From the NCBI GenBank assembly GCA_015075305.1, contig JABTUS010000009.1:62001-126000 (forward strand): a stretch of 64,000 bases of DNA, in the 5' to 3' direction. Source of the stretch: Opitutaceae bacterium. GTDB lineage: Bacteria > Verrucomicrobiota > Verrucomicrobiia > Opitutales > Opitutaceae. Both the position numbers and the translations under genes were made by a program. Positions 1 through 64,000 of the stretch are shown here, in pieces. Under the pieces are notes generated by a model. That model saw nothing but the letters and a program-made list of their open reading frames with translations. It was not told the DNA's origin and searched no databases. The number at the start of each line of letters is the position of its first letter. Position 1 is the stretch's first letter.

Positions 1-58
1 AGGGAGTCTTCGAGGCCTCGGTTTCCTAGGGTCAACTACCTCCCTCGGGCTCATTCTA

Positions 59-1861
59 TTGAGCGCCTCGAAATGGATGCCCCCGAGATTGAACCCCGTC
101 TGGCAGGCGCGGATCGGGGCCTGGCGGGACGAGTTTTCGCCGCGCCGGATGCTCGACTGCGGGCTGGTTTTCGGCGGGGTGTTCGGCTATGCGATGCTCT
201 GGCGTTTCGCGTATCCGAATGTCGACGGATCCTCGGAGAAACTGGCGGACTTCTCGTACATCTGCAGCTACCTGACGGGTCACACGATCCCGGTGCCCGA
301 CGCGTGGCTTTTTCCGTATCCATCCAATCAATACTACAGTTTCCAGCACTATGCGGCGGCGTTGATGGGGCGGCTGCTGGGGCTGACACCCGGCACGGTC
401 TACAACCTTGGTTTCTGCGTTCTCATCGGACTGGGAGGGGTGACTTTTGGCGGCGTCATCTGGCTGCTCTGCAACCGGCGCTGGGTGCGCATTGTCGTGC
501 TGCTCGGACTTGTATTCGGAGGATCAGGGATGTCGGGAGTGATACACCTGGTCGACAAGAACCCGACTCCGTGGAGCAGCATGCGGTTCATCGGCAGTGC
601 GCCGCTCGACCAGGCTCCGCTTGGGCTGCTGCTGAAGTCGTACCAGGACAAGTATCCGAAACTCGATCTGCCGGGAGAGCCCTTCTCCTACTCGATTTTT
701 CTAGGCGACTATCACGCTCCGCTGTCGAGCTATCTCCTGCTCGGACTGGTGGCGATCGCCGCCATCCTGTGGCAGCGCGAGCAGCTCAGGCGTTATGCAC
801 TCGTGGTGGGTGCGACACTCACCTGGACGGTGCTGGCAAACACGTGGAGCCTGCCGCTTCAGGCGCTTGTCATCGCTGGATGGCTCCTGTTTCTGGGCAG
901 GCGTTCCCCGCGCGCCATGCTCTGGATTGCCGCGGGGGCGGCGTCCGTATGGATGGCCGCCTGGGTGTACCTTTCTGAGTTCACCACGGCTGCGGGTGGC
1001 TACGGCACCGCCATCCGCATGGTGAGCTGGGATGAGCACACTCCCCCTTTGCTGCTCGTCCTTTTCCTGCTGCCGAGTCTTGGGTTCATTCTCCTTGGGT
1101 ATTTCTCGGGCCAGCGCGCGGGTCGGTGGCTCGGACACCTCTGGATCCTGATGATCGTCTTTTCGGAGTTCTTCTTTGTGGACGACATCTACAGTGGGAA
1201 CTTCAACCGCTTCAACACCACCTTGAAATGGTGGCCGTGGATCGCAGCCGGGGTCCTCGTGACCCTCGGGCCCATTGTTCTTTGCCACACGCAGCGGCGC
1301 TGGGTGCGCATGATCGGGCTCGTGCTCTGCCTCTATCCGTGCAGCTTTGCCTGGGATCTCGCCGTGAACTGGAAGAACGGGTCCAAGGAGGCGATGGGAA
1401 AGATGGAGGGGCATGCCTTTCTCACGAAGGAGATGTTCCCGCGCCTGATGCTGAACCGCCTGCAGCAGGAGAAGCGGGGGGTTGTCATTGAGCGGCCGAA
1501 CAAGGACGCATTCACGAACTCGGCGTGTCTCCCGCTTTTCGCCGGACACAGCATGTGGATGGGCTGGCTCAACCACGAGCAGCTCTGGCGGGGATATCGC
1601 GAGGATCTGCCTCAGCGCCAGGCCGCCTTGTTCAAGTTCTTCAATGGCGAGATGGAGAAGCCCCGTGAGTGGCTGCTCGCGAATGACATCGACTACGTCC
1701 TCTGGTACCAGGAGCAGGACACGCTTGCGCTATGGAAGGCGATCAATGCGAGAATGGGGCCGGAGTACCTGTGGGTGGAGATTTTCTCACACGACTTCGA
1801 GAATGGTCCCAAGGCCGGCTTCTGGAAGCGGATCGGGCGGGACGCCAATGCCGGCGACTGA
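59..1861 (+). CDS. DUF2298-type (YYY family) multi-spanning membrane protein, probably 5'-truncated
   Basis: This is a large integral membrane protein with many hydrophobic segments. Near the N-terminus it has a signature like the DUF2298/'YYY' family: a GSSEK stretch, then FPYPSNQYYSFQHYAAALMG and a YNLG motif. That family is thought to contain glycosyltransferase-like or polymer-modifying enzymes, but its function is not established. The first usable start here is a TTG at 59 (an ATG follows at 77). The frame has no stop back to the left edge, and relatives carry extra membrane segments before the conserved motif. The true start may therefore lie outside the window. The C-terminal third is a soluble domain. 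Confidence 0.6.
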   Translation: MSASKWMPPRLNPVWQARIGAWRDEFSPRRMLDCGLVFGGVFGYAMLWRFAYPNVDGSSEKLADFSYICSYLTGHTIPVPDAWLFPYPSNQYYSFQHYAAALMGRLLGLTPGTVYNLGFCVLIGLGGVTFGGVIWLLCNRRWVRIVVLLGLVFGGSGMSGVIHLVDKNPTPWSSMRFIGSAPLDQAPLGLLLKSYQDKYPKLDLPGEPFSYSIFLGDYHAPLSSYLLLGLVAIAAILWQREQLRRYALVVGATLTWTVLANTWSLPLQALVIAGWLLFLGRRSPRAMLWIAAGAASVWMAAWVYLSEFTTAAGGYGTAIRMVSWDEHTPPLLLVLFLLPSLGFILLGYFSGQRAGRWLGHLWILMIVFSEFFFVDDIYSGNFNRFNTTLKWWPWIAAGVLVTLGPIVLCHTQRRWVRMIGLVLCLYPCSFAWDLAVNWKNGSKEAMGKMEGHAFLTKEMFPRLMLNRLQQEKRGVVIERPNKDAFTNSACLPLFAGHSMWMGWLNHEQLWRGYREDLPQRQAALFKFFNGEMEKPREWLLANDIDYVLWYQEQDTLALWKAINARMGPEYLWVEIFSHDFENGPKAGFWKRIGRDANAGD

Positions 1862-1867
1862 TTCGCA

Positions 1868-3028
1868 TCATTGCGCACCGTATCGACGCAGGTGAATCTT
1901 GTCGCCGGCTGAGATGCCGGCGGATCGGGCGGCGTTGCCCTGGTTCACCGCGAGCCAGAAAAAGCCGTCTGCGTTGGCAAACATGACCCACTGCCCGCGG
2001 GGCACGCTGCTGAAGTCGCGACCGTACCGGACGCGGTGGGAGTTTGCGCCGATCTTCAGCTCAAGATACCCTCCGGGCTCCATTCCGATCCTCGCAAAGT
2101 CGGACGGTTGCGCATCGACATAGACATTGCCGTGGCCGAGCGAGATTTCGGTGACGGTCGCCGTGAATCCACGGTCGTCGGAATCGAACGCAACCCTTGT
2201 TGGTTCGGCGGGTGGCTTGACCGTGGCGTCGAAGACCGCGCCCGCGCCGTACACAGCAAGGCCGTCCGCAGAGCGGGACTGTGGCTTCGGCAGGGTTTCG
2301 CGACCCTTCTCAATCCACGAAACGAGGGCGCGCAGGGCGACCAGGCGTTCGGCCTGATTGACATTTACGTGGCCATTGCGTGCCACTCGGAAAAGCACTG
2401 GCGCGATGATCTCATGACTTGTGCGCGCTTCTGCGGAAGCTCTCACGACATAGTTCCGCGGACCTTCGAGTTCGCTCTGGTTGGTGAGGAAGATCATGGG
2501 GATGCGGGGCTGCAGGACGACACCTCCGGTGCCGTCGTCCTCACGGGCCTGCAGGGCGGCTCCAATGGCAACCGCGCCCGAGTAGCCTCCGGTTCCGCGT
2601 TCGGCGATGAGCGTGACGATGGCACCGCCCATGGATTCGCCCTCCAGAATGACCATGCCGGGCTCGCCGAAAAGCGTCGCGATGTGTTCACGCAACGCAT
2701 CGATGTCCTTGATGGCGTCGCCGATGATCATGCCATTCCGCCGGTAGCTCGTCGTCGCCACTATCCAGCCCTCGTTGAGAAGCGTGGCGTACGCAAGACG
2801 CTGGACGGAGAGGTTGGCGATCAGCGGTTCTTCGGGACTGCGGTACCCGTGGGCGTGGATCAGCAGGCGCCCGTTCCATTGGCCGGATGGCCGGGCGAAA
2901 AGGAAGCGCGCATGCTCAATCTCGCCCGTGGTGATCGACGGGGAGGCAGCCTGTGAACAGGGCGCAAGGAAAACCAACGCCAGCGCGGCCGCGCACTGCC
3001 GCAGGAGGGAAAGTCGTGTTGGGCGCAT
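1868..3028 (-). CDS. Secreted alpha/beta hydrolase fused to a SAM-hydroxide-adenosyltransferase C-terminal-like domain
   Basis: The ATG at 3028 gives a 386-residue protein with an N-terminal signal peptide (hydrophobic run ending in a CSQAA-like cleavage region). Residues of about 40-270 form an alpha/beta hydrolase: HAHGY oxyanion region, nucleophile elbow GESMGG, and a late NGHVN histidine. The last ~110 residues (from about VAFDSDDRGF) do not belong to that fold. They resemble the beta-barrel C-terminal domain of the DUF62/SAM hydroxide adenosyltransferase family, with a GN..V start and an LAVNQGNAARSAG..AGDKI end, but the catalytic N-terminal domain of that family is absent. Substrate is unknown. 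It is divergent from hisC with a 52-bp gap. Longer upstream starts would overlap hisC and look spurious. Confidence 0.65.
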   Translation of the reverse strand: MRPTRLSLLRQCAAALALVFLAPCSQAASPSITTGEIEHARFLFARPSGQWNGRLLIHAHGYRSPEEPLIANLSVQRLAYATLLNEGWIVATTSYRRNGMIIGDAIKDIDALREHIATLFGEPGMVILEGESMGGAIVTLIAERGTGGYSGAVAIGAALQAREDDGTGGVVLQPRIPMIFLTNQSELEGPRNYVVRASAEARTSHEIIAPVLFRVARNGHVNVNQAERLVALRALVSWIEKGRETLPKPQSRSADGLAVYGAGAVFDATVKPPAEPTRVAFDSDDRGFTATVTEISLGHGNVYVDAQPSDFARIGMEPGGYLELKIGANSHRVRYGRDFSSVPRGQWVMFANADGFFWLAVNQGNAARSAGISAGDKIHLRRYGAQ

Positions 3029-3080
3029 GCCGGATGATTTCTGGCTTTTGTGTGCGTGTCCAATCGTGTTCTCTGGCCGG

Positions 3081-4214
3081 ATGCAACTCGCGGACCTCGT
3101 GAATCCCTCCGTTCTGTCACAACCTGTGTATGAGCCTGGCAAGCCCATCGAGGAGGTTGCCCGCGAACTCGGACTCGATCCCGCCGGGATCATCAAGCTC
3201 GCCTCCAACGAGAATCCGTTTGGTCCGTCGCCCCGCGCGATTGCCGCGGCGCGCGCGGCGCTTTCCCATTCGGAACTCTATCCCGATGGCGGCTGCTTCG
3301 CGCTGCGGCAGAAACTGGCGGCGAAATGGAGTCTCGAGCCGGACCAGTTTGCCGTGGGAAACGGATCCAATGAACTCCTCGAACTGCTCGGACACGTCTT
3401 TCTCCGTCCGGGCGATGAGGCGGTCATGGGGGCGCCGGCGTTCGTCGTGTACAAGCTGGTGACGCTCCTGTTTGGCGCCAGGGCGGTGGAGGTGCCAACC
3501 CGCGGCTTCGCGCATGATCTGGACGCGATGAAGGCGGCGATCACGCCGCGGACCAAGCTCGTTTTCGTCGCCAGCCCGAACAACCCGACCGGCGTGCCGA
3601 ATTCCTCGAGCGAATTTCTCAGCTTTGCTCGGTCGCTGCCCGATCACGTCGTCCTCGTGTTCGACGAGGCCTATGCCGACTACGCGGAGGATGCACCAGA
3701 CGTCCGGCCGCTCATCAGGGAGGGCGGAAAGATCGTGGCTTTGCGCACGTTCTCCAAGGCCTACGGGCTCGCGTCATTGCGGATTGGATACGCTTATTCC
3801 AGCGCGGAGATGGCGTCATTGCTCGGCCGCGTCAGGCAGCCCTTCAATGTCAACGCCATCGCTCAGGCGGCGGCCATTGGCGCGCTGGACGACGATGAAT
3901 TTGTTTCGCGCAGCGTCCGCGACAACCGTGCCGGCCTCCTCCAGCTTCAGGAGGGATTCAGGCACCTCGGCCTTGAATCCGTGCCGAGCTCGGCGAATTT
4001 CATTCTCGTGAAGGTGGGGCAGGGAGTCGAATGCTTCCAGGCGCTTCAACGCAGGGGTGTGATCGTGCGTCCGGTGAAGTCCTACGGATTGCCGGAATGG
4101 GTGCGGATCACGGTGGGCACCCGCGAACAGAATGAGCGGGTGCTCCATGAGCTCGGAGCCTGGCCGGGACTGGTCCGGGCTCCGGAGCGGTCTGCCGGCC
4201 GCGCTAAGGCTTGA
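3081..4214 (+). CDS. hisC: Histidinol-phosphate aminotransferase (HisC)
   Basis: This is a 377-residue fold-type I PLP aminotransferase of normal HisC length. It would convert imidazole-acetol phosphate and glutamate to histidinol phosphate in cytoplasmic histidine synthesis. Visible motifs are ASNENPFGPSP near residue 45, SPNNPTG near 168, FDEAYADY at about 194-201 and the PLP lysine K226 in TFSKAYGLASLRIGY. The ATG at 3081 is chosen because the typical HisC N-terminus begins here. It overlaps the convergent tricorn gene by 11 bp. The subfamily also includes aromatic aminotransferases, so substrate is assigned by similarity only. No other his gene is present nearby. Confidence 0.85.
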   Translation: MQLADLVNPSVLSQPVYEPGKPIEEVARELGLDPAGIIKLASNENPFGPSPRAIAAARAALSHSELYPDGGCFALRQKLAAKWSLEPDQFAVGNGSNELLELLGHVFLRPGDEAVMGAPAFVVYKLVTLLFGARAVEVPTRGFAHDLDAMKAAITPRTKLVFVASPNNPTGVPNSSSEFLSFARSLPDHVVLVFDEAYADYAEDAPDVRPLIREGGKIVALRTFSKAYGLASLRIGYAYSSAEMASLLGRVRQPFNVNAIAQAAAIGALDDDEFVSRSVRDNRAGLLQLQEGFRHLGLESVPSSANFILVKVGQGVECFQALQRRGVIVRPVKSYGLPEWVRITVGTREQNERVLHELGAWPGLVRAPERSAGRAKA

Positions 4215-7200
4215 CGGGAAATGGCGGTGGCGTGGGAAGCGTCACGGCCTTCGTCTTGAGCTCCTCGAGGATGACGTCGATCGCCTTGTCGAGCTGCTGG
4301 TCCTCTCCGTGGAATTCTTTCAACGGATCGTTGTCGACCACGATGTCCGGATCGACACCGTGCCCCTCCATGATCCACGTCTTTCCATCCGTGGAATACG
4401 GGGCGAACTCGGGACGCATCAGAGTCCCATTGTCGACAAAGGGGAGCGAGCCGCTGATGCCCACGACCCCTCCCCAGGATCGTTTGCCGATCAGTTTTCC
4501 GATGCCCATGGCGCGAAAGCGGAAGGGGAAGATGTCGCCGTCCGACGCCGAGTATTCGTTCATCAGCGTGACCTTGGGACCGAGGAGTTGATCGGGTGGA
4601 TCAGGGTAGGGGCTGCTGTTGCGTGACATCTTGATCATGACCAGTTCCCGGTTCAGTCGCTCCGCGATCATGGGTGAAACGTTTCCGCCGCCGTTGCCGC
4701 GGACGTCAACAATGAGCGCCTCGCGCCGCAATTGAGGGTAGAATCTGCGGACGAATTCGTTGAGCCCCTCGACTCCCATGTCGGGGATGTGCAGATAGCC
4801 GACCCTGCCTTCGGTCCGGGCGCTGACATGCGCGATGTTTTTCTCGACCCAGCTTTCGTAATAGAGGGGCGCCTCATCGGCGATGGGGATGACAGTTACG
4901 TCGTGCGCGCCGTTTTCGACGGGAGACTTGTTGACGCGCAAGACGACCTGTTTGCCCACGGTTCCGGTGAGCGAGGCATAGATGTTCGCCATCTCGCTGG
5001 TTGGCTGTCCGTTGACGGCCAGGATGTAATCGCCCTCGCTGACATCGACTCCGATTTCAGTCAGCGGCGACCTTGTGGAAGTCTGCCAGTTTTCGCCGGG
5101 CAGGATCCGATCGATGCGGTAGGCGCGACTCCGCGGGTCGCGCGAGAGCTGCGCACCCAGCAGCCCGGTGGGTTTGCGGGGTGCCTCGACGCGATCGCCT
5201 CCGCCGACGTAGGCGTGTCCGACATGCAGTTCGGAGATCATTTCACCGATGAGGTAGGTTAGGTCGTTTCGAGTGGCGACGTAGGGTAGCAGCGCTCCGT
5301 ATTTTTCACGCTGCGCCGCCCAGTCGATGCCATGCATGTTGGGCGCGTAGAAGAAGTCGCGCATCTGACGCCAGCTCTCGTTGAAGATCTGGGACCATTC
5401 GGCCTTGCGATCGAGTTTCGTCTCCAATCCGCCGAGATCGACCTTGGCTTCCGGCTTCAAGTCCCATTTGCCGGAGGGGGTGTCAATCAGCCACCAGTCG
5501 GGGCCGGTGCGCAGCAGCATTTTCTTTTCATTCCGGCTGATCATGTAAACGTCGGCATGGCCGAGCTCGGTTTCCTTCCGATCCTTCAGGTTGTACAGCG
5601 CAACAACGGATTTCGACCGAGTGCCCGCACCAAAACCTTCTCCGCCGCCTCCTCCGGTGACCGGTCCGGAGGGAACGCGTCGATAATACACCTTGTCGCC
5701 GACGATGTGGAGGGATCCGTAGTTTGACGGCTCAATCGGCAGTCCTATCACGCGTTGACTGAGTCCTTCCACGTCAACGACGACGGATGGCGGTTCCTTC
5801 CCTGAGCCATCCGAGGAGGCCGCCTTCTTCTCGTCGTCGGCTTTGTCCTTGTCCCCCTTCGCGGTGGGAGCGCCTGCCGGCTTGTCCGCATTGGAGGCGG
5901 CTATGGCAACCTCGTCACTCTTTGGTGCAAATGGGGAGGTTGTGGCCTTGGCGAGCGCGAGCAGGTAGACGCGCTCCATATTCATGTAGGCGTGGTTCCA
6001 TTCGGTGGCCGAATAGACCGGGTTGAAGTCGCGTGAAGAGGCGAAGGCCAGCCACTTTCCGTCCGCGGAAAAGCGGGGCGAATTGGCGTCGAACCAGGCG
6101 TCGGTTGCCTCCACTGCGGTGCCGTCGGAGAGTTTTGTGAGGACGATCTGGCTGATCCGAGATCGTCCCGTGCGGGTCCATGCGATCCATTTCGAATCGG
6201 GCGACCAGGTGAAGTCACGGATCTGTCCATCGCGATTCTCCGCCACCAGGGCGATGGCTTTGGAGTCCACATCGACGGTGCGGAGGCGCTGCTTCCTGTC
6301 CGACCAGGCGAGCTTTCGGGAGTCGGGCGACCAGCTTGGATTGTAGTAATACGTGTCGGCTCCGCTTGTGAGCTGGGTTGGCGTGCCGCTGCCATCCTGG
6401 GGGCGGATGTAGATCTCGGACTCGCCGCTGGCATCGGACACGTAGGCGATCCACTTGCCGTCGGGCGACCAGGCGGCGCCGCGTTCGTGGACGCCTGAAG
6501 TCTGGGAGAGATTGCGCGTGGGTCCGTGCTTTGCCGGCGCAGTGAAGATGTCGCCGCGGGCGGTGACAGCGAGACGCTGGGCGTCGGGTGAGAGGTCGAT
6601 ATCCTGCAGCATTTTGGCGACGCTGATCTGGCTGTCGCGAGCCCCGGCGAAGTCTTCCTTGATCTGAATCTGCACGGGCGACACCCGGTCGGTCGTGAGG
6701 TTGAGGAGCCAGATCCGCCCGGCCTGTTCGAAGGCGATGCCTCCGCGTCCGAGCGAGGGAAACTTCACGTCGTAGTCGTTGAATCGCGTGATCTGCGTGG
6801 TTTTTTTGGTGCTGGTGTCGTAGGCGAAGAGGTTCCCCCGGCCCGTGCGCTCCGAAACGAAATAGATCTTTCCGTTGGAAGCCCACATGGGGAAAATGTC
6901 CTGGGCTTCATTCTGTGTGATGTTTTCGATTTCGCCTGACTTCAGGTCATAGATCCAGATGTCGTCTGCCATGCCGCCCCTGTAGTTCTTCCAAGTGCGG
7001 AACTCGCGGAAGACGCGGTTGTAGGCGATCTTGGTGTCGTCGGGGGAAAACGAGACAAAGCCGCCGCGCGGAACAGGCAGTTGCGTTGGAAGGTCGGCGT
7101 CGGGCTTGACCGAAAAGAGTTCGCCGATGAACGGATTGAAGGAGCGCCAGCGGGAGCGAAAAACGACCTCGGGCGAGCGGTTCTTCCAGGTCATCACGAT

Positions 7201-7590
7201 GTTGTTGGGACCCATGCGATCGGCCAGGTCGTCGCGTGAAAGCGTCGCGGAGTAGGTGAGCCGCTGTGGCGCGCCGCCGGTGGCCGGCATGAGGTAGACC
7301 TCGGTGTTGCCATCGTACTGTGCGGTGAACGCGAGCTGTCGTCCGTCGTTTGAGAAGCGGGGGAAAATGGCGTATCCGGGCCCGTCAGTCAGGCGGCGGG
7401 CGGTTCCACCGGCGACGCCGACGGTGTAGAGCTGACCCGCATAGGAGAAGACGATCTGATCACCGTTGGTCGTGGGAAAACGCAGCAATCGAGTTTCGCT
7501 CAGCTCCGGCGGGGCGGCGCGCAGTGAAACCAGCGCGGTTGCGGCAAGCGTGGCGACCAGGCAAGGGGTTATCCATTTCATCATCGCCAA
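4204..7590 (-). CDS. Tricorn protease homologue (S41 family), periplasmic
   Basis: This 1128-residue protein has a signal peptide and then two beta-propeller regions rich in WSPDG/SPDSK repeats (TolB/tricorn propellers, residues ~25-560). A low-complexity Ala/Lys/Asp linker follows (~570-610), then a C1-like domain, a PDZ domain (GDYILAVNGQPTSEMANIY) and a C-terminal S41 peptidase domain. The S41 core shows DVRGNGGGNVS and NEYSASDGDIF; the serine in the latter matches the tricorn nucleophile position. Such proteins trim oligopeptides. The size is usual for bacterial tricorn homologues. It stands alone, convergent with hisC, and mnmA lies upstream on the same strand with a 50-bp gap. Confidence 0.88.
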   Translation of the reverse strand: MAMMKWITPCLVATLAATALVSLRAAPPELSETRLLRFPTTNGDQIVFSYAGQLYTVGVAGGTARRLTDGPGYAIFPRFSNDGRQLAFTAQYDGNTEVYLMPATGGAPQRLTYSATLSRDDLADRMGPNNIVMTWKNRSPEVVFRSRWRSFNPFIGELFSVKPDADLPTQLPVPRGGFVSFSPDDTKIAYNRVFREFRTWKNYRGGMADDIWIYDLKSGEIENITQNEAQDIFPMWASNGKIYFVSERTGRGNLFAYDTSTKKTTQITRFNDYDVKFPSLGRGGIAFEQAGRIWLLNLTTDRVSPVQIQIKEDFAGARDSQISVAKMLQDIDLSPDAQRLAVTARGDIFTAPAKHGPTRNLSQTSGVHERGAAWSPDGKWIAYVSDASGESEIYIRPQDGSGTPTQLTSGADTYYYNPSWSPDSRKLAWSDRKQRLRTVDVDSKAIALVAENRDGQIRDFTWSPDSKWIAWTRTGRSRISQIVLTKLSDGTAVEATDAWFDANSPRFSADGKWLAFASSRDFNPVYSATEWNHAYMNMERVYLLALAKATTSPFAPKSDEVAIAASNADKPAGAPTAKGDKDKADDEKKAASSDGSGKEPPSVVVDVEGLSQRVIGLPIEPSNYGSLHIVGDKVYYRRVPSGPVTGGGGGEGFGAGTRSKSVVALYNLKDRKETELGHADVYMISRNEKKMLLRTGPDWWLIDTPSGKWDLKPEAKVDLGGLETKLDRKAEWSQIFNESWRQMRDFFYAPNMHGIDWAAQREKYGALLPYVATRNDLTYLIGEMISELHVGHAYVGGGDRVEAPRKPTGLLGAQLSRDPRSRAYRIDRILPGENWQTSTRSPLTEIGVDVSEGDYILAVNGQPTSEMANIYASLTGTVGKQVVLRVNKSPVENGAHDVTVIPIADEAPLYYESWVEKNIAHVSARTEGRVGYLHIPDMGVEGLNEFVRRFYPQLRREALIVDVRGNGGGNVSPMIAERLNRELVMIKMSRNSSPYPDPPDQLLGPKVTLMNEYSASDGDIFPFRFRAMGIGKLIGKRSWGGVVGISGSLPFVDNGTLMRPEFAPYSTDGKTWIMEGHGVDPDIVVDNDPLKEFHGEDQQLDKAIDVILEELKTKAVTLPTPPPFPVKP

Positions 7591-7640
7591 GCTCCTACCC
7601 GGAGGGGTGGAGTGCCGCCAGAGAAAAGAAGCGGCGCGGA

Positions 7641-8744
7641 CTACAGGTACACGCCGCCGCCGAGAAGCCGGGGGCCGTCGTAGAGCGCCAGGATCTGGCC
7701 GCTGGCAAGCGCGCGCTGCGGAGTGTGAAAGCGCACCCGTGCCGTGCCATCGGCTTCAGGAAACAGCTCGAGGGGAACGCGCGGGTCGCGGTACCTGACG
7801 CGACCTTCGAGGGAGAGGGGCGAAGTCGGGGGAGGTGCGTTCCACTGAAGCGAATGCACGCGGCACTCGGATTGGAAAAGCCCCGGAGCGGATGGGGAGT
7901 CGAAAGCGACGAGCAGGGCATTGTCGGCGGCGCGTTTTCCAACAACGACATAGGCCTCATGGTCCGTGTTGGAGGGGATGCCGATGCCCTTGCGCTGGCC
8001 GAGGGTGTAATAGTGAAGCCCCTTGTGCAGCCCGAGCGACTTTTCGTCGGACGCCCGCAGGATCCGCCCGGGCGACTCCGGGACGTAGGCCCGAAGGAAG
8101 TCCTGCATTTTCACCTCGCCGATGAAGCAGATGCCCTGGCTGTCCTTCTTGTCCGCGGTTGCGAGCCCAGCGTCGCGGGCGATGGCGCGAAGTTCGGGCT
8201 TCTGCAGGTGACCGATCGGGAAACGCGCGTCCCGGACCTGTTTCTGGTTCAGGAGCGCGAGAAAGTAGGTCTGGTCCTTGTTGGTGTCGACACCCTCGTG
8301 AATGGCAAACGGATGATCGGAAGCCTCGGTGTCAGCCACCTGAATCCGACGCGCATAGTGACCGGTGGCGACAGCGGTGAAGCCGTGGTCCTTCGCCCAG
8401 GAAAGAAAGATACCGAACTTGATTTCCCGATTGCACATGACGTCGGGGTTCGGTGTCAGGCCTCTCGCATATCCCTCCAGGAGATAGTTGACCACACGCT
8501 CGCGGTAGTCGCGCATCAAGTTGACAACCTGGAAATCGATGCCGATGCGTTCGGCGACCGAGCGCGCGTCGACGATGTCCTGCTGCCAGGGGCAGTCTCC
8601 GACGATATTGTCCTCGTTGATCCAGTTCTTCATGTAGGCCCCCGCAACGTCGTGCCCCTGCTGTTTGAGCAGGAGGGCTGCGACCGAGCTGTCGACCCCT
8701 CCGGAGAGGGCGACAAGGATGCGTTCACGGGACCGGTTTGACAT
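7641..8744 (-). CDS. mnmA: tRNA-specific 2-thiouridylase MnmA
   Basis: This cytoplasmic enzyme makes 2-thiouridine at tRNA wobble position 34, using ATP and a persulfide sulfur relay. The 367-residue product starts at the ATG at 8744, where the canonical N-terminus begins: the PP-loop SGGVDSS is at residues 14-20. The two catalytic cysteines are present, C104 in [12 protein letters not shown] and C206 in DSQGICFIG. The linker GHYAR and C-terminal domain are complete. A longer in-frame extension upstream has no family similarity and was not used. The gene is intact and ordinary. Confidence 0.95.
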
Positions 8745-9074
8745 CGACGTGCGAAACGACGGGCAGCGGGGTGGGTTTGTCAATGGCACTCCGTTCCGCG
8801 GGCTTCCAACTCGCCTGAAAGTCCGCGCACAAATCCGCAGGCGTGAATCGGCCCGTGGCCGCGAGCCTGACAAGCCGATGGTGCTGTTCCATGAGGTAAG
8901 CCTGATTCCAAGCCGCGGTCCGATCGTGCAACCCGGCGTGGCACGGGCGTCCCGCCCGCGATGTTTCCCACACCATCAAAACTGTGCATTCTTCTTTTCT
9001 TGGACATGTGGATCGTTTTTTCGAGTTTCGGTTAACGATCCGTCCTGTCCAGTTTTCGGGGTCCACCTCAGGCC
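8745..9074. other. Region without an assignable gene
   Basis: About 330 bp upstream of mnmA hold no gene I can identify. A minus-strand frame reaches into mnmA (stop at 8725) and encodes a stretch beginning [17 protein letters not shown]. It matches no family I recognise and may be the tail of a gene cut off by the adjacent insertion-sequence remnant. Confidence 0.4.
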
Positions 9075-9299
9075 GTGGCCCGCACCCTCAAAAGCCATCT
9101 GGTGAATCTTCTGACGTACTTCCAGCGCCCGATCACCAATGCCCTCACCGAGGGCTTCAACTCCAAGATCCAAGCCATCAAGGCCGATGCCCGCGGCTTC
9201 CACCGCTTCGAAAACCACCGCGCCCGCATCCTCTTTTTCTGCGGCAAGCTCGACCTCGCGCCCCTTCTTCCCTCAGGCGCTATCCACACGATTCCGTGA
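9075..9299 (+). pseudogene. C-terminal fragment of an ISL3-family transposase
   Basis: The 74-residue reading frame matches only the C-terminal end of ISL3-type DDE transposases: RPITNALTEGFNSKIQAIK, then ARGFHRFENHRARILFFCGKLDL. In these proteins the N-terminal zinc-ribbon, HTH and most of the DDE domain come first; none of that is upstream here. The element is therefore a remnant. It lies immediately left of the integron-type cassette array. Confidence 0.75.
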
Positions 9300-9351
9300 A
9301 GAACCCAGATTGACCGCCTGAACCACTGTCCATTTTTTCGAGACAAGCCCA

Positions 9352-9371
9352 GCTCATTTTAAGCGCTCGGC
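9352..9371 (+). repeat. Partial attC-like site (L'-R' half)
   Basis: GCTCATTTTAAGCGCTCGGC aligns with the 3' end of the complete attC at 9901-9960 (GCTCATCTTGAACGTTCGGC), and similarity continues for a few bases beyond. The R' box GCTCGGC is, but for one base, the reverse complement of the R'' box GCCGAAC of the attC that ends the following cassette. That is what a cassette boundary predicts. The 5' half of the site is missing. Confidence 0.5.
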
Positions 9372-9417
9372 AAATCCAAGCCTTGCGCGCCTGAAAGTCC
9401 TGTCCTATTGTCTGGCC

Positions 9418-9603
9418 ATGACGCCCAAGCAGAAAACGCTTCAGGCACTCGGGACGCTCCCCGAAGATGCCTCGTACGAGCAGCTTCAGGAGGAGGTTAA
9501 GGTTCTTGCGGCTCTCGAAGAAGGCGAATCCGACATTCGAGAAGGTCGGGTTGTTTCGCAGGAAGAAGTTAAACGTCGTTTGGCTCAATGGACTTCAAGC
9601 TGA
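9418..9603 (+). CDS. Type II toxin-antitoxin antitoxin (cassette-borne)
   Basis: A 61-residue acidic protein starting MTPKQKTLQALGTLPED and ending in a QEEVKRRLAQW helix. It has the size and C-terminal pattern of short antitoxins that pair with ParE/RelE toxins. Its stop codon overlaps the start of the following toxin reading frame (ATG at 9588), the usual arrangement in such modules. It lies inside the first integron-type cassette, in the direction of the array. It is probably still expressed, but its toxin is broken. Family is assigned from context and size rather than from a strong motif. Confidence 0.65.
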   Translation: MTPKQKTLQALGTLPEDASYEQLQEEVKVLAALEEGESDIREGRVVSQEEVKRRLAQWTSS

Positions 9604-9893
9604 GCTGGACTGAGCGCGCCGTTGCAGACTTGGCGGAGATTGTCCGTTAGTATCGGGAGGAAGAGAAAAGCGTCGAAGCCGCAAAGAAGGTTGGCGCGGC
9701 CATCATCGACCGAGTCGAGGTTCTTCAGACATTTCCCGACATTGGACCTCGATACCCCAAAAGGGATGGAGTGCATCGAGAAGTCCTACGCTACGACTTT
9801 CGAATTTTATATCGAGTGGATCGAGAGGCACGTTTGGTTCACATCGTACGCATTTGGCACGGGCGGCAGGATCCGACGTCGCTCGTTCTATAA
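9588..9893 (+). pseudogene. ParE/RelE-type toxin with in-frame TAG stop
   Basis: From the ATG at 9588 the frame reads MDFKLSWTERAVADLAEIVR, then a TAG at 9648-9650, then continues in the same frame to 9893. The second part has typical ParE features: VEVLQTFPDIGPRYP, HREVLRYDFRILYRV and VHIVRIWHGRQDP. A single nonsense codon after residue 20 therefore kills an otherwise complete ~100-residue toxin. The gene overlaps the antitoxin by 16 bases and ends 7 bases before the attC site. Confidence 0.8.
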
Positions 9894-9900
9894 AGCATGC

Positions 9901-9960
9901 GCCGAACCAGCCCCAGAGCCAACGGCCGCAAGCGGCCGTGGCTCATCTTGAACGTTCGGC
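9901..9960 (+). repeat. attC recombination site (cassette A)
   Basis: The 60-bp site has the full attC layout. R'' is GCCGAAC (9901-9907) and R' is GTTCGGC (9954-9960), perfect complements. L'' is GAGCCAACGGCCG (9916-9928) and L' is CGGCCGTGGCTC (9933-9944). These pair along their whole length except for one unpaired extra A in L'', the extrahelical base typical of attC sites. The loop is CAAG. Orientation agrees with the upstream toxin-antitoxin genes. Confidence 0.82.
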
Positions 9961-10101
9961 AAAGGCAATCCTTGCACTTCCAAGTTCGTTTCCCACGTTA
10001 GAAGCATGGCCACGCAAGTCATCTCATCTCTCCTTGCATTGCCCAAGCGGAAGAGATTGGAAATTGCTGAACGTCTGTGGCTTTCGGTCGCAGATGAGCT
10101 A

Positions 10102-11304
10102 GTGTTCTGTTGCTGAAATGACTAGACTTAAAAGTCGTTATCGTTCAACCTGCAAGCATGAGCAGGAAACCGACGATTCTGACGGTCACGGCAGACCAAC
10201 GTGGCGTTTTGGAGCGCTGGGTGGGTGCGCACGGTACGCCCCAGCAGGTGGTGAAGCGCTGCCGGATCATTTTGCGCAAGGCCGAAGGGCTGGACGATGC
10301 CACGATTGCGGAGGAGCTGGAGGTGAACCGGCACACCTGCCGGCTGTGGCGCCAGCGCTTTGTGTCCGCAGGTCCGCAAGGATTGTGGGACGTGGCGAAT
10401 GGCCGCGGGCGCAAGCCGCGCCGAGGGCTGGCGAAAAGGATCGTCGAAGCGACGCTGCACACGAAGCCGCCGGGGCGGACGCACTGGAGCGCGCGAACCC
10501 TGGCGAAGGCGCAGGGCGTGCATGCGAGCACAGTCGCGCGTATCTGGCAGGAGCATGGGTTGCAGCCGCACCGACAGGAGACGTTCAAACTCTCCCGCGA
10601 TCCACAGTTTGTGCCCAAACTGCTCGATGTGGTGGGCGTTTACCTCAACCCACCGCAAAACGCGGTGGTGCTCTGCGTGGACGAGAAAAGCCAGATTCAG
10701 GCGCTGGATCGCACGCAACCAGGCCTGCCGCTGAAGCGCGGTCGCTGCGGCACCTGGACGCACGACTACGTGCGCCATGGCACGACCACGCTGTTTGCCG
10801 CATTGAACGTGGCCGCCGGCAAGATCAGCGGCCACTGCTTCCCGCGCCACCGGCACATCGAGTTCCTGAAGTTCCTGCGACAAATCGACGCGGAATATGC
10901 CGAGGCGGACGAGCTCCATCTTATCGTCGACAATTACGGCACCCACAAACACGAGCGGGTGCAGCGCTGGCTCGCCCGGCGTCCACGCTTCAAACTGCAC
11001 TTCATTCCCACCAGTTCGAGCTGGCTCAATCTGGTGGAGCGCTGGTTTGCCGAACTCACCGGCAAGGCGGTGCGTCGCGGCAGCTTCTCCAGTGTTCCCG
11101 ATCTGATCAACTCGATCACCCGCTTCATCGAGCAATGGAACCAGGAGCCCACGCCATTTGTTTGGACCGCCAAGGCGGAGGACATCCTTGCCAGGATCGA
11201 ACGCTGTCGTCGCCGGCTCGAGGCCATCCAGCCCGGTTGCACCCGGCGAAAGCCGCGCAAGAAGGCCGCATGATATATGTATAGTCATTTCCGCGACAGA
11301 ACAC
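10102..11304 (+). mobile_element. IS630-family insertion sequence, complete
   Basis: The element is 1203 bp, flanked on both sides by the TA dinucleotide (10100-10101 and 11305-11306) that IS630/Tc1 elements duplicate. The terminal inverted repeats match closely: the left end reads GTGTTCTGTTGCTGAAATGA and the inverted right end GTGTTCTGTCGCGGAAATGA. It carries one intact transposase gene. The insertion lies inside an antitoxin gene of the cassette array, in the array's own direction. Confidence 0.9.
10158..11273 (+). CDS. IS630-family DDE transposase
   Basis: A 371-residue transposase with an N-terminal homeodomain-like/HTH region (DDATIAEELEVNRHTCRLWR, ~45-65), a winged-helix region (RTHWSARTLAKAQGVHASTV, ~107-126) and a C-terminal DDE_3 domain. 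The catalytic residues are visible: D175 in LCVDEKSQIQ, D258 in HLIVDNYGTHKH and E294 in SSWLNLVERWF. It is full length, with no frameshift, so the element may still be active. It cuts and pastes the surrounding 1.2-kb element at TA dinucleotides. Confidence 0.93.
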   Translation: MSRKPTILTVTADQRGVLERWVGAHGTPQQVVKRCRIILRKAEGLDDATIAEELEVNRHTCRLWRQRFVSAGPQGLWDVANGRGRKPRRGLAKRIVEATLHTKPPGRTHWSARTLAKAQGVHASTVARIWQEHGLQPHRQETFKLSRDPQFVPKLLDVVGVYLNPPQNAVVLCVDEKSQIQALDRTQPGLPLKRGRCGTWTHDYVRHGTTTLFAALNVAAGKISGHCFPRHRHIEFLKFLRQIDAEYAEADELHLIVDNYGTHKHERVQRWLARRPRFKLHFIPTSSSWLNLVERWFAELTGKAVRRGSFSSVPDLINSITRFIEQWNQEPTPFVWTAKAEDILARIERCRRRLEAIQPGCTRRKPRKKAA

Positions 11305-11422
11305 TAGACATGCCTGTGCCGCAAAGCCACCAAAAGTTGCTCAACACGCGCATGGCGAGCTTCCGCGCCGGCAAGAGCAAGCCAATCTCTCACGACGAGT
11401 TGATGCGCAGGCTTCGTTTTTC

Positions 11423-11499
11423 GTGAAGAGTCTCCCGGTTGAAGCGTTGCCTGAAGTTGAAGGCGACCTTCGTGCAGCGATCCAGCACTACTCAAACAC
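11423..11499 (+). pseudogene. N-terminal stub of a ParE-like toxin
   Basis: The GTG at 11423 overlaps the antitoxin stop. It encodes MKSLPVEALPEVEGDLRAAI then QHYS, the usual first helix of ParE-family toxins. After about 24 residues similarity stops and the sequence runs into the start of the GIY-YIG gene at 11500. The toxin C-terminus, the attC of this cassette and the upstream end of the next cassette are missing, as if deleted in one event. Confidence 0.65.
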
Positions 11500-12351
11500 A
11501 TGCCTTCAGCGACGATCAAGCTCTTCTTACCTTACGGGGATGCGAAGGGACTTCGCACGGCGGAGATCTCGAACTGGACGGGAAAGGCGCTCGCAGCTCC
11601 CCGCACCGAGCTTGATCGACTCCTTGCGCGCGAGGAATGCGAAAAGGCCGGAGTGTATGTGCTTACGGGCAGCGATCCCTTCACGAACGCGCCACGTGCC
11701 TACATCGGCGAAGCCGAGATCATCCGCGACCGGCTCAAGCAGCACAAGGGGAAGGAGTTTTGGGTCTCCGCGGTTGTCTTCGTGAGTAAGGACGAGAATC
11801 TCACGAAGGCTCACGTACGCTATCTCGAGAGTCGCCTTCTCTCGGAGGCCATGGAGATCGGTCGTTTCACGCTCGAACAGAATCTGCCTGGAGGTTCGAA
11901 GCTGCCCGAGTCCGACCGAGAAGACATGGAAGTGTTTCTTTCGCGCATACGACAGTTGTTGCCCGTCCTCGGATCGGATCTGCTGACTCCAATCGCAAAG
12001 GCTCCCACCAAGAGCCAAGCCGGTGGAGAACTCTTCTGCCGCATCAAAGACGCGGTGGCTCGGGGTCAACGCACGCCGGACGGATTCGTCGTATTCGATG
12101 GATCGACCGCTGTCCTGGAAGATCGCCCATCCGCTCAGCAGCGGCACCCCTTCGTTGTTACGCTTCGCAAGAAGCTGCTTGCCGATGGGGTTCTCGAGAA
12201 GGAGGGTGGATTCTTCGTCTTCAGGAAGGACACGGAGTTCTCCAGCCCGAGCGCGGCCGCGGCGGTCGTGCATGGCGGTGGCGCGAATGGGCTCACGGCA
12301 TGGAGGACCAAGAATGGCACGACTCTCAAGGAACTCGACGAGAGGGCCTGA
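11500..12351 (+). CDS. GIY-YIG nuclease-domain protein with DUF4357
   Basis: A 283-residue cytoplasmic protein. The N-terminal half carries a GIY-YIG-type nuclease core (GVYVLTGSDP, then AYIGEAEIIRDRLKQH, residues ~50-85, followed by a KAHVRYLESRLL helix with the conserved glutamate). The C-terminal part (SPSAAAAVVHGGGANGLTAW, ~245-280) is DUF4357, which commonly follows GIY-YIG or restriction-type domains. Its cellular role is unknown; nucleic-acid cleavage or binding is inferred from the fold. Its stop codon lies inside the R'' box of the attC at 12346, so it is the coding part of an integron cassette. The upstream end of that cassette is fused to a toxin stub. Confidence 0.8.
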   Translation: MPSATIKLFLPYGDAKGLRTAEISNWTGKALAAPRTELDRLLAREECEKAGVYVLTGSDPFTNAPRAYIGEAEIIRDRLKQHKGKEFWVSAVVFVSKDENLTKAHVRYLESRLLSEAMEIGRFTLEQNLPGGSKLPESDREDMEVFLSRIRQLLPVLGSDLLTPIAKAPTKSQAGGELFCRIKDAVARGQRTPDGFVVFDGSTAVLEDRPSAQQRHPFVVTLRKKLLADGVLEKEGGFFVFRKDTEFSSPSAAAAVVHGGGANGLTAWRTKNGTTLKELDERA

Positions 12352-12405
12352 CAACAGCATGCAGCGGTCGGCGCTGCGCGCCGCCGCTGAGGCTGAGCGT
12401 CAGCC
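12346..12405 (+). repeat. attC recombination site (GIY-YIG cassette)
   Basis: This site has a different stem from the other three but the same design. R'' is GCCTGAC (12346-12352) and R' is GTCAGCC (12399-12405). L'' is CAGCGGTCGGCG (12362-12373) and L' is CGCCGCCGCTG (12379-12389). L'' and L' pair fully apart from one extra T in L'', the expected extrahelical base. The R boxes carry GAC/GTC instead of the usual AAC/GTT, so recombination efficiency is uncertain. Confidence 0.65.
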
Positions 12406-12724
12406 AACTCGGGCCTCGCTGATAGAGTGCGACGTGGCAATTTCAGCACGTGCCAATCACACTACCACTCAAGTCGATGACGAAGGCCGACAAGTTGCGT
12501 GCGATTCCAAGGGCCAAGGGGTCAGTCCTTACATCAAGACCTAATTGACGCGGCACTTGCTTACCTGGCGATGCAGGATTGGGTTGGGCACTCCGCGCAC
12601 CCACGAACGATCAAGCCACGGATGAATTTGATTCGCAGCGGAGTCATAACCCCGCCAGCTTCACCCCATCGATGCCCCCGACGTCAGCTCAACTCCCCAG
12701 CCTCTTCCGCCGCTCCGCGGATTC
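12406..12724. other. Cassette-array segment without a recognisable gene
   Basis: About 320 bp between two attC sites hold no convincing gene. A short frame at 12477 (MTKADKLRAIPRAKG, then stop after 23 codons) looks like the start of a lost gene. The R'' box of the next attC does not match the R' at 12399, which suggests a deletion inside this segment. Confidence 0.4.
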
Positions 12725-12789
12725 GTTCAACCAGTCGCCAGACAGAGCCAACGGCCCCAGGCGGCCGTGGTTCATCTTGAACGTTGGGC
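12725..12789 (+). repeat. attC recombination site
   Basis: R'' is GTTCAAC (12725-12731, fits RYYYAAC) and R' is GTTGGGC (12783-12789, fits GTTRRRY). L'' GAGCCAACGGCC pairs with L' GGCCGTGGTTC, again with one extra A in L'' and one G-T pair. It is clearly the same family as the sites at 9901 and 13302. Confidence 0.75.
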
Positions 12790-12833
12790 GCAAGCCACCT
12801 TGACGAAGTCCCCATCACCCGCATCCTGATGCC

Positions 12834-13028
12834 ATGACACTCCTCGCGATCAAGCATGAGATGAAGCGGCTCAAGCCGCGCGAGCTGAGAGAGTTACAGT
12901 CGTATCTCATTCGCTTGCGCCACAGTACACCCGAGTGGAAACGTGCGACGGCAAAGAAGATTCGTGCTGTTCAAGCCGGGCGTTTCGTTACCGCTGAAGC
13001 TCTCGAAAAGCGTATCGCCGGTGAATGA
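12834..13028 (+). CDS. Small antitoxin-like protein (cassette-borne)
   Basis: A 64-residue basic/helical protein (MTLLAIKHEMKRLKPRELRE, ending in AEALEKRIAGE). Size, position directly before a toxin-like frame and an 8-base overlap with it point to an antitoxin. The cassette is well delimited: it starts at the R' box GTTGGGC and ends at an attC whose R'' is GCCCAAC, the exact complement. No strong family motif is visible, so the name rests on context. Confidence 0.55.
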   Translation: MTLLAIKHEMKRLKPRELRELQSYLIRLRHSTPEWKRATAKKIRAVQAGRFVTAEALEKRIAGE

Positions 13029-13295
13029 GCTTGCCCGCTTTCGTATTGTCCTCGAGGAGGAGGCGAGCGAGTTCGTCATTTGCCAGTCCGGGCGTAAACA
13101 AAGAAAGCTGCTGGATATAGCCTATGCGATTGCCAGAAGCCCTTTGCCGAGCCCGACTATATTTTGCCGGACGGTGACGGCCGTTCTATTGCACATGTCG
13201 CCACTGAAGGGTTCGTGTTCAGTTATTGGGTCGATGCCCCGGTCAAACGAGTAGTGATTGTCGAAATCGAACGAGAAGACGAACGAGAAGAATGA
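13021..13295 (+). pseudogene. Toxin-like gene with a frameshift
   Basis: From a GTG at 13021 the frame encodes VNELARFRIVLEEEASEFVI and on to YAIARSP. Near 13140 (a run AGCCCTTTG) the sensible sequence moves to another frame and continues as FAEPDYILPDGDGRSIAHV and on to VKRVVIVEIEREDEREE, with a stop at 13293-13295. One missing base explains this. The joined ~90-residue product has RelE/ParE-like size and strand pattern. The frame as it stands would run out of frame to 13254. A programmed frameshift is less likely because no slippery heptamer is visible. Confidence 0.65.
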
Positions 13296-13301
13296 AAAGG
13301 A

Positions 13302-13362
13302 GCCCAACCGGGCGCCAGAGCCAACGGCCTCAGGCGGCCGTGGCTCATCTTGAACGTTATCC
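13302..13362 (+). repeat. attC recombination site
   Basis: R'' is GCCCAAC (13302-13308), the exact reverse complement of the R' box (GTTGGGC, 12783-12789) that opens this cassette. L'' GAGCCAACGGCC (13318-13329) pairs with L' GGCCGTGGCTC (13336-13346) with one extra A. R' is GTTATCC (13356-13362). The next gene starts only five bases after the site. Confidence 0.8.
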
Positions 13363-13366
13363 GAAA

Positions 13367-13714
13367 ATGGCGTATTCTCCACGCAAGCTAGAGTTCCTCG
13401 AACGTGAGTGCCTCAAAGAGGCGAACCGCGCGATGCGTTCAGGCAAGATGAGCAAGGAGGCGTTTCTTAAGCTTCGAATTCAGACCTACTCGCCGTTGGA
13501 GCGACTCGTTGTTTTAGTCGGTGCTATCATCGCGGGCGGTTTCGCAGCATGGCTGTTTCTCGTGAAAGACTCCGCCATCGTGGCAGCAATCTTCGTCGTC
13601 TTGAGTCTTTTCCTGCTCCTCATAGCCGCATTCGGACGGCACTCCACTGTCGTATCCGTTTTGCACGCGATAGATACCCGGATCACAATGCAAATTCTTG
13701 ATGCCATCTTCTGA
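13367..13714 (+). CDS. Small two-helix membrane protein (last cassette gene)
   Basis: The ATG at 13367, directly after the attC, gives a 115-residue protein. The first ~40 residues are charged and helical (MAYSPRKLEFLERECLKEAN). Two adjacent hydrophobic segments follow at about 45-65 and 67-87 (RLVVLVGAIIAGGFAAWLFL and IVAAIFVVLSLFLLLIAAF), then a short tail. This is a typical integron-cassette hypothetical. No function can be assigned. The 850-bp TBDR duplication begins six bases after its stop, so this cassette has lost its own attC. Confidence 0.6.
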   Translation: MAYSPRKLEFLERECLKEANRAMRSGKMSKEAFLKLRIQTYSPLERLVVLVGAIIAGGFAAWLFLVKDSAIVAAIFVVLSLFLLLIAAFGRHSTVVSVLHAIDTRITMQILDAIF

Positions 13715-13719
13715 GCCTT

Positions 13720-14569
13720 GTGAGCGCAGCGGGCGTGAGACTCAGGGAAATTCCATGCCGTTGGTCCCTGCATTCGGGGCCGAGCACGTCCCGGCCATGC
13801 CTGTCAGAATCGGATGTCGGTGCCCACCCGCACGGCGAGTGGCGAGCTTGGCGTGATGTTGTTGTTGCTGTGCGCCAGGGAATAGTACTTCCGATCGAGC
13901 ATGTTCTCGACATTGAGCTGAAACCGGACGCTGGAGTTGAGCTTGAAGAACACGGCTGCATCAAGTCTGACAAACCCGGGCAGCGAAACCCGATTGTCGG
14001 CGGAGGCGAAGATGGCGCCACGATGGATGATGCCGAGTCCCGCGCCCCATTGAGCATTGAGATCGTAACGGCTCCACAGGGAGAAACTGTGCCGTGGCAA
14101 CTGGCCGAGACGCTGTCCCGCCTTGATGGTGGATGACTGTGTGGTCTTGATGCTTCCGTCCTGATAACTGTATCCGCCCACAATGCTCCAATCGCTGGTC
14201 AGGCGACCCGTGATGCCGAGCTCGATGCCCTTCGCACGCTGACCGTCCACGAGGATGGATTTAGTCGGATCCGAGGGGTCGGCAATCGCGACATTCCTGC
14301 GGTCGAGCTGATAGGCTGCGGCGGTGAGAATCAGGTCGGGACGATACTCCCATTTCGCGCCGATCTCGATGTTTTCAAAGCGTTCCGGATCGAGACTGCG
14401 GTTGGCGAGCGTGAGCGACGAAAGTTGCTCGCCGGCCCGCGGAACGAAAGTGCGGCTGTAGCTGGCGTAAAGGGAAAGGATGTCGACGGGTTTGAACACC
14501 GCTCCGACACGGGGGGAAATCTCATTGTCCCGATTCTCCACTTTCGATCCCGTGCGGTGATTGCGAAAG
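13720..14569 (-). pseudogene. Duplicated 3' part of a siderophore-type TonB-dependent receptor
   Basis: This segment matches 33210-34059 base for base in register (constant offset 19490, no gaps seen) with only scattered substitutions. It covers the C-terminal ~255 codons of the receptor at 33294-35456 plus ~84 bp downstream of its stop (13804). The translated part starts in KVENRDNEISPRVGAVFKPV and ends in VRVGTDIRF. There is no signal peptide, plug or upstream barrel, so it cannot be a functional receptor. The left border touches the last cassette gene; the right border is at GCGAAAG followed by unrelated sequence. Confidence 0.9.
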
Positions 14570-15291
14570 CTCAGCCAAAGGGGTCAAACTTCACTTTTCG
14601 CATAATTCAATCCCAAATGGGCATGAATACGCCTACGACTCCATCGGGAACCGTCAGTGGTCGAACAGCACCGGCCTCAGCGGGCAGCCGGACGGCGCTG
14701 ACTCGAGAGAAATGTGCCGCCCTTTCAGGGCTTTGTGTTTTCGGTTCACCCGTGAACCCATGGCGTTGCCATGGGTTGGGGATATGGCGCCCCTTTTGGG
14801 CTCCCGATTCCGACTCAGTCGCTCACCTCGAACCCATCGCTTCGCCATCGGCAGGGGTTGTATCGCCCCGTTGGGCTGAGGCATGCCAGTGCAACTTGAG
14901 GCCGCATTGTGCGATGCCGATGGGGAATTGAGCCGGCGGCGTCTTTTGATCGGCGTCGCCTGGGCACGACAGAGCGCGCCCCTCCATTCTTTTTTTGTGA
15001 GTACCGAAATCCGGCTTCCGCGAGAAGCGCTGACACGGCGCAATCGCTTGCTTCAAAGTGTGGCCTGCAAATAGCTTGGGCGGGACTCAGGAATCTGAAA
15101 CAAATAGCCCGGGCGGGGGGCCCGAGCCACACTTGGAGTCATTCTCATGGGGTAACCCCTATCCGTTGTGGTGGTCGAGATGACCTCGAATACTCCAAGA
15201 GGGGCACCGCCATTGCCGACTACAGCGGCCACGTATCGGCAGTTTGCCTACAATGGGCGTGGGGAATTAACCGCGGGCATCGTCCCTCGCC
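14570..15291 (+). pseudogene. Relics of an RHS/YD-repeat gene with inserted repeats
   Basis: Two short stretches read as YD-repeat protein: HEYAYDSIGNRQWSNSTG near 14624-14680 and TYRQFAYNGRGELTAG near 15226-15275. They lie in a region without an intact frame. Between them sit dispersed palindromic repeats (14715-14804, 14829-14879) and a third repeat type near 14961-14990. I read this as an RHS-family gene (large secreted or polymorphic-toxin-like protein) broken by repeat insertion. Only these fragments can be recognised. Confidence 0.5.
14715..14804 (+). repeat. Dispersed palindromic repeat, family 1
   Basis: The unit consists of TGCCGCCCTTTCAGGGCTTT, a ~20-bp spacer, the palindrome CCCATGGCGTTGCCATGGG (14757-14775) and a GCGCCCC...GGGCTC hairpin. 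The same order occurs at 35716-35806 and, inverted, at 52986-53073. A diverged palindrome (CCCATCGCTTCGCCATCGG) follows at 14829-14879. Confidence 0.7.
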
Positions 15292-15462
15292 ATGGCAGCC
15301 AGCGTCGCGATCAACGGCATCGTGGATCAGATTTCCTTTCCCAACAGGAGTCCTCGTGCATTCGCCCAGGTCCATCCGTTGATGATATTGTTCATCGCAC
15401 TGATTTTCGGCGGACTGCTCTGCTGGTACAGGACATTGAAACACCGCGGCAGTGCCCAGTAA
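15292..15462 (+). pseudogene. Small membrane-anchored frame, possible permease C-terminal fragment
   Basis: A 56-codon frame (MAASVAINGIVDQISFPNRS, then HPLMILFIALIFGGLLCWYR and a basic tail). One transmembrane helix followed by a positively charged end looks like the last segment of a transporter. No matching upstream sequence is present. It may be a relic or a short independent protein; I cannot decide. The following ~360 bp up to the next gene hold nothing I recognise. Confidence 0.3.
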
Positions 15463-15822
15463 GCGCACATCAATGCAAGTGCGCGCAGGACAAAGCCGAA
15501 ATCTGCTGTATCTGCCGATCGCCCGCATGGAGGAATGACAGCGACAGAGCAAGCTGGGGGAGGATTGTTTTCTTGGACTTGAGCCGTGGTTCAGTCGCAG
15601 TTCGCCTGCGTGGCAATCCTAGGATACCGGGACTTTTCTCAAGAAGGCCGGAGGATTGGATAGGGGAATCCTGATAGGATGGGAGTGTCGTCAGAAATCC
15701 ATCATCGGCTCTGTTCGTCCCCCGGTGCGGCGCCTCACTTCCACAAAATCTGCTTTCACCTCTCCACCGTGCGCCTCATTCACGCACCGGAAGCGTGTCA
15801 GCGTTCCCAGAGATCCCAGGCC

Positions 15823-18096
15823 ATGAAACGCAATTCACAGAGCGCTCCATTGTGGCGCACTGCCCTCAGCATCATCCCGCTCCTGTGCGCCGGTAATGCC
15901 GGAGCACAGGTTTCCACCCATGCCTCCCCGACAGACGAATCCAAGGACGATGTCGTTGTCCTGAGTCCGTTCACGGTCTCCTCGGACAGCGATTACGGCT
16001 ATCGTACCAAGGACATCGTCACTGGAACCAAAATCGCCACCCCGCTCAAGGAATCCCCGCTGAGCGTCAGTGTGATTAACCATGAGCTCCTGGATGACCT
16101 CAACGTCCAGCGTGTGACGGAAGCGCTCGCCTACACCCAGGCCGGAGTCACAAACTCCGGTCGCACGTGGGCCGACCAGGAGACGTTCACTTTCCGCGGC
16201 TACGAAGGCGCGATCCTGCGCAATGGCATCCGCTTCAATGCCTGGACGGACTCCTCGAACATCGAGCGCATTGAACTCGCGCGAGGCCCCTCCGCCATTC
16301 TCTACGGCTTCGTGGCTCCCGGCGGTGTCGTAAACTACGTGACCAAGAAGCCGACGACCAAGGCACTTGGCTACCTCAAGGCGAGTTGGATGTCCGAGCA
16401 TGGATTCCGCGAGGAATTCGATTTCAACCGTCCCCTGACCGCGGACAAAAGCGTGCTCTTCCGCGTCAATGGATCGCGTCAGGATGGCGACACCTGGATT
16501 GTTTACCAGTCGATCCACGACACGGTCCTCAATCCCAGCGTGACTTGGAACATCTCGCGCAACACCACGCTCTCCTACGACTTCTCCTTCCGTCACCGCA
16601 AGGGCACGTTCGAGCGCATCCGCTTTTATTACATGCCCAAGCGTGATGGCTGGAACACCATGATCCTGGCTCCGTTCAATGAACAGCTGGGAGGTACTGT
16701 CGGCTACGATCGCAATCCCGGCATCGCACCGTGGTCATGGGCGGAGTGGAACCGCCGCCGCCATGAGGCTCGCATCGAGCATCGCTTCAATGACCATTTC
16801 AGGTTCCTGGGCATCGTGGCCGACGACTACAGCGAGGTCGAGCAGTTGACCATGTTCACGTTCTCAGCCGTGCGTGACATCGGCTATCAGAACGTGGCCG
16901 TTCCCCCCGCCGATCACATCCTTTTGTCGAGCATGCCGATCTACGAGCACGTGAGGAAACACACGCAGTATTTTGAGGCCAATTTCCTCGCTCAGTTCGA
17001 GACAAGGTATTTCAAGTCGGACACGCTGTTTGGTGTTTCCGGCAACCGTTTCCCCACGAAATACGACCGCAACGGCTATTTTGCGCCGGAGCCCAAGAAG
17101 ATCGGGGCGATCGATTACACGCTTGCGTCGCCGTACATGAGCCGCGTCAGCGACCCGCTTTCCAAGCGCTACTACACGCCGGACTTCAACTACAATTCCT
17201 GGCCGGTCTGGTTCAATGACAGCATCACGACCTATGACTGGGGCAAGGCCGACTATTTTGTCACGGAAAGCCTGAGCGCGATCGACAACAAGCTCCACAT
17301 TCTTGGAGGACTTCGCCGCCAGCAGTACCGGGAGCTCCAGATCACGCGCAATCTGCCGCAGATTGGCGGGCTGTTCCAGGTGACGAAGAATGTTGGCGTG
17401 TACTACATCTGGTCGAAGACGGCGGAATCCAATGGCCGCACGGTCAGATACCAGACGCCGCGCCCGCTTTCGGAATCCAAGGCCTATGACTACGGTGTGA
17501 AGGTCGACGCGATGGATGGAAAGATCTCGGGCACCTTCACGGTCTTCAACATCCACAAGTCCAATCTCGCGATCAACGATCCCCGTGCGATCGTCGACTA
17601 CGCCGCGGGACTTGTCGACGACACGGTCACCTTCACGCCCGGCTCCCAGAGCAAGGGCTATGAGGCCAGCCTGCAGTACCAGCCCAACCGCAACTTTCAG
17701 GCGATCCTTTCGTATGCGAAGACCGACGCGAAGATCCTGCCCGGAGATCCGAATCCCGCGGCGTGGAACGCGCCCCTGACGCAGGTGCCGCCGCGCGCGC
17801 TGACGCTTTTCGCCAAATACAGCTTCCGCGATGGGTCACTTGACAAGCTCGCCATCGGCGGCGGGTTCTCGCGCGCCTACGGTCCCATCCAGGTCGACAA
17901 CCCGGTCACGGCACCGCTTCCGATCAAGGGTGGCTACTTCCTGGTCACCGCCTTTGTCCGGTACGGCGTCAAGATCTTCGGGCGCGACGTTGGCCTCGAG
18001 ATTTCCGGCAACAACCTCACCAACGATCGATTCATCCAGAACGGCGGTTACAATCCGCCGCGGGAAATCACTTTCTCGGCTGACATGAAATTCTGA
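15823..18096 (+). CDS. TonB-dependent outer-membrane receptor (probably glycan import)
   Basis: The ATG at 15823 gives 757 residues with a clear signal peptide (AGNAGAQ cleavage region). A TonB-box-like/linker stretch (DDVVVLSPFTVSSDSDYGYR) follows. Next come a plug domain (ESPLSVSVINHELLDDLNVQ; GVTNSGRTWADQETFTFRGY; ERIELARGPSAILYGFVAPG) and a 22-strand-type barrel ending in the aromatic terminal residue F (ITFSADMKF). VLSPFxVSxDxDxGY is a hallmark of the large TBDR families of Verrucomicrobiota. It would import a ligand across the outer membrane with TonB energy. Its place at the head of the sugar island suggests an RG-II-derived oligosaccharide. A strong hairpin separates it from the next gene. 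Confidence 0.88.
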   Translation: MKRNSQSAPLWRTALSIIPLLCAGNAGAQVSTHASPTDESKDDVVVLSPFTVSSDSDYGYRTKDIVTGTKIATPLKESPLSVSVINHELLDDLNVQRVTEALAYTQAGVTNSGRTWADQETFTFRGYEGAILRNGIRFNAWTDSSNIERIELARGPSAILYGFVAPGGVVNYVTKKPTTKALGYLKASWMSEHGFREEFDFNRPLTADKSVLFRVNGSRQDGDTWIVYQSIHDTVLNPSVTWNISRNTTLSYDFSFRHRKGTFERIRFYYMPKRDGWNTMILAPFNEQLGGTVGYDRNPGIAPWSWAEWNRRRHEARIEHRFNDHFRFLGIVADDYSEVEQLTMFTFSAVRDIGYQNVAVPPADHILLSSMPIYEHVRKHTQYFEANFLAQFETRYFKSDTLFGVSGNRFPTKYDRNGYFAPEPKKIGAIDYTLASPYMSRVSDPLSKRYYTPDFNYNSWPVWFNDSITTYDWGKADYFVTESLSAIDNKLHILGGLRRQQYRELQITRNLPQIGGLFQVTKNVGVYYIWSKTAESNGRTVRYQTPRPLSESKAYDYGVKVDAMDGKISGTFTVFNIHKSNLAINDPRAIVDYAAGLVDDTVTFTPGSQSKGYEASLQYQPNRNFQAILSYAKTDAKILPGDPNPAAWNAPLTQVPPRALTLFAKYSFRDGSLDKLAIGGGFSRAYGPIQVDNPVTAPLPIKGGYFLVTAFVRYGVKIFGRDVGLEISGNNLTNDRFIQNGGYNPPREITFSADMKF

Positions 18097-18119
18097 GGTG
18101 CTGTTGTCTTCGGTCAGTC

Positions 18120-18157
18120 GTCCGGCTGCGGCGTTCGGGGGAACGCCGCAGCCGGAC
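18120..18157 (+). terminator. Perfect 17-bp hairpin between TBDR and hydrolase genes
   Basis: GTCCGGCTGCGGCGTTC (18120-18136), loop GGGG, then its exact complement (18141-18157). The stem is GC-rich and perfect. No T-run follows (ATTCCTCCCCC), so it may be an attenuator or mRNA-stabilising stem rather than a simple intrinsic terminator. It sits 24 bp after the TBDR stop. Confidence 0.6.
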
Positions 18158-18187
18158 ATTCCTCCCCCTTCCCCCAAACCCCGATCC

Positions 18188-19825
18188 ATGCGCACGCTCC
18201 TCCTTTTCTCCATCCTTTGTTTGTCCACCGTATTTGTTCGGGCTGACGCGCCGCCACCTCCCCCGGCATCGGTTGAGCAGTGGTCCATCTTCGAGCTTGC
18301 CCTGGACGGACCGACCGATGGCAACCCGTTTCTGGATGTGCGTTTTTCCGCCTCCTTCACGGACGGAACGCACACCCGCCAGGTGGACGGCTTCTACGAC
18401 GGAGGAGGCGTTTATCGCGTGCGTTTCATGCCGGAACATCAGGGAACCTGGCGCTACGTGACCAGCAGCAACCGTTGGCCGCTCACCAATCAGAGCGGTA
18501 CATTCACCGCCACGCCGCCGGGCAGGGGCAACCACGGTCCCGTCGGGGTGCGCAATACGTATCATTTCGGCTACGCGGACGGAACGCCCTTCCGGCAGAT
18601 TGGAACAACGAGCTACACCTGGACGCATCGCCCGGAGGCGCTGGAGGAGCAGACGCTGAAGACTCTTGCGATGTCCCCATTCAACAAGCTCCGCATGTGC
18701 GTTTTCCCGCAGGCGCACGGCAGCAAGAATATGCCGCCACCGCGCTGGCCCTTCGAGGGAAAACCCCGGGCATTCGACTATACGCGTTTTAACCCGGATT
18801 TCTTTCAGCACCTTGAAAAGCGCGTCGGTCAGTTGCGCGATCTCGGGATCGAGTGCGATCTGATCCTTTTCCATCCCTATGACGACAAGGAGGAGTGGGG
18901 ACTGGAGATCATGGATGCGGCCACGGACGACCGTTATCTTCGCTACATTGTGGCGCGCCTTGCCGCGTACCGGAACATCTGGTGGTCGATGGCCAATGAA
19001 TACGATTTCATGCGGGTCAAGACCGACGCCGACTGGGACCGCTATTTTCACATCGTGCAGGCAGCGGATCCCTACGGCCATCTGCGCTCCATCCACAACG
19101 GCTATCGGATGTACAACAACAACCATCCCTGGGTGACGCATGCCAGCATCCAGAATGGCTCGGCATTGAACGATGCGGGACGCGCCGAGCTCTATCGTGA
19201 CGTCTGGCGCAAGCCGGTCGTCTACGACGAGGTGAAGTACGAGGGGGATTCGCCGTTCCGCTGGGGTGACCTCAGCGCGCAGGAGATGGTGCACCGCTTC
19301 TGGGCGGGCACGGTGGCCGGCACCTACGTGGGGCACAGCGAGTTCTTCGGCGAACCGAATGATGTCGTGTGGCTGGGCCAGGGGGGCGTGCTCAAGGGCG
19401 AAAGTCCGTCGCGGCTCGCGTTTCTCCGACGCATCATGGAGGAGGGCCCGGCGGACGGCATCGATCCCATCGATCAATGGTTTGATCCGTATGCCCGTCG
19501 CAATACTCCCATCGGTGATGGTCTGGCCGAGCCCCACACCGGCGGACAGCCCGCCCAGTACTACCTGGTCTATTTTGGCCGCTCAGCTCCGAAGGAATGG
19601 GTGCCGGAAATCTACAAGAATCAGTTGGAGGACGGCATGCGTTTCAGGGCCGAAGTGATAGACACCTGGGAAATGACCGTGAAGCCCTTCGCGCAGACGA
19701 TCGTGCTCAAGCGCAACAAGACGAGCCGCGACCGCTGGGACTACTACTTCACCGATGCAAACGGCGCGAGGATTCCTCTCCCGGGAAAACCCTACATGGC
19801 CATCCGCCTGATCCGCGTTCCCTGA
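18188..19825 (+). CDS. DUF5060 / apiosidase-like glycoside hydrolase (GH140-like)
   Basis: This is a 545-residue exported enzyme with a signal peptide ending near VRADA. Residues ~25-110 form a DUF5060 beta-sandwich (VEQWSIFELALDGPTDGNPF). A TIM-barrel of the DUF4038/apiosidase type follows (TTSYTWTHRPEALEEQTLKT, DLILFHPYDDKEEWG). A C-terminal sandwich of DUF5605 type ends the protein. Candidate catalytic glutamates are E271 in SMANEYDF and E348 in VVYDEVKYEG. GH140 enzymes cleave apiose-linked side chains of rhamnogalacturonan II. The neighbours (isomerase, FGGY kinase, split transketolase) match apiose breakdown, which supports this assignment. Exact family membership needs a profile search. 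Confidence 0.7.
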   Translation: MRTLLLFSILCLSTVFVRADAPPPPPASVEQWSIFELALDGPTDGNPFLDVRFSASFTDGTHTRQVDGFYDGGGVYRVRFMPEHQGTWRYVTSSNRWPLTNQSGTFTATPPGRGNHGPVGVRNTYHFGYADGTPFRQIGTTSYTWTHRPEALEEQTLKTLAMSPFNKLRMCVFPQAHGSKNMPPPRWPFEGKPRAFDYTRFNPDFFQHLEKRVGQLRDLGIECDLILFHPYDDKEEWGLEIMDAATDDRYLRYIVARLAAYRNIWWSMANEYDFMRVKTDADWDRYFHIVQAADPYGHLRSIHNGYRMYNNNHPWVTHASIQNGSALNDAGRAELYRDVWRKPVVYDEVKYEGDSPFRWGDLSAQEMVHRFWAGTVAGTYVGHSEFFGEPNDVVWLGQGGVLKGESPSRLAFLRRIMEEGPADGIDPIDQWFDPYARRNTPIGDGLAEPHTGGQPAQYYLVYFGRSAPKEWVPEIYKNQLEDGMRFRAEVIDTWEMTVKPFAQTIVLKRNKTSRDRWDYYFTDANGARIPLPGKPYMAIRLIRVP

Positions 19826-19872
19826 ACCGCAGTGTCTCCCATCGCCGGCGTGCCGAACTCCCTCCGAATATC

Positions 19873-21297
19873 ATGAACAAGTCTCCCGCCACTCTCGGCG
19901 TCATCTTCGGCAACCGCGATTTCTTTCCCGATCGCCTGGTGCCCGACGCACGGGCGGACGTCGCAAAGCTCTTCACCGAGCTTGGCATCGAGCCGGTCAT
20001 GCTCGATCCCGCGGACAGCAAGCTGGGCAGCGTTGAAACGCACCGCGATGCACGCAAATGCGCGGAGCTTTTTCGAAGGAATCGCGAACGCATTTCGGGC
20101 GTGCTCGTCTGCCTGCCGAACTTCGGCGACGAAAAAGGTGTCGCCGACACGCTCAAGATGGCGGGGCTCAATGTTCCGGTTCTCATTCAGGCCTATCCCG
20201 ACGAACTGGACAAACTCGATGTCATCCGCAGGCGCGACGCCTGGTGCGGCAAGATTTCCGTCTGCAACAACCTGCGCCAGGCGGGCATTCCGTTCACGCT
20301 GACGACATCGCACGTGGTGCGGCCGCTCGACGCCTCCTTCAGGCGGGACCTGCTGGATTTCACCGCCGTGTGCCGCGTGGTTCAGGGACTTCGAAAGGTG
20401 CGCCTCGGCGCCGTGGGCGCACGGCCGGGCGCGTTCAACACCGTGCGTTATTCCGAGAAGATCCTTGAGCGCCATGGCATCAGCGTCACCACGGTCGACC
20501 TGTCCGAGATCATCGGCGCGGCCTCAAAGATCGGCGACACCGACAAGCGCCTCACAGGGAAGGTCGACGAAATCAAGGCCTATGCCAATGCCACGGCGGT
20601 GCCCGCGGCGAAACTCGCGCAGATGGCCCGCCTGGGGATTGTGCTCGATGACTTTGTCGCGGCCAATCACCTCGATGCCACGGCAATCCAGTGCTGGACA
20701 TCCGTTCAGGCGAATCATGGGTGCAATGTCTGCACGTCGATGAGCATGATGAGCGAAAACTTCCTGCCCAGTGCCTGCGAAGTCGACGTGACCGGCGTGC
20801 TGACCATGTACGCGATGCAACTGGCCGCGTCTTCACCGTCCGCGATCGTCGACTGGAACAACAACTATGGCGCCGACGCGGACAAGTGCGTGCTCTTCCA
20901 CTGCGGGAACTGGGCGAAGTCGTTCCTGCCGGACATCAAGATCCTCAACGCCCCCATCCTCGGATCCACGATTGGCGTCGAAAACACCTGGGGTGCGCTC
21001 GATGGGCGCACGCCGGCCGCCCCGCTTACCTATGGCCGGATCACGACGGATGACTCGCGCGGTGTGATCCGCACGTACGTCGGCGAAGGCGCGCTGACAA
21101 GCGACGAACTCCGGACCTTTGGCAATCGTGCCGTCGCGCACGTGCCCAGACTGCAGAAGCTGATGCGTTACGTCTGCCTCGAGGGCTTCGAGCACCATGT
21201 GGTGATGAACGCATCCCGCACGGCCGGCATCCTCGCCGAGGCGTTCGAGCGCTACCTGGGGTGGGAGGTCTATCATCACGAGCCGGAGCAGGGCTGA
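19873..21297 (+). CDS. L-fucose/L-arabinose isomerase-family protein
   Basis: This 474-residue cytoplasmic protein starts at the ATG at 19873. It has the fucose/arabinose-isomerase fold signatures: an N-terminal Rossmann-like part (GVIFGNRDFFPDRLVPDARA), GAVGARPGAFNTVRYSE, the conserved ATAIQCWTSVQANHG, SACEVDVTGVLTMYA, and LFHCGNW near the C-terminus with a metal-ligand histidine. The family interconverts aldoses and ketoses with Mn2+. In this island it could be the D-apiose to D-apulose isomerase, since kinase and transketolase genes for the next steps follow directly (1-bp gap, then ATGA overlap). That substrate is inferred, not shown. Confidence 0.7.
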   Translation: MNKSPATLGVIFGNRDFFPDRLVPDARADVAKLFTELGIEPVMLDPADSKLGSVETHRDARKCAELFRRNRERISGVLVCLPNFGDEKGVADTLKMAGLNVPVLIQAYPDELDKLDVIRRRDAWCGKISVCNNLRQAGIPFTLTTSHVVRPLDASFRRDLLDFTAVCRVVQGLRKVRLGAVGARPGAFNTVRYSEKILERHGISVTTVDLSEIIGAASKIGDTDKRLTGKVDEIKAYANATAVPAAKLAQMARLGIVLDDFVAANHLDATAIQCWTSVQANHGCNVCTSMSMMSENFLPSACEVDVTGVLTMYAMQLAASSPSAIVDWNNNYGADADKCVLFHCGNWAKSFLPDIKILNAPILGSTIGVENTWGALDGRTPAAPLTYGRITTDDSRGVIRTYVGEGALTSDELRTFGNRAVAHVPRLQKLMRYVCLEGFEHHVVMNASRTAGILAEAFERYLGWEVYHHEPEQG

Positions 21298-21298
21298 C

Positions 21299-22135
21299 AT
21301 GTCGACCGACCGGGAACTCCTGCTTAAGTCGTTTGCGCTTCGGCGGCGCATGCTGCGCCTCATCCATCATGCCGGCGCCGGACACACGGGCGGGGGCTTG
21401 TCGTGCATCGACATCCTGAGCGCGCTCTACAACCGCGTGCTCTCGATAACTCCCGAGAAGGCCGACGCACCCACGCGCGACCGCTACGTGCAGAGCAAGG
21501 GGCACTGCGTTGAGGCGCTCTACACGGTGCTTTCCGACCGCGGCTATTTTCCCGATGCGGATCTCGACACGGTCTGCCGCCATGGATCGAAGTACGTCGG
21601 GCATCCCACGCGCAAAATCCGGGGCATCGAGATGAACACCGGCGCGCTCGGCCACGGCCTGCCGATCTGCCTTGGAATGGCGCTCGCCGCGAGGATGGAT
21701 GGCAATGCGTTCCGCGTTTTCACGCTTCTCGGGGACGGCGAACTCGCCGAAGGATCCAACTGGGAGGCGGCTATGGCTGCGTCGCACTACAGGCTGGACA
21801 ACCTTGCCGCCATCCTCGACCACAACACGCTTCAGATCACCGGGCACACGCGCGACGTCATGCGCAATGATCCGCTGGAGGACAAGTGGCGGGCGTTTGG
21901 GTGGGAGGTGCGCGTGGTGGACGGACATGATTTCGCGGCGCTTGTCACCGCTCTCTCGACACCGCATTCCGGCAAACCCCTCTTTGTCATCGCCAACACC
22001 GTGAAAGGAAAGGGAGTCAGCTTCATGGAAAACGTCGCGAAATGGCATCACGGTGTCCCGAGCGACGCTGAACTTGCCCAGGCTCTTGCTGAACTCAACG
22101 CAGCGGAGGAGAAATGCCGGGAGACGCTGACATGA
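21299..22135 (+). CDS. Transketolase N-terminal (TPP-binding) subunit, AptA-like
   Basis: A 278-residue protein covering only the N-terminal half of a transketolase. It has HHAGAGHTGGGLSCIDIL near the start, GALGHGLPICLGMA and the TPP/Mg motif GDGELAEGSNWEAA (about residues 144-157), and ends after GKGVSFMEN...WHH. Split transketolases act as heterodimers with the C-terminal half encoded next door. With the neighbouring FGGY kinase, the best-fitting known pair is D-apulose-4-phosphate transketolase, which yields a triose phosphate and passes glycolaldehyde to an acceptor. Its stop overlaps the next start (ATGA at 22132). Confidence 0.82.
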   Translation: MSTDRELLLKSFALRRRMLRLIHHAGAGHTGGGLSCIDILSALYNRVLSITPEKADAPTRDRYVQSKGHCVEALYTVLSDRGYFPDADLDTVCRHGSKYVGHPTRKIRGIEMNTGALGHGLPICLGMALAARMDGNAFRVFTLLGDGELAEGSNWEAAMAASHYRLDNLAAILDHNTLQITGHTRDVMRNDPLEDKWRAFGWEVRVVDGHDFAALVTALSTPHSGKPLFVIANTVKGKGVSFMENVAKWHHGVPSDAELAQALAELNAAEEKCRETLT

Positions 22136-23151
22136 GCGCCCCGGCACCTTCGATGTTCACCCCGGCCGCGCTGGTCATGGCCGAAATGCTCGGATTGAAG
22201 AGCGGTCGCGCGAATCTTGAGGAGTTTGCCGGCGCCCTGCAGTCGCTTGCATCGATCGACCCCACGATCGTGGCCGTTACCTCGGACTCGCGGGGCTCCG
22301 GCAGACTTGCGCCGTTCGGAAAGGTCCTGCCAAAACAGATCGTTGAAGTCGGCATTGCCGAGCAGAATCTGGTCGGCATCACCGCCGGCCTTTCCGCCTG
22401 TGGGAAGAAGGCCTTCGGGGTGTCGCCGTCCTGCTTCCTCACCGCTCGTTCGCTCGAGCAGATCAAGAACGACCTGTGCTATTCGGATGTCCCGGGAGTG
22501 CTGGTCGGCATCAGTGCGGGGGTAAGCTACGGTGCCCTCGGCTCCACGCACCATTCGCTTCATGACTTCGCCGTGCTCCGGGCGATCCACAATATCACGA
22601 TCATCGCGCCCGCGGACAATTTCGAGACCCGTGAAGCGGTGCGCTACGCTGCCATTGCTGCACACCCCGTGTTTCTCCGCTTTGGCAAGGCACCGATGTT
22701 CAACGTGTCTCCTGCGCAAGCCCGCTTTGAAGCGGGTGTGGCGATCACAATTCGTGAGGGGCGCGACGTGGCGTTCCTCGCAAGCGGCGAGACTGTCGTG
22801 CATGCCCTGCTGGCTGCAGAGCTGCTCGCTCAGTCCGGCGTGTCGGCGAGCGTCGTCAGTGTCCATACGATCAAGCCTCTCGATGCGGCGGCTGTGCTTG
22901 CGGCCGGCAGGGAGTGTCGCGCCGTGATCACCGTGGAGGAACACATGATTCACGGAGGCCTCGGCGAGGCCGTTGCCTCGACGCTGCTGGGCGCCGGCTT
23001 GAGGCCCGCGTTTGGGATGGCTGGTATTCCGGACGAGGACACCGTCACGGGCGCACAGGCCGAAATCTTTCGCCACTACGGAATCTCGATGGAGGGGCTG
23101 GCTGCGCGCGCACGAGAACTCCTCGATCAACCTGTCACTGGTTCGCGCTGA
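22132..23151 (+). CDS. Transketolase C-terminal subunit, AptB-like
   Basis: The ATG at 22132 overlaps the stop of the N-terminal subunit gene and is preferred over 22114. The 339-residue product has the pyrimidine-binding domain (VAVTSDSRGSG, VGIAEQNLVGITAGLS with the catalytic glutamate, STHHSLHDFAVLRAI) and the C-terminal transketolase domain (VVSVHTIKPLDAAAVLAAGR, VEEHMIHGGLGEAVAS). It would complete the active site with the upstream subunit. Translational coupling suggests 1:1 synthesis. The kinase gene follows after 22 bp. Confidence 0.85.
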   Translation: MSAPAPSMFTPAALVMAEMLGLKSGRANLEEFAGALQSLASIDPTIVAVTSDSRGSGRLAPFGKVLPKQIVEVGIAEQNLVGITAGLSACGKKAFGVSPSCFLTARSLEQIKNDLCYSDVPGVLVGISAGVSYGALGSTHHSLHDFAVLRAIHNITIIAPADNFETREAVRYAAIAAHPVFLRFGKAPMFNVSPAQARFEAGVAITIREGRDVAFLASGETVVHALLAAELLAQSGVSASVVSVHTIKPLDAAAVLAAGRECRAVITVEEHMIHGGLGEAVASTLLGAGLRPAFGMAGIPDEDTVTGAQAEIFRHYGISMEGLAARARELLDQPVTGSR

Positions 23152-23173
23152 GGATTCCAGCCGCATCTCTTGC

Positions 23174-24652
23174 ATGCTCTTTCTCGCTCTGGACCAAAGC
23201 ACATCCGCCACGAAGGCCCTGCTCTTCGATCGCAACGGCGTGACAATCGACCGCGAGTCGCTCGAGCATCGCCAGCACTATCCTCACCCCGGCTGGGTTG
23301 AGCACGACGCCGAGGAGATATGGCGAAACACGCTGGCGGTCCTGCGCAGCCTGCTCACGCGGTGGAGTCGCAGAAGAAAGGAAATCGTCTCGCTCTCCAT
23401 CACGAATCAGCGGGAGACGATTGTGGTTTTCGACCGTGTGACCGGACGGCCGCTCGCGCCGGCCATCGTCTGGCAGTGCCGGCGCGGGGATGCGTTTTGC
23501 ACCGCGCATCGCGATGCGGGTGCGGAGCCGCTCATCCGCCGCAAGACCGGTCTCAAGCTGGATGCCTATTTCTCCGGATCGAAGCTGCAGTGGCTGGTGT
23601 GGGAGGATCCGGAGATTCGAAGGAGACTGGCCGACGGCAGTGCGCTCGTCGGAACGATGGACGCGTATCTCATATTTCGGCTGACCGAAGGGAGGGTGTT
23701 TGCGACCGATCCCACCAATGCCAGCCGCACGCTTCTCTTCGACATTCACGCGTTGCAATGGGACGAGGCGCTTTGCGGCTTGTGGGATGTTCCCCTGCGC
23801 GCGCTGCCCGGGGTGAGGGAGGGTTCCGCTCATTTTGGTGAAACGACGCTCGACGGTCTGCTGTCACGATCCATCCCGATACGGGGAGTGATGGGCGATT
23901 CGCAGGCGTCGCTGTTCGCCCACCGGTGCTTCAATCCCGGATCGGCCAAGGTGACCTTTGGCACGGGCTCGTCAGTGCTGCTCAACATCGGCCGGAAGCC
24001 CCGAAACGCCGGAAGCGGAATACTCACGGCGCTCGCCTGGGTGCATGGCGGCGTCCCGACCTACGCGCATGAAGGCATCATCATCTCGGCGGCATCGACG
24101 CTCACCTGGCTGCGCGATCAGCTGGGCATGCCTGACGTGCCCGAGCTTGAGCGACTCGCCGAATCGGTTCCCGACAGCGCGGGTGTGCACCTCATTCCCG
24201 CCTTCAACGGTCTTGGGCTGCCGCACTGGCGGCCTGACGCGCGCGCGGCGATCAGCGGACTGAGCAGCTCCAGCGATCGCCGGCACATTGCGCGGGCCGC
24301 GTTCGAATCGATAGCCTTTCAGGTGAAGGACGCACTCGACATGCTGAGAGCCGCGGCCGATGTGCCGCCGGGGAGCCTGCATGCCGACGGAGGGCCGACC
24401 GCGAGCCGGTTTCTCATGCAGCTTGTTTCAGACCTTGCGGAAACGGAGCTCCGTGTTGCGGATGCGCGTGACTGCTCTCCGCTGGGAGCCGTGCTTGCGG
24501 GACAGCTCGGACTCGGGATTTTCGCATCCATCGACGACCTCTTCCGCGCACCTCCCGCCGAAACGGCCTATTCACCCGGATTGCCGGGTGCCCGGGTCGC
24601 CGCCATGCACAGCGGATGGAACCGCGCACTCCGCTCCGTACTCGCGCCATGA
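23174..24652 (+). CDS. FGGY-family carbohydrate kinase (possible D-apulose kinase)
   Basis: The start at 23174 (MLFLALDQSTSATKALLFD) is the canonical FGGY N-terminus; longer extensions come from the overlapping transketolase frame. The 492-residue cytoplasmic kinase resembles the glycerol-kinase branch: ITNQRETIVVFDRVTGRPLA, AIVWQCRRG, KLDAYFSGSKLQWL, GDSQASLFAHRCF, KVTFGTGSSVLLN and the C-terminal DGGPTASRFLMQLVSDL. It phosphorylates a sugar or polyol with ATP. Because it follows a split transketolase and an isomerase, D-apulose is the most likely substrate; glycerol or xylulose cannot be excluded from sequence alone. Confidence 0.78.
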   Translation: MLFLALDQSTSATKALLFDRNGVTIDRESLEHRQHYPHPGWVEHDAEEIWRNTLAVLRSLLTRWSRRRKEIVSLSITNQRETIVVFDRVTGRPLAPAIVWQCRRGDAFCTAHRDAGAEPLIRRKTGLKLDAYFSGSKLQWLVWEDPEIRRRLADGSALVGTMDAYLIFRLTEGRVFATDPTNASRTLLFDIHALQWDEALCGLWDVPLRALPGVREGSAHFGETTLDGLLSRSIPIRGVMGDSQASLFAHRCFNPGSAKVTFGTGSSVLLNIGRKPRNAGSGILTALAWVHGGVPTYAHEGIIISAASTLTWLRDQLGMPDVPELERLAESVPDSAGVHLIPAFNGLGLPHWRPDARAAISGLSSSSDRRHIARAAFESIAFQVKDALDMLRAAADVPPGSLHADGGPTASRFLMQLVSDLAETELRVADARDCSPLGAVLAGQLGLGIFASIDDLFRAPPAETAYSPGLPGARVAAMHSGWNRALRSVLAP

Positions 24653-24783
24653 CACGATCTTCAACATGGGCCAGGGACTCAAGACGGTCAGCCGTTGCAG
24701 AAAGGATTTCCTCAACGACTTTGCAGGGCTCATGATGCGTTGCGCAGTCCCCGCCCCATCGAGCCTCTGAATCCATTCCGAAC

Positions 24784-26868
24784 ATGCAGACATCAAGCCA
24801 ATCGAAATCACTTTTGAAACTGTGCAACACCCGGATCCTGCTTCTGTTCGCCGTGCTTGCGCCGGTGCCGGCGCTTGGAGGGGAGAAGGCGCTCGTCGAC
24901 ACCGTGCGCTCTCCGCACGCGGTCATGTACATGCCCGACCTGGACGATGTGAAATGGTCCGGCGGTCTTCTCGGAGAGCGGTTCGAGGTGTGCCGCGCGA
25001 CGATGATTCCGCACATGTGGGGGATTCTCAGCGATGCCAAGGCGAGCCATGCCTGGGAAAACTACCTCATCGCCGCGGGGCTGGCGAAGGGCGAGTTTCT
25101 GGGACCGCCCTTCAATGACGGCGATTTTCTGAAGTGGTTCGAGGCGCTCGCCCAGGTCTATGCGGTCACCCGGGATCCCGCCATCGACCGCAAGATGGAC
25201 GAGATCATCGCCGTCATCGCGAAGGCGCAGCGCGAGGATGGCTACCTGCACACGCAGACCATCATCCCGCAGAGGGCGGGGCAGAAGGCGCGGGAGTTTG
25301 CCGACCGCGAGCACTTCGAGACCTACAACATGGGGCATCTCATCACGGCGGCGTGTATCCATTATCGCATTACAAGCAAGACGAGCATGCTGGATCTCGC
25401 GCGCAAGGCGGCGGACTATATCGATCGGCTCTGCCGCGAGAAACCGGCTGAACTTGCGCGCAATGCCATCTGTCCCTCGCATTACATGGGGGTGGTCGAG
25501 CTATATCGCACGACCCGCGAACCGCGCTACCTCGAGCTGGGACGGCAGCTCATTGAGATCCGCAGTCTCGTGTCTCCGGAAGTCGGCTCCGATCAGAACC
25601 AGGATCGTCTGCCATTCCGGAAGATGACGCAGGCCGTCGGGCATGCCGTCCGTGCGAACTACCTCTACGCCGGCGCCGCCGACGTGTTCACCGAGGACGG
25701 GGATTCATCGCTGCTGAAGACACTCTCCACGCTTTCCGACAACGTGGCGGACAGGAAACTCTACATCACCGGCATGACCGGCGCGATTTATGACGGAGCC
25801 TCGCCGGATGGCGTGGACTACACGCGGCACAGCTCGATCAAGACGATTCATCAGGCCTATGGCCGCGACTATCAGTTGCCGAATCTCACGGCCTACAATG
25901 AGACCTGCGCCACGATCGGTTATGGCATGTGGATCTGGCGGCAGCTCGCCGTGACCGGTGACGCCGCGTACGCCGACCTCTTCGAGCAGACGCTCTACAA
26001 CGGCGTCCTGCCAGGCATCAGTCTCGATGGAAAGGATTACTTCTACGTCAACGCCCTCAGAAAGCTGCACGATTTCCACTGGCCGATGCGCTGGTCGCGC
26101 ACGCGCGAGCCAAACATTCCGGTCAGCTTCTGCTGTCCGCCCAACGTCGTCAGAACGATCGCCGAGGCGCACAACTACGTGTATGCGCTTTCGCCGGGAA
26201 CGCTCTGGGTGAACCTGTATGCGGCCAGCTCCCTGGATACCGTCTGGGCGGACAGCGGCGCGCGCATCAGGCTGCGCCAGGAGACGGACTATCCTTGGAA
26301 TGGCTCGGTGAAACTCGTCGTCGACGAGGCCCCCGGGGGCGAAGTCACGATCAAGCTTCGCGTGCCTGGCTGGCTGCGCGATGGCGCCAGCCTGCGCGTC
26401 AATGGAAGTGCGAGCGATGCCGTCATCAAGCCCGGCGCCTACGCGAGCGTGAAACGCCGGTGGGCGGCCGGGGACACGGTCGACTTTGTCTTGAACTTCA
26501 AGCCGACGCTCTGGGAGGCCAATCCACTTGTCGAAGAAACGCTCGGGCAGGTCGCCATCAAGAACGGCCCGCTTGTCTATTGCGTGGAATCGAATGATTT
26601 GCCCGCCGGCGTCAGATTGAAGGATGTCGTCCTCGATCTCTCATCGAAGGCGGCGTTCACGAGCCGGCGTGAAACCATTTCCGGGGCGTCGTTGATGACG
26701 CTTTCGTTCAAAGCGCTGGCGCTTCAGCGCCGTGACTGGAGCGGGAGCGAACTCTACCGCGAGGTTGGAAACCGCGAGCCGCTCGCGGTGCGCATCAAGG
26801 CCATTCCGTACTACGCCTGGGGCAATCGTGGCGACACAGAGATGAGCGTCTGGTTGCCCGCACGCTGA
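24784..26868 (+). CDS. GH127-family (DUF1680) glycoside hydrolase
   Basis: This 694-residue exported protein has a signal peptide (LLLFAVLAPVPALGG). It shows the alpha/alpha-barrel of GH127: GERFEVCRATMIPHMW, QREDGYLHTQT, EHFETYNMGHLI. The zinc/catalytic residues are E373 and C375 in YNETCATIG, and C450/C451 in FCCPPNVVR, where one cysteine acts as nucleophile. C-terminal beta-domains follow. Family members are beta-L-arabinofuranosidases; one branch releases aceric acid from rhamnogalacturonan II. Given the apiosidase-like neighbour, an RG-II role is likely but not proven. A 131-bp spacer without clear signals precedes it. Confidence 0.85.
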   Translation: MQTSSQSKSLLKLCNTRILLLFAVLAPVPALGGEKALVDTVRSPHAVMYMPDLDDVKWSGGLLGERFEVCRATMIPHMWGILSDAKASHAWENYLIAAGLAKGEFLGPPFNDGDFLKWFEALAQVYAVTRDPAIDRKMDEIIAVIAKAQREDGYLHTQTIIPQRAGQKAREFADREHFETYNMGHLITAACIHYRITSKTSMLDLARKAADYIDRLCREKPAELARNAICPSHYMGVVELYRTTREPRYLELGRQLIEIRSLVSPEVGSDQNQDRLPFRKMTQAVGHAVRANYLYAGAADVFTEDGDSSLLKTLSTLSDNVADRKLYITGMTGAIYDGASPDGVDYTRHSSIKTIHQAYGRDYQLPNLTAYNETCATIGYGMWIWRQLAVTGDAAYADLFEQTLYNGVLPGISLDGKDYFYVNALRKLHDFHWPMRWSRTREPNIPVSFCCPPNVVRTIAEAHNYVYALSPGTLWVNLYAASSLDTVWADSGARIRLRQETDYPWNGSVKLVVDEAPGGEVTIKLRVPGWLRDGASLRVNGSASDAVIKPGAYASVKRRWAAGDTVDFVLNFKPTLWEANPLVEETLGQVAIKNGPLVYCVESNDLPAGVRLKDVVLDLSSKAAFTSRRETISGASLMTLSFKALALQRRDWSGSELYREVGNREPLAVRIKAIPYYAWGNRGDTEMSVWLPAR

Positions 26869-26913
26869 ATATCCGCTCACTCCCTCCACCACTGAACCCT
26901 TTCCCCCACATCC

Positions 26914-28236
26914 ATGAGCGAAAACACATCCCCCGCCTCGGCTGCATCATCCGGTGACGATTCAACAGTCACGCGACAGCAATGGAAATGGTCCGCCCTT
27001 GCAGGCATGGCCTCCTATCTCGACGCCGGCTCGATCGTGGCGCTTGGCGCAAGCCTGGCGGCTTTTCAGAACGAGTTTCATCTCACCAAGGGGGCGGTCG
27101 GTGCCTTGCAGGCCATAGGTCCCAACGCCATTGGCTGCGCCCTGGGTGCGTTCGCTGGAGGGTGGCTGGGGGACAAGCTGGGGCGCAAATGCATTTACCA
27201 GTGGGACCTCTTGGTTTACGCCGCCGGCATTCTCTGCGTGGCGCTCTCCGTGAACTCAGGGATGCTGTTTGCCGGCACCTTTGTCGTCGGTGTGGCCGTG
27301 GGCGCGGATGTCCCGACCTCGCTCGCGCTGGTGGGTGAGTTCGCCCCGGCCCGCGCGCGTGGCAAACTGCTCGGCTTCACACAGGTGGCCTGGTGTCTGG
27401 GGCCATCGGTGGTGCTCTGGCTGGCCATGGCGCTGGCCCCGCTCGGCCTGCTCGGCAACCGCATCCTCTTTCTTCACCTGTTTGTGGTTGCGCTCGTGAC
27501 CTGGGCGCTGCGTCGGGGGCTTGCTGAATCCGCACGATGGAAGGCCGCGGCGGCCACGGCTCGCGAGCAGGTGTCCGCCCTCCTCTCGCCCGCCAATGTG
27601 CGCGCCATGCTGTGGACGGGCACCATCTACCTATTCTGGAATCTCACGGCTGGGACTGTGGGCGCGTTTGGCGCCTACTTCAACCGTGTGCTGCTCGGCG
27701 GAAGGGACGTCAGCGAAACGCACGCCCAGGCGGTGGGCACCGGGCTGGCAAGCCTTTCATTCCTGTGCACGATGCTCGCGACAGTGTTCATTTTCATGCC
27801 GTACTCCGATCGAAGCTTTAGGGCGCGGAAATGGCTGTGGGGTGGCGGTTCGGTCCTTCAGATCGCCGCGTGGGGCATGCTCATGTTTGTGCCGTACACG
27901 GTGCCAACCGTCTTCGCCAACACCATCCTATTTGGCGTCGGTGCGGCGCTGGCCGGCGAGGCGTTCTACAAGGTGTTCAGCCAGGAACTGTTTCCGACGA
28001 TGCAGCGCGGCACCGCGCAGGGAATCACCTTTGGCGCGGCGCGGGTCCTTCTGGGCGTCTGGAGTTTCATTGCACCCATGCTCATCAATGACCAGAACCC
28101 GAACTTTCATGCGCTCGCGCTCATGCTGACCCTTTTCCTCGTCGTCAGCGGAGCCGTCGGTTTCTTCTTCATGCCCGACACGTCAGGGAAATCGCTGGAG
28201 CAGATCGCTTCGGAGCGAGCGGGTGGACAAGGATGA
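26914..28236 (+). CDS. MFS sugar/organic-acid transporter
   Basis: A 440-residue inner-membrane protein with 12 predicted helices. The MFS signature between helices 2 and 3 is seen as GGWLGDKLGRK, and the sugar-porter type ARGKLLGF motif as VGEFAPARARGKLLGF. A TSLALVGEFAP segment and the C-terminal MPDTSGKSLEQI match sugar porters. It probably brings in the monosaccharide or sugar acid released by the neighbouring hydrolases. Its gene lies between GH127 (45-bp gap) and the RuBisCO-like gene (52-bp gap). Confidence 0.82.
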   Translation: MSENTSPASAASSGDDSTVTRQQWKWSALAGMASYLDAGSIVALGASLAAFQNEFHLTKGAVGALQAIGPNAIGCALGAFAGGWLGDKLGRKCIYQWDLLVYAAGILCVALSVNSGMLFAGTFVVGVAVGADVPTSLALVGEFAPARARGKLLGFTQVAWCLGPSVVLWLAMALAPLGLLGNRILFLHLFVVALVTWALRRGLAESARWKAAAATAREQVSALLSPANVRAMLWTGTIYLFWNLTAGTVGAFGAYFNRVLLGGRDVSETHAQAVGTGLASLSFLCTMLATVFIFMPYSDRSFRARKWLWGGGSVLQIAAWGMLMFVPYTVPTVFANTILFGVGAALAGEAFYKVFSQELFPTMQRGTAQGITFGAARVLLGVWSFIAPMLINDQNPNFHALALMLTLFLVVSGAVGFFFMPDTSGKSLEQIASERAGGQG

Positions 28237-28288
28237 GGCCGCCGCGGCCCAACGATCGTTTCATTTTCTTGAAAAGCCATCGACAACC

Positions 28289-29533
28289 ATGGATCGCGTC
28301 ACCGCCACCTATCTGATCGAGACGGGGTTCCCGGTTGAGCAGGCTGCCGCCACTCTGGCCGGCGAGCAGTCCTCAGGCACGTTTGTGGCTGTGCCGGGGG
28401 AGACCAAGGAATTGAAGGCGCGCTTTGCCGCGCGTGTGGAGTCGATCGTGATGCGCGAGTGCGTTGGCGAGCCGTCCCTGCCGACAGGCCGCCACGCCGC
28501 CGCGCGCTACCAGCGGGCGGAGGTGGTCGTGTCGTGGTCGATGGAAAACTTCGGCACCAACCTGCCCACGCTGGTTTCAACACTTCAGGGCAATCTCTAC
28601 GAACTCGCGCAGTTCTCCGGACTCAAGCTCCTCAATTTCAGCGTGCCTCCCGCCTTTGCCGTCGCGTTTCGAGGTCCGGCGTTTGGTGTCGAAGGTTGCA
28701 GAAAACTCGTCGCGGTGAAGGGCCGTCCGCTCATCGGCACCATCATCAAGCCGAGCATCGGGCTTTCTCCGGCGGAGACGGCGGAGATGGTGGAGGAACT
28801 CGTCGGCGCGGACATCGATTTCATCAAGGACGATGAGCTGATGGCGAATCCTCCTCACTCGCCCTTGGATGAGCGGGTGGACGCCGTGATGAAGGTCATC
28901 CACCGCCATGCGGATCGCACGGGTCGCAAGGCGATGTACGCGTTCAACATCAGCGATGAATGCGATGCGATGGAGCGACACTATGACAAGGTCCTCGCCG
29001 CGGGCGGAACCTGCGTGATGCTCAGCATCAACAGCGTCGGCCTGAGCGCCGTGAAGCGGATCTGCGATCGCGGGCGGCTCGCCATCCACGGTCATCGCAA
29101 TGGCTGGGGCATGCTCAACCGCCACCCGCTGCTCGGCATTGAGTTTCCGGCGTATCAGAAGCTCTGGCGACTCGCGGGGGTCGACCAGCTTCATGTGAAC
29201 GGCATTGCGAACAAGTTCTGGGAATCGGACGATTCCGTTGTTCGATCGATTGAATCCTGCCTTGCGCCGGAACCGCTCGGACGGCCTTTGCTTCCCGTAG
29301 TCTCCTCCGGTCAGTGGGGAGGGCAGGCGCCCGAAACCTGGCGGCGCACCCGGACCGTCGACCTGCTCTACATGGCCGGCGGCGGCGTGCAGGCGCATCC
29401 AGACGGCCCGGCGGCGGGCGTGCGCGCGCTCAGGAAGTGGTGGGATGCGGCGGTCGAGGGGATGACAATGGCGGAGGCCGCCTCGAAGCATCCCGAACTC
29501 GCGAAATCGGTCGCGAAGTTTGGCCGGCATTGA
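28289..29533 (+). CDS. RuBisCO-like protein (form IV), sugar-acid type
   Basis: The ATG at 28289 gives 414 residues. It has the RuBisCO N-terminal alpha/beta domain (YLIETGFPVEQAAATLAGEQ) and the TIM barrel. Active-site positions are unusually well kept: K154 in GTIIKPSIGL, K180-D182-E183 in DFIKDDE (carbamylation motif), H269 in HGHRNG, K309 in NGIANKFWE, SSGQWGG and AGGGVQAHPDGPAAG. A true carboxylase is unlikely; no phosphoribulokinase or carboxysome genes are visible. The adjacent DUF1537 kinase (3-bp gap) points to the 3-oxo-isoapionate-4-phosphate decarboxylase or transcarboxylase group of apiose/apionate breakdown. Confidence 0.82.
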   Translation: MDRVTATYLIETGFPVEQAAATLAGEQSSGTFVAVPGETKELKARFAARVESIVMRECVGEPSLPTGRHAAARYQRAEVVVSWSMENFGTNLPTLVSTLQGNLYELAQFSGLKLLNFSVPPAFAVAFRGPAFGVEGCRKLVAVKGRPLIGTIIKPSIGLSPAETAEMVEELVGADIDFIKDDELMANPPHSPLDERVDAVMKVIHRHADRTGRKAMYAFNISDECDAMERHYDKVLAAGGTCVMLSINSVGLSAVKRICDRGRLAIHGHRNGWGMLNRHPLLGIEFPAYQKLWRLAGVDQLHVNGIANKFWESDDSVVRSIESCLAPEPLGRPLLPVVSSGQWGGQAPETWRRTRTVDLLYMAGGGVQAHPDGPAAGVRALRKWWDAAVEGMTMAEAASKHPELAKSVAKFGRH

Positions 29534-29536
29534 GCC

Positions 29537-30835
29537 ATGCTGCGACTGGCCTATCTTGCGGATGACTTCACGGGCGCAACCGATGCGCTCGAGACGCTCG
29601 CCCGCGCGGGATTGAGGACGAGGCTCTTCCTGCGCGCGCCGGCAGCGGACGAGTGCCGCGGTCTCGATGGCGTGGGAGTCGCGGCACTTTCGCGATCGCT
29701 GTCACCGGATGCGATGGAGACGGAACTGCGCCCTGCATTCACCGCGTTGCGGGCGTTGTCGCCGCGGCATGTGCACTACAAGGTCTGCTCGACGTTCGAT
29801 TCCTCGCCCGCGGTTGGAAGCATTGGCCGTGCGATTGAGATCGGCGCCGAGGTTTTCGGCACCGCCGTGGTCCCGGTGCTTGTGGCCGCACCCGCACTGG
29901 GACGGTACTGCGCCTTTGGGAATCTATTCGCGCGATATGGCATTGGAAGCGCGGGCATTATCCACCGGTTGGATCGTCACCCATCCATCAGCCGGCATCC
30001 GGTGACACCCATGACCGAGGCGGATCTGGTCGTGCATCTGGGGCGTCAGACAACCCTGCCGATCGGATTGCTCGATTTCAGGGCGCTTGAGAACGATGCA
30101 TCATCGGCTTGGGCGGGGCTGCGGACTTCGGGCAGCAGGATCGTCCTGATCGACGGATTGAACGCGGCGCATCTGCTTCACGCGGGAGAGCTCCTCGAGA
30201 ATCTTCCCGGTGCAACGCGATTTGTTGTGGGTTCTTCGGGTGTCGGAGCGGCGTTGTGTTCGTATTGGACGTCTGAAGGAATGCTTGTGCCACCATCCGA
30301 GCATCAACGTGCAGAGTCGCAGGGACCGCTGCTCGCTGTGTCGGGAAGCTGTTCGCCGGTTACTGCTGGGCAGGTGGAATGGGCGCGGGGCAATGGTTTT
30401 GAAATTGTCGACGCCGATCCCAATCATCCTGACGCTGTGAGCACGCTTGAGCAGGTCGTGGATGGTCTTCGCCGTGGCAGGCATGTGATCGCCTGCACCC
30501 ACACAGGACGGGCGGAGGTGCATGTCGGCGCGGAGAAACTCGGAGCGGGACTTGGCCGCCTTGCGCGTGCGGCGATCGCAGCAGCGGGTGTTGGACGCCT
30601 TGTGGTGGCGGGAGGAGACACCTCAAGCTACGCCGCGCGGACCCTGGGCATTGAGTCGCTCGAGATGGCCGCGCCGCTGTCGCCCGGCGCGCCGCTCTGC
30701 CGGGCGCATGCGACCGATTCACCGGTCGACGGGATGCTGGTGAACTTCAAGGGCGGGCAGGTCGGGGCGCCTGACTATTTCGGACAGGCGGCTGGTGGCA
30801 CTGCCTCCGGGCCGGTGCGGGGGACTGAATCCTAA
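29537..30835 (+). CDS. DUF1537 four-carbon acid sugar kinase family (OiaK-like)
   Basis: A 432-residue cytoplasmic kinase starting MLRLAYLADDFTGATDALET, the DDFTGATD motif that marks the family's substrate-binding domain. The C-terminal nucleotide-binding domain shows LAVSGSCSPVTAGQVEWA and VVAGGDTSSYAARTLG. Characterised members phosphorylate L-threonate, D-erythronate, D-threonate or 3-oxo-isoapionate. Here the partner is a RuBisCO-like protein, not an aldolase, which favours 3-oxo-isoapionate. The gene starts three bases after the RuBisCO-like stop and is probably translated from the same message. Confidence 0.82.
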   Translation: MLRLAYLADDFTGATDALETLARAGLRTRLFLRAPAADECRGLDGVGVAALSRSLSPDAMETELRPAFTALRALSPRHVHYKVCSTFDSSPAVGSIGRAIEIGAEVFGTAVVPVLVAAPALGRYCAFGNLFARYGIGSAGIIHRLDRHPSISRHPVTPMTEADLVVHLGRQTTLPIGLLDFRALENDASSAWAGLRTSGSRIVLIDGLNAAHLLHAGELLENLPGATRFVVGSSGVGAALCSYWTSEGMLVPPSEHQRAESQGPLLAVSGSCSPVTAGQVEWARGNGFEIVDADPNHPDAVSTLEQVVDGLRRGRHVIACTHTGRAEVHVGAEKLGAGLGRLARAAIAAAGVGRLVVAGGDTSSYAARTLGIESLEMAAPLSPGAPLCRAHATDSPVDGMLVNFKGGQVGAPDYFGQAAGGTASGPVRGTES

Positions 30836-30884
30836 ACATGACTGTCGCGAATCCCGCCGTTTCTCTGGTGACCACGAATTTTCC

Positions 30885-31541
30885 ATGAAGAAGACCCTCG
30901 CTCTCATTCACACCTCGGCGACGCTTGTCCCCGTTTTTCAGCAACTGACGAAGGCGAAGCTCGCGTCGGTGGAGACCTTCAACATTGTCGACGACAGCCT
31001 CGTGCGGCAGATCGGTGCGAAGGGAGGCATTACGCCGGACATCTCGGCGCGCGTCGCGGCGTACATTGGATCCGCGGCGTCGGGTGGAGCCGACCATATC
31101 CTTGTCACTTGCTCCTCGATCGGACCCGCGGTGGAGGAGGCGGCCCCGACGGTGAGGGTTCCCGTGCTGCGGGTGGACCAGCCGATGGCGGATCGCGCCG
31201 TGCGGACGGGACGCCGCATCGGGGTGATCGCCACCCTGCCGACCACGCTGACCCCGACGGCGGATCTGGTCAGGCGCCGCGCCGCGGCGGCGGGCAGGGA
31301 AATGGAACTGACCTCGCGACTCTGTGACGGTGCGTTCGATGCACTGATGGCCGGCGACGCGCAGAAACACGACACGATTGTTGCTGCGGCGCTTCGCGAG
31401 CTTTCGCGTTCAGTTGATGTGATTGTGCTGGCCCAGGCCTCGATGGCGCGTGTGGTCGACACTCTGACCGAATCAGAGAAGCGGGTGCCGATCCTCGCCA
31501 GTCCGCCGCTCGCGATCGAATACCTGGCAACCGTATTGTGA
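30885..31541 (+). CDS. Asp/Glu racemase-superfamily protein with one catalytic cysteine missing
   Basis: The ATG at 30885 gives 218 residues of the Asp/Glu/hydantoin racemase fold (MKKTLALIHTSATLVPVFQQ). The first catalytic cysteine is present in VTCSSIGPAVEEAA. At the position of the second cysteine the sequence reads IVLAQASMARV, with no cysteine. A two-base racemase mechanism therefore seems unlikely; a decarboxylase, isomerase or binding role is possible. Similar single-cysteine proteins occur next to sugar-acid kinases, so a step in the island's acid-sugar branch is plausible. It follows the DUF1537 gene by 49 bp. Confidence 0.65.
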   Translation: MKKTLALIHTSATLVPVFQQLTKAKLASVETFNIVDDSLVRQIGAKGGITPDISARVAAYIGSAASGGADHILVTCSSIGPAVEEAAPTVRVPVLRVDQPMADRAVRTGRRIGVIATLPTTLTPTADLVRRRAAAAGREMELTSRLCDGAFDALMAGDAQKHDTIVAAALRELSRSVDVIVLAQASMARVVDTLTESEKRVPILASPPLAIEYLATVL

Positions 31542-31647
31542 CGCATTGCCTCCAGGAGTCTTCGATCGCGATGAGCTGGTGTGCTCATCATTGCGCCTGT
31601 CAGATCGCCGGCATCTCCGCTGAATTTTCAAGCAACGCTTCCCATCC

Positions 31648-32955
31648 ATGAATCCCCTTCGAAAAGTCTGCCCGCTGCTTGCCGGTATTTCCGCGCTGAT
31701 CGTGATCGCCGGCCTCGGGCTTGATCACACCGCGCTGTGGCAGGCTGCGGCGGTGGCGGCTGCGGTGTCGCTGGCGATCGGCCTGGGAGCGGTGCGGTCG
31801 CTGAAAGGGTATCAGTTCACGGCCTGGATCCTTGCTGCTGTCGTCGCAGCGATGATGTATCCATCCGCGTTCCTGCAGTGGGGCGAACTCGATCTTCGCA
31901 ACAAGTGGGTGATCCTGATTGTTGTGCAGCTCGTGATGTTCGGCATGGGGACTCAGATGAGCCTTCACGACTTTGCGGGGGTGGCGAAGGCGCCGCGGGG
32001 CGTGCTTGTCGGCATTGTCTGCCATTTCTCGGTGATGCCGATCGTCGGATGGACGCTGACGAAGGTCTTTCATTTCGAGCCGGAGATTGCGGCGGGCATC
32101 ATTCTCATCGGATCCTGCTCGAGCGGGCTGGCCTCGAATGTGATGACGTACATTGCGAAGGCGAATCTACCCCTGTCGGTCACCGTCACGGCGGTGACGA
32201 CGATGGTTGCGCCGATCATGACGCCGCTGCTGATGAAGCTGCTGGCCGGCACGCTGGTCGAGGTGAGGTTCCTGGGCCTGATGGTTGAGATCATCAAGAT
32301 CGTGCTCGTACCGATAGCTGCGGCGCTGATTCACGATCACTTGAAGCGCGTGACGGACGGGCGCCGCCGCGGCTGGATGCTGGCCCAGATCGTGTGCGGG
32401 ATTGGGGCCGTGATGATTTTCACGGCGCAGGACCACGCCTGGGCGCTCGGGCAGTCACCAGGCCTCCGGCTGATGCTGGAGCTTTTCGCCTTCGCCCTCG
32501 GTGCGGTCGCCGTTGGTGTGACCTACCATCAGATCACGAGGATCTTCACGCGGCTCGATACGCGGATGCCGCTCGTCTCGATGGCCGGCATTGTGTATTT
32601 CACGACGGTGACAACGGCCGCAGGCCGCGACAATCTGCTCAAGGTCGGCGCACTGCTTTTCCTGGCGTCAATGCTGCACAATGCCGCCGGGTATTTCTTC
32701 GGGTACTGGCTGAGCCGCGGTGCGGGGCTGGACAGGAATTCGGCCCGTTCCGTGGCGTTCGAGGTCGGCCTGCAGAACGGGGGCATGGCCTCCGGACTGG
32801 CCGGTGCGATGGGAAAACTCGCGACGGTCGGACTTGCGGCGGCGATATTCAGTCCCTGGATGAACATCTCCGGCTCGATCCTCGCGAACCACTGGGGCCG
32901 CCGACCCGCGCCGCGGGAGAAGCGTGATGGAGAGGGGGCTCGAGCCGAGGCGTAG
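31648..32955 (+). CDS. Bile acid:sodium symporter (BASS/SBF)-family transporter
   Basis: A 435-residue inner-membrane protein. After two extra N-terminal helices it shows the SBF core: VMFGMGTQMSLHDF, GSCSSGLASNVMTYIAKANL with the family's conserved substrate/sodium region, and FEVGLQNGGMASGLA near the end. BASS proteins import organic anions with Na+. As the last gene of the sugar island it could bring in a sugar acid such as apionate. The terminus is rich in charged residues. A 106-bp spacer separates it from the racemase-like gene. Confidence 0.78.
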   Translation: MNPLRKVCPLLAGISALIVIAGLGLDHTALWQAAAVAAAVSLAIGLGAVRSLKGYQFTAWILAAVVAAMMYPSAFLQWGELDLRNKWVILIVVQLVMFGMGTQMSLHDFAGVAKAPRGVLVGIVCHFSVMPIVGWTLTKVFHFEPEIAAGIILIGSCSSGLASNVMTYIAKANLPLSVTVTAVTTMVAPIMTPLLMKLLAGTLVEVRFLGLMVEIIKIVLVPIAAALIHDHLKRVTDGRRRGWMLAQIVCGIGAVMIFTAQDHAWALGQSPGLRLMLELFAFALGAVAVGVTYHQITRIFTRLDTRMPLVSMAGIVYFTTVTTAAGRDNLLKVGALLFLASMLHNAAGYFFGYWLSRGAGLDRNSARSVAFEVGLQNGGMASGLAGAMGKLATVGLAAAIFSPWMNISGSILANHWGRRPAPREKRDGEGARAEA

Positions 32956-33146
32956 GTTCGCCTTGAAAATGGCACACTCTGTCGTGACCAGGGGACGTGC
33001 GTCGCACAACAGCGCCGGAGGAACCAAACGCGAAGGCGCGGTGCGCTTCAAGGATTGCGTCAGGGTGCGCGCCCGCCGTCGAAGTTGTCTTGAGATGGAG
33101 CGAGACCTCTTGTTTCGTTGTGGCGAAGCGGTTGGTGGGCTGGGCT

Positions 33147-33211
33147 CACGCAAAGACGCAGAGACGCAAAGAAGAGGGGTGTTGCCTGAAACCTTTGCGT
33201 CCTTGCGTCTT
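33147..33211. repeat. Inverted-repeat hairpin (GACGCAAAGACGC type)
   Basis: Left arm CACGCAAAGACGCAGAGACG (from 33148) and right arm CTTTGCGTCCTTGCGTCTT (33193-33211) can pair into a long imperfect stem around a ~20-bp loop. It lies in the 338-bp gap between two convergent genes and may act as a two-way terminator. This repeat type is widespread in bacteria. The rest of the gap (32956-33146) has a copy of repeat family 2 and no gene. Confidence 0.55.
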
Positions 33212-33293
33212 GAGCGCAGCGGGCGTGAGACTCAGGGGGATTCCATGCCGTTGGTCCCTGCATTCGGGGCCGGGCACGTCCCGGTCGTGCCTG

Positions 33294-35456
33294 TCAGAAT
33301 CGGATGTCGGCGCCCACTCGCACGGCGAGTGGCGAGCCTGGTGTGATGTTGTTGTTGCTGTGCGCCAGGGAATAGTACTTCCGATCGAGCATGTTCTCGA
33401 CATTGAGCTGAAACCGGACGCTGGCGTTGAGCTTGAAGAACACGGCTGCATCAAGTCTGACAAACCCGGGCAGCGAAACCCGATTGTCGGCGGAGGCGAA
33501 AATGGCGCCACGATGGATGATGCCGAGTCCCGCGCCCCATTGAGCATTGAGATCGTAACGGTTCCACAGGGAGAAACTGTGCCGTGGCAACTGGCCGAGA
33601 CGCTGTCCCGCCTTGATGGTGGATGACTGTGTGGTCTTGATGCTTCCGTCCTGATAACTGTATCCGCCCACAATGCTCCAATCGCTGGTCAGGCGACCCG
33701 TGATGCCGAGCTCGATGCCCTTCGCACGCTGACCGTCCACGAGGATGGATTTAGTCGGATCCGAGGGGTCGGCAATCGCGACATTCCTGCGGTCGAGCTG
33801 ATAGGCTGCCGCGGTGAGAATCAGGTCGGGGCGGTACTCCCATTTCGCGCCGATTTCGAGGTTTTCAAAGCGTTCCGGATCGAGACTGCGGTTGGCGAGC
33901 GTGAGCGACGAGAGTTGCTCGCCGGCCCGCGGAACGAAAGTGCGGCTGTAGCTGGCGTAGAGGGAAAGGAGGTCGACGGGTTTGAACACCGCTCCGACAC
34001 GGGGGGAAATCTCATTGTCCCGATTCTCCACTTTCGATCCCGTGCGGTGATTGCGAAAGTCCATGTCGAAACTTTCCAGGCGCAAACCCAGGATCGCCTG
34101 AAGCCGTGGCGAAAGCTCGATCTGATCCTGCGCATAGATCGACACGGTTTTCGCGATGCCGTGATTGTCGGCATCCGTCGCGCTCTGTCGGAAGGAAACG
34201 GGCAGCGATGTGCGTGGATTGGAGACCGGCACGGTGATTGACGTTGTCGTCGGGCTGATCGAATCGAAATAGCCCGTCCTGCGAAAATTATCCGTCTCCT
34301 GATGACCCAGTTCGAGGCCGGCGAGGATCGTCTGCTTCAGGGCATTCGTCCCGAGAGGGATCACGAAATCCGTCTGGTTAATCCAGTTCCGGCGAGCCGT
34401 TGCATTGCTGTAGGCGGCGATCGAAACGTTGTTTCCCGTTGCATCCACGGCGCCAGGGAAAACGTTTTGATAGAACTTGTCATAGTCGCCAAAATTGAGC
34501 CGGTTGCGCAGGGACGAGCCGTTGGCAAAGGTGTGTTCGAGCGAGACAAACGACGTCCTGGCGTAGGCCCAGGTTGAGCTCTGCGCCGGATCGCCGAAAA
34601 ATGTCGATGGTGCGGTGACAACCGGCCGGCCTTGAAAGCTCGAGATGCCCCGGTCTGCGACGCGTTCATCGTGGAAATACTCGAAACCGGCGCGAAGGAT
34701 GGTTTGAGGCGAGAGTTGCCAGGCCAGGGTGGGATTGATCGCCCTGCGATTCAGCGTGACACTCTCGCGATAGCTGCCCGAATCCTCCAGCATGCCGGTG
34801 GCTCGGAATGCAAGCGCGTTATTGATCGGCTGACCAAAGTCGATGACGCCTCGGTAATGCTCCCAGGAGCCTGCTTGGAACGAGAAGTCACGATGCTGAG
34901 CCCAATTGGCCTGCCGGATGACCCGGTTGATCACGCCGCCGGATCCACCGCGGCCGAAGATCATGGCATTGGGGCCCTTCAAAACCTCCACGCGGTCCAC
35001 ATTGTAGAGGTCGCGGAAATACTGCACGTCATCGCGGATCCCATCCACGAAGAAATCGGCTGTCGTGCTGTTGCCGCGCAACACGGGAGTATCCCGATTG
35101 CCCTCACCCTGGGCTATGCCCGCCCCGGGCACGTAGCGGGTGACATCGCCGAGGCTCAGCATCGCCTGGTCGTCGATGAGATCGCGGGTGATGACGGTGA
35201 TCGCTTGGGGAACATCGATCAATGCGGTGTCTGTCTTGGTCGCGGTGCGGGAGCGCGCGACCGCATAATCCGCCTTGTCGCGCTGTCCATTGACCTCGAA
35301 CTGATCCAGCCGGATCACCTCGCCATTTTCCGGGAGATAGCTCGGAACCGCCGCTGCATTGGCGAGGGATGTCACCGCGTGGAACGCGGAAATCAGGAGG
35401 ATCCCGCGAGTCAATTGGCGATGCAGGGATTGGCCTGTCGTTTGAGAGCAAGTCAT
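33294..35456 (-). CDS. TonB-dependent siderophore receptor (catecholate/FhuE type)
   Basis: The ATG at 35456 gives 720 residues with a signal peptide (ILLISAFHAVTSLANAAAVP). The plug has TDTALIDVPQAITVITRDLI, GNRDTPVLRGNSTTADFFVD, and VDRVEVLKGPNAMIFGRGGS. A barrel follows, ending in LAVRVGADIRF. The DVPQ..VTRDLIDDQ and RGNSTTADFFVDGIRDD signatures are typical of siderophore receptors of the Fiu/BfrD group. It would import a ferric siderophore. Its 3' third is duplicated at 13720-14569. A candidate metal-responsive operator lies 108 bp upstream. Confidence 0.87.
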   Translation of the reverse strand: MTCSQTTGQSLHRQLTRGILLISAFHAVTSLANAAAVPSYLPENGEVIRLDQFEVNGQRDKADYAVARSRTATKTDTALIDVPQAITVITRDLIDDQAMLSLGDVTRYVPGAGIAQGEGNRDTPVLRGNSTTADFFVDGIRDDVQYFRDLYNVDRVEVLKGPNAMIFGRGGSGGVINRVIRQANWAQHRDFSFQAGSWEHYRGVIDFGQPINNALAFRATGMLEDSGSYRESVTLNRRAINPTLAWQLSPQTILRAGFEYFHDERVADRGISSFQGRPVVTAPSTFFGDPAQSSTWAYARTSFVSLEHTFANGSSLRNRLNFGDYDKFYQNVFPGAVDATGNNVSIAAYSNATARRNWINQTDFVIPLGTNALKQTILAGLELGHQETDNFRRTGYFDSISPTTTSITVPVSNPRTSLPVSFRQSATDADNHGIAKTVSIYAQDQIELSPRLQAILGLRLESFDMDFRNHRTGSKVENRDNEISPRVGAVFKPVDLLSLYASYSRTFVPRAGEQLSSLTLANRSLDPERFENLEIGAKWEYRPDLILTAAAYQLDRRNVAIADPSDPTKSILVDGQRAKGIELGITGRLTSDWSIVGGYSYQDGSIKTTQSSTIKAGQRLGQLPRHSFSLWNRYDLNAQWGAGLGIIHRGAIFASADNRVSLPGFVRLDAAVFFKLNASVRFQLNVENMLDRKYYSLAHSNNNITPGSPLAVRVGADIRF

Positions 35457-35563
35457 AGGAAAATTAATGGCGATTATTGTTGCGATGATTGGAACTGCCG
35501 GGTCTTCCGCGCATGCAAGACTCGCCAGCAATGAGGGAAACAGTGACGAATGCAATAAAGAGT

Positions 35564-35580
35564 TTGAGTCTCTGTCTCAA
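35564..35580. promoter_or_regulatory. Imperfect palindrome upstream of the siderophore receptor
   Basis: TTGAGTCTCTGTCTCAA has 5-bp perfect outer arms (TTGAG/CTCAA). It sits 108 bp upstream of the receptor start. Position and symmetry fit an operator for an iron-responsive repressor, but the sequence is not the classical Fur box, so this is a guess. Confidence 0.3.
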
Positions 35581-35715
35581 TAGTCACTTGCAGGATCTCT
35601 TGCGCGACTCCATTTGTGATTTGGCAGCTCGCGAGAATCGCGTCGGCTTCAATCTACGGGTTAAGATTCCGCGCGCTGACGGGAGCGCTGCAATTCTCTT
35701 CGCATCAGTGTGTTA

Positions 35716-35806
35716 GATCGCCCTTGCAGGGCTAAAAACAACAGTTTTGTCATGGAAACCCATGGCGTTGCCATGGGCTGTGGATATTGCGCCCCTTTGG
35801 GGCTCG
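35716..35806 (+). repeat. Dispersed palindromic repeat, family 1
   Basis: GATCGCCCTTGCAGGGCT, spacer, palindrome CCCATGGCGTTGCCATGGG (35759-35777), then GCGCCCCTTTGGGGCTC. The order and spacing are the same as at 14715-14804. It lies between the siderophore receptor and a rhamnose-mutarotase relic. The remaining 35581-35715 stretch shows nothing else. Confidence 0.7.
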
Positions 35807-35823
35807 GGGGGAATCGAGCCGCC

Positions 35824-35931
35824 TCAGTCGCAGTGAAAGGCCTCCTCGACGGAGGTCCACCATTTGCCAAGGGCGCTGTCTTCGAGGGGCTGCTGACAGA
35901 GCTTGCAGAGGTTGGGCATGTAGGTGGCTGA
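35824..35931 (-). pseudogene. C-terminal relic of an L-rhamnose mutarotase
   Basis: On the minus strand this reads MPNLCKLCQQPLEDSALGKW, then WTSVEEAFHCD and a stop. It matches the C-terminal end of the DUF718/RhaM family (compare MQEPLADRPEGAWWAPCDEV and FHLD in the intact gene at 37186). The upstream three quarters of the gene are missing. It abuts the palindromic repeat at 35716-35806. Confidence 0.6.
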
Positions 35932-36010
35932 TCCGCTTTGACGCCGCCTTGATTTCAATGTGCTGAAGCTGGGTTGACGAACGGAAGCGGATGTCGGTCT
36001 TGCGGATGGA

Positions 36011-36907
36011 TCAGAATCTCCTGGCAAACATTATCCCGCTGCTCAGGCCGTCAAAGAATGGGGTCATTGTGATGTCCGCGTCCTTTGGCTTGTTGTGGCG
36101 GTGTACAATGGTTCGCCCTATCACCGTGCCGATGATGGCACCCGCGAATACATCGCTCGCATAGTGGGAGTTCTGCTCAATCCGAGAATACCCAACAGCG
36201 CCAGCCACCCCGTAGGCGAGGCCCTTCACCCACCATTGGTCATAGTGGGCGGCGATCACGGAGGCGACACTGAAGGCCTGCGTCACATGCCCCGACGGAA
36301 ACGAGTAGTTCCCACTGAACGGTTTGAACTGAAAGGTCCTTTCGGACGCGTTGGGCCGGACTCGCCCTGCGGTGAGTTTTATCAGGGGCGCGACAATCCC
36401 GGCCGAGATGATGCTGGAGGTGACGCAGTCCATCGCCACGGCCTTGGCCTTTCCATCATTTGCGAGAATTCCGCAGACTTCGAACGCGCCGATGACAGCC
36501 CAGGAGCCTTCGGCGCCAAATCTCTGCGCATTCGCTGTGAATGCGCGGCGCTTGGGCGTTATGGTTTCCTGTGATTCCTCCTTGATCCCGCCATCGGACA
36601 CGGATGAGGCGACAACGAGGCCGGCGAGGCTTCCAGCGACAAGCCAGTCGTTCCGCTTCCAGCGCAGCGGAGAGGTCAGCACCGACTTCGTGTCATCGAA
36701 AAGCAGTGAGGCATATTCTCTTGAAAGAAGGCTTTCCGGACGTCGTCCCGGTGAAGAGCCAGGTTCATTGTCCGGATCCGAATGAATTGCATCGGAGATC
36801 CTCCAAGCATCCCCCTGGGCGGGCAGCGAAGAAAATGAGACAGCAAAAATTGCGAGCATCCAGCTCCAACAGGCCGGACATACATTGAATTCGCCAATGA
36901 AGGACAC
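36011..36907 (-). CDS. PAP2-family membrane phosphatase
   Basis: A protein of up to 298 residues. A GTG at 36907 opens the frame; an in-frame ATG at 36859 would place a signal-like hydrophobic stretch (MLAIFAVSFSSLPAQG) right at the start and may be the true start. The three phosphatidic-acid phosphatase motifs are present: KLTAGRVRP, FPSGHV and SRIEQNSHYASD. Several membrane helices surround them. It may dephosphorylate a lipid or polyprenyl phosphate at the outer face of the inner membrane. It is not clearly linked to its neighbours. Confidence 0.8.
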   Translation of the reverse strand: MSFIGEFNVCPACWSWMLAIFAVSFSSLPAQGDAWRISDAIHSDPDNEPGSSPGRRPESLLSREYASLLFDDTKSVLTSPLRWKRNDWLVAGSLAGLVVASSVSDGGIKEESQETITPKRRAFTANAQRFGAEGSWAVIGAFEVCGILANDGKAKAVAMDCVTSSIISAGIVAPLIKLTAGRVRPNASERTFQFKPFSGNYSFPSGHVTQAFSVASVIAAHYDQWWVKGLAYGVAGAVGYSRIEQNSHYASDVFAGAIIGTVIGRTIVHRHNKPKDADITMTPFFDGLSSGIMFARRF

Positions 36908-37185
36908 AAGTGATCAGACGCGACAATTTTGGAAACGTTAGAAAGATGACGATAATGTAATGAGCATGCCGCGGAGAGATGATGCTGTTAAAAAATTGAT
37001 GCTTGTTGCCGGTGGACGGCACGCCACGTACTGGATTGCGCGAATTTCACTGCTCAAGGAAGCAGGGAATGTCGCGGTGCTTGACGTTTGAAATGTGCGG
37101 ATTCAATGAAAGGCATGCGTCGCCCGTCGCCTGCGACACTTCGGTTCGATGACAGTCGCTGTTTGCATTGCATTTCCATTCCCGA

Positions 37186-37530
37186 ATGAAAACCAAACGT
37201 TATGGAGCCGTCATTGGAGTTCGCGATGAGTCCATCGCCGACTATGTCCGAATCCACTCGGAAGTCTGGCCGGGTGTGCTCGCGAAGATCAAGGAGTGCA
37301 ACATCCGCAACTATTCAATCCATCTGCGACGGATGCCCGACGGGCGCGCCTACCTGTTCAGCTACTATGAATACGCGGGTGGCGACCATGCGGCGGACAT
37401 GGCGAGAATGTCGGCGGATCCCCTGACGCAGGAGTGGTGGAAAGTTTGCATGCCGATGCAGGAGCCTCTTGCGGACCGTCCGGAGGGAGCCTGGTGGGCC
37501 CCATGCGACGAGGTGTTTCACCTCGACTGA
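37186..37530 (+). CDS. rhaM: L-rhamnose mutarotase
   Basis: The ATG at 37186 gives a 114-residue cytoplasmic enzyme of the DUF718 family, which speeds up alpha/beta anomer exchange of L-rhamnose. Typical motifs are MKTKRYGAVIGVRDESIADY, HSEVWPGVLAKIKE with the likely catalytic histidine, YSIHLRRMPDGRAYLFSYYEY, and the terminal WWAPCDEVFHLD. A rhamnose permease (rhaT) lies ~10 kb away on the other strand. The gene stands alone. The 36908-37185 gap holds no gene; no clear promoter was recognised. Confidence 0.88.
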   Translation: MKTKRYGAVIGVRDESIADYVRIHSEVWPGVLAKIKECNIRNYSIHLRRMPDGRAYLFSYYEYAGGDHAADMARMSADPLTQEWWKVCMPMQEPLADRPEGAWWAPCDEVFHLD

Positions 37531-37596
37531 TGAAACTGGGGCCCGGGTCGTGCATCCGCGGACATCCCTTGGGCGGGTGATTTCCTGCGGCGTGAT

Positions 37597-38031
37597 CTAA
37601 CGTTTGAGCGCCAGCATGATCACGCCGGTGGCAACCAATGCAATGCCCGACCATTCCCGCATGGACGGACGTTCGCCAAGAAACGCAAATGCGAACACCG
37701 CCACAAGCACCAGGCTGAACTTGTCCACGGGTGCGACCTTTGACGCATCACCAACCTTGAGTGCGCGAAAGTAGCAGACCCACGAAACTCCGGTCGCCAG
37801 CCCGGAAAGACTGAGGAAGATCCAGGTCCTCGATGGAAGATCGAAGGGATTGCTCCACCTGCCGGTTGAAATCACGAATGCGGACAGTGCGACAAGGATG
37901 ATCAGCGTGCGGATCAGTGTTGCGAAATCAGGATCCACGCCTTGGACCCCCGCCTTGGCGAAAATTGCGGTCAATCCTGCAAACACAGCCGACAGGAGAG
38001 CCCAGAGAAACCAGCCGTTGGCGGGCATCAT
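37597..38031 (-). CDS. EamA-family small membrane transporter (single EamA domain)
   Basis: A 144-residue inner-membrane protein with one EamA domain (about five helices: WFLWALLSAVFAGLTAIFAK, ATLIRTLIILVALSAFVIST, WIFLSLSGLATGVSWVCYFR, then FSLVLVAVFAFAFLGERPSM and WSGIALVATGVIMLALK). Single-domain members act as dimers and export small metabolites or drugs. It is the last gene of a long minus-strand operon and overlaps the RND pump gene by ATGA (38028-38031), so both are probably made together. Confidence 0.82.
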   Translation of the reverse strand: MMPANGWFLWALLSAVFAGLTAIFAKAGVQGVDPDFATLIRTLIILVALSAFVISTGRWSNPFDLPSRTWIFLSLSGLATGVSWVCYFRALKVGDASKVAPVDKFSLVLVAVFAFAFLGERPSMREWSGIALVATGVIMLALKR

Positions 38032-41000
38032 GCGTCTTGTGCGGGACCCGAAGCACCAAGTCTTTCATTGACCGGGGCCATGTGTGCCGGCGTGCGTGCC
38101 AGCGTCAGGCAGAGCAGGCTTGGAAGCACCAGAAGCACCAATGGCACCTGCACGAGAAGGCCCGTGATGATGGCTGCGGCCAGCGGCTGCTGCATGGCCG
38201 AGCCCTGACCGATGGAGAGCGCCAGGGGCAGCAGGGCCAGAATTGCGGCAACCGTTGTCATCATGATCGGTCTCAGACGGTTCCGCCCTGCGGCCATCAG
38301 GGCGTCCTCGTGCGCCATGCCGTTGTTGTCGCGCATCTGGCAATATTCGGATGTGTAGAAAATGGCCACCTCAGTGACGATTCCAACAATCATGGTCATT
38401 CCCATCATCGAGGTGATGTTGAGCTCGATGCCTGTGACCCACAAGCCAATGAACACCGCGCCAGCCGCCAGCAGCGGCATGGTGAGGATGACGAGAGCAA
38501 TTCGAAAGCGCTCGTACAGAATGAGCAGCAGCGCGAACACGAGCGCCACCGCCGCGGCAAACACGGTCATCAGCCCCTTGAATGCCACCTGTTGCTGCTG
38601 ATAGAGGCCACCCAGGGTGTAGTAGGCACCGTCTCCGATCAATCCGGACTGCCGCAATGCATGTTTGACATCGGCAATGGTCGATCCCAAATCGCGCCCG
38701 CTGATCCGCCCTGTAACGGCCACCATTCGCCTGAGGTTGTCGCTTTCTATTTGGGGCTGTCCGGTCAACTGGGTCAAAGTGGCCACACGTTCGAGTGGGA
38801 AGAGGTGTTCATCGGGCGCACGCAGCATCAGCCTTCGCATGGCGGTGTCGCTGAACCGCGCGGCTGGTGGGATCCAAACGCGCACGCCGATCATTTTTGG
38901 TCCCTGCTGCACCTGGGCGGCCAGGCTGCCCGACAGCATGTCTGTGAGCGTTTGCGCGATCCATGCTGCATCAACGCCCTCCATCGCGGCACGTTCCGGA
39001 TGCAATCGAACATCGATCGCGTCACCAGCTGGGTTGATGCCGTCGCGAACGTCCACCATCCCGGGCACCTTGCTGAGCTCAACAGCAACGCGTCGCGCGG
39101 AAGTCTCAAGGATCTTCGGATCATCGGAGAAAATCATGATCTGAACCGGCTGCGGCACCGCTGTCAGATCGCCGATCAGGTCCTCCATCAGCTGAGCCAT
39201 CTCGACATCGATGCCAGGCACCTCTCGTTCGATGCGCTCCCGAATGCCATCCATGACCAGATCGATCGGCGCACGCGGGCCGTCTTTCAGGCGGATAAAG
39301 AAATCGCCCTGGTTTGCCTCCGTCAGTCCACCGCCCAACTGCAATCCCGTGCGACGTGAATAGGTCTGGACGCTGCTGTCCGCGCTGAGGATTGTCTCCA
39401 CCTGTCGCAACAGGCGGTCGGTTTCGCTGAGCGACGTGCCAGGCGGCGTCCTGTAGTCGAGCACGAATCCGCCTTCGTCCATGGCCGGCATGAAGCCCGT
39501 GCCAACGTTCCTGTATGCGATCCAGCTGGCCAGCACCAATGGCATGACTCCCGCGAGTGGAAGCCAGGGCCTCTTCAGGGCGCGGCTGAGCAGCCACAGG
39601 TACGCGCTTCTCAATCGCGGAAACAGGAGGCCGCGATCCTCGTCGTGGTCTGCATCCCGCGCCGTCAGCAGGCGGTCGCACAGAAGGGGCACGGCTGTCA
39701 GCGCGACAACGAAGGAAATCACCAGGGCGCCTGCCATGGTGATGGAGAGTGCCTTGAAGAAGGCTCCGGTTACGCCGGAGAGAAAAGCCAGCGGCACAAA
39801 GACGATCACGGTGGCGGCCGACGAGCCAGCCAATGGTCGCACGTATTCAAGCGCGGCTCGCATCACTCCTCCATGAAACCGATCCACGCCGCCCTCCCGC
39901 ACGCGGCGGATGATCTGCTCAACCATGACAATGGCATCATCAATGATCAAACCGACGGCCGCGGCCATCCCGCCCATGGTCATGATGTTGAATCCCATGC
40001 CAAAAACTCCCAGGAGCGCGGAGGTGGCGGCCATCACCAATGGAACCGTGGTCACCGCGATCGCGGTGACTTTCCAGTTGCGCAGAAATGCCAGCAGGGT
40101 GAGCGCTGCCAGCAGCACTCCGATCAGAATGGCATCACGCACGCCTGCTGCGGATGCGGTGACAAGTTCACTCTGATCGTACCAGTTTGCCAGCCTGATC
40201 CCCTTTGGCAGACTGGACTGCAAGACTGCCAGCTGATCCCGGATTTCTCGCGCAATCTTGACACTGTTGCCACCGGGCTGCTGGAAAATGTTGATGAGCA
40301 CGGCATCCTGTCCATCGGCGGTGACGCGCGTCCATTGGGGGGTGGAGCCATGCCGGACCGTCGCGACATCGCCCAGGTGAGTCACGCCCAGCGGCGAACC
40401 CGCCACCACGATGCGCTGAATCTGCTCAAGGCTTGCTGTGGCGCTGCTTGTGACCACCAGGTACAGCTTGTAGTGATCCTCGATCCGGCCGGCTGCGCCT
40501 ATGGCGTTGGCGGCCGAGACCGCGCGCACCAGATCGGACAACGCCAGACCGCGTGCGGCAAGACGAGCGGGGTCAGCGGCGATCTCATACTCCTCCTGTT
40601 CGCCGCCGAGAACCTCCACGCGCGCCACGCCGGAGACTGACGAAAGGAGAGGACGCAACCGGAACTGAGCCAGGTCGTGGAGCTCGACCAGTGAATGACC
40701 GCGCGAGGCAAGGCTGTAGGCAATGACCGGAAACTTGCTGGGGTCCATGCGGCGCACGGTCATGCGTGTCCCCGGTGGGAGCGCGGGCAGTATTTGGGCG
40801 ATTGCGGCATTCATCTCCAGCGAAGCCTTCGCCATGCTGGTGCCCCAGCTGAAGTTCAGCGCTATCTCGGCGCTTCCTCGGCTGGTGATGGAATGCACGG
40901 ACTCCATTGCTTCAACCCTGCGGACGGCCTCTTCCACAGGGCGGGTGACCAGCATCGCCATCTGGTCGGCGGGGCGGTCGCCGGCGTCGAGAGACACCAC

Positions 41001-41135
41001 TATGCGTGGAAACTCGACAAAGGGAAAGAGTGTTGTTGGCAGGTGCAGCGCGGACGCCAGACCGCCCAAGGCGAGCAGCGCGATCAGAAAGAGAACCGAC
41101 CGGCGATGGCGCCGCATCCAGGATTCCGGATTCAT
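38028..41135 (-). CDS. RND-family efflux pump, inner-membrane permease
   Basis: A 1035-residue AcrB/MdtB-type permease with the two repeated halves of the family. The N-terminal helix is RSVLFLIALLALGGLASALH. Periplasmic porter regions follow (ALHLPTTLFPFVEFPRIVVS; PSKFPVIAYSL). The TM4 segment GLIIDDAIVMVEQIIRR carries the proton-relay aspartates. Motifs continue to EVAIFYTSEYCQMR and the final MMTTVAAILALLPLALSIGQ. It would form a tripartite pump with the adaptor and TolC genes directly upstream, both joined by ATGA overlaps. The exported substrate is unknown; solvents, drugs or sugar-breakdown products are all possible. Confidence 0.9.
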   Translation of the reverse strand: MNPESWMRRHRRSVLFLIALLALGGLASALHLPTTLFPFVEFPRIVVSLDAGDRPADQMAMLVTRPVEEAVRRVEAMESVHSITSRGSAEIALNFSWGTSMAKASLEMNAAIAQILPALPPGTRMTVRRMDPSKFPVIAYSLASRGHSLVELHDLAQFRLRPLLSSVSGVARVEVLGGEQEEYEIAADPARLAARGLALSDLVRAVSAANAIGAAGRIEDHYKLYLVVTSSATASLEQIQRIVVAGSPLGVTHLGDVATVRHGSTPQWTRVTADGQDAVLINIFQQPGGNSVKIAREIRDQLAVLQSSLPKGIRLANWYDQSELVTASAAGVRDAILIGVLLAALTLLAFLRNWKVTAIAVTTVPLVMAATSALLGVFGMGFNIMTMGGMAAAVGLIIDDAIVMVEQIIRRVREGGVDRFHGGVMRAALEYVRPLAGSSAATVIVFVPLAFLSGVTGAFFKALSITMAGALVISFVVALTAVPLLCDRLLTARDADHDEDRGLLFPRLRSAYLWLLSRALKRPWLPLAGVMPLVLASWIAYRNVGTGFMPAMDEGGFVLDYRTPPGTSLSETDRLLRQVETILSADSSVQTYSRRTGLQLGGGLTEANQGDFFIRLKDGPRAPIDLVMDGIRERIEREVPGIDVEMAQLMEDLIGDLTAVPQPVQIMIFSDDPKILETSARRVAVELSKVPGMVDVRDGINPAGDAIDVRLHPERAAMEGVDAAWIAQTLTDMLSGSLAAQVQQGPKMIGVRVWIPPAARFSDTAMRRLMLRAPDEHLFPLERVATLTQLTGQPQIESDNLRRMVAVTGRISGRDLGSTIADVKHALRQSGLIGDGAYYTLGGLYQQQQVAFKGLMTVFAAAVALVFALLLILYERFRIALVILTMPLLAAGAVFIGLWVTGIELNITSMMGMTMIVGIVTEVAIFYTSEYCQMRDNNGMAHEDALMAAGRNRLRPIMMTTVAAILALLPLALSIGQGSAMQQPLAAAIITGLLVQVPLVLLVLPSLLCLTLARTPAHMAPVNERLGASGPAQDA

Positions 41136-42184
41136 GGGGCCGCCCCACGCACCTGCTGACCGTCTGTCAGTTGATAATTTCCCTCGACCACGATCGGGAG
41201 CGCTGTCTGAAGCGCACCGTCGACGGCCAGTTGATCCCCGTTGTCGACCCGCACATCGACAGGAACCCGTCGTGCCCGTCCCTTCTCCACCTGGTAGAGG
41301 TATGCACCGTGAGCGTCCCGCAGGACAGCGGGTCGCGGAACCACCCAGTGCTCGCCCGCTGGCAGGAGGATGATTCCCTGGACTGGCTCGCCCGTGATAA
41401 GATGAACGCTTTCGGAGGATGGCAGATCAACCAGAATCTCGACCATGCGGCTCTGGGGATTGACGACGGCCCGCACCTCGCGCACATGTCCGATGGATGC
41501 TGGCGGACTGCTGTCAGCCGGTGTGGACAGGGATGTGATCTCGACGCTTGCACCTGCCGCCAGCTCTTTCCGCAGGGATGGATCGATTCCCAGTACAATG
41601 CAGGACGGCGTCGCCGGATCGCTGCGGCCAAGCTGCAAGATAACCGTCCCCGGCTGGAGGCGGTCGCCTTGGGAGACGAGCAGTTTCAGCATCACGCCGT
41701 CGAACGGAGAACGCACGATCTGCTCGCCTTCGCCGACGCCCAGCCGCCGTTGCGCTGCGAGCGCCTGCTCGGCATCCGTCACCGCCTTTTCAGCGGCCGC
41801 CACCTGCGATAGCGTGGCCAGCCGCTGCGCCTCCAGTGACTGTGTGCGCTGCAGTTCGCCACGGGCCAGAACCACGGCCCCTTGCGCCTGCTGCATCGCC
41901 AGTATCGCGCCAGGATCGGCAGACACAGAAAAGAGAGGATCACCGCGCTTCAATTTGCTTCCAACACCAGCGTGCAAACGGGAGATCTCGGCTCCATAGG
42001 GCAGACTGATGTCCGTCTGGACATCCTGGGCGACCATGACCGTGCCATAAGCCGCCACCCGGCGCGCGAGGCTTTCACGACGGAGCGGCACGGTCCTGAC
42101 AGGCACCGGAGGCGGTTCCTGCGCGAAAACCCATGTCCAAGACAGGGAAAACACCAGTGTGGCGGCGATGAGTGGAAGTTTCAT
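41132..42184 (-). CDS. RND efflux periplasmic adaptor (MFP/HlyD type)
   Basis: A 350-residue protein with a signal peptide (LPLIAATLVFSLSWTWVFAQ). It has the barrel-sandwich lipoyl halves (ISLPYGAEISRLHAGVGSKL and RSPFDGVMLKLLVSQGDRLQ), a coiled-coil hairpin between them (~QQAQGAVVLARGELQRTQSL to ALAAQRRLG), and a beta-barrel and membrane-proximal domain. It bridges the inner-membrane pump and TolC-type channel. Both neighbours are joined by four-base ATGA overlaps, so the three pump parts are translated together. Confidence 0.9.
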   Translation of the reverse strand: MKLPLIAATLVFSLSWTWVFAQEPPPVPVRTVPLRRESLARRVAAYGTVMVAQDVQTDISLPYGAEISRLHAGVGSKLKRGDPLFSVSADPGAILAMQQAQGAVVLARGELQRTQSLEAQRLATLSQVAAAEKAVTDAEQALAAQRRLGVGEGEQIVRSPFDGVMLKLLVSQGDRLQPGTVILQLGRSDPATPSCIVLGIDPSLRKELAAGASVEITSLSTPADSSPPASIGHVREVRAVVNPQSRMVEILVDLPSSESVHLITGEPVQGIILLPAGEHWVVPRPAVLRDAHGAYLYQVEKGRARRVPVDVRVDNGDQLAVDGALQTALPIVVEGNYQLTDGQQVRGAAP

Positions 42185-43599
42185 TTTGCATCCTTCATGG
42201 GCCCTCGTTTGGCGGGCGCGTCTGGGTTGTCGTCGGGCAGCACGCCGCCCAGCAATGATTGAAGCGTGATGCGCTGCTCCATTGCGGCGCGGTTGAGTGC
42301 GAGCAGTTCGGACTGCCTTGCGAGCAGGGATAACTGCAGGTCGACATAGGTGCTCACGGTCATGTGGCGCGCTTCATAAGCCTTTTCTGCGTCAGCAGCC
42401 ATCCGCTTCAATGCGGTGGCGGCGTCGTCTGCGGCTCGCAGCTGCGCCTTAAGCAGAGTCTGGTTCTCCACGATCTGCTCCACCTCGGAATGCGAAGCAT
42501 TTATGCGGCTTTGGTACTCGTCGCGCAGGCGCTGCCGTGTGGCGGATTCAACGGCGATGGAACCGCGGGCACCGCTGAAGACGGGGAGGGTGATGCCGAG
42601 CGTGAATCCACTGGTGTGTACCGCCGAGGTGTCCCGCGCCCGTGTGAGGCCGATGTTGAGCGATGGAAACTGCGACAACACCGCTGCACGCAACCGCGAT
42701 TCCTGTGCTTCATAGCCGGACGCCAGCGCCAGAAGATCAGGCCGGCGCATCGGAATGTCCCGCAGTGCGGCGCGCACTGCATCGGCGTCGAACGAGGCCA
42801 TGGGCGGCAGAGGGGCCAGTTCGAGCCTGACTTCCGGTGCCAGGCCCAGGAGCGCGTTCAACTCGAAGCGCCCCTGCTGCAATTGGCGTGTGAGATCATC
42901 GAGCTGCCGTTGTGCATCGTTTTGCGCCACGAGATAGGGGGCGATTCCGTCCCAGGTGGCGTTGCCTTCCTCCATGGCGCGGCGTGCGGATTCCGCCCGC
43001 ACTCCAGCCAAGGAGACGGCCTGCCGCAGCAGCTCACGGCCCTGCTGGAGATAGGCCACGGCCGCGAATAGTCTTCGCGACTGCAAAACGACCCGCCATT
43101 CCTGCCAAAGGAGCGCGAGATCTGATTTTTGGATTTCGGCGGCACCCGTCTTGCGACGGGCCGAGAGCGTGACAAGCGCCCCAAGATCGTAGGCCAGATC
43201 CGCATTGTAGGCGCTGACGAAGCCTGCTTCTCCAGGGAAATCCTGAGCAAGATTGAATTGTGGATCCGGCAGCAGTCCTGCGGCAAACGCCTGCGCCCGG
43301 GCGATGCCGGCGTCGCCGCGGGCAAGTTTCAGTTCGGGGTTTCCCACAACTGCCAGCATGGCGACGCTGGTCACGTCCAGTGGTTTTGCAGGGTCGAACG
43401 GATGAGGAACCAGCCCTGGCAGCGCCACATGCCGCCAGTTGAGTGGGATCTGCCCAAGATCGTGAATGGAGGTGTCCCGAGGCAGAAGGGGTGCCGGGTG
43501 ATAGCCCGTGCATCCCGCGAAAATCAGACTCGAGCCATACAGCAGTAGGGACAGGATTTGCAGACGGCATGGCATGGAATTCATGATGCCCGTCAGCAT
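42181..43599 (-). CDS. TolC/OprM-family outer-membrane efflux lipoprotein
   Basis: A 472-residue outer-membrane factor. Near the N-terminus LLLYGSSLIFAGCTGYHPAP contains a lipobox (FAGC), so it is probably a lipoprotein. The rest is two repeats of long coiled-coil alpha-barrel segments typical of the family (AFAAGLLPDPQFNLAQDFPG; LRAAVLSQFPSLNIGLTRA; LKRMAADAEKAYEARHMTVS). It forms the exit channel of the pump encoded downstream. An internal ATG at 43584 is an alternative start. It follows the GH95 gene by six bases. Confidence 0.87.
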   Translation of the reverse strand: MLTGIMNSMPCRLQILSLLLYGSSLIFAGCTGYHPAPLLPRDTSIHDLGQIPLNWRHVALPGLVPHPFDPAKPLDVTSVAMLAVVGNPELKLARGDAGIARAQAFAAGLLPDPQFNLAQDFPGEAGFVSAYNADLAYDLGALVTLSARRKTGAAEIQKSDLALLWQEWRVVLQSRRLFAAVAYLQQGRELLRQAVSLAGVRAESARRAMEEGNATWDGIAPYLVAQNDAQRQLDDLTRQLQQGRFELNALLGLAPEVRLELAPLPPMASFDADAVRAALRDIPMRRPDLLALASGYEAQESRLRAAVLSQFPSLNIGLTRARDTSAVHTSGFTLGITLPVFSGARGSIAVESATRQRLRDEYQSRINASHSEVEQIVENQTLLKAQLRAADDAATALKRMAADAEKAYEARHMTVSTYVDLQLSLLARQSELLALNRAAMEQRITLQSLLGGVLPDDNPDAPAKRGPMKDAK

Positions 43600-43605
43600 T
43601 GCGGA

Positions 43606-46014
43606 CTATTGCGGCGCCAGCGGTTGAAGGATGAACGGTTCCTTGTCGGATTGAGGAAAGCTCATCGGGAATGTGGAATCACCATGACGCAGGCGGGTCG
43701 TTTTTCCGGTCAGGCTTCGAACGACGGCGCGGGCTAATTTGTGGGAATGCCATGCGATGTCCACCTCGAATCCACCCCTCGCCCGCAGACCGCGAACCTC
43801 GCCGTCGGGCCATGCTGAAGGCAGGGCGGGAAGCAGAACAATTTCGTCAGGCGTGCTCTGCAACAGCATCTCGGCGATCGCCGCAGTGCCGCCGAAGTTT
43901 CCGTCGATTTGAAATGGCGGGTGCGAGTCGAACAGATTGGCGAACGTTCCTCCCCAGCTCTTGCCGGCAGTGGCGTTGTCGACTGGCCGAAGGGCGTTTC
44001 GCAAAAGGAGGTGTGCGTGGTCGCCATCGCCGAGGCGGGCCCACATGCCCATTTTGAATGCGAGGCTCCAGCCGGTGCTGCCGTCGCCGCGTTTCTCGAT
44101 CGTCTTGCGCGCGCCGGCCGCGAGTTCGGGCGTGTCGCGTGGCGTGATTTCATCGCCGGGATAGAGGCCCCAGAGGTGGGAGACATGGCGGTGCTGGGGC
44201 TCGGCTTCGACGTACTCCTCCTGCCATTCCATTACGCGACCGTCGCTGCCGAGCCGGGTGGGCGCGAGACGCGAACGTTTGCCGGTGAGATCCGCCGCGA
44301 AGTCAGGATCCACGCCGAGGGTGTCCGCGGCCTGCGCGCAGGCGGAGAAGAGGTAGCGCAGCAACTGCATGTCGGTCGTCGGTCCCAGACACACGTGCAC
44401 GCGTTTGCCGTCGAGGAGGAATGAGTTCTCCGGCGAATTCGAGGGCGCGGTGACGAGCCAGCCGGTTTTTGGATCCTCGATGAGCATGTCGAGGTAGAAC
44501 AGCGCGGAGCCTTTCAGAATCGGGTAGACGCGGGCAAGAAAGGCGCGGTCGCCGGTGAAAAGGTAGTGGTCCCACAGGTGCTGGCAGAGCCAGGCGGAGC
44601 AGGAGACGGTGGCGCCCCAGCTCGCGGATTCGCCGGGCGAGGTGAAGCCCCACGGATTCGCGAGCAGAAACGAAACCCAGCCTCCCGCGTCATAGTAGGC
44701 CCGCGCCGTCCGCGTGCCGGGCTCGACCAGCGATTCAATCAGCGCAAAGAGCGGCTCGTGCAGCTCGCTGAGGTTCGTGGTCTCCGCGGGCCAGTAGTTC
44801 ATCTGCACATTGATGTTCGCGTGCCAGTCGCCGTTCCATGGCGTCTGAATCGTGTCGGCCCAGATGCCCTGCAGATTCGCGGGAAGCCCGCCGGGGCGCG
44901 ATGAGGAGATGAGCAGGTAGCGGCCGAAGTTGAAATAGAGCGCCGCCAGGGAAGGGTCCGCCGCGCCTTCATGAAACTCCCGCAGGCGTTGCAGTGTCGG
45001 CCGGGCGGCGGCGTCGGCATCGCGCGCACCGAGTTGCAGATCGGCGCGGTCGAAATAGCGGCCGTAGTCCGCGAGGTGGGACACCCACAACTGCCCCCAC
45101 GTCTGCCCGCTGACCCGCTTGAGATCGGCCTCGGCGGTGGCGTGTGCGTTTTCCACATGCCGGCCGGCGAACGTCCGGATGTCGGTCGCGGCCGTGACGA
45201 ACAGCAGGGCTTCATCCGCATTTCGAACCTCAATGGCATCGCCCACGGGAGTCGACGTGCCGCCCTTGATCAGGATTTTCAGCCGGGCCGCGAAACGGAC
45301 TCCGCGGCCGCCCTCCAGGCCGTCGTTCAACTGTCCGGATAGGAGCAGGCCCTCCCGCCCGAGATTCTCGACCACCGCCCTCTCAGGCCGTGACAGGCGC
45401 GCATCGAAGGAAATGCTCGCGCGACGGTTCGCCCTCAGGCGGAGCACGAAGACCTCGTCGGGATTGCTGACAAACGCATCGCGGGTGAAACGGACACCCG
45501 CCTGTTCGTAGGACATGCAGGCGACAGCATTCGCCAGATCGAGTGCCCGCTTGTAGTTCGTGACGGGCGCCGCCACGTGCTCACCCCGGAACGTCAGGTG
45601 CAGATTGCCGAGCACCTGGTAGGACCCATACTGAACATTGGCACCCTGACCCAAACCGGAGCCGGGTCCGGCGCAGGTGAAGGTGGCATTCACGAGAGCC
45701 TCCGCTTCGAAGTTTTTCCCCTCAAGAAGCAGCCGGCGGATTTCCGGAAGGGCCTTGTGCGCGTCGGGCCGGTCGGCGTCCTGGGGCGAGCCTGACCACA
45801 TGCCGGACTCGTTGAGAACGATGCGCTCTTCGGCGACACCACCGAAGAGCGAAGCGCCGAGTCTGCCATTGCCCAACGGGATCGATTCAACGAGGCGGGT
45901 GCCGGGAAAATCGAGGACGACGTAGCGCGATTCATCGCGCGGCAGCCCGGAGTCCGCCCGTGCAGCGCCTGTCAGCAGGATTCCGAAGAGGACGATGCGC
46001 CAGTTTCCGGTCAT
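43606..46014 (-). CDS. GH95-family alpha-L-fucosidase/galactosidase
   Basis: An 802-residue exported enzyme with signal peptide ([17 protein letters not shown]). An N-terminal beta-sandwich ([33 protein letters not shown]) precedes an alpha/alpha-barrel. GH95 catalytic residues are visible: the paired asparagines in [12 protein letters not shown], the acid in [11 protein letters not shown] and the aspartate in [18 protein letters not shown]95 removes terminal alpha-L-fucose or alpha-L-galactose; both occur in RG-II side chains and xyloglucan. Its start overlaps the stop of the upstream propeller hydrolase (ATGA). It is followed after six bases by the TolC gene. Confidence 0.9.
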
Positions 46015-47102
46015 GAGGAGCGTCCCAGATCCCTGGAGGTGGCGAGCGCGATCACGCGGCCCTCGGCGCCGGTGGCGCAGTAGAAATGATAGACGATGCC
46101 GTCATGTTTCAGCACCCAGGGCTTGTGCGCGTACTCCTGATCGAAGGGCTCCGTCGGGGCGATGAGGTGGGGGCCGTTCCATTTCGTCCAGTGGATGAGA
46201 TTGCGCGAACACGCAAACGTGTCGAAGGCACCGCGATCCCAGAAGGCGCCGAAATAGTGCATGACCCAGAGATCGCCGATGCGCGTGATCTGGGGGTCTC
46301 CGCTGATGGCCCAGGGAGAGGAACCGACACTCATGAGAACCGGCCCGCGGCCGAAACGAGTCCAGGTGCGCATGTCGTGGGAGATGGCGATGCCAATGCC
46401 CTCGTTTCCATAGGGGGCGGACTTGCCGTTGTAGTACATCACGAACGGCGCGCCGAGTGAGCGGGACTCGTCGCGGATGATCGCGCTCTTGTAGAGTGTG
46501 ACGTGCTCAAAGTCCCTCGCGTCGCTCTGGTCTGCGGACAGCACGGGATTCTCGGGGAGCCGCTCCCAGGGCCGGATGGCGACGGGGTCGTCGGTGCAGG
46601 CGAGTCCAATGGAAAGAGGATCGGGTTCGTATCCCTTTTTCGAACCGCCGAGATAGGGCAGCCAGTAGCGTCCATCGTGCCGCGTGAGTTCGTGCGAACC
46701 ATCCCAGCGCGTGTCGTAGAGTGCGATGCCCCCGGCGGCCTGCCAGGCGTCCCACCCTTCGCTGCGCAGCGGAAGCACGACGCCGAGTTTCTCCCAGCGA
46801 AGCAGGTCATCGCTGCGTGCGAGGCAGGTCTCGTATCCGACGTTGGAGCGGCTGGAAATGTACATCATGTACCAGCGATTTCCGTGGCGAAAGATGTTCG
46901 GGCAGTCGATGATCTCGTCGGCCCCGCCGCGGAGGATGATGCCGTACTTGTACGGCGTCTTCACCTCGTCGTAAGTGCGCGCCATCGAGTCGGCGTCGAC
47001 CAGAACCGGTTTGCCCGCGGGAAAGGGAATGACACCGGGGCGGGCAGGGGCCGGCGGTGGATTGGGGGAGGATTGATGGGCTGCGGCGGAAGGATTTGAC
47101 AT
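46011..47102 (-). CDS. Five-bladed beta-propeller glycosidase (GH43/GH130-like)
   Basis: A 363-residue protein without an evident signal peptide; the N-terminal ~25 residues are Pro/Ala/Ser-rich ([15 protein letters not shown]). It has five-bladed propeller repeats: [75 protein letters not shown], and [20 protein letters not shown]. This repeat style occurs in GH43, GH32, GH117 and GH130. The exact family cannot be set by eye. It starts the hydrolase part of the operon and overlaps GH95 by four bases. Lack of a signal peptide suggests it acts on imported oligosaccharides. Confidence 0.7.
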
Positions 47103-47163
47103 GAAGAAACTATCGATGGTGAGCGTGAATAAACCGCAAATTCCGCCCAGTTTTCGGGGTCAG

Positions 47164-48216
47164 TCAACTCCCCGACAACGATGCGAGATGGTTCCCGTAG
47201 CTGATCAGCCCGACGGCGCCGAGCAGCAGCGTGATAGCCGAGAAGACGATGCGTTTGGTGGCCGGGCGGCAGGCACGCCATTCGCCGATGGCGACACCGA
47301 AGCCGTAGCTGAGCAGGATCAGGATGATCATGTGGATGGCCCAGCTTGAAAACTTGAAGCTGCCCATGCGCACGTGTCCGAGTCCGTAGAAGAAGAACTG
47401 GAGGTACCACAGCAGTCCGGTGAGCAGCGCGAGGGCGTAATTCCGGAAGAGACTGGCACCGCCCGCGGTCGCGAATTCACCAAACGAGCGGTCGCGGAGG
47501 ATGAGATAGAGGCAGTAAAAGAGCGTGGTGGTGAAGGCGCCGGTGTTGGAAAAAAGATAGATGACATTTCCCTGGAAGTGGCCGGCGCCGTATTTTGCGG
47601 CGACATCGGCGACGGGCTGGCCGGCGGCGAGCGAGAAGCTGAAGACTGCGGACAGAATTCCCGCGAGCAATGCGATGGGCAGGCCGATGCGCTGGTTGAA
47701 TCCGGTTTTCGCGCCATCCGCCGCCATTTCCCGTTCCTTCCGAAATCCTGCGACGCCGGTGATGAGCATCGCTCCGCCTCCGAGCACGACACCGCTGACG
47801 ACATAGGTGCCCGCCATGCTGGCCAGGGTTGAGCCGAGCGTGCCGGCCAGCAGCGGCGGCAGCAGCGTGCCGAGGACGCAGGAGACGCCGATGGCGATCG
47901 CGTACGTGAGCGAGTAGCCGATGTAGCGGATGGCGACGCCGAAAGCGATGCCTCCCACGCCATAGAGAACACCGAGCACGTACGACTTGATCATCGCCGC
48001 GCCGGGCGCCTCGTGCAGCACGGTGCCGAGGCTCGGAATCGTGAACCAGGCGAAGATCCATGGGAGCACGAGCCAGCAGCCCGAGGCCTGGATCAGCCAG
48101 TAGGTCTGCCATCGCCAGTTCTTGACGTAGCGCTGTGGCGCATAGCACAGCGCGGCGGCGGCGGCGCCGACGGTGTGCAGGAGGGTGCCGAGCAGGGGGG
48201 CGGCTTCAGGGGGCAT
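47164..48216 (-). CDS. rhaT: L-rhamnose/proton symporter (RhaT family)
   Basis: A 350-residue inner-membrane protein with ten helices of the RhaT family. Typical stretches are GAAAAALCYAPQRYVKNWRW, VLGVLYGVGGIAFGVAIRYI, GYSLTYAIAIGVSCVLGTLL, FNQRIGLPIALLAGILSAVF, the central NVIYLFSNTGAFTTTL, and LTGLLWYLQFFFYGLGHVRM. It imports L-rhamnose with protons. It lies 35 bp after the CoA-transferase gene and 61 bp before the propeller hydrolase gene in the same direction. With rhaM at 37186 it suggests rhamnose uptake, although no rhaA, rhaB or rhaD gene is in the window. Confidence 0.85.
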   Translation of the reverse strand: MPPEAAPLLGTLLHTVGAAAAALCYAPQRYVKNWRWQTYWLIQASGCWLVLPWIFAWFTIPSLGTVLHEAPGAAMIKSYVLGVLYGVGGIAFGVAIRYIGYSLTYAIAIGVSCVLGTLLPPLLAGTLGSTLASMAGTYVVSGVVLGGGAMLITGVAGFRKEREMAADGAKTGFNQRIGLPIALLAGILSAVFSFSLAAGQPVADVAAKYGAGHFQGNVIYLFSNTGAFTTTLFYCLYLILRDRSFGEFATAGGASLFRNYALALLTGLLWYLQFFFYGLGHVRMGSFKFSSWAIHMIILILLSYGFGVAIGEWRACRPATKRIVFSAITLLLGAVGLISYGNHLASLSGS

Positions 48217-48251
48217 GGGCGTGAGGATGAGCTGGGATGCGGTGATTCGCG

Positions 48252-49394
48252 CTAAAGTTTGAACTCGGCCTGGATCTCCTGTGTGTGCTGGCCGACACGC
48301 GGAGCCCCGCGCTCCGACTTGTACAATTGCCGATCGATGCGGATGGGGCAGCGCGTGGTGCGCATTTCAGGACCGGCGTCGCGCCGCACGGTCTGCACGA
48401 AATCGAGCGCGGAAAACGCCCCCGTGCGCCAGAGTCCCGCCCAATCCAGCACCTCGGCGCACCAGTAACCGGCGGGTTCGAGCCGCTCCAGCCAGTGGCG
48501 GGTTGGCTGGGTGACGAGGTGGTCGGCAATGTGACGCTTGATCTCGTCGCGATGCGTGAACCAGCTCTGCGGATTCGTGTAGGCGGCGAGTGCGGGGAGT
48601 TCGAGGAGACCGCCGAGCGTGATGACCGATCCCATGGCGAGCGCCAGGTGGCCGTCAGCGGTTGCGTAGATGCCATAGGGCGCGCCGAGATAGGCATTGG
48701 CATTGTTGATGGTGCTGCGTTCGGGTGCCTTTCCTCCGTCGTTCAGGAAGGTTGTGATGACCTCGAACTGCAGGTCGAGCACGGATTCGAGCAGACTGAC
48801 CTCGACGAGCGCGCCGCGCCCCGTGGTGCTTCGCCGGAGCAGGGCGGCCAGAATGCCCTGCACCAGATGCGCGCTGGCGGTGAGATCCGCCACCGACAGG
48901 CCGAAGGCCATGGGCGGCTGGTCGGCGTTGCCGTTGAGCCAGGTCAGACCGGAGACGGATTGCGCCAGCAAGTCCTGCCCGGGCTTGTCGCGCCAGGGTC
49001 CCTCCGTGCCGTACCCGGTGACGACGCCCGTGACGAGCCGTGGGTTCATCCGCGCGCATTCGTCCGGACCGAGTCCGAGGCGTTCCATCACGCCGGGGCG
49101 GAAGTTCTGGATGAGCACGTCGGCGCGGGCAACGAGTTGGCGGACCTTTTCCAAATCCGCCGGATCCTTGAGATCGGCCGCGTAACTCTGCTTGTTGCGG
49201 TTGATCGAGTGAAAGAGCGTGCTGTCGCCGTCGAGGGACAGGTTGGAAATGTACAGGTGGCGGCAGATGTCGCCGCTGCCCGGACGCTCGATCTTGATGA
49301 CGCGCGCCCCGAGGTCCGCCAGCCGCGTCGCCGCCCAGGGGCCGGCGAGGAACTGCGCAAAGTCGAGCACGAGCAGGCCTTCGAGCGGCTTCAT
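48252..49394 (-). CDS. CaiB/BaiF-family CoA-transferase (type III)
   Basis: The ATG at 49394 (MKPLEGLLVLDFAQFLAGPW) is the canonical family start and overlaps the stop of the upstream gene (ATGA). The 380-residue cytoplasmic enzyme has GARVIKIERPGSGDICRHL, the segment ADVLIQNFRPGVMERLGLG and GYGTEGPWRDKPGQDLLAQS. The catalytic aspartate of the family lies in the GQDLLAQ stretch. It moves CoA between carboxylic acids. Its partners here (oxidoreductase, MaoC hydratase) suggest breakdown of a sugar-derived acid through a CoA ester. The substrate cannot be read from sequence. Confidence 0.85.
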   Translation of the reverse strand: MKPLEGLLVLDFAQFLAGPWAATRLADLGARVIKIERPGSGDICRHLYISNLSLDGDSTLFHSINRNKQSYAADLKDPADLEKVRQLVARADVLIQNFRPGVMERLGLGPDECARMNPRLVTGVVTGYGTEGPWRDKPGQDLLAQSVSGLTWLNGNADQPPMAFGLSVADLTASAHLVQGILAALLRRSTTGRGALVEVSLLESVLDLQFEVITTFLNDGGKAPERSTINNANAYLGAPYGIYATADGHLALAMGSVITLGGLLELPALAAYTNPQSWFTHRDEIKRHIADHLVTQPTRHWLERLEPAGYWCAEVLDWAGLWRTGAFSALDFVQTVRRDAGPEMRTTRCPIRIDRQLYKSERGAPRVGQHTQEIQAEFKL

Positions 49395-50554
49395 GGAGAG
49401 GCGCGGGCGATGGTCCCGCGATGCAGCGCATCCATCCGGTCGAGCGCGGCATCGTCGCTGATGGCGCCACGAAGCGCGTCGTGAATGATGGGCGAAGCCA
49501 CATCCTGGAAATGCTGGTAACCCGCGTGGCGGGGTCGCAGCCAGGCGTGGTCGAGCACGGGCAGCGTGCGGAGAAAGTAGTCGCCGGTCACGCGGTTGTT
49601 GGCCGCATCCGTCCATGCCAGACGGTGGCCGGGCTGACCGCCGCTGGACACGTAGAGCGTCCGCTGGATTTCCGGCGACGCGGTGTACTTCGCGTAGTCG
49701 ACAGCGGTCGCGCGATTCGGCCTTGATGCGGAAAGCGCGAGACCGGTGCCGCCCAGCACGGTGGAGAGCGGTTGTCCGTTGAACAGCGGCGGAGCACCGA
49801 ACTTCAGAACATGCGCGGCAAAGCCGGGGCGCGCGTAGTTGGAATAGCCATACGCGAGCGGGCAGCAGCAGACTGCGTGATTGTCCGCGGAGGCGACAAG
49901 GTCGTGCGATGCTATCGGATTCCGATGCCAGACACCGGGATCGCAGAGGGCGATCAGCTCGCGAAGCCGGGCGATCGCCTCGCGGCCCACGGCTCGCTCA
50001 ACGAGCCGGTCGGGTGTGACAAACGGCGCGCCTCCGAGCGCGACCGCAAAGCTGAAAAAATTCATCAGGCAGTTGATGGGCGCCGCCGGCACCTCGACGT
50101 GACCGCGCCGCGCGAGCGCGAGAAGGTCCGGCCAGGATGCGGGAGGCTCCAGGTGATGCGACGCCATCAGGTCCTCGCGCCAGAAGGCGACGGGTGTCGC
50201 GGCGTCGATGGCGAGCGCCCACTGGTGGCCGTTGTGCTGGTAGCTGCGATGCGAGACACCGACGGAATTCACAGCCTGGTCAGCTAGAAACGCGGCCGGC
50301 AGGTGTTCGTCCAGAGGCAGGAGGAGACCCTTCGCCGAGACGAGCGGGATGCAGGGATGGTCGAGGACGATCAGGTCGAAATCCTGGACGAGGCGCTCGA
50401 TGGGATACTCCTCGAAGTCCTTCAGGGATCGCACGGACCATTCGATGCGCACATTCGGGTGCTGCTGTGCGTACTGCCTTGCGGTCGCCACGAGCGGGGC
50501 GAGGCCGCGCGGATGATTCCAGGTCATTCCGCGGAGGATGATGGGATCTGGCAT
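49391..50554 (-). CDS. Family 1 solute-binding protein lacking a signal peptide
   Basis: A 387-residue protein of the extracellular solute-binding family 1 fold (IILRGMTWNHPRGLAPLVAT, HPNVRIEWSVRSLKDFEEYP, VSAKGLLLPLDEHLP, AFWREDLMASHHLEPPASWP, STVLGGTGLALSASRPNRAT). It starts directly with the mature fold: there is no hydrophobic leader or lipobox, and no ABC permease genes are in the operon. It may be a cytoplasmic sensor or a recruited binding protein. It is coupled to CaiB by ATGA and lies three bases after the oxidoreductase gene, so it belongs to the same pathway. Confidence 0.72.
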   Translation of the reverse strand: MPDPIILRGMTWNHPRGLAPLVATARQYAQQHPNVRIEWSVRSLKDFEEYPIERLVQDFDLIVLDHPCIPLVSAKGLLLPLDEHLPAAFLADQAVNSVGVSHRSYQHNGHQWALAIDAATPVAFWREDLMASHHLEPPASWPDLLALARRGHVEVPAAPINCLMNFFSFAVALGGAPFVTPDRLVERAVGREAIARLRELIALCDPGVWHRNPIASHDLVASADNHAVCCCPLAYGYSNYARPGFAAHVLKFGAPPLFNGQPLSTVLGGTGLALSASRPNRATAVDYAKYTASPEIQRTLYVSSGGQPGHRLAWTDAANNRVTGDYFLRTLPVLDHAWLRPRHAGYQHFQDVASPIIHDALRGAISDDAALDRMDALHRGTIARASP

Positions 50555-50557
50555 GAC

Positions 50558-51637
50558 TCAGGGAGGGGGGATCGGGGTTGCGCCGCGGGCGCTCGACTCA
50601 TAGGCGGCCTCGACGACCGCCATGGTGCGGATGGCGTCATCGATGCGTGTCGGCAACTCGGTCGTCTCCCCGCAGGTGTGACGCTGAAGCGAGGCCATGG
50701 TGCCGATGAAGGCGTGCGGATACCAACTGCCGCTGAACGGCACGGGTTCCCACGGGCCGGGTTTTCCGGAGGCATCGAGCGCGCAGAACTCAAGCGTGTC
50801 CGGCTCGCCCTTGGGATAATCGACCAGAAGACCGAGCCCCGCCTTGATCGCGCCTCGCGTGCCTTCCCACTTGACGTAGCTTTCCTGATGCCGGCGTCCA
50901 AACAGGTGGCCGTGGTTGGCTGTGATATTGGCGCGCAGGGTGTCCCCGTAGTCGAATGCGATGTTCGTGCGTGTGGAAGCCAGCCGGGGCATGCCGGGGT
51001 GGCGCACGGTCTTCGCAAACACGCCGGAAGGTTCGCCGAGGAAGGAGCGGACCAGGTCGATGTAGTGGATGCTGTGATACAGAATCTCGACGCGGGGAAG
51101 CGCCTCCAGGAAAGTCCACAGGTGCCAGGGCGTGTAGACCGTCACGCGCACCTCGACATCGTGAAGCTCGCCGATCGCACCGCTGGCGACGAGTGCGCGG
51201 GCGGCGGCGATGTTCGGCGCAAAGCGCAGCTGGAAGTTCACCGCGGCGTCCAGGCGTTTGCTCCGGCAGAGCGAGAGGAGCGAGCGGGCCTGTGCGAGAT
51301 CCTCGCCGAAGGGCTTCTGAATGAGCACGGGCGCCCCGTCGGGCAGGGCGGGCAGCACGTCGCGCAGGGCCGAGGCGGGGACCGCGACATCGAAGACAGC
51401 TCCGGCCGGGGCCGTGCGAACTGCCTCGTGAAGCGAGGCGGGGGTGTGAGCCACGTTGAAGTCCTCCGCTAGCCGGCGGGCGCGCGCCCCATCCTGATCA
51501 TGAATCGCGAAGACCGGGAAACCGGCCAGGCGATAGGCCGGGAGATGCGCGTCGCGCACAATGCCGCCCGCTCCGATGACCACGATCGGGCGTGCCGTGC
51601 GCGGAAGGACGGGGGCGGATGGCTGGGGCGGTTCCAT
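50558..51637 (-). CDS. Gfo/Idh/MocA-family oxidoreductase
   Basis: A 359-residue NAD(P)-dependent sugar dehydrogenase-type protein. It has a Rossmann fold (RPIVVIGAGGIVRDAHLPAY), the EKP-like motif in modified form (VLIQKPFGEDLAQARSLLSL, with Q in place of E) and the C-terminal beta-sheet domain (VNFQLRFAPNIAAARALVAS; LYHSIHYIDLVRSFLGEPSG, with the family histidine). It would oxidise a sugar or sugar lactone. It is first in the ten-gene minus-strand operon and divergent from the IclR regulator. Confidence 0.82.
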   Translation of the reverse strand: MEPPQPSAPVLPRTARPIVVIGAGGIVRDAHLPAYRLAGFPVFAIHDQDGARARRLAEDFNVAHTPASLHEAVRTAPAGAVFDVAVPASALRDVLPALPDGAPVLIQKPFGEDLAQARSLLSLCRSKRLDAAVNFQLRFAPNIAAARALVASGAIGELHDVEVRVTVYTPWHLWTFLEALPRVEILYHSIHYIDLVRSFLGEPSGVFAKTVRHPGMPRLASTRTNIAFDYGDTLRANITANHGHLFGRRHQESYVKWEGTRGAIKAGLGLLVDYPKGEPDTLEFCALDASGKPGPWEPVPFSGSWYPHAFIGTMASLQRHTCGETTELPTRIDDAIRTMAVVEAAYESSARGATPIPPP

Positions 51638-51640
51638 TTT

Positions 51641-51670
51641 TTATTTGCGAAATGGCATTTTATTAGCGAA
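51641..51670. promoter_or_regulatory. Repeated operator-like element in the divergent IclR promoter
   Basis: In the 50-bp gap between the oxidoreductase and iclR starts the sequence TTATTTGCGAA (51641-51651) is repeated as TTATTAGCGAA (51660-51670), with the near-palindrome AAATGGCATTT (51650-51660) between them. The region is AT-rich against a GC-rich background. It is a good candidate for IclR binding that controls both directions. Confidence 0.5.
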
Positions 51671-51687
51671 CGTCGGGCAAGCTCAAA

Positions 51688-52461
51688 ATGCGCAAGGCCC
51701 CCCAGTACCCCGTGCCCGCCCTGGAAAAGGGGCTCGACGTGCTCGAGCTTCTGGCCGCCGTTTCGGTTCCACAGTCGCTTGCGGAGCTGGCCGCGAGACT
51801 CGCGCGCAGCAGCAGCGAGCTCTTCCGGATGCTGAACTGCCTGGAGTCGCGCGGCTACATCCAGCGCGACAGGGCCTCGGGCCGCTACAGCCTGACGCTG
51901 AAGCTCTATTCGCTGGCGCACACGCATTCGGTGGAGGAGAAGCTGCTTGGCGCGGCGCGGCAGCCGATGCAGGATCTGACCGAGCGCGTGCGCGAATCGT
52001 GTCACCTGAGCGTGCTCGACCGCGGCATGCTCCTGGTCCTTGCGCAGCAGGTGAGTCCCGAACGCGTGCGGGTTTCCATCGAGGTGGGCGGACAGTTCGA
52101 TCCGGTGGAAACGGCGTCGGGCCGCCTCCTGCTGGCGCATCTTGGCGAGGACGGGCGGGACGCGGTTTTGCGGGCGTTGCCCGGCGGAGTTCGAATGAGC
52201 GGCCGGGCAGGAGCGACATGGTCGCGCGGCCTTGCGGAGATCCGGCGGCGGGGCTATGCGTCCGCCGAAGGTGAGACGATCGAGGGTGTGCGCGATCTCT
52301 CGGTGCTTGTGGGAAACCCGGCGGTGGGCATCGTTGCGGCGCTGGCGGTCTCGCGCCTGATGCGCCGGGGTCAGCGCGGTGCGGATGATGCGTTGATCGC
52401 GGCGATGAGGTCGACGGCGTCGGAGATAACGGAAGCCTTGGGCCTTGCGGCCGCAGCATGA
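51688..52461 (+). CDS. IclR-family transcriptional regulator
   Basis: A 257-residue regulator with an N-terminal winged HTH ([58 protein letters not shown]) and the C-terminal IclR effector domain ([50 protein letters not shown]). Such proteins bind small acids or sugars and control neighbouring operons. It is divergent from the ten-gene operon and overlaps maoC by ATGA. It most likely controls both. Confidence 0.88.
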
Positions 52462-52904
52462 ACACAACCATTCATTTCGAAGACTACGTTGCCGGTGAAT
52501 CCCGGACGTCCATCGGGCGCACGATCACCGAGGCCGACATCGTCCTGCATGCCGGGCAGACGGGCGATTTTTATCCGCACCACATGGATGCGGAGTGGTG
52601 CCGGACGCAGGATTTCAAGCAGCGGATCGCGCACGGCACGCTGGTCTTCAGCATAGCGGTGGGCCAGACGGCCGGCGTGATCAATCCCGCGGCGTTTTCG
52701 TACGGTTATGACCGTCTGCGCTTCATCAAGCCTGTGTTCATCGGCGACACGCTGACATCGCGGTGCACGGTCAAGGAGAAGCGGGACCACCCCAAGCGCG
52801 CCGATCACGGCATTGTGGTGGAGCTTGTGGAGTCAATCAACCAGCGCGGTGAAACCGTCCTGGCCGCCGAGCACCTCCTCCTGGTCCGCCGCCGCCCGGC
52901 GTAA
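52458..52904 (+). CDS. MaoC-family hot-dog dehydratase
   Basis: A 148-residue hot-dog protein. It starts [20 protein letters not shown] and has the hydratase active-site pattern DFYPHHMD (aspartate and histidine five apart), followed by [14 protein letters not shown]. Such enzymes hydrate enoyl-CoA esters. The divergently encoded CaiB-type CoA-transferase offers a way to form the CoA ester. Translational overlap with iclR means it is made with the regulator. Confidence 0.83.
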
Positions 52905-52914
52905 GCGGGACTTG

Positions 52915-53073
52915 CGCTGAAGGCGCAGAATACGTCGACCTTTGGCAACGCCATGGGTTTATTCGGCGGCGGAATCTGAGCATTTGCGCTGAAGGCGAAA
53001 GATACGTGAGCCCATGGCAACGCCATGGGTTCAAATCGAGATTAGAAATTCAAGCCCTGAAGGGGCGGCAAAG
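52915..53073 (-). repeat. Dispersed palindromic repeat, family 1 (two copies in tandem, inverted)
   Basis: Two units lie head to tail on the minus strand. The first (52915-52960) has GCGCTGAAGGCGCAGAATAC and GGCAACGCCATGGGTT. The second (52986-53073) has GCGCTGAAGGCGAAAGATAC, the palindrome CCCATGGCAACGCCATGGG (53011-53029) and GCCCTGAAGGGGCGGCA. The order is the inverse of the copies at 14715 and 35716. The rest of the gap up to 53297 is GC-rich and without a gene; it contains further CCCCGG hairpins. Confidence 0.7.
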
Positions 53074-53297
53074 TGAGGTGCTGCCTCTGCAGCGTTTGGA
53101 TCGCCCACTTCGGGGCACATGTCCTAAATTTCGAAATCTTTCCCGGGGCGGCTGCCCCGGGCTCGCGATGGTTTGCCCCGGAGGGGCCCGAGGGGCGCTC
53201 CGGTTGCCGACATCCGGCATCCGGTTTTCATCCGGATCGATTCGTGGTTGCTCACCCTGTACAGCTGCGCACGGCACCCGGGCAGCAGCCATCCGCC

Positions 53298-54476
53298 CTA
53301 CAGCTTCAACAGCCGCTTGACCTCGGTCTCGAGTTTCTCACCGCGGGCTTCAGTCGTTGCGAGTTTTCCGTCCGGGCCGAGCAGGAACATCGCGGGGATC
53401 GCCTGGATGCCGTACTGCACGGCGTATTCATTCTTCCAATACTTGCCGTCGAAATGCTGCGGCCAGGGCATCCCGTGCTCCTTGCAGAAATCGATGAGCT
53501 TCTGACGGTCGCCCTCCCTGTCGAGGGAGATGCCGACAACCTCGAAGCCGCGGTCGTGATACTTGTCATAGACTGCCTTCAGATTCGGCAGCTCCCTGAT
53601 GCACGGGCCGCACCAGGTCGCCCAGAAATCGATCAGCACGACCTTTCCACGCAGCTTGGCGATATCGACGGCGCGCCCGTCCACGGCGGTGAACTTCAGA
53701 TCGAAACCTTTCTCCAGCGCGGCCTCCGCCTGGATCCGTCCGGCGGCAAAGGCGGCGATGTCCGCATTGGGGCTCTGCTTCATCTCCTGCAGCAGGCCGG
53801 AGTAGGCCGTGGGATCCGCTTCCTTTGCCTGCCGGAGCAACTCCCTGCTCAATGTGGGAAAGTAGCGCGACTGCGGGGCGCGCTGCGCAAAGGTCGCATA
53901 AAACGCGCGGAACCTTTTCAGCTTTTCCATCGTAGTGAGCGTCGTGTCCTGGTAGACGGATGTGCTTCCGTAAAAGAGCGCCTCGCCCACGGCGTCCGCC
54001 GATGCATCGGGGGCGGCGAGCAACGCGGTCTCCAATGCGTGCATGCGCTCCGTCCAGGCCGCTTTCGCCGCATTGTCATATTCAATGAGTGACTCCATCC
54101 TGGCCTGGTCACGGGCGGCAGCCGCCTCGTCGTAGCCGGGCTTGATGGCGGCCACGAAAAAGCGCGGCGAATTCAGCGCAATCGCGGCCGCGTCCCAGCG
54201 GCGCGCGTCCGCAGGATGGTCGGTCATGAACTTCAGCGCCGCATCCGCCCGGGCCTGGCTCTGGCGGTCGATCCAGTGCATCCACTCGGAGCGCTTTGGC
54301 GCGCGATCGCTCTTGATCCTGCCGTCCGGCCCTCGGGAAGCCCAGGGCGGCAGCTGCTCAGCCATTGCCGTGAGCGCCGCAAAGTCGGAATCAGCCTGGG
54401 TGCCGGCCACCGACGATGCAGCGGCAAAGCCGGTCAGCATGAGGACAGACAGGAGGAACCTTCGGGAGGTTTTCAT
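53298..54476 (-). CDS. TlpA-like thioredoxin-domain protein (module 1)
   Basis: The ATG at 54476 gives 392 residues with a signal peptide (RRFLLSVLMLTGFAAASSVA). About 230 residues of helical N-terminal region are followed by a TlpA/ResA thioredoxin domain with WCGPC in DFWATWCGPCIRELPNLKAV. A cis-Pro loop (IQAIPAMFLLGPDGK) follows. It acts in the periplasm as a disulfide reductase. It lies just downstream of a 22-codon TBDR relic, and two other TBDR-TlpA pairs follow within 10 kb. The substrate is unknown. Confidence 0.83.
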   Translation of the reverse strand: MKTSRRFLLSVLMLTGFAAASSVAGTQADSDFAALTAMAEQLPPWASRGPDGRIKSDRAPKRSEWMHWIDRQSQARADAALKFMTDHPADARRWDAAAIALNSPRFFVAAIKPGYDEAAAARDQARMESLIEYDNAAKAAWTERMHALETALLAAPDASADAVGEALFYGSTSVYQDTTLTTMEKLKRFRAFYATFAQRAPQSRYFPTLSRELLRQAKEADPTAYSGLLQEMKQSPNADIAAFAAGRIQAEAALEKGFDLKFTAVDGRAVDIAKLRGKVVLIDFWATWCGPCIRELPNLKAVYDKYHDRGFEVVGISLDREGDRQKLIDFCKEHGMPWPQHFDGKYWKNEYAVQYGIQAIPAMFLLGPDGKLATTEARGEKLETEVKRLLKL

Positions 54477-54522
54477 AGTGGACGTGATGTAAACGGAAGT
54501 ATGGTGAAGTGTCGCGTTGCAA

Positions 54523-54594
54523 TTAGAACTTTCTGCGCAGGCTGATCGTATAGCGGCGCAGGCGAGGGTCACCCAGGGTGCTGTATGTCCCTGT
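54523..54594 (-). pseudogene. C-terminal relic of a TonB-dependent receptor (module 1)
   Basis: The minus strand reads GTYSTLGDPRLRRYTISLRR then KF and a TAA stop. This matches the last barrel strand of the receptor at 60023 (SAYGDPRLARYTITLRKRF). Nothing upstream to 54797 continues the receptor; that stretch holds a short CCCGAGCCACACTT repeat also seen near 15121. Confidence 0.65.
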
Positions 54595-54797
54595 CAGGTC
54601 TCCTTCCCTCTTCTCCGCGTGAAGCCATCCCGATTTCCGACCTCTGCATTCCACCCTCCAATTGATCCTCAAGATGACTGCGGGCTGGAAGCCCGAGCCA
54701 CACTTCTCACCTTTCGCGTGCCCCGCGACGCGGCGTGAAATCTTTCCGACGTCGCTGGGCGGAGGGCTCCGAATTGAGCGCCGTCTGGAGGCGGATC

Positions 54798-55940
54798 CTA
54801 TTCCGGCGGCGTGAGCGGCAAATCCAGCCAGGCCAGCCCGAGATCGCGTTTCATGTGGCTGGCGCTGTTCCCTCCCGGTGCATCGTACAGCACCGCCAGC
54901 CGCCGTCCAACCTGCACCACGCCGGGCAGTCCGATGCACTTGTGACTCCAGGAGCAGTTGCTGCCGTCGAGCACCACCGCTTTCTTGCGCGCGTCCCAGT
55001 GATCCAGATCCCGGGTCCAATAGACCCAGACCGCGTCCGTGAACTCGCCGCCTTTCTCGATGCCGATGTGATTTGTGAACAGAAACCACGTCTGGTTCGC
55101 GCGCTCAAAATAGAGCGAGCTGTTCTCGATCTGTTCCTCCAGCGGCACGATGGGCTCGGGATCAACCGCCCAAGGGCCGTTCAAGTCCTTTGTCCGTGCA
55201 ACGCTTATCGTCCGCAGGATGGGTTTGTCCGTGGAGGCGCTGAAGAACATCAGAAATTCGCCGCCCTGCCGGACGATGTGTCCCGGACTGGCGGTGGCCG
55301 AATAATAGGACCCGGCCACCGGTCGGAACGGAATCACGTCGCGCTGCTTCCGCCATGGCCCGGCGGGTGAGTTCCCGGTGGCCTTCATCGTGAGGTAGGG
55401 GAACTTCGGGATGAAGTTCGGCGCGGGAGTCACGTTGGGCGTGCCGAGATAGAACATGTGCCAGGTCTGTCCGTCGAAAAAGGTCGTGCCGTACGAGGCT
55501 GACGCCGAATCCTCCGAACCCGGCGGACCGAAATCCAGCACCGGCCCATGCGGCGTCCAGTCAACGAGGTTCGTGCTCGTCGCAAGGCAGGCAAGCCACC
55601 CCTTGGGCCCGGCACCGTCGTAAGTAAGGTAATAGGTTCCACTGTGCTCGTAGAGCCACAAATCGCGCGCGCCGAGGTGATCACACGCATTGGGCCCATC
55701 GCCGTGCCGGTACACCCGGCCGGCGTCGCGCGCCTCCAACCGCCATTCCGCAGCCGGTCTGCCGTCCTCATACTTCAGCGGCTCGATGCGAACGAACGGG
55801 GTGCCGCCTGAGCCGGATGAAGCCGGCTCCCGGGAGCGCTGAGACGCTCCTCCAGTTTTCTCCGCCCAAGCCAGCGATGCCACGAAAGTCAGTCCAGCGG
55901 TCAAACAACGGGAGATCATCATCGTTCTGCGTCGATTCAT
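54798..55940 (-). CDS. GH43-like beta-propeller glycosidase, exported
   Basis: The ATG at 55940 gives 380 residues with a signal peptide (MMISRCLTAGLTFVASLAWA). Propeller repeats follow: HLGARDLWLYEHSGTYYLTY, TNLVDWTPHGPVLDFG, FFDGQTWHMFYLGT, ASPGHIVRQGGEFLMFFSAS, NSSLYFERANQTWFLFTNHI and RDLDHWDARKKAVVLDGSNC. This is the five-bladed fold of GH43, GH32 and GH117 enzymes; the family and substrate are not clear. It lies alone between two TlpA modules. Confidence 0.7.
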   Translation of the reverse strand: MNRRRTMMISRCLTAGLTFVASLAWAEKTGGASQRSREPASSGSGGTPFVRIEPLKYEDGRPAAEWRLEARDAGRVYRHGDGPNACDHLGARDLWLYEHSGTYYLTYDGAGPKGWLACLATSTNLVDWTPHGPVLDFGPPGSEDSASASYGTTFFDGQTWHMFYLGTPNVTPAPNFIPKFPYLTMKATGNSPAGPWRKQRDVIPFRPVAGSYYSATASPGHIVRQGGEFLMFFSASTDKPILRTISVARTKDLNGPWAVDPEPIVPLEEQIENSSLYFERANQTWFLFTNHIGIEKGGEFTDAVWVYWTRDLDHWDARKKAVVLDGSNCSWSHKCIGLPGVVQVGRRLAVLYDAPGGNSASHMKRDLGLAWLDLPLTPPE

Positions 55941-56290
55941 TCCCCGCACTCTGGTTTTGCGGGACAGGACATGTCCAGCAGGTTCCCAAGCCGCATGCGG
56001 TTGCGCGTTCGTGAGTTTGATGTGTGTCAGGGAGACTGGTCATTCCACCCACCGCGATTGCGCAGCGATTTCGCGTGATTTCTCGCCGGCGCTGATTCGC
56101 AACGCTCGTCCCCTGGTCACGACGGAGCGCGCCCATCCAGTGTTGTAGAAAACTCCCCTCGGCTGGAGGGGCATGCAGCGTCATGCCCGGAGTTCGCGGG
56201 TCACCTTAAACCACCGGTTCATATTCCCCTGCTTCACGCCTCCCAACGGAGGAGCTTGACGCCAGTCGCCGCAAAATTACCGTTTATTCT
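55941..56290. other. Intergenic region with a family 2 dispersed repeat
   Basis: No gene is recognised in these 350 bp. The stretch 56105-56132 (CGTCCCCTGGTCACGAC followed by GGAGCGCGCC) is the same as one found inverted at 32975-33000 and in a diverged form at 14961-14990. Confidence 0.55.
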
Positions 56291-56539
56291 GTGAAATCTA
56301 CCGTTAGCGTCTCCCAGGGCCAGGACAGCTTTCCCTCCCTCATCAAGGCTGCGGAGAAGGGGCGGGTCGTCACGGTCACGCGGCACGAAATGCCGGTGGC
56401 GTGCGTCGTTGGCTACGACCGGATGGCGGCGGTGGCCGAAACGCTCGAGATCATGGGCAGTGCGTCCGCCATGCAGGCGATCGCCAGGCACCGAGCTGGC
56501 AGGATCAAGTTCGGACGGCTCAGCGACATTCCCGAATGA
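56291..56539 (+). CDS. Phd/YefM-family antitoxin
   Basis: An 82-residue antitoxin starting at a GTG (MKSTVSVSQGQDSFPSLIKA). It has the Phd/YefM pattern: an N-terminal DNA-binding beta-alpha unit, GRVVTVTRHEMPVACVVGYD, and a C-terminal acidic helix that binds the toxin. It would repress its own promoter and neutralise the toxin encoded directly after it. The stop overlaps the toxin start (ATGA). The pair looks intact, unlike the cassette-borne modules. Confidence 0.82.
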   Translation: MKSTVSVSQGQDSFPSLIKAAEKGRVVTVTRHEMPVACVVGYDRMAAVAETLEIMGSASAMQAIARHRAGRIKFGRLSDIPE

Positions 56540-56823
56540 CCCGCAACCTTCGCGTTGCCACGCAGATCATCGATTTTGCGAAACGGCTGTCCCCGGAGCA
56601 GCGTCGCATGGTCAAGCGGGCATTGCAGGACTTGTGTCATGAGCGCGGCGATCTGCGCGCACTGGAGGGCGGTCTGGCCGGATACTACCGGCTCCGGGTG
56701 GGAAAATTCCGCCTGATCTTCTCCCATGCGGAAGATGGATCGATCGATGCCGTCTTCATCGAAGAGCGCAGCCTCGTGTACGAGGTGTTTGAGGCGGAAT
56801 TCGTGAAGCGCCTGAGATCTTGA
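56536..56823 (+). CDS. RelE/ParE-family toxin
   Basis: A 95-residue basic protein (MTRNLRVATQIIDFAKRLSP) with the RelE/ParE pattern: helical N-terminus, LEGGLAGYYRLRVGKFRLIF core strands, and a late VFIEERSLVYEVFEAEF stretch. RelE-type toxins cut mRNA at the ribosome; ParE-type ones block gyrase. Sequence alone does not decide between them. It is intact and coupled to its antitoxin by ATGA. Confidence 0.8.
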   Translation: MTRNLRVATQIIDFAKRLSPEQRRMVKRALQDLCHERGDLRALEGGLAGYYRLRVGKFRLIFSHAEDGSIDAVFIEERSLVYEVFEAEFVKRLRS

Positions 56824-57064
56824 ACCGCTGACAGGCTTGAACCCCGACGCCGGTCTCTGCGCTCGGCTGCATTGCCGTCTGACCAGTTCGGGAAAATTGG
56901 GATCAGTGTGAATCAGTGAATACTGGCGTTCCCGGCCCGATTGATGGTCCCGCAGTCGGATCATCCGTGGTCAAGAGCCGCCCGGGCCCGCACCCAGCAC
57001 CATTGGCGCGCCCCGGCGGGTAAATCACTTTGTTTATGCCTCCAGTTTTGTTCATTTTGGAAGC

Positions 57065-57268
57065 ATGAAAACGACCGTGGATATTCCCGAAAATGAACTG
57101 GAGGATGCCATGCGGCACACCAGGGCCCGGACGAAGACCGAGGCCGTCAGCCTCGCCGTGGCCGACTTCAATCGCCGGCAGCGGCTCGCCAAACTCGCGG
57201 GCAGCATGGGTCGGTTCAAGGACATGATGACCAAAGCCGATCTGCACAGGCTGAGGGCCTCCCACTGA
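57065..57268 (+). CDS. VapB-type antitoxin
   Basis: A 67-residue protein (MKTTVDIPENELEDAMRHTR, then KTEAVSLAVADFNRRQRLAK) with the ribbon-helix-helix pattern of VapB antitoxins of the DUF2191 type. The gene for its PIN toxin follows directly but is cut short, so the antitoxin is orphaned. The 240 bp upstream contain no gene. Confidence 0.8.
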   Translation: MKTTVDIPENELEDAMRHTRARTKTEAVSLAVADFNRRQRLAKLAGSMGRFKDMMTKADLHRLRASH

Positions 57269-57269
57269 C

Positions 57270-57350
57270 GTGAAGCTGGTTGACACCTCGAGCTGGATCG
57301 ACGCCCTGCGCCACGACGGGGATCCGGAAGTGAGGGCGCGGGTGGTGTCT
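57270..57350 (+). pseudogene. Truncated VapC (PIN-domain) toxin
   Basis: A GTG at 57270 starts MKLVDTSSWIDALRHDGDPE then VRARV, the usual PIN-domain N-terminus with the first metal-binding aspartate. After ~25 codons the sequence joins the end of an opposite-strand TlpA fragment. The remaining acidic residues of the PIN active site are lost. Confidence 0.75.
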
Positions 57351-57363
57351 TCAACCGCGTTGC

Positions 57364-57702
57364 CTACAGATTCAACAGCCGCTTGACCTCGGCCTCGAGT
57401 TTCTCACCGCGGGCGTCAGTCGTTGCGACTTTGCCGTCCGGGCCGAGCAGGAACATCGCGGGGATCGCCTGGATGCCGTACTGCACGACGTATTCATTCT
57501 TCCAGAACTTGCCGTCGTAGTGCTGCGGCCAGGGCATGTTTTCCTTGGCGATGAAATCGAGCAGCTTCTGTCGGTCACCGGCCTTGTCCAGTGAGATGCC
57601 GACAACCTCGAAACCGCGATCGTGATACTTGTCGTAGACCGCCTTCACGTTCGGCAGCTCCTTGATGCACGGCCCGCACCAGGTCGCCGAGAAATCGGGC
57701 AC
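57364..57702 (-). pseudogene. Truncated TlpA-like thioredoxin domain (module 2)
   Basis: About 112 codons encode only the thioredoxin domain (ATWCGPCIKELPNVKAVYDK through RGEKLEAEVKRLLNL). They are very close to the C-terminus of the gene at 53298. Signal peptide and N-terminal region are missing; upstream sequence is in a different context with a stop. The WCGPC motif is intact, but without a leader the product would stay in the wrong compartment. Confidence 0.75.
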
Positions 57703-57765
57703 CTTCTGGAGGTTGTCACGGTTGGAATTGGTTCTTCGGAGTAATGCTCAGGTGTCGCCCTCCCA

Positions 57766-57816
57766 TCAGAACTTTCTTCTCAGGCTGATCGTATGACGGC
57801 GCAGGCGGGGTGTCCC
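57766..57816 (-). pseudogene. C-terminal relic of a TonB-dependent receptor (module 2)
   Basis: The minus strand reads GTPRLRRHTISLRRKF and stops (TGA). It is the same terminal barrel strand as at 54523 and 60023. It lies upstream of the TlpA fragment, in the order TBDR then TlpA. The following 57817-58075 has no gene I can identify. Confidence 0.55.
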
Positions 57817-58075
57817 GCCGGCCCGGCGCTTCGCTTCCGCACACGGAGGACCGCACCAGCCAGTGGAGCGGTCATCTCGGCGTGAACCACCAGGTGCGGC
57901 GCGGCAAACTGCTCGCGTTCGCCTCGACCAACTCCGCCTTCGCCCCGTCCACGCTGGGGGACGCCCCCACCGGCTGCATCCAAGACTACCCCGACTTCCG
58001 CTACTGGGGCAATGGGCTTTTGTAAGACGTTGATTTATCGTTTGGGAATGGCAAAGGTCGCCACTACAAGGTGCT

Positions 58076-58777
58076 CTATTTCAGCACGCGGATTTTGGGC
58101 GGTGCCTGGGGAGGCAATTGCAAACCAAGCAAGTCCAGCAGCAGGGCGACGTCGCGGCTTGGTTCTGTGTGTCGCACGAGCAGCAGTTCGCGGCCGTCAG
58201 TGGTCGGCACATTGACATCGAGCATTTGCAGAGTGGCGAGTTTCTCCAACACGACCCGAGGCATCAGACCCGCGGCGGCTGCTCGCAGTTGCTGGCGCAG
58301 CGTGATCATCAGGCAGTACGCCATGAAGGCGATGAACAGATGAGCCTCGATGCGGTCCGGATTCTGGTGGTAGATCGGGCGCAATCCGAGATCGCCTTTC
58401 AAGGTTCGGAACGACTCCTCCACGAGCACCAGTTGCATGTAGCAGCGCCAGATCAGCTCCGGATCGCTGGCGTCGAGATTGGTCCGCAAGAGATAGCGGC
58501 CTTCGCGCAAACGCACGTGGCGCAGCTTGTCACGATCAGGTTGATACGTGAGGACGCTGTCAGCGGACACCGTGACGCGGACCAGCCTGGCAGCCGCACC
58601 GGCCTGCGCTTCGGCCCGGCCGATTTTGAGCAGCAATTCGTCGCGGGTGGGAGCGTGCTTCAACTGCGCGAGTTCGCCCAGGCGCTTCCAGTATTTCTTC
58701 AACGCGCGGCGGCGCATGCTGCGTTCCTTGTCCACACGTGCTTCACTCCGGGCCAGCACGTAGACTTCGCGTTCGTG
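58076..58777 (-). pseudogene. 3' part of an IS1634/IS4-type transposase
   Basis: The frame from a stop at 58778 encodes HEREVYVLARSEARVDKERS and about 220 further residues: DPELIWRCYMQLVLVEESFR with the catalytic glutamate (Y-(2)-R-(3)-E-(6)-K-like region), TLKGDLGLRPIYHQNPDRIE, and HLFIAFMAYCLMITLRQQLR. This is the C-terminal half of an IS1634-group DDE transposase. The N-terminal half with the first two aspartates is missing, so it is a remnant. Confidence 0.78.
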
Positions 58778-59025
58778 TTATCTCGTGATCAGCCGGGCAA
58801 GCATCAGGAGTGGATCTTCACGCTCACCGATTTCTCCCATGACTCCTTTTGCCGGCCGTTCACCTTCTCTGAGATAGAGCACATGTGTGCGTTGGTTGCG
58901 AAGTTCGTTCCGGTGGAGCTGTTTGAGCTGCCGACAGGAGGGCGCAGACGGGTTCATATGGTGCCACTGAGACAACTGACGGGCCCAAGGCGGTTATCCT
59001 ACTGGGCGACCATGGCAGCGGGCTG
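58778..59025. other. Region without an assignable gene
   Basis: About 250 bp between the transposase remnant and the next gene. Both strands have short open frames, but none matches a family I know. It may contain the end of another broken element. Confidence 0.4.
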
Positions 59026-59979
59026 TTACGCTGGCGGCACCGGCAGGTTAAATTCCTTCAGGATGGATGCGATCCTGCCTTGGATGTCGGCGGTCGAGTC
59101 GTGCGGGTTGAGCCCGAGGTGGCGCACCTTGCCGGCGGGATCGATGATGACCATGCTGGGGATGCCGGTGACCGCGTAATCGTCGTTGAAGACTTTCTGG
59201 CTGGAAAACGCGATGTCCCACGTCATCTCGTGCTTCTTTTTAAAGTTGGCGGTGAGCGCATACTCCTTCTCCGGCTGATCCTTCACGTCGATGGGCTTCG
59301 GCCCCAGATTCATGACTTTGCCCTGCAGGCTGGTCACGCCGAGGAACACCACAGGCGAGTTGGCGAAATACGCGACCTCCGCGCGTACCTTGGGGAAGGA
59401 CGCGATGCACGGCCCGCACCAAGTCGCCCAAAAATCCAGCACGACCACGCTGCCGCGCAAGTCGGAGAGCTGCTTGAGGCCGTCGCGGGTCGACCACGCG
59501 AAGTCGATTTGCGGCGCAGGATTATTGCGCACGGCATCGAGCTTGGCCTGATGCGCGGCCATGGCCGCCGTCCGCTTGGCTTTCGCCTCGGGGGTCAGGG
59601 AAGCCAGCATCCTGTCGGCCGTGTTGGCCCCATTGGTGCCGGGATAATTTTTCTGCACCGCCTCGTATTGGCCCTTGGCGGAGGCTTCGTCCTTTAGGAC
59701 TGCCAGCGTGAACATCGCCCGATTGAGGCGGATGCCAAGCTCCGCCTCAAGTTGGCCCTTGTACTTGGCGAGCAGAACGTCGAACTCGGCTATCTCCGGG
59801 GCCAGTTCCCGCGCACTGGCGTGCTCGGCCCGCACCTTCCGCAGGATGCGTGAGTTCAACTCAGTGAGGTCCATTTGATAGGGTGCCACGACTGGTGCTT
59901 CGGTTGCATGGGCCGGAGGGGCGAACGCAGCAATGAGAAGCAAGATGAGATGACAGAGGAGCCGCAGGGGGCTTTTCAT
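59026..59979 (-). CDS. TlpA-like thioredoxin-domain protein (module 3)
   Basis: The ATG at 59979 gives 317 residues with a signal peptide (LLCHLILLLIAAFAPPAHA). A helical N-terminal region of ~120 residues precedes a TlpA/AhpC-type domain with VVVLDFWATWCGPCIASFPK. A cis-Pro loop (VTGIPSMVIIDPAGKVRHLG) follows. It is a periplasmic thiol-disulfide protein, more distant from the two other TlpA copies than they are from each other. It follows the complete TBDR gene by ~43 bp and is probably co-transcribed with it. Confidence 0.85.
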   Translation of the reverse strand: MKSPLRLLCHLILLLIAAFAPPAHATEAPVVAPYQMDLTELNSRILRKVRAEHASARELAPEIAEFDVLLAKYKGQLEAELGIRLNRAMFTLAVLKDEASAKGQYEAVQKNYPGTNGANTADRMLASLTPEAKAKRTAAMAAHQAKLDAVRNNPAPQIDFAWSTRDGLKQLSDLRGSVVVLDFWATWCGPCIASFPKVRAEVAYFANSPVVFLGVTSLQGKVMNLGPKPIDVKDQPEKEYALTANFKKKHEMTWDIAFSSQKVFNDDYAVTGIPSMVIIDPAGKVRHLGLNPHDSTADIQGRIASILKEFNLPVPPA

Positions 59980-60022
59980 GGGGGAACGAAGGTTGCTCGC
60001 ATTAGGGGCCGGCCTGCGCCGC

Positions 60023-63000
60023 TCAGAACCTTTTGCGAAGTGTGATCGTGTAGCGGGCCAGCCGCGGGTCGCCGTAGGCACTGTACGATGTGGTCGTGGA
60101 CGCGGACGCGAGGATCGGCGGCTCGGTGTTGAAGATGTCCTGCACCCCAACGGTCACCCGGGTGTAGTTGAGAAACCGTTGCCAACGTCCGGTGGCATAC
60201 CCGAATTCATAGCCGCCATACACATCATGGTAAACCTGGCTAGGGACCTTTGCCGTCCCATTGTTCAGGATAAGGCTGGCGATGGCCGCCGCCGATCCGG
60301 TGGCGGAATAGCCGAGGTAGGAATCGTAATATTGCAGGTTCCAGCCCGCGGACCATCGGCCACGTTTCCAATCGAGGCCCGCATTGCCGCGCCAGCGCAG
60401 AGGCCCGGTGAAGCCAACTTGGTTGACCAAGGGTGTGTTGGGCAGGATTTGAAGGGAAAACTGGGGCTGGTAGGTCGCGACAACATAGGGATGAAAGCTC
60501 CCCAGTGCGCCAATCTTGCGCTCGTAGTCCAACTGGAAATCATACGCCAGGAGCCTCCGCTTGGCCAAGTTTATGAATTGAGTGGAAAGCGCCAGGATCC
60601 GTCCCCCGGTGTAGCCCAGGGCCTGATCAGCCGCCGTGAGCGGTGCCCGCAACACGCGCCATGGAATCTGGCCCTCGTAGTCCAGATCCTGCTGAGGGCT
60701 CAGGGTTGTAATCTCATTCCGTTTGTCGATTTGAGTCACGTCCACCGACAACCGGAGCCCGGACATGAAACGTGGCGCATAGAGGATGCCCGCCGACAGG
60801 CTCCGAGAAAGTTCGGGATCCAAGGACGGGTTTCCGCCTTGGTTGAGGGTGATTGGACCGGTGCTCGCCAGACCCCCTCCGCGCTTGGGATCCATGAGAT
60901 TAACGCCCGTAGAGGCAAAGGACAGAAAGCTGCCCAACTGATTGAGCGAAGGCGGCAGAAAGCCCGTGCCCCAACTCACCCGGAAAGAGATGTCCCTGAC
61001 CGGCGAGTATTTGAACCCGGCCATGCTGCTATAGTCATGCAGTTTCCGAATCAGATAGGTGAAGGAGCCGGGGCCTGGGTCGTTCGGCCCCGAAACCGTG
61101 ATCGTGCTTGTGTCGGGCCGACACATCGAGCGATAGGTGTCGTAGCGCACCGAGCCTTGGAATTCCAGTGCGCGCAGGAACGAAGTGTTCTTCTCGGAAA
61201 AGACCGGCACATGTGTTTCCAGATAGGCTGCACCCTGATCGACCGCCGTCCGTGGATACCAAGAAAACGTGCTCGGCACACTCGAGACCGACTTAAGGAT
61301 CACGGACGGCTGACCCTCCCTGCGCCAATCGACACTGAGTGCCATCGTGAGAGGGCCGGACGGCAGTTGCCAGAGAGGGCCGGCGGCACGCAAGGTGCCT
61401 TCCTTACCGATCGTGCCGTAGTCGTAACGCTGCACCTGCTCCGGCATCAGGTAGGGCGTGTAATTCAGAGGATGCACATTCAAGTCGCGCACGACATCCA
61501 AGGTGCCGGCGACCAGAGCCGTGGAATAGGAGGGCAACGGGCCGGCTCCGTCGGGATCGCCCACCATGTTGGAGGGCGTGAGAATGAGATAGCGCGCCCG
61601 GGTCCAGGTGAGATCGACGCCGATGTTCCAGTCTCGCGGCAGCCGCGCCACCACACCCGCCGCGATGCGGTCGCTGTCGTTTTCCTGCCTGCTGAGGTAG
61701 GAGAGGTTGGTGATTGGATAGGCCACCACAATCGGGGTGGTGAATGGGTTGTCGGGCGCGGAGACCGGAAGGGTCACGGAAGTGGGCGAAGCAAAGACCA
61801 TGGGAAAACTGCCGATGTTCTCCAGCGATGAAACGTCGACATAGGCCTCGACTTTGGTGCCGAACCGCCGCCGGCCGCCGACCGACCAGCTCCTGATGCT
61901 GGGTGTTGACAGCGCGCCAGTCAGTCCGCCCACCAACTGCGAGTCGGGCAGGGCGAGGTTGTAGGACCCCGCCCCTGCCACCAAGGCTGCGCCACCGTCG
62001 GAGGCTACACCCGTGTAGCCGGTCGGCACATGGGTATAGGGAGAATTGAGCGCCGTGCCGCTCTTCAGCATCAGGTTTGAGCCGTTCTGGCTGCGAATGT
62101 TGGGCGTATAGCCCTGCGGCGGAGTGACACTCGGCCCATAAATCGCCGCCGGATTGTTCGCCAAAAGCAACGCGCGCGAGCGCTGCGCAAAGTCACGGTC
62201 CTGCACCAGCAGCGAGGTGCCATCCGAAAAACTGGAACTGAAGGTCAGGAATGTTCTGCCGCCTTGCAGCGAGAGGCTGCCGTTCAGGTCGATCCGGCGC
62301 GTGGATGTATCGGTGTCGAAGGTGTTGCCGTAGGACAGGGTGGTCTCGATGCCGGTGTAGTCCTTCTTGGTGATGATGTTGATGACACCGCCGGTGGCGC
62401 CGCCGCCGTAGATACCCGAGGCCGTCGATGGCAGAATCTCAATGCGCTCAATCATGCTCAAAGGGATGCCATTGACATCACCCTGCGCGGTGCCGTTGCC
62501 TGCAGGGCCAACGTTTAGGGAAGGGATGCGCCGGCCGTCTACAAGGATGAGGGTCTGGTTCACGCCGAGTCCCCGCAGATTGACGGAGCTGTAGCTGTAG
62601 GAGCCCTGATTTCTAAGGGGCGTGCCGGCCCCGCTATTATTCATTGGCAGGCGGGTGCGGAAGAACTCGTCCAGGTTGGTGGCATTGGACTGCTCGATCT
62701 GGTCGCGACCGAAGACCACATATGGCTGCACGTCATCGCGCGTGCGCGGGAGGTCGGCGTTGATCGATTTCAAACCGAAGACCTCGAACTTGTTGAGTAT
62801 CACCTTTCCGTCTTCAACCCTCGCCGGCACCTCATCGCTTTGGGGCCGGCGTGGGGCGTTTGGGTCGGGGACCCTCACCAGGCTCAACGCACCATTGGTG
62901 CGATCAGACACCACCTTCAATTCGGTCCCCTCCACCATCCGGTCGAGTGCCTCTCGCGGGGTGAGGTAACCATTCACAGCCTTGGTGGCGACGCCGGTCA

Positions 63001-63190
63001 CGGCTTCTGCGGAATAGAGCAACTGCTCGCTGGACTGCTTGGCGAACTGCTTGAGCGCCGGCAAGGCCTCGCCCGCCGGGATGTCGAATGTCCTTTTCAC
63101 CGCGGCCGCGAAGGAGGTGATGGACAGGCCAATGACACAGACAAGCGCAGCCGGTGCTGCGCGCAGGAATCGAGGTGTGCGGGTGATCAT
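60023..63190 (-). CDS. TonB-dependent receptor with N-terminal STN domain
   Basis: The ATG at 63190 gives 1055 residues: signal peptide (LRAAPAALVCVIGLSITSFA), an STN domain (KRTFDIPAGEALPALKQFAK; SEAVTGVATKAVNGYLTPRE-like region), a plug (QPYVVFGRDQIEQSNATNLD; VNLRGLGVNQTLILVDGRRI; IERIEILPSTASGIYGGGAT) and a long barrel ending in GDPRLARYTITLRKRF. STN-carrying receptors signal ligand arrival to an inner-membrane FecR protein, and a fecR-like gene lies directly upstream. The ligand is unknown; the size and plug resemble large Verrucomicrobiota receptors for glycans or peptides. Confidence 0.9.
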   Translation of the reverse strand: MITRTPRFLRAAPAALVCVIGLSITSFAAAVKRTFDIPAGEALPALKQFAKQSSEQLLYSAEAVTGVATKAVNGYLTPREALDRMVEGTELKVVSDRTNGALSLVRVPDPNAPRRPQSDEVPARVEDGKVILNKFEVFGLKSINADLPRTRDDVQPYVVFGRDQIEQSNATNLDEFFRTRLPMNNSGAGTPLRNQGSYSYSSVNLRGLGVNQTLILVDGRRIPSLNVGPAGNGTAQGDVNGIPLSMIERIEILPSTASGIYGGGATGGVINIITKKDYTGIETTLSYGNTFDTDTSTRRIDLNGSLSLQGGRTFLTFSSSFSDGTSLLVQDRDFAQRSRALLLANNPAAIYGPSVTPPQGYTPNIRSQNGSNLMLKSGTALNSPYTHVPTGYTGVASDGGAALVAGAGSYNLALPDSQLVGGLTGALSTPSIRSWSVGGRRRFGTKVEAYVDVSSLENIGSFPMVFASPTSVTLPVSAPDNPFTTPIVVAYPITNLSYLSRQENDSDRIAAGVVARLPRDWNIGVDLTWTRARYLILTPSNMVGDPDGAGPLPSYSTALVAGTLDVVRDLNVHPLNYTPYLMPEQVQRYDYGTIGKEGTLRAAGPLWQLPSGPLTMALSVDWRREGQPSVILKSVSSVPSTFSWYPRTAVDQGAAYLETHVPVFSEKNTSFLRALEFQGSVRYDTYRSMCRPDTSTITVSGPNDPGPGSFTYLIRKLHDYSSMAGFKYSPVRDISFRVSWGTGFLPPSLNQLGSFLSFASTGVNLMDPKRGGGLASTGPITLNQGGNPSLDPELSRSLSAGILYAPRFMSGLRLSVDVTQIDKRNEITTLSPQQDLDYEGQIPWRVLRAPLTAADQALGYTGGRILALSTQFINLAKRRLLAYDFQLDYERKIGALGSFHPYVVATYQPQFSLQILPNTPLVNQVGFTGPLRWRGNAGLDWKRGRWSAGWNLQYYDSYLGYSATGSAAAIASLILNNGTAKVPSQVYHDVYGGYEFGYATGRWQRFLNYTRVTVGVQDIFNTEPPILASASTTTSYSAYGDPRLARYTITLRKRF

Positions 63191-63335
63191 GAGATGAACC
63201 GCGAAAGCACGCGGGTTGACGGAACCACGCGCCATCACGGCAAACACCCTACGCAAGGGTGGCGAAGATTTTCACGGTTGGCCTGCCAGACCTGAGCAAC
63301 ACTCGGGCGAATCTCCGCTTGGACGAGAGAGGCCA

Positions 63336-64000
63336 CTACCGCGCGGCACGCAGAATGGAGGCGGACTCGGTTTCCTCCACGCGCACCCCGTAGTTGTCGT
63401 GCAGCATGCGTACGAAGCCAGCCGGGTCATCTGACCGGAATGATCCGCCGAAGCATTTTGCGGCGAGATCCGGATCGGCAATGGCCAGTTGATGCCGGTT
63501 GTAGCGGTTGAATTCGGCGACGATTCCGCGGAGTGGAGCCAGTTCAAACTCGAGGCGTCCCTCCCGCCACGCCAGTTCGCGCCGGACTTCCTCCGAAGAT
63601 ACCGCCGCGCCGGCGCTGGCTGGCAGCACCGCCTCGACCCGGGCGGCGGGTGCGGGCCGCGCCACCACGACTTTCTGGTTGGCGGTGAGGACCGGCGCAC
63701 CAAAGGCGTCCATCGTGGCGCTGTCCACGTCGGGAGCGTGCGCAAGCAGACTGTGGCCGGAAACGGCATCATCCACGCGGACGCGTCCTTCCGTTACCAA
63801 CACCTCGATGGCGTGATCATCCAGCCGCACGTTGAACGCGGTGCCGACGGCCCGGACGGAAACGCCACCGGCCTCGACGATGAAGGGACGGGCGGGATTC
63901 CTCGCCACGGTGAAGTGTGCTTCGCCACGTTCGAGTCGCACGAGCCTTTCGGCTGGGCTGAAGTCAGCCGCGAGAACGCTGTCCGTATTCAGCGCAACCA
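63336..64000 (-). CDS. FecR-family anti-sigma regulator, cut by the window edge
   Basis: The frame is open to the right edge, so the N-terminus (cytoplasmic sigma-binding part and membrane helix) is missing. The visible ~220 residues are the periplasmic FecR domain: RLVRLERGEAHFTVARNPAR, AVGTAFNVRLDDHAIEVLVT, EGRVRVDD and a C-terminal STN-like part (IVAEFNRYNRHQLAIADPDL, GGSFRSDDPAGFVRMLHDNY). It should pass a signal from the STN receptor encoded 145 bp downstream to an ECF sigma factor, which is probably encoded beyond the window. Confidence 0.85.
   Translation of the reverse strand, partial: VALNTDSVLAADFSPAERLVRLERGEAHFTVARNPARPFIVEAGGVSVRAVGTAFNVRLDDHAIEVLVTEGRVRVDDAVSGHSLLAHAPDVDSATMDAFGAPVLTANQKVVVARPAPAARVEAVLPASAGAAVSSEEVRRELAWREGRLEFELAPLRGIVAEFNRYNRHQLAIADPDLAAKCFGGSFRSDDPAGFVRMLHDNYGVRVEETESASILRAAR

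Follow-up and report, generated by a model that had tools for sequence, protein, structure and literature searches.

What is a RuBisCO-type active site used for in a pectin-degrading gene neighborhood, and on which compound? The question is raised by an open reading frame (28289–29533, + strand) in the window, by which we mean the entire stretch of 64,000 nucleotides of Opitutaceae DNA that was analyzed. The frame begins with ATG and has no internal stop, and its 414-residue product is a full-length RuBisCO-like protein (RLP). The original prediction held that this protein keeps nearly all RuBisCO active-site residues, that the kinase encoded next to it would supply a phosphorylated 3-oxo acid, and that activity should be assayed with 3-oxo-isoapionate-4-phosphate and with RuBP.

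The RLP and its clade

The RLP matches RuBisCO_large (PF00016, 218.8 bits) and RuBisCO_large_N (PF02788, 30.7 bits), both above the cut-offs, and its closest solved structure is 3nwr (E 2.3e-120). As judged by sequence comparison, the extent of this similarity is far beyond chance, and the Pfam domains and the solved relative agree on the enzyme class that was first assigned. Relatives were taken as the best 80 of 266 stretches encoding an RLP relative; they share 65–83% identity with the window RLP and belong to Verrucomicrobiota, Bacteroidota and one Phycisphaerae (planctomycete) MAG.

Residues were checked in an alignment of 82 clade members, comprising the window, 80 genome loci and one plasmid. 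RuBisCO numbers are given in parentheses in what we take to be the usual numbering, transferred via the alignment rather than by structure superposition. The metal and lysine positions K154 (K175), K180 (K201), D182 (D203) and E183 (E204) are invariant in 82 of 82 members, as are H269 (H294), K309 (K334), S339-S340-G341-Q342 and A363-G364-G365-G366; the near-complete active-site set described for the window protein thus holds for every aligned member of the clade. Beyond these residues, all 82 also keep E26 (E60), T31 (T65), N102 (N123), R270 (R295) and H302 (H327). In total, 11 of the 13 RuBisCO catalytic positions checked are retained, and two are replaced in all 82 members, K177 by S156 and W66 by F32. 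The SSGQ loop differs in two of its four letters from that of the archaeal RuBisCO 2cwx, which has SGGL. By these checks the RLP retains the metal-binding residues, the phosphate-loop glycines and most residues that handle the enediolate. Homology to the RuBisCO large chain combined with replaced catalytic residues places it in form IV, and the kept residues support the predicted form IV protein with an apparently intact carbamylated-lysine/Mg site.

With 11 of 13 catalytic positions kept, the protein might be taken for a true RuBisCO or for the methionine-salvage enolase MtnW. We give this reading next to no weight. Both K177 and W66 are replaced throughout the clade, and the corresponding models are matched below their cut-offs: 239.3 bits against 497.45 for form III RuBisCO (TIGR03326), 128.8 against 513.6 for MtnW (TIGR03332) and 166.3 against 409 for a second enolase model. 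Furthermore, no other methionine-salvage gene is found among the annotated conserved neighbors of the clade loci.

A carefully built tree with 21 clade members and 18 other proteins (39 in all) supports the clade at 100/98, although its bootstrap had yet to settle completely and there are several long rows outside the clade. The sister of the clade in this tree consists of two proteins named OiaX by NCBI, from Agrobacterium and Rhizobium plasmids (94/93, long branch), and the RLPs of apiose-type loci fall on other branches. A quicker tree (82 clade members and 18 others) likewise keeps the clade together, and the photosynthetic-type RLP 1ykw is distant from it in both trees. Together with the MtnW score, this gives a placement that is neither MtnW nor photosynthetic type, in keeping with the original prediction. 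The 13 catalytic columns are identical between the clade and the RLPs of apiose-type loci and do not discriminate between the two groups; 18 other alignment columns do separate them. The solved relative 3nwr shares homology over its full length but sits on a different branch of the tree, with N where the clade has S at the K177 position and H instead of N at 304.

The best NCBIfam match of the RLP is OiaX (NF042437), at 512.3 bits against a cut-off of 700. This cut-off is also missed by RLPs encoded beside ApnO-like genes, in Shinella (472 bits), Cupriavidus (473 bits) and Halalkalicoccus (518 bits). OiaX, OiaK and OiaT were reportedly defined by Carter et al. in 2018. Both decarboxylation and transcarboxylation/hydrolysis are described for RLPs acting on 3-oxo-isoapionate-4-phosphate in PMC6302742. 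As both reaction types are known, the clade RLP might be an OiaT-type transcarboxylase/hydrolase, and not a decarboxylase, for the phosphorylated 3-oxo acid proposed below as its substrate. However, OiaX is the closest NCBIfam model and no OiaT model is matched, and we consider such a reaction rather unlikely.

A conserved cassette and its GH127 partner

The gene directly downstream encodes a DUF1537 kinase (29537–30835, +) with matches to PF07005 (179.5 bits) and PF17042 (92.0 bits), both above the cut-offs and sufficient for membership of the family. Its start at 29537 lies three bases after the RLP stop, exactly as noted at the outset, and the pairing recurs in 77 of 81 loci. These counts, and those that follow for loci, come from ORF clustering in the window plus the best 80 of the 266 relatives. 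The clustering reveals a four-gene cassette made up of the RLP (81/81), an Asp/Glu-racemase-like protein (78/81), the DUF1537 kinase (77/81) and a symporter of the bile acid:sodium symporter (SBF) family (73/81), the last encoded in the window at 31648–32955 (+; PF01758) and predicted to take up organic acids. Some of the absences are not real because certain locus stretches stop at contig ends. The kinase and the racemase-like gene are both missing from the locus stretches of L027, L047 and L068 (the L068 contig ends there), and the kinase is missing from that of L074. A cluster present in L047 and L074 (cluster 107) was considered as a replacement kinase and rejected, being GH43-like. The best NCBIfam match of the window kinase is OiaK (NF042436), at 365.2 bits against a cut-off of 700.

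Besides the kinase, the racemase-like protein (30885–31541, +; PF01177) is the sole other enzyme that regularly accompanies the RLP. All 78 aligned rows share its first cysteine, in the motif VTCSSIG. The stretch in which the second cysteine of racemases would presumably lie reads LAQASM and contains none; therefore, the protein is probably not a two-base Asp/Glu racemase. A search of its sequence against solved structures gave no match. Its structural model (pLDDT 95.5) matches glutamate and aspartate racemase folds, with hydantoin and allantoin racemases and arylmalonate decarboxylase at lower ranks. The protein occurs at 62–68% identity in exactly the 7 RLP genomes among 296 Bacteroidota. 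Of 103 genomes in the window's order, all 5 that carry a clade RLP, and no others, encode it at 67–100% identity. Three further matches in that order, at 31–40%, come from genomes that lack a clade RLP, and a 37% paralogue is encoded on contig C5 of the window's own genome.

Upstream of the RLP lies an MFS transporter gene (26914–28236, +; PF07690/PF00083), whose cluster is present in 7 of the 81 loci, and before it a GH127 gene (24784–26868, +; PF07944). Aceric acid is 3-C-carboxy-5-deoxy-L-xylose, a rare branched sugar acid of the pectin rhamnogalacturonan II (RG-II). The GH127 protein scores 897.4 bits with the model for aceric acid hydrolase (NF049879; cut-off 950), and its closest solved structure is 5mqo (E 3.7e-206), which we take to be BT1003. 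The window gene is therefore of the same GH127 type as BT1003, at 897 bits. The GH127 partners in all 7 RLP genomes of the Bacteroidota sample exceed the cut-off, while the verrucomicrobial and planctomycete copies that accompany clade RLPs, at 854–933 bits, fall just under it. In PMC10850190 and PMC5698469, BT1003 is named as the aceric acid hydrolase; distant homologues from a carrageenan locus are believed to target other sugars (PMC5698469).

The GH127 enzyme and the RLP are strongly associated across genomes. In the window's order, 37 of 103 genomes contain a GH127 match at E 0.001, whatever its strength. Matches above 870 bits are found in exactly 5 of the 103, precisely those that carry a clade RLP, and in 0 of the other 98; the 870-bit line was drawn post hoc at the observed gap, the next best match scoring 693 bits. 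Fisher's test gives p 1e-8, or 2e-7 when the window's own genome is left aside, with relatedness ignored in both. In 296 Bacteroidota genomes, GH127 (E up to 1e-230) is found in 17, and all 7 RLP genomes are among them (p 9e-9 with the center genome left aside, relatedness again ignored). Finally, 42 of 42 further RLP genomes contain it at 854–1211 bits, 32 of them above the cut-off of 950; these 42 represent 39 of the 50 loci with no GH127 in the locus stretch, 11 such loci being left out, and 3 loci with one. As one genome belongs to two of these sets (5, 7 and 42), GH127 of the aceric type is present in 53 of 53 clade genomes tested. All 12 clade-RLP genomes of the two taxonomic samples carry GH127 and RLP on one contig; the two genes are 21 bp to 5.2 kb apart in 9 of these genomes and 27–52 kb apart in the other 3.

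No glycoside hydrolase cluster is found near the RLP more often than GH127, which is present in the locus stretch of 31 of the 81 loci and directly upstream (≤107 bp, same strand) in 14. Many other neighbors of the RLP are pectin-type enzymes. Shared use of RG-II accounts for part of the GH127–RLP pattern, given that 10 of the 17 Bacteroidota with GH127 have no RLP and that 44 of 53 clade genomes also encode a Dha hydrolase. If shared use of RG-II were the only link, the RLP would act on some other carboxylated product of pectin breakdown, a reading in line with those 10 genomes and with the pectin-type neighbors. The leading place of GH127 among the hydrolase clusters and its position immediately before the RLP in 14 loci speak against it, and we hold it to be quite improbable.

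Apiose and Dha as possible sources of the substrate

The assay originally proposed implies that the substrate is 3-oxo-isoapionate-4-phosphate formed from apiose. According to this reading, the RLP decarboxylates that compound as an orthodox OiaX, after D-apiose has been processed by ApsD, ApnL, ApnO and an OiaK-type kinase; OiaC is a decarboxylase that needs no kinase, and ApnL also carries its name in NCBIfam. A good deal fits. OiaX is the best-matching model, with a score as high as those of the RLPs beside ApnO-like genes, the partner kinase is OiaK-like, NCBI-named OiaX proteins form the sister group of the clade, the window contains an apiosidase-like gene, and homologues of ApsD, ApnL and ApnO are present in the window's own genome.

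The gene content of the clade argues otherwise. In apiose-type loci, the RLP and kinase genes are found with an ApnO-like gene, which has a phosphogluconate dehydrogenase C-terminal domain (L082, L083, L084, L089 and L112), and L082 and L089 additionally carry ApnL-like and Gfo/Idh/MocA (ApsD-like) genes. In the clade loci, ApnL and ApnO have no match at E 1e-6, and ApsD has only weak ones, at 22–26% identity in 6 loci. At the level of genomes, the apiose route is missing from most of the clade, ApnL and ApnO homologues not being found in 45 of 47 clade genomes. When G031 is added to these 47, both proteins are matched in 3 of 48 genomes, namely G031, G131 and G000, the last being the window's own. 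G031 (locus L103, same order) is an apiose-type case, with ApnL and ApnO beside an RLP that is 57% identical to the window's and lies outside the clade, and it has no aceric-type GH127. The RLPs of Shinella (L082), Microvirga (L089) and G031 share with the clade the RLP–DUF1537 pairing and the catalytic columns, but differ in being accompanied by ApnO-like, ApnL-like and ApsD-like genes.

In G000 and G131, the two clade genomes concerned, ApnL and ApnO are on another contig than the RLP. There they adjoin genes for an ApsD-like protein and for a TIM barrel resembling xylose isomerase, the two barrels being 41% identical to each other; these barrels have no NCBIfam match and could be the kinase-free decarboxylase OiaC. 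The G000 set is on contig C5, which carries no RLP, and the window RLP is the only one in its genome at E 0.001.

The window itself offers a second outlet for apiose. A gene run headed by a TonB-dependent receptor (15679–18096, +; PF07715 Plug) continues with an apiosidase-like glycoside hydrolase (18098–19825, +; PF13204, PF16586, PF18310), a sugar isomerase with an L-fucose-isomerase C-terminal domain (19873–21297, +; PF02952), the N-terminal (21299–22135, +; PF00456) and C-terminal (22114–23151, +; PF02779/PF02780) halves of a transketolase, and a glycerol-kinase-like FGGY kinase (23174–24652, +; PF00370/PF02782 and NCBIfam glycerol kinase models). The apiosidase-like gene, the isomerase, the transketolase halves and the FGGY kinase fit what we take to be the non-oxidative apiose route, with its apulose kinase and apulose-4-phosphate transketolase. 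The two halves and the FGGY kinase would likely make up an apiose (apulose) module, to which the isomerase likely belongs as well, unless it serves aceric acid instead. Given this run and the set on C5, apiose therefore appears, from gene content, to be served without this RLP. The apiose route was rejected as the main reading for the clade because ApnL and ApnO were not found in 45 of 47 genomes; as an alternative, it is unlikely, though the least unlikely of those weighed here. The implied substrate is thus the part of the original prediction that finds no support and is probably wrong, the genomic association pointing to aceric acid instead.

Dha, another RG-II sugar and the second to be weighed, would yield 3-oxo-tetronate-4-phosphate, which has the same skeleton without the branch, through an aldolase and an isomerase, and the RLP would decarboxylate it. 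DUF1537 kinases include 3-oxo-tetronate kinase, the model for which gives 193.7 bits with the window kinase. A search of 63 genomes found a Dha hydrolase of the BT_1020 type in 44 of the 53 from the clade, and likewise in 9 of the 10 that have GH127 but no RLP. It is present in 12 of the 81 loci, and three of the 12 taxonomic-sample genomes (G165, G177 and G346) have it nearer to the RLP than GH127. In the five clade-RLP genomes of the window's order, however, it is on other contigs than the RLP, and a BT_1020-type match is not found in 9 of the 53 clade genomes, all verrucomicrobial, whereas GH127 is present in all 53. Two genomes besides these nine, G013 and G133, give weak partial matches only.

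A separate gene run fits Dha better. In L010, the genes beside the cassette encode a symporter of the SSF cluster, an Fe-alcohol dehydrogenase, a DHDPS-type aldolase, PdxA and an additional DUF1537 kinase that is closest to D-threonate kinase. The symporter cluster, the aldolase and PdxA are also present in L012, together with an overlapping ORF of the Fe-alcohol-dehydrogenase cluster, and L030 contains the clusters of the dehydrogenase, the aldolase and PdxA. The L010 run, and in part those of L012 and L030, fits a putative Dha route that would need no RLP. Two of the nine genomes that lack a BT_1020-type match, however, are those of L010 and L012. Another enzyme may therefore free Dha there, and the Dha hydrolase comparison is only a moderate argument. 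On balance, we regard Dha as an improbable source of the substrate, slightly more so than an OiaT-type reaction.

A candidate route for aceric acid

The best-supported reading is that the cassette represents a variant OiaX/OiaK pair that serves the use of aceric acid. The genomic association behind it is strong; the substrates and reactions of the pathway are all inferred. That the cassette degrades aceric acid, with the RLP as a decarboxylase, seems to us slightly better than an even bet. The more specific version, in which the RLP runs the carboxylation step backwards on 3-C-carboxy-5-deoxypentulose 1-phosphate and the single-cysteine racemase-fold protein is the sugar-acid isomerase, falls somewhat short of that mark and is put forward tentatively.

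In the proposed route, GH127 would free aceric acid, and the SBF or MFS transporter would take it up. An isomerase, most likely the racemase-like protein and otherwise the fucose-isomerase-type enzyme, would then convert the aldose to the 2-ketose. Because the carboxyl group sits on C3, this ketose would be a 3-oxo (beta-keto) acid, HOOC-C(OH)(CHOH-CH3)-C(=O)-CH2OH, which would differ from 3-oxo-isoapionate in the apiose pathway only in its side chain. The isomerase step is the weakest link of the proposal, and we know of no enzyme of the Asp/Glu racemase fold that isomerizes aldoses. The DUF1537 kinase would next phosphorylate the C1 hydroxyl adjoining the new ketone, in the way presumed for OiaK with its own substrate. 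The RLP, with K180 carbamylated and Mg on D182 and E183, would remove CO2 to leave an enediolate, and protonation would give 5-deoxypentulose 1-phosphate, much like RuBisCO carboxylation in reverse. These two steps would follow the chemistry of OiaK and OiaX. Finally, a class II aldolase encoded elsewhere in the genome could split the product into DHAP and acetaldehyde. Class II aldolases are found in 25 of 26 clade genomes tested, one having none, and none belongs to the cassette; they are too common to be informative as a marker of the pathway.

Compared with OiaX itself, the clade RLP is of the same subfamily and is likewise paired with an OiaK-like DUF1537 kinase, and the proposed substrate would share the skeleton HOOC-C(OH)(R)-C(=O)-CH2-OP, with R being CH(OH)CH3 here and CH2OH in the OiaX substrate. 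It differs in scoring below the curated cut-off, in forming a separate clade (100/98), in lacking ApnO and ApnL partners in most genomes, and in the added racemase-like protein, SBF symporter and association with aceric-type GH127.

The hydrolase that frees aceric acid is already known. In the open-licence literature searched, including PMC12168206, PMC10850190, PMC12282258, PMC6353982, PMC7939467 and PMC5698469, we found no description of what bacteria do with aceric acid once it is freed, nor of a later breakdown route. If the proposed pathway is correct, an RLP that decarboxylates a derivative of aceric acid would extend the small set of known RLP reactions by one substrate, and would offer a natural example of a RuBisCO active site that handles beta-keto acids differing in their side chains.

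Possible plant-wall sugar genes near the RLP cassette

In the related locus L010, the cassette of RuBisCO-like protein (RLP), DUF1537 kinase, racemase-like protein and symporter is adjoined by a gene run (14732-20648) that encodes a symporter, an Fe-alcohol dehydrogenase, a DHDPS-type aldolase, PdxA and a second, threonate-kinase-like DUF1537 protein. Parts of this run recur in L012 (14674-19564) and L030 (18227-21236), and it is possible that it constitutes a catabolic module for Dha (3-deoxy-lyxo-heptulosarate). Near the window RLP run, an L-rhamnose mutarotase family gene (37168-37530), a GH95 gene (43609-46014) and a RhaT-like symporter (47167-48216) are further genes that fit with plant-wall sugars.

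RLPs without the full cassette and distant pairs

GH127 is followed directly by a clade RLP in L047 (7956-14041) and L074 (7869-16193). Within the stretches examined, both loci lack the DUF1537 kinase, and a BT_1020-type gene and a GH43-like gene lie 3' of the RLP instead. One Pontibacter qinzhouensis assembly carries two clade RLPs (L020, L027); kinase, racemase-like gene and symporter are all absent from the examined stretch around the L027 copy.

More distant RLP-kinase pairs occur amid pectin-type glycoside hydrolases in Croceibacterium (L087:7175-11528) and Streptomyces (L107:1235-15242). The L087 GH127 matches the aceric acid hydrolase model weakly, at 87 bits. The haloarchaeal plasmid locus L083 (Halalkalicoccus) combines an RLP with a DUF1537 kinase, an ApnO-like gene and a GntP permease. 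Because the RLPs of L082, L083 and L084, whose loci contain ApnO-like genes, score 472-518 bits against NCBIfam NF042437 (OiaX), under its cut-off of 700, this equivalog model seems to name one sub-branch only.

A separate apiose locus and a racemase-like paralogue

Apart from the RLP, an oxidative apiose locus with ApsD-, ApnO- and ApnL-like genes and an ABC transporter is found on another contig of the window's own genome (C5) and in L101 and L102; no RLP is present there. The xylose-isomerase-like TIM barrel adjoining ApnO is possibly OiaC. In L101 (4445-7179), two transketolase halves precede another Asp/Glu-racemase-like protein, a paralogue of 276 residues that shares 29% identity with the racemase-like protein of the window; here the fold is paired a second time with sugar metabolism genes.
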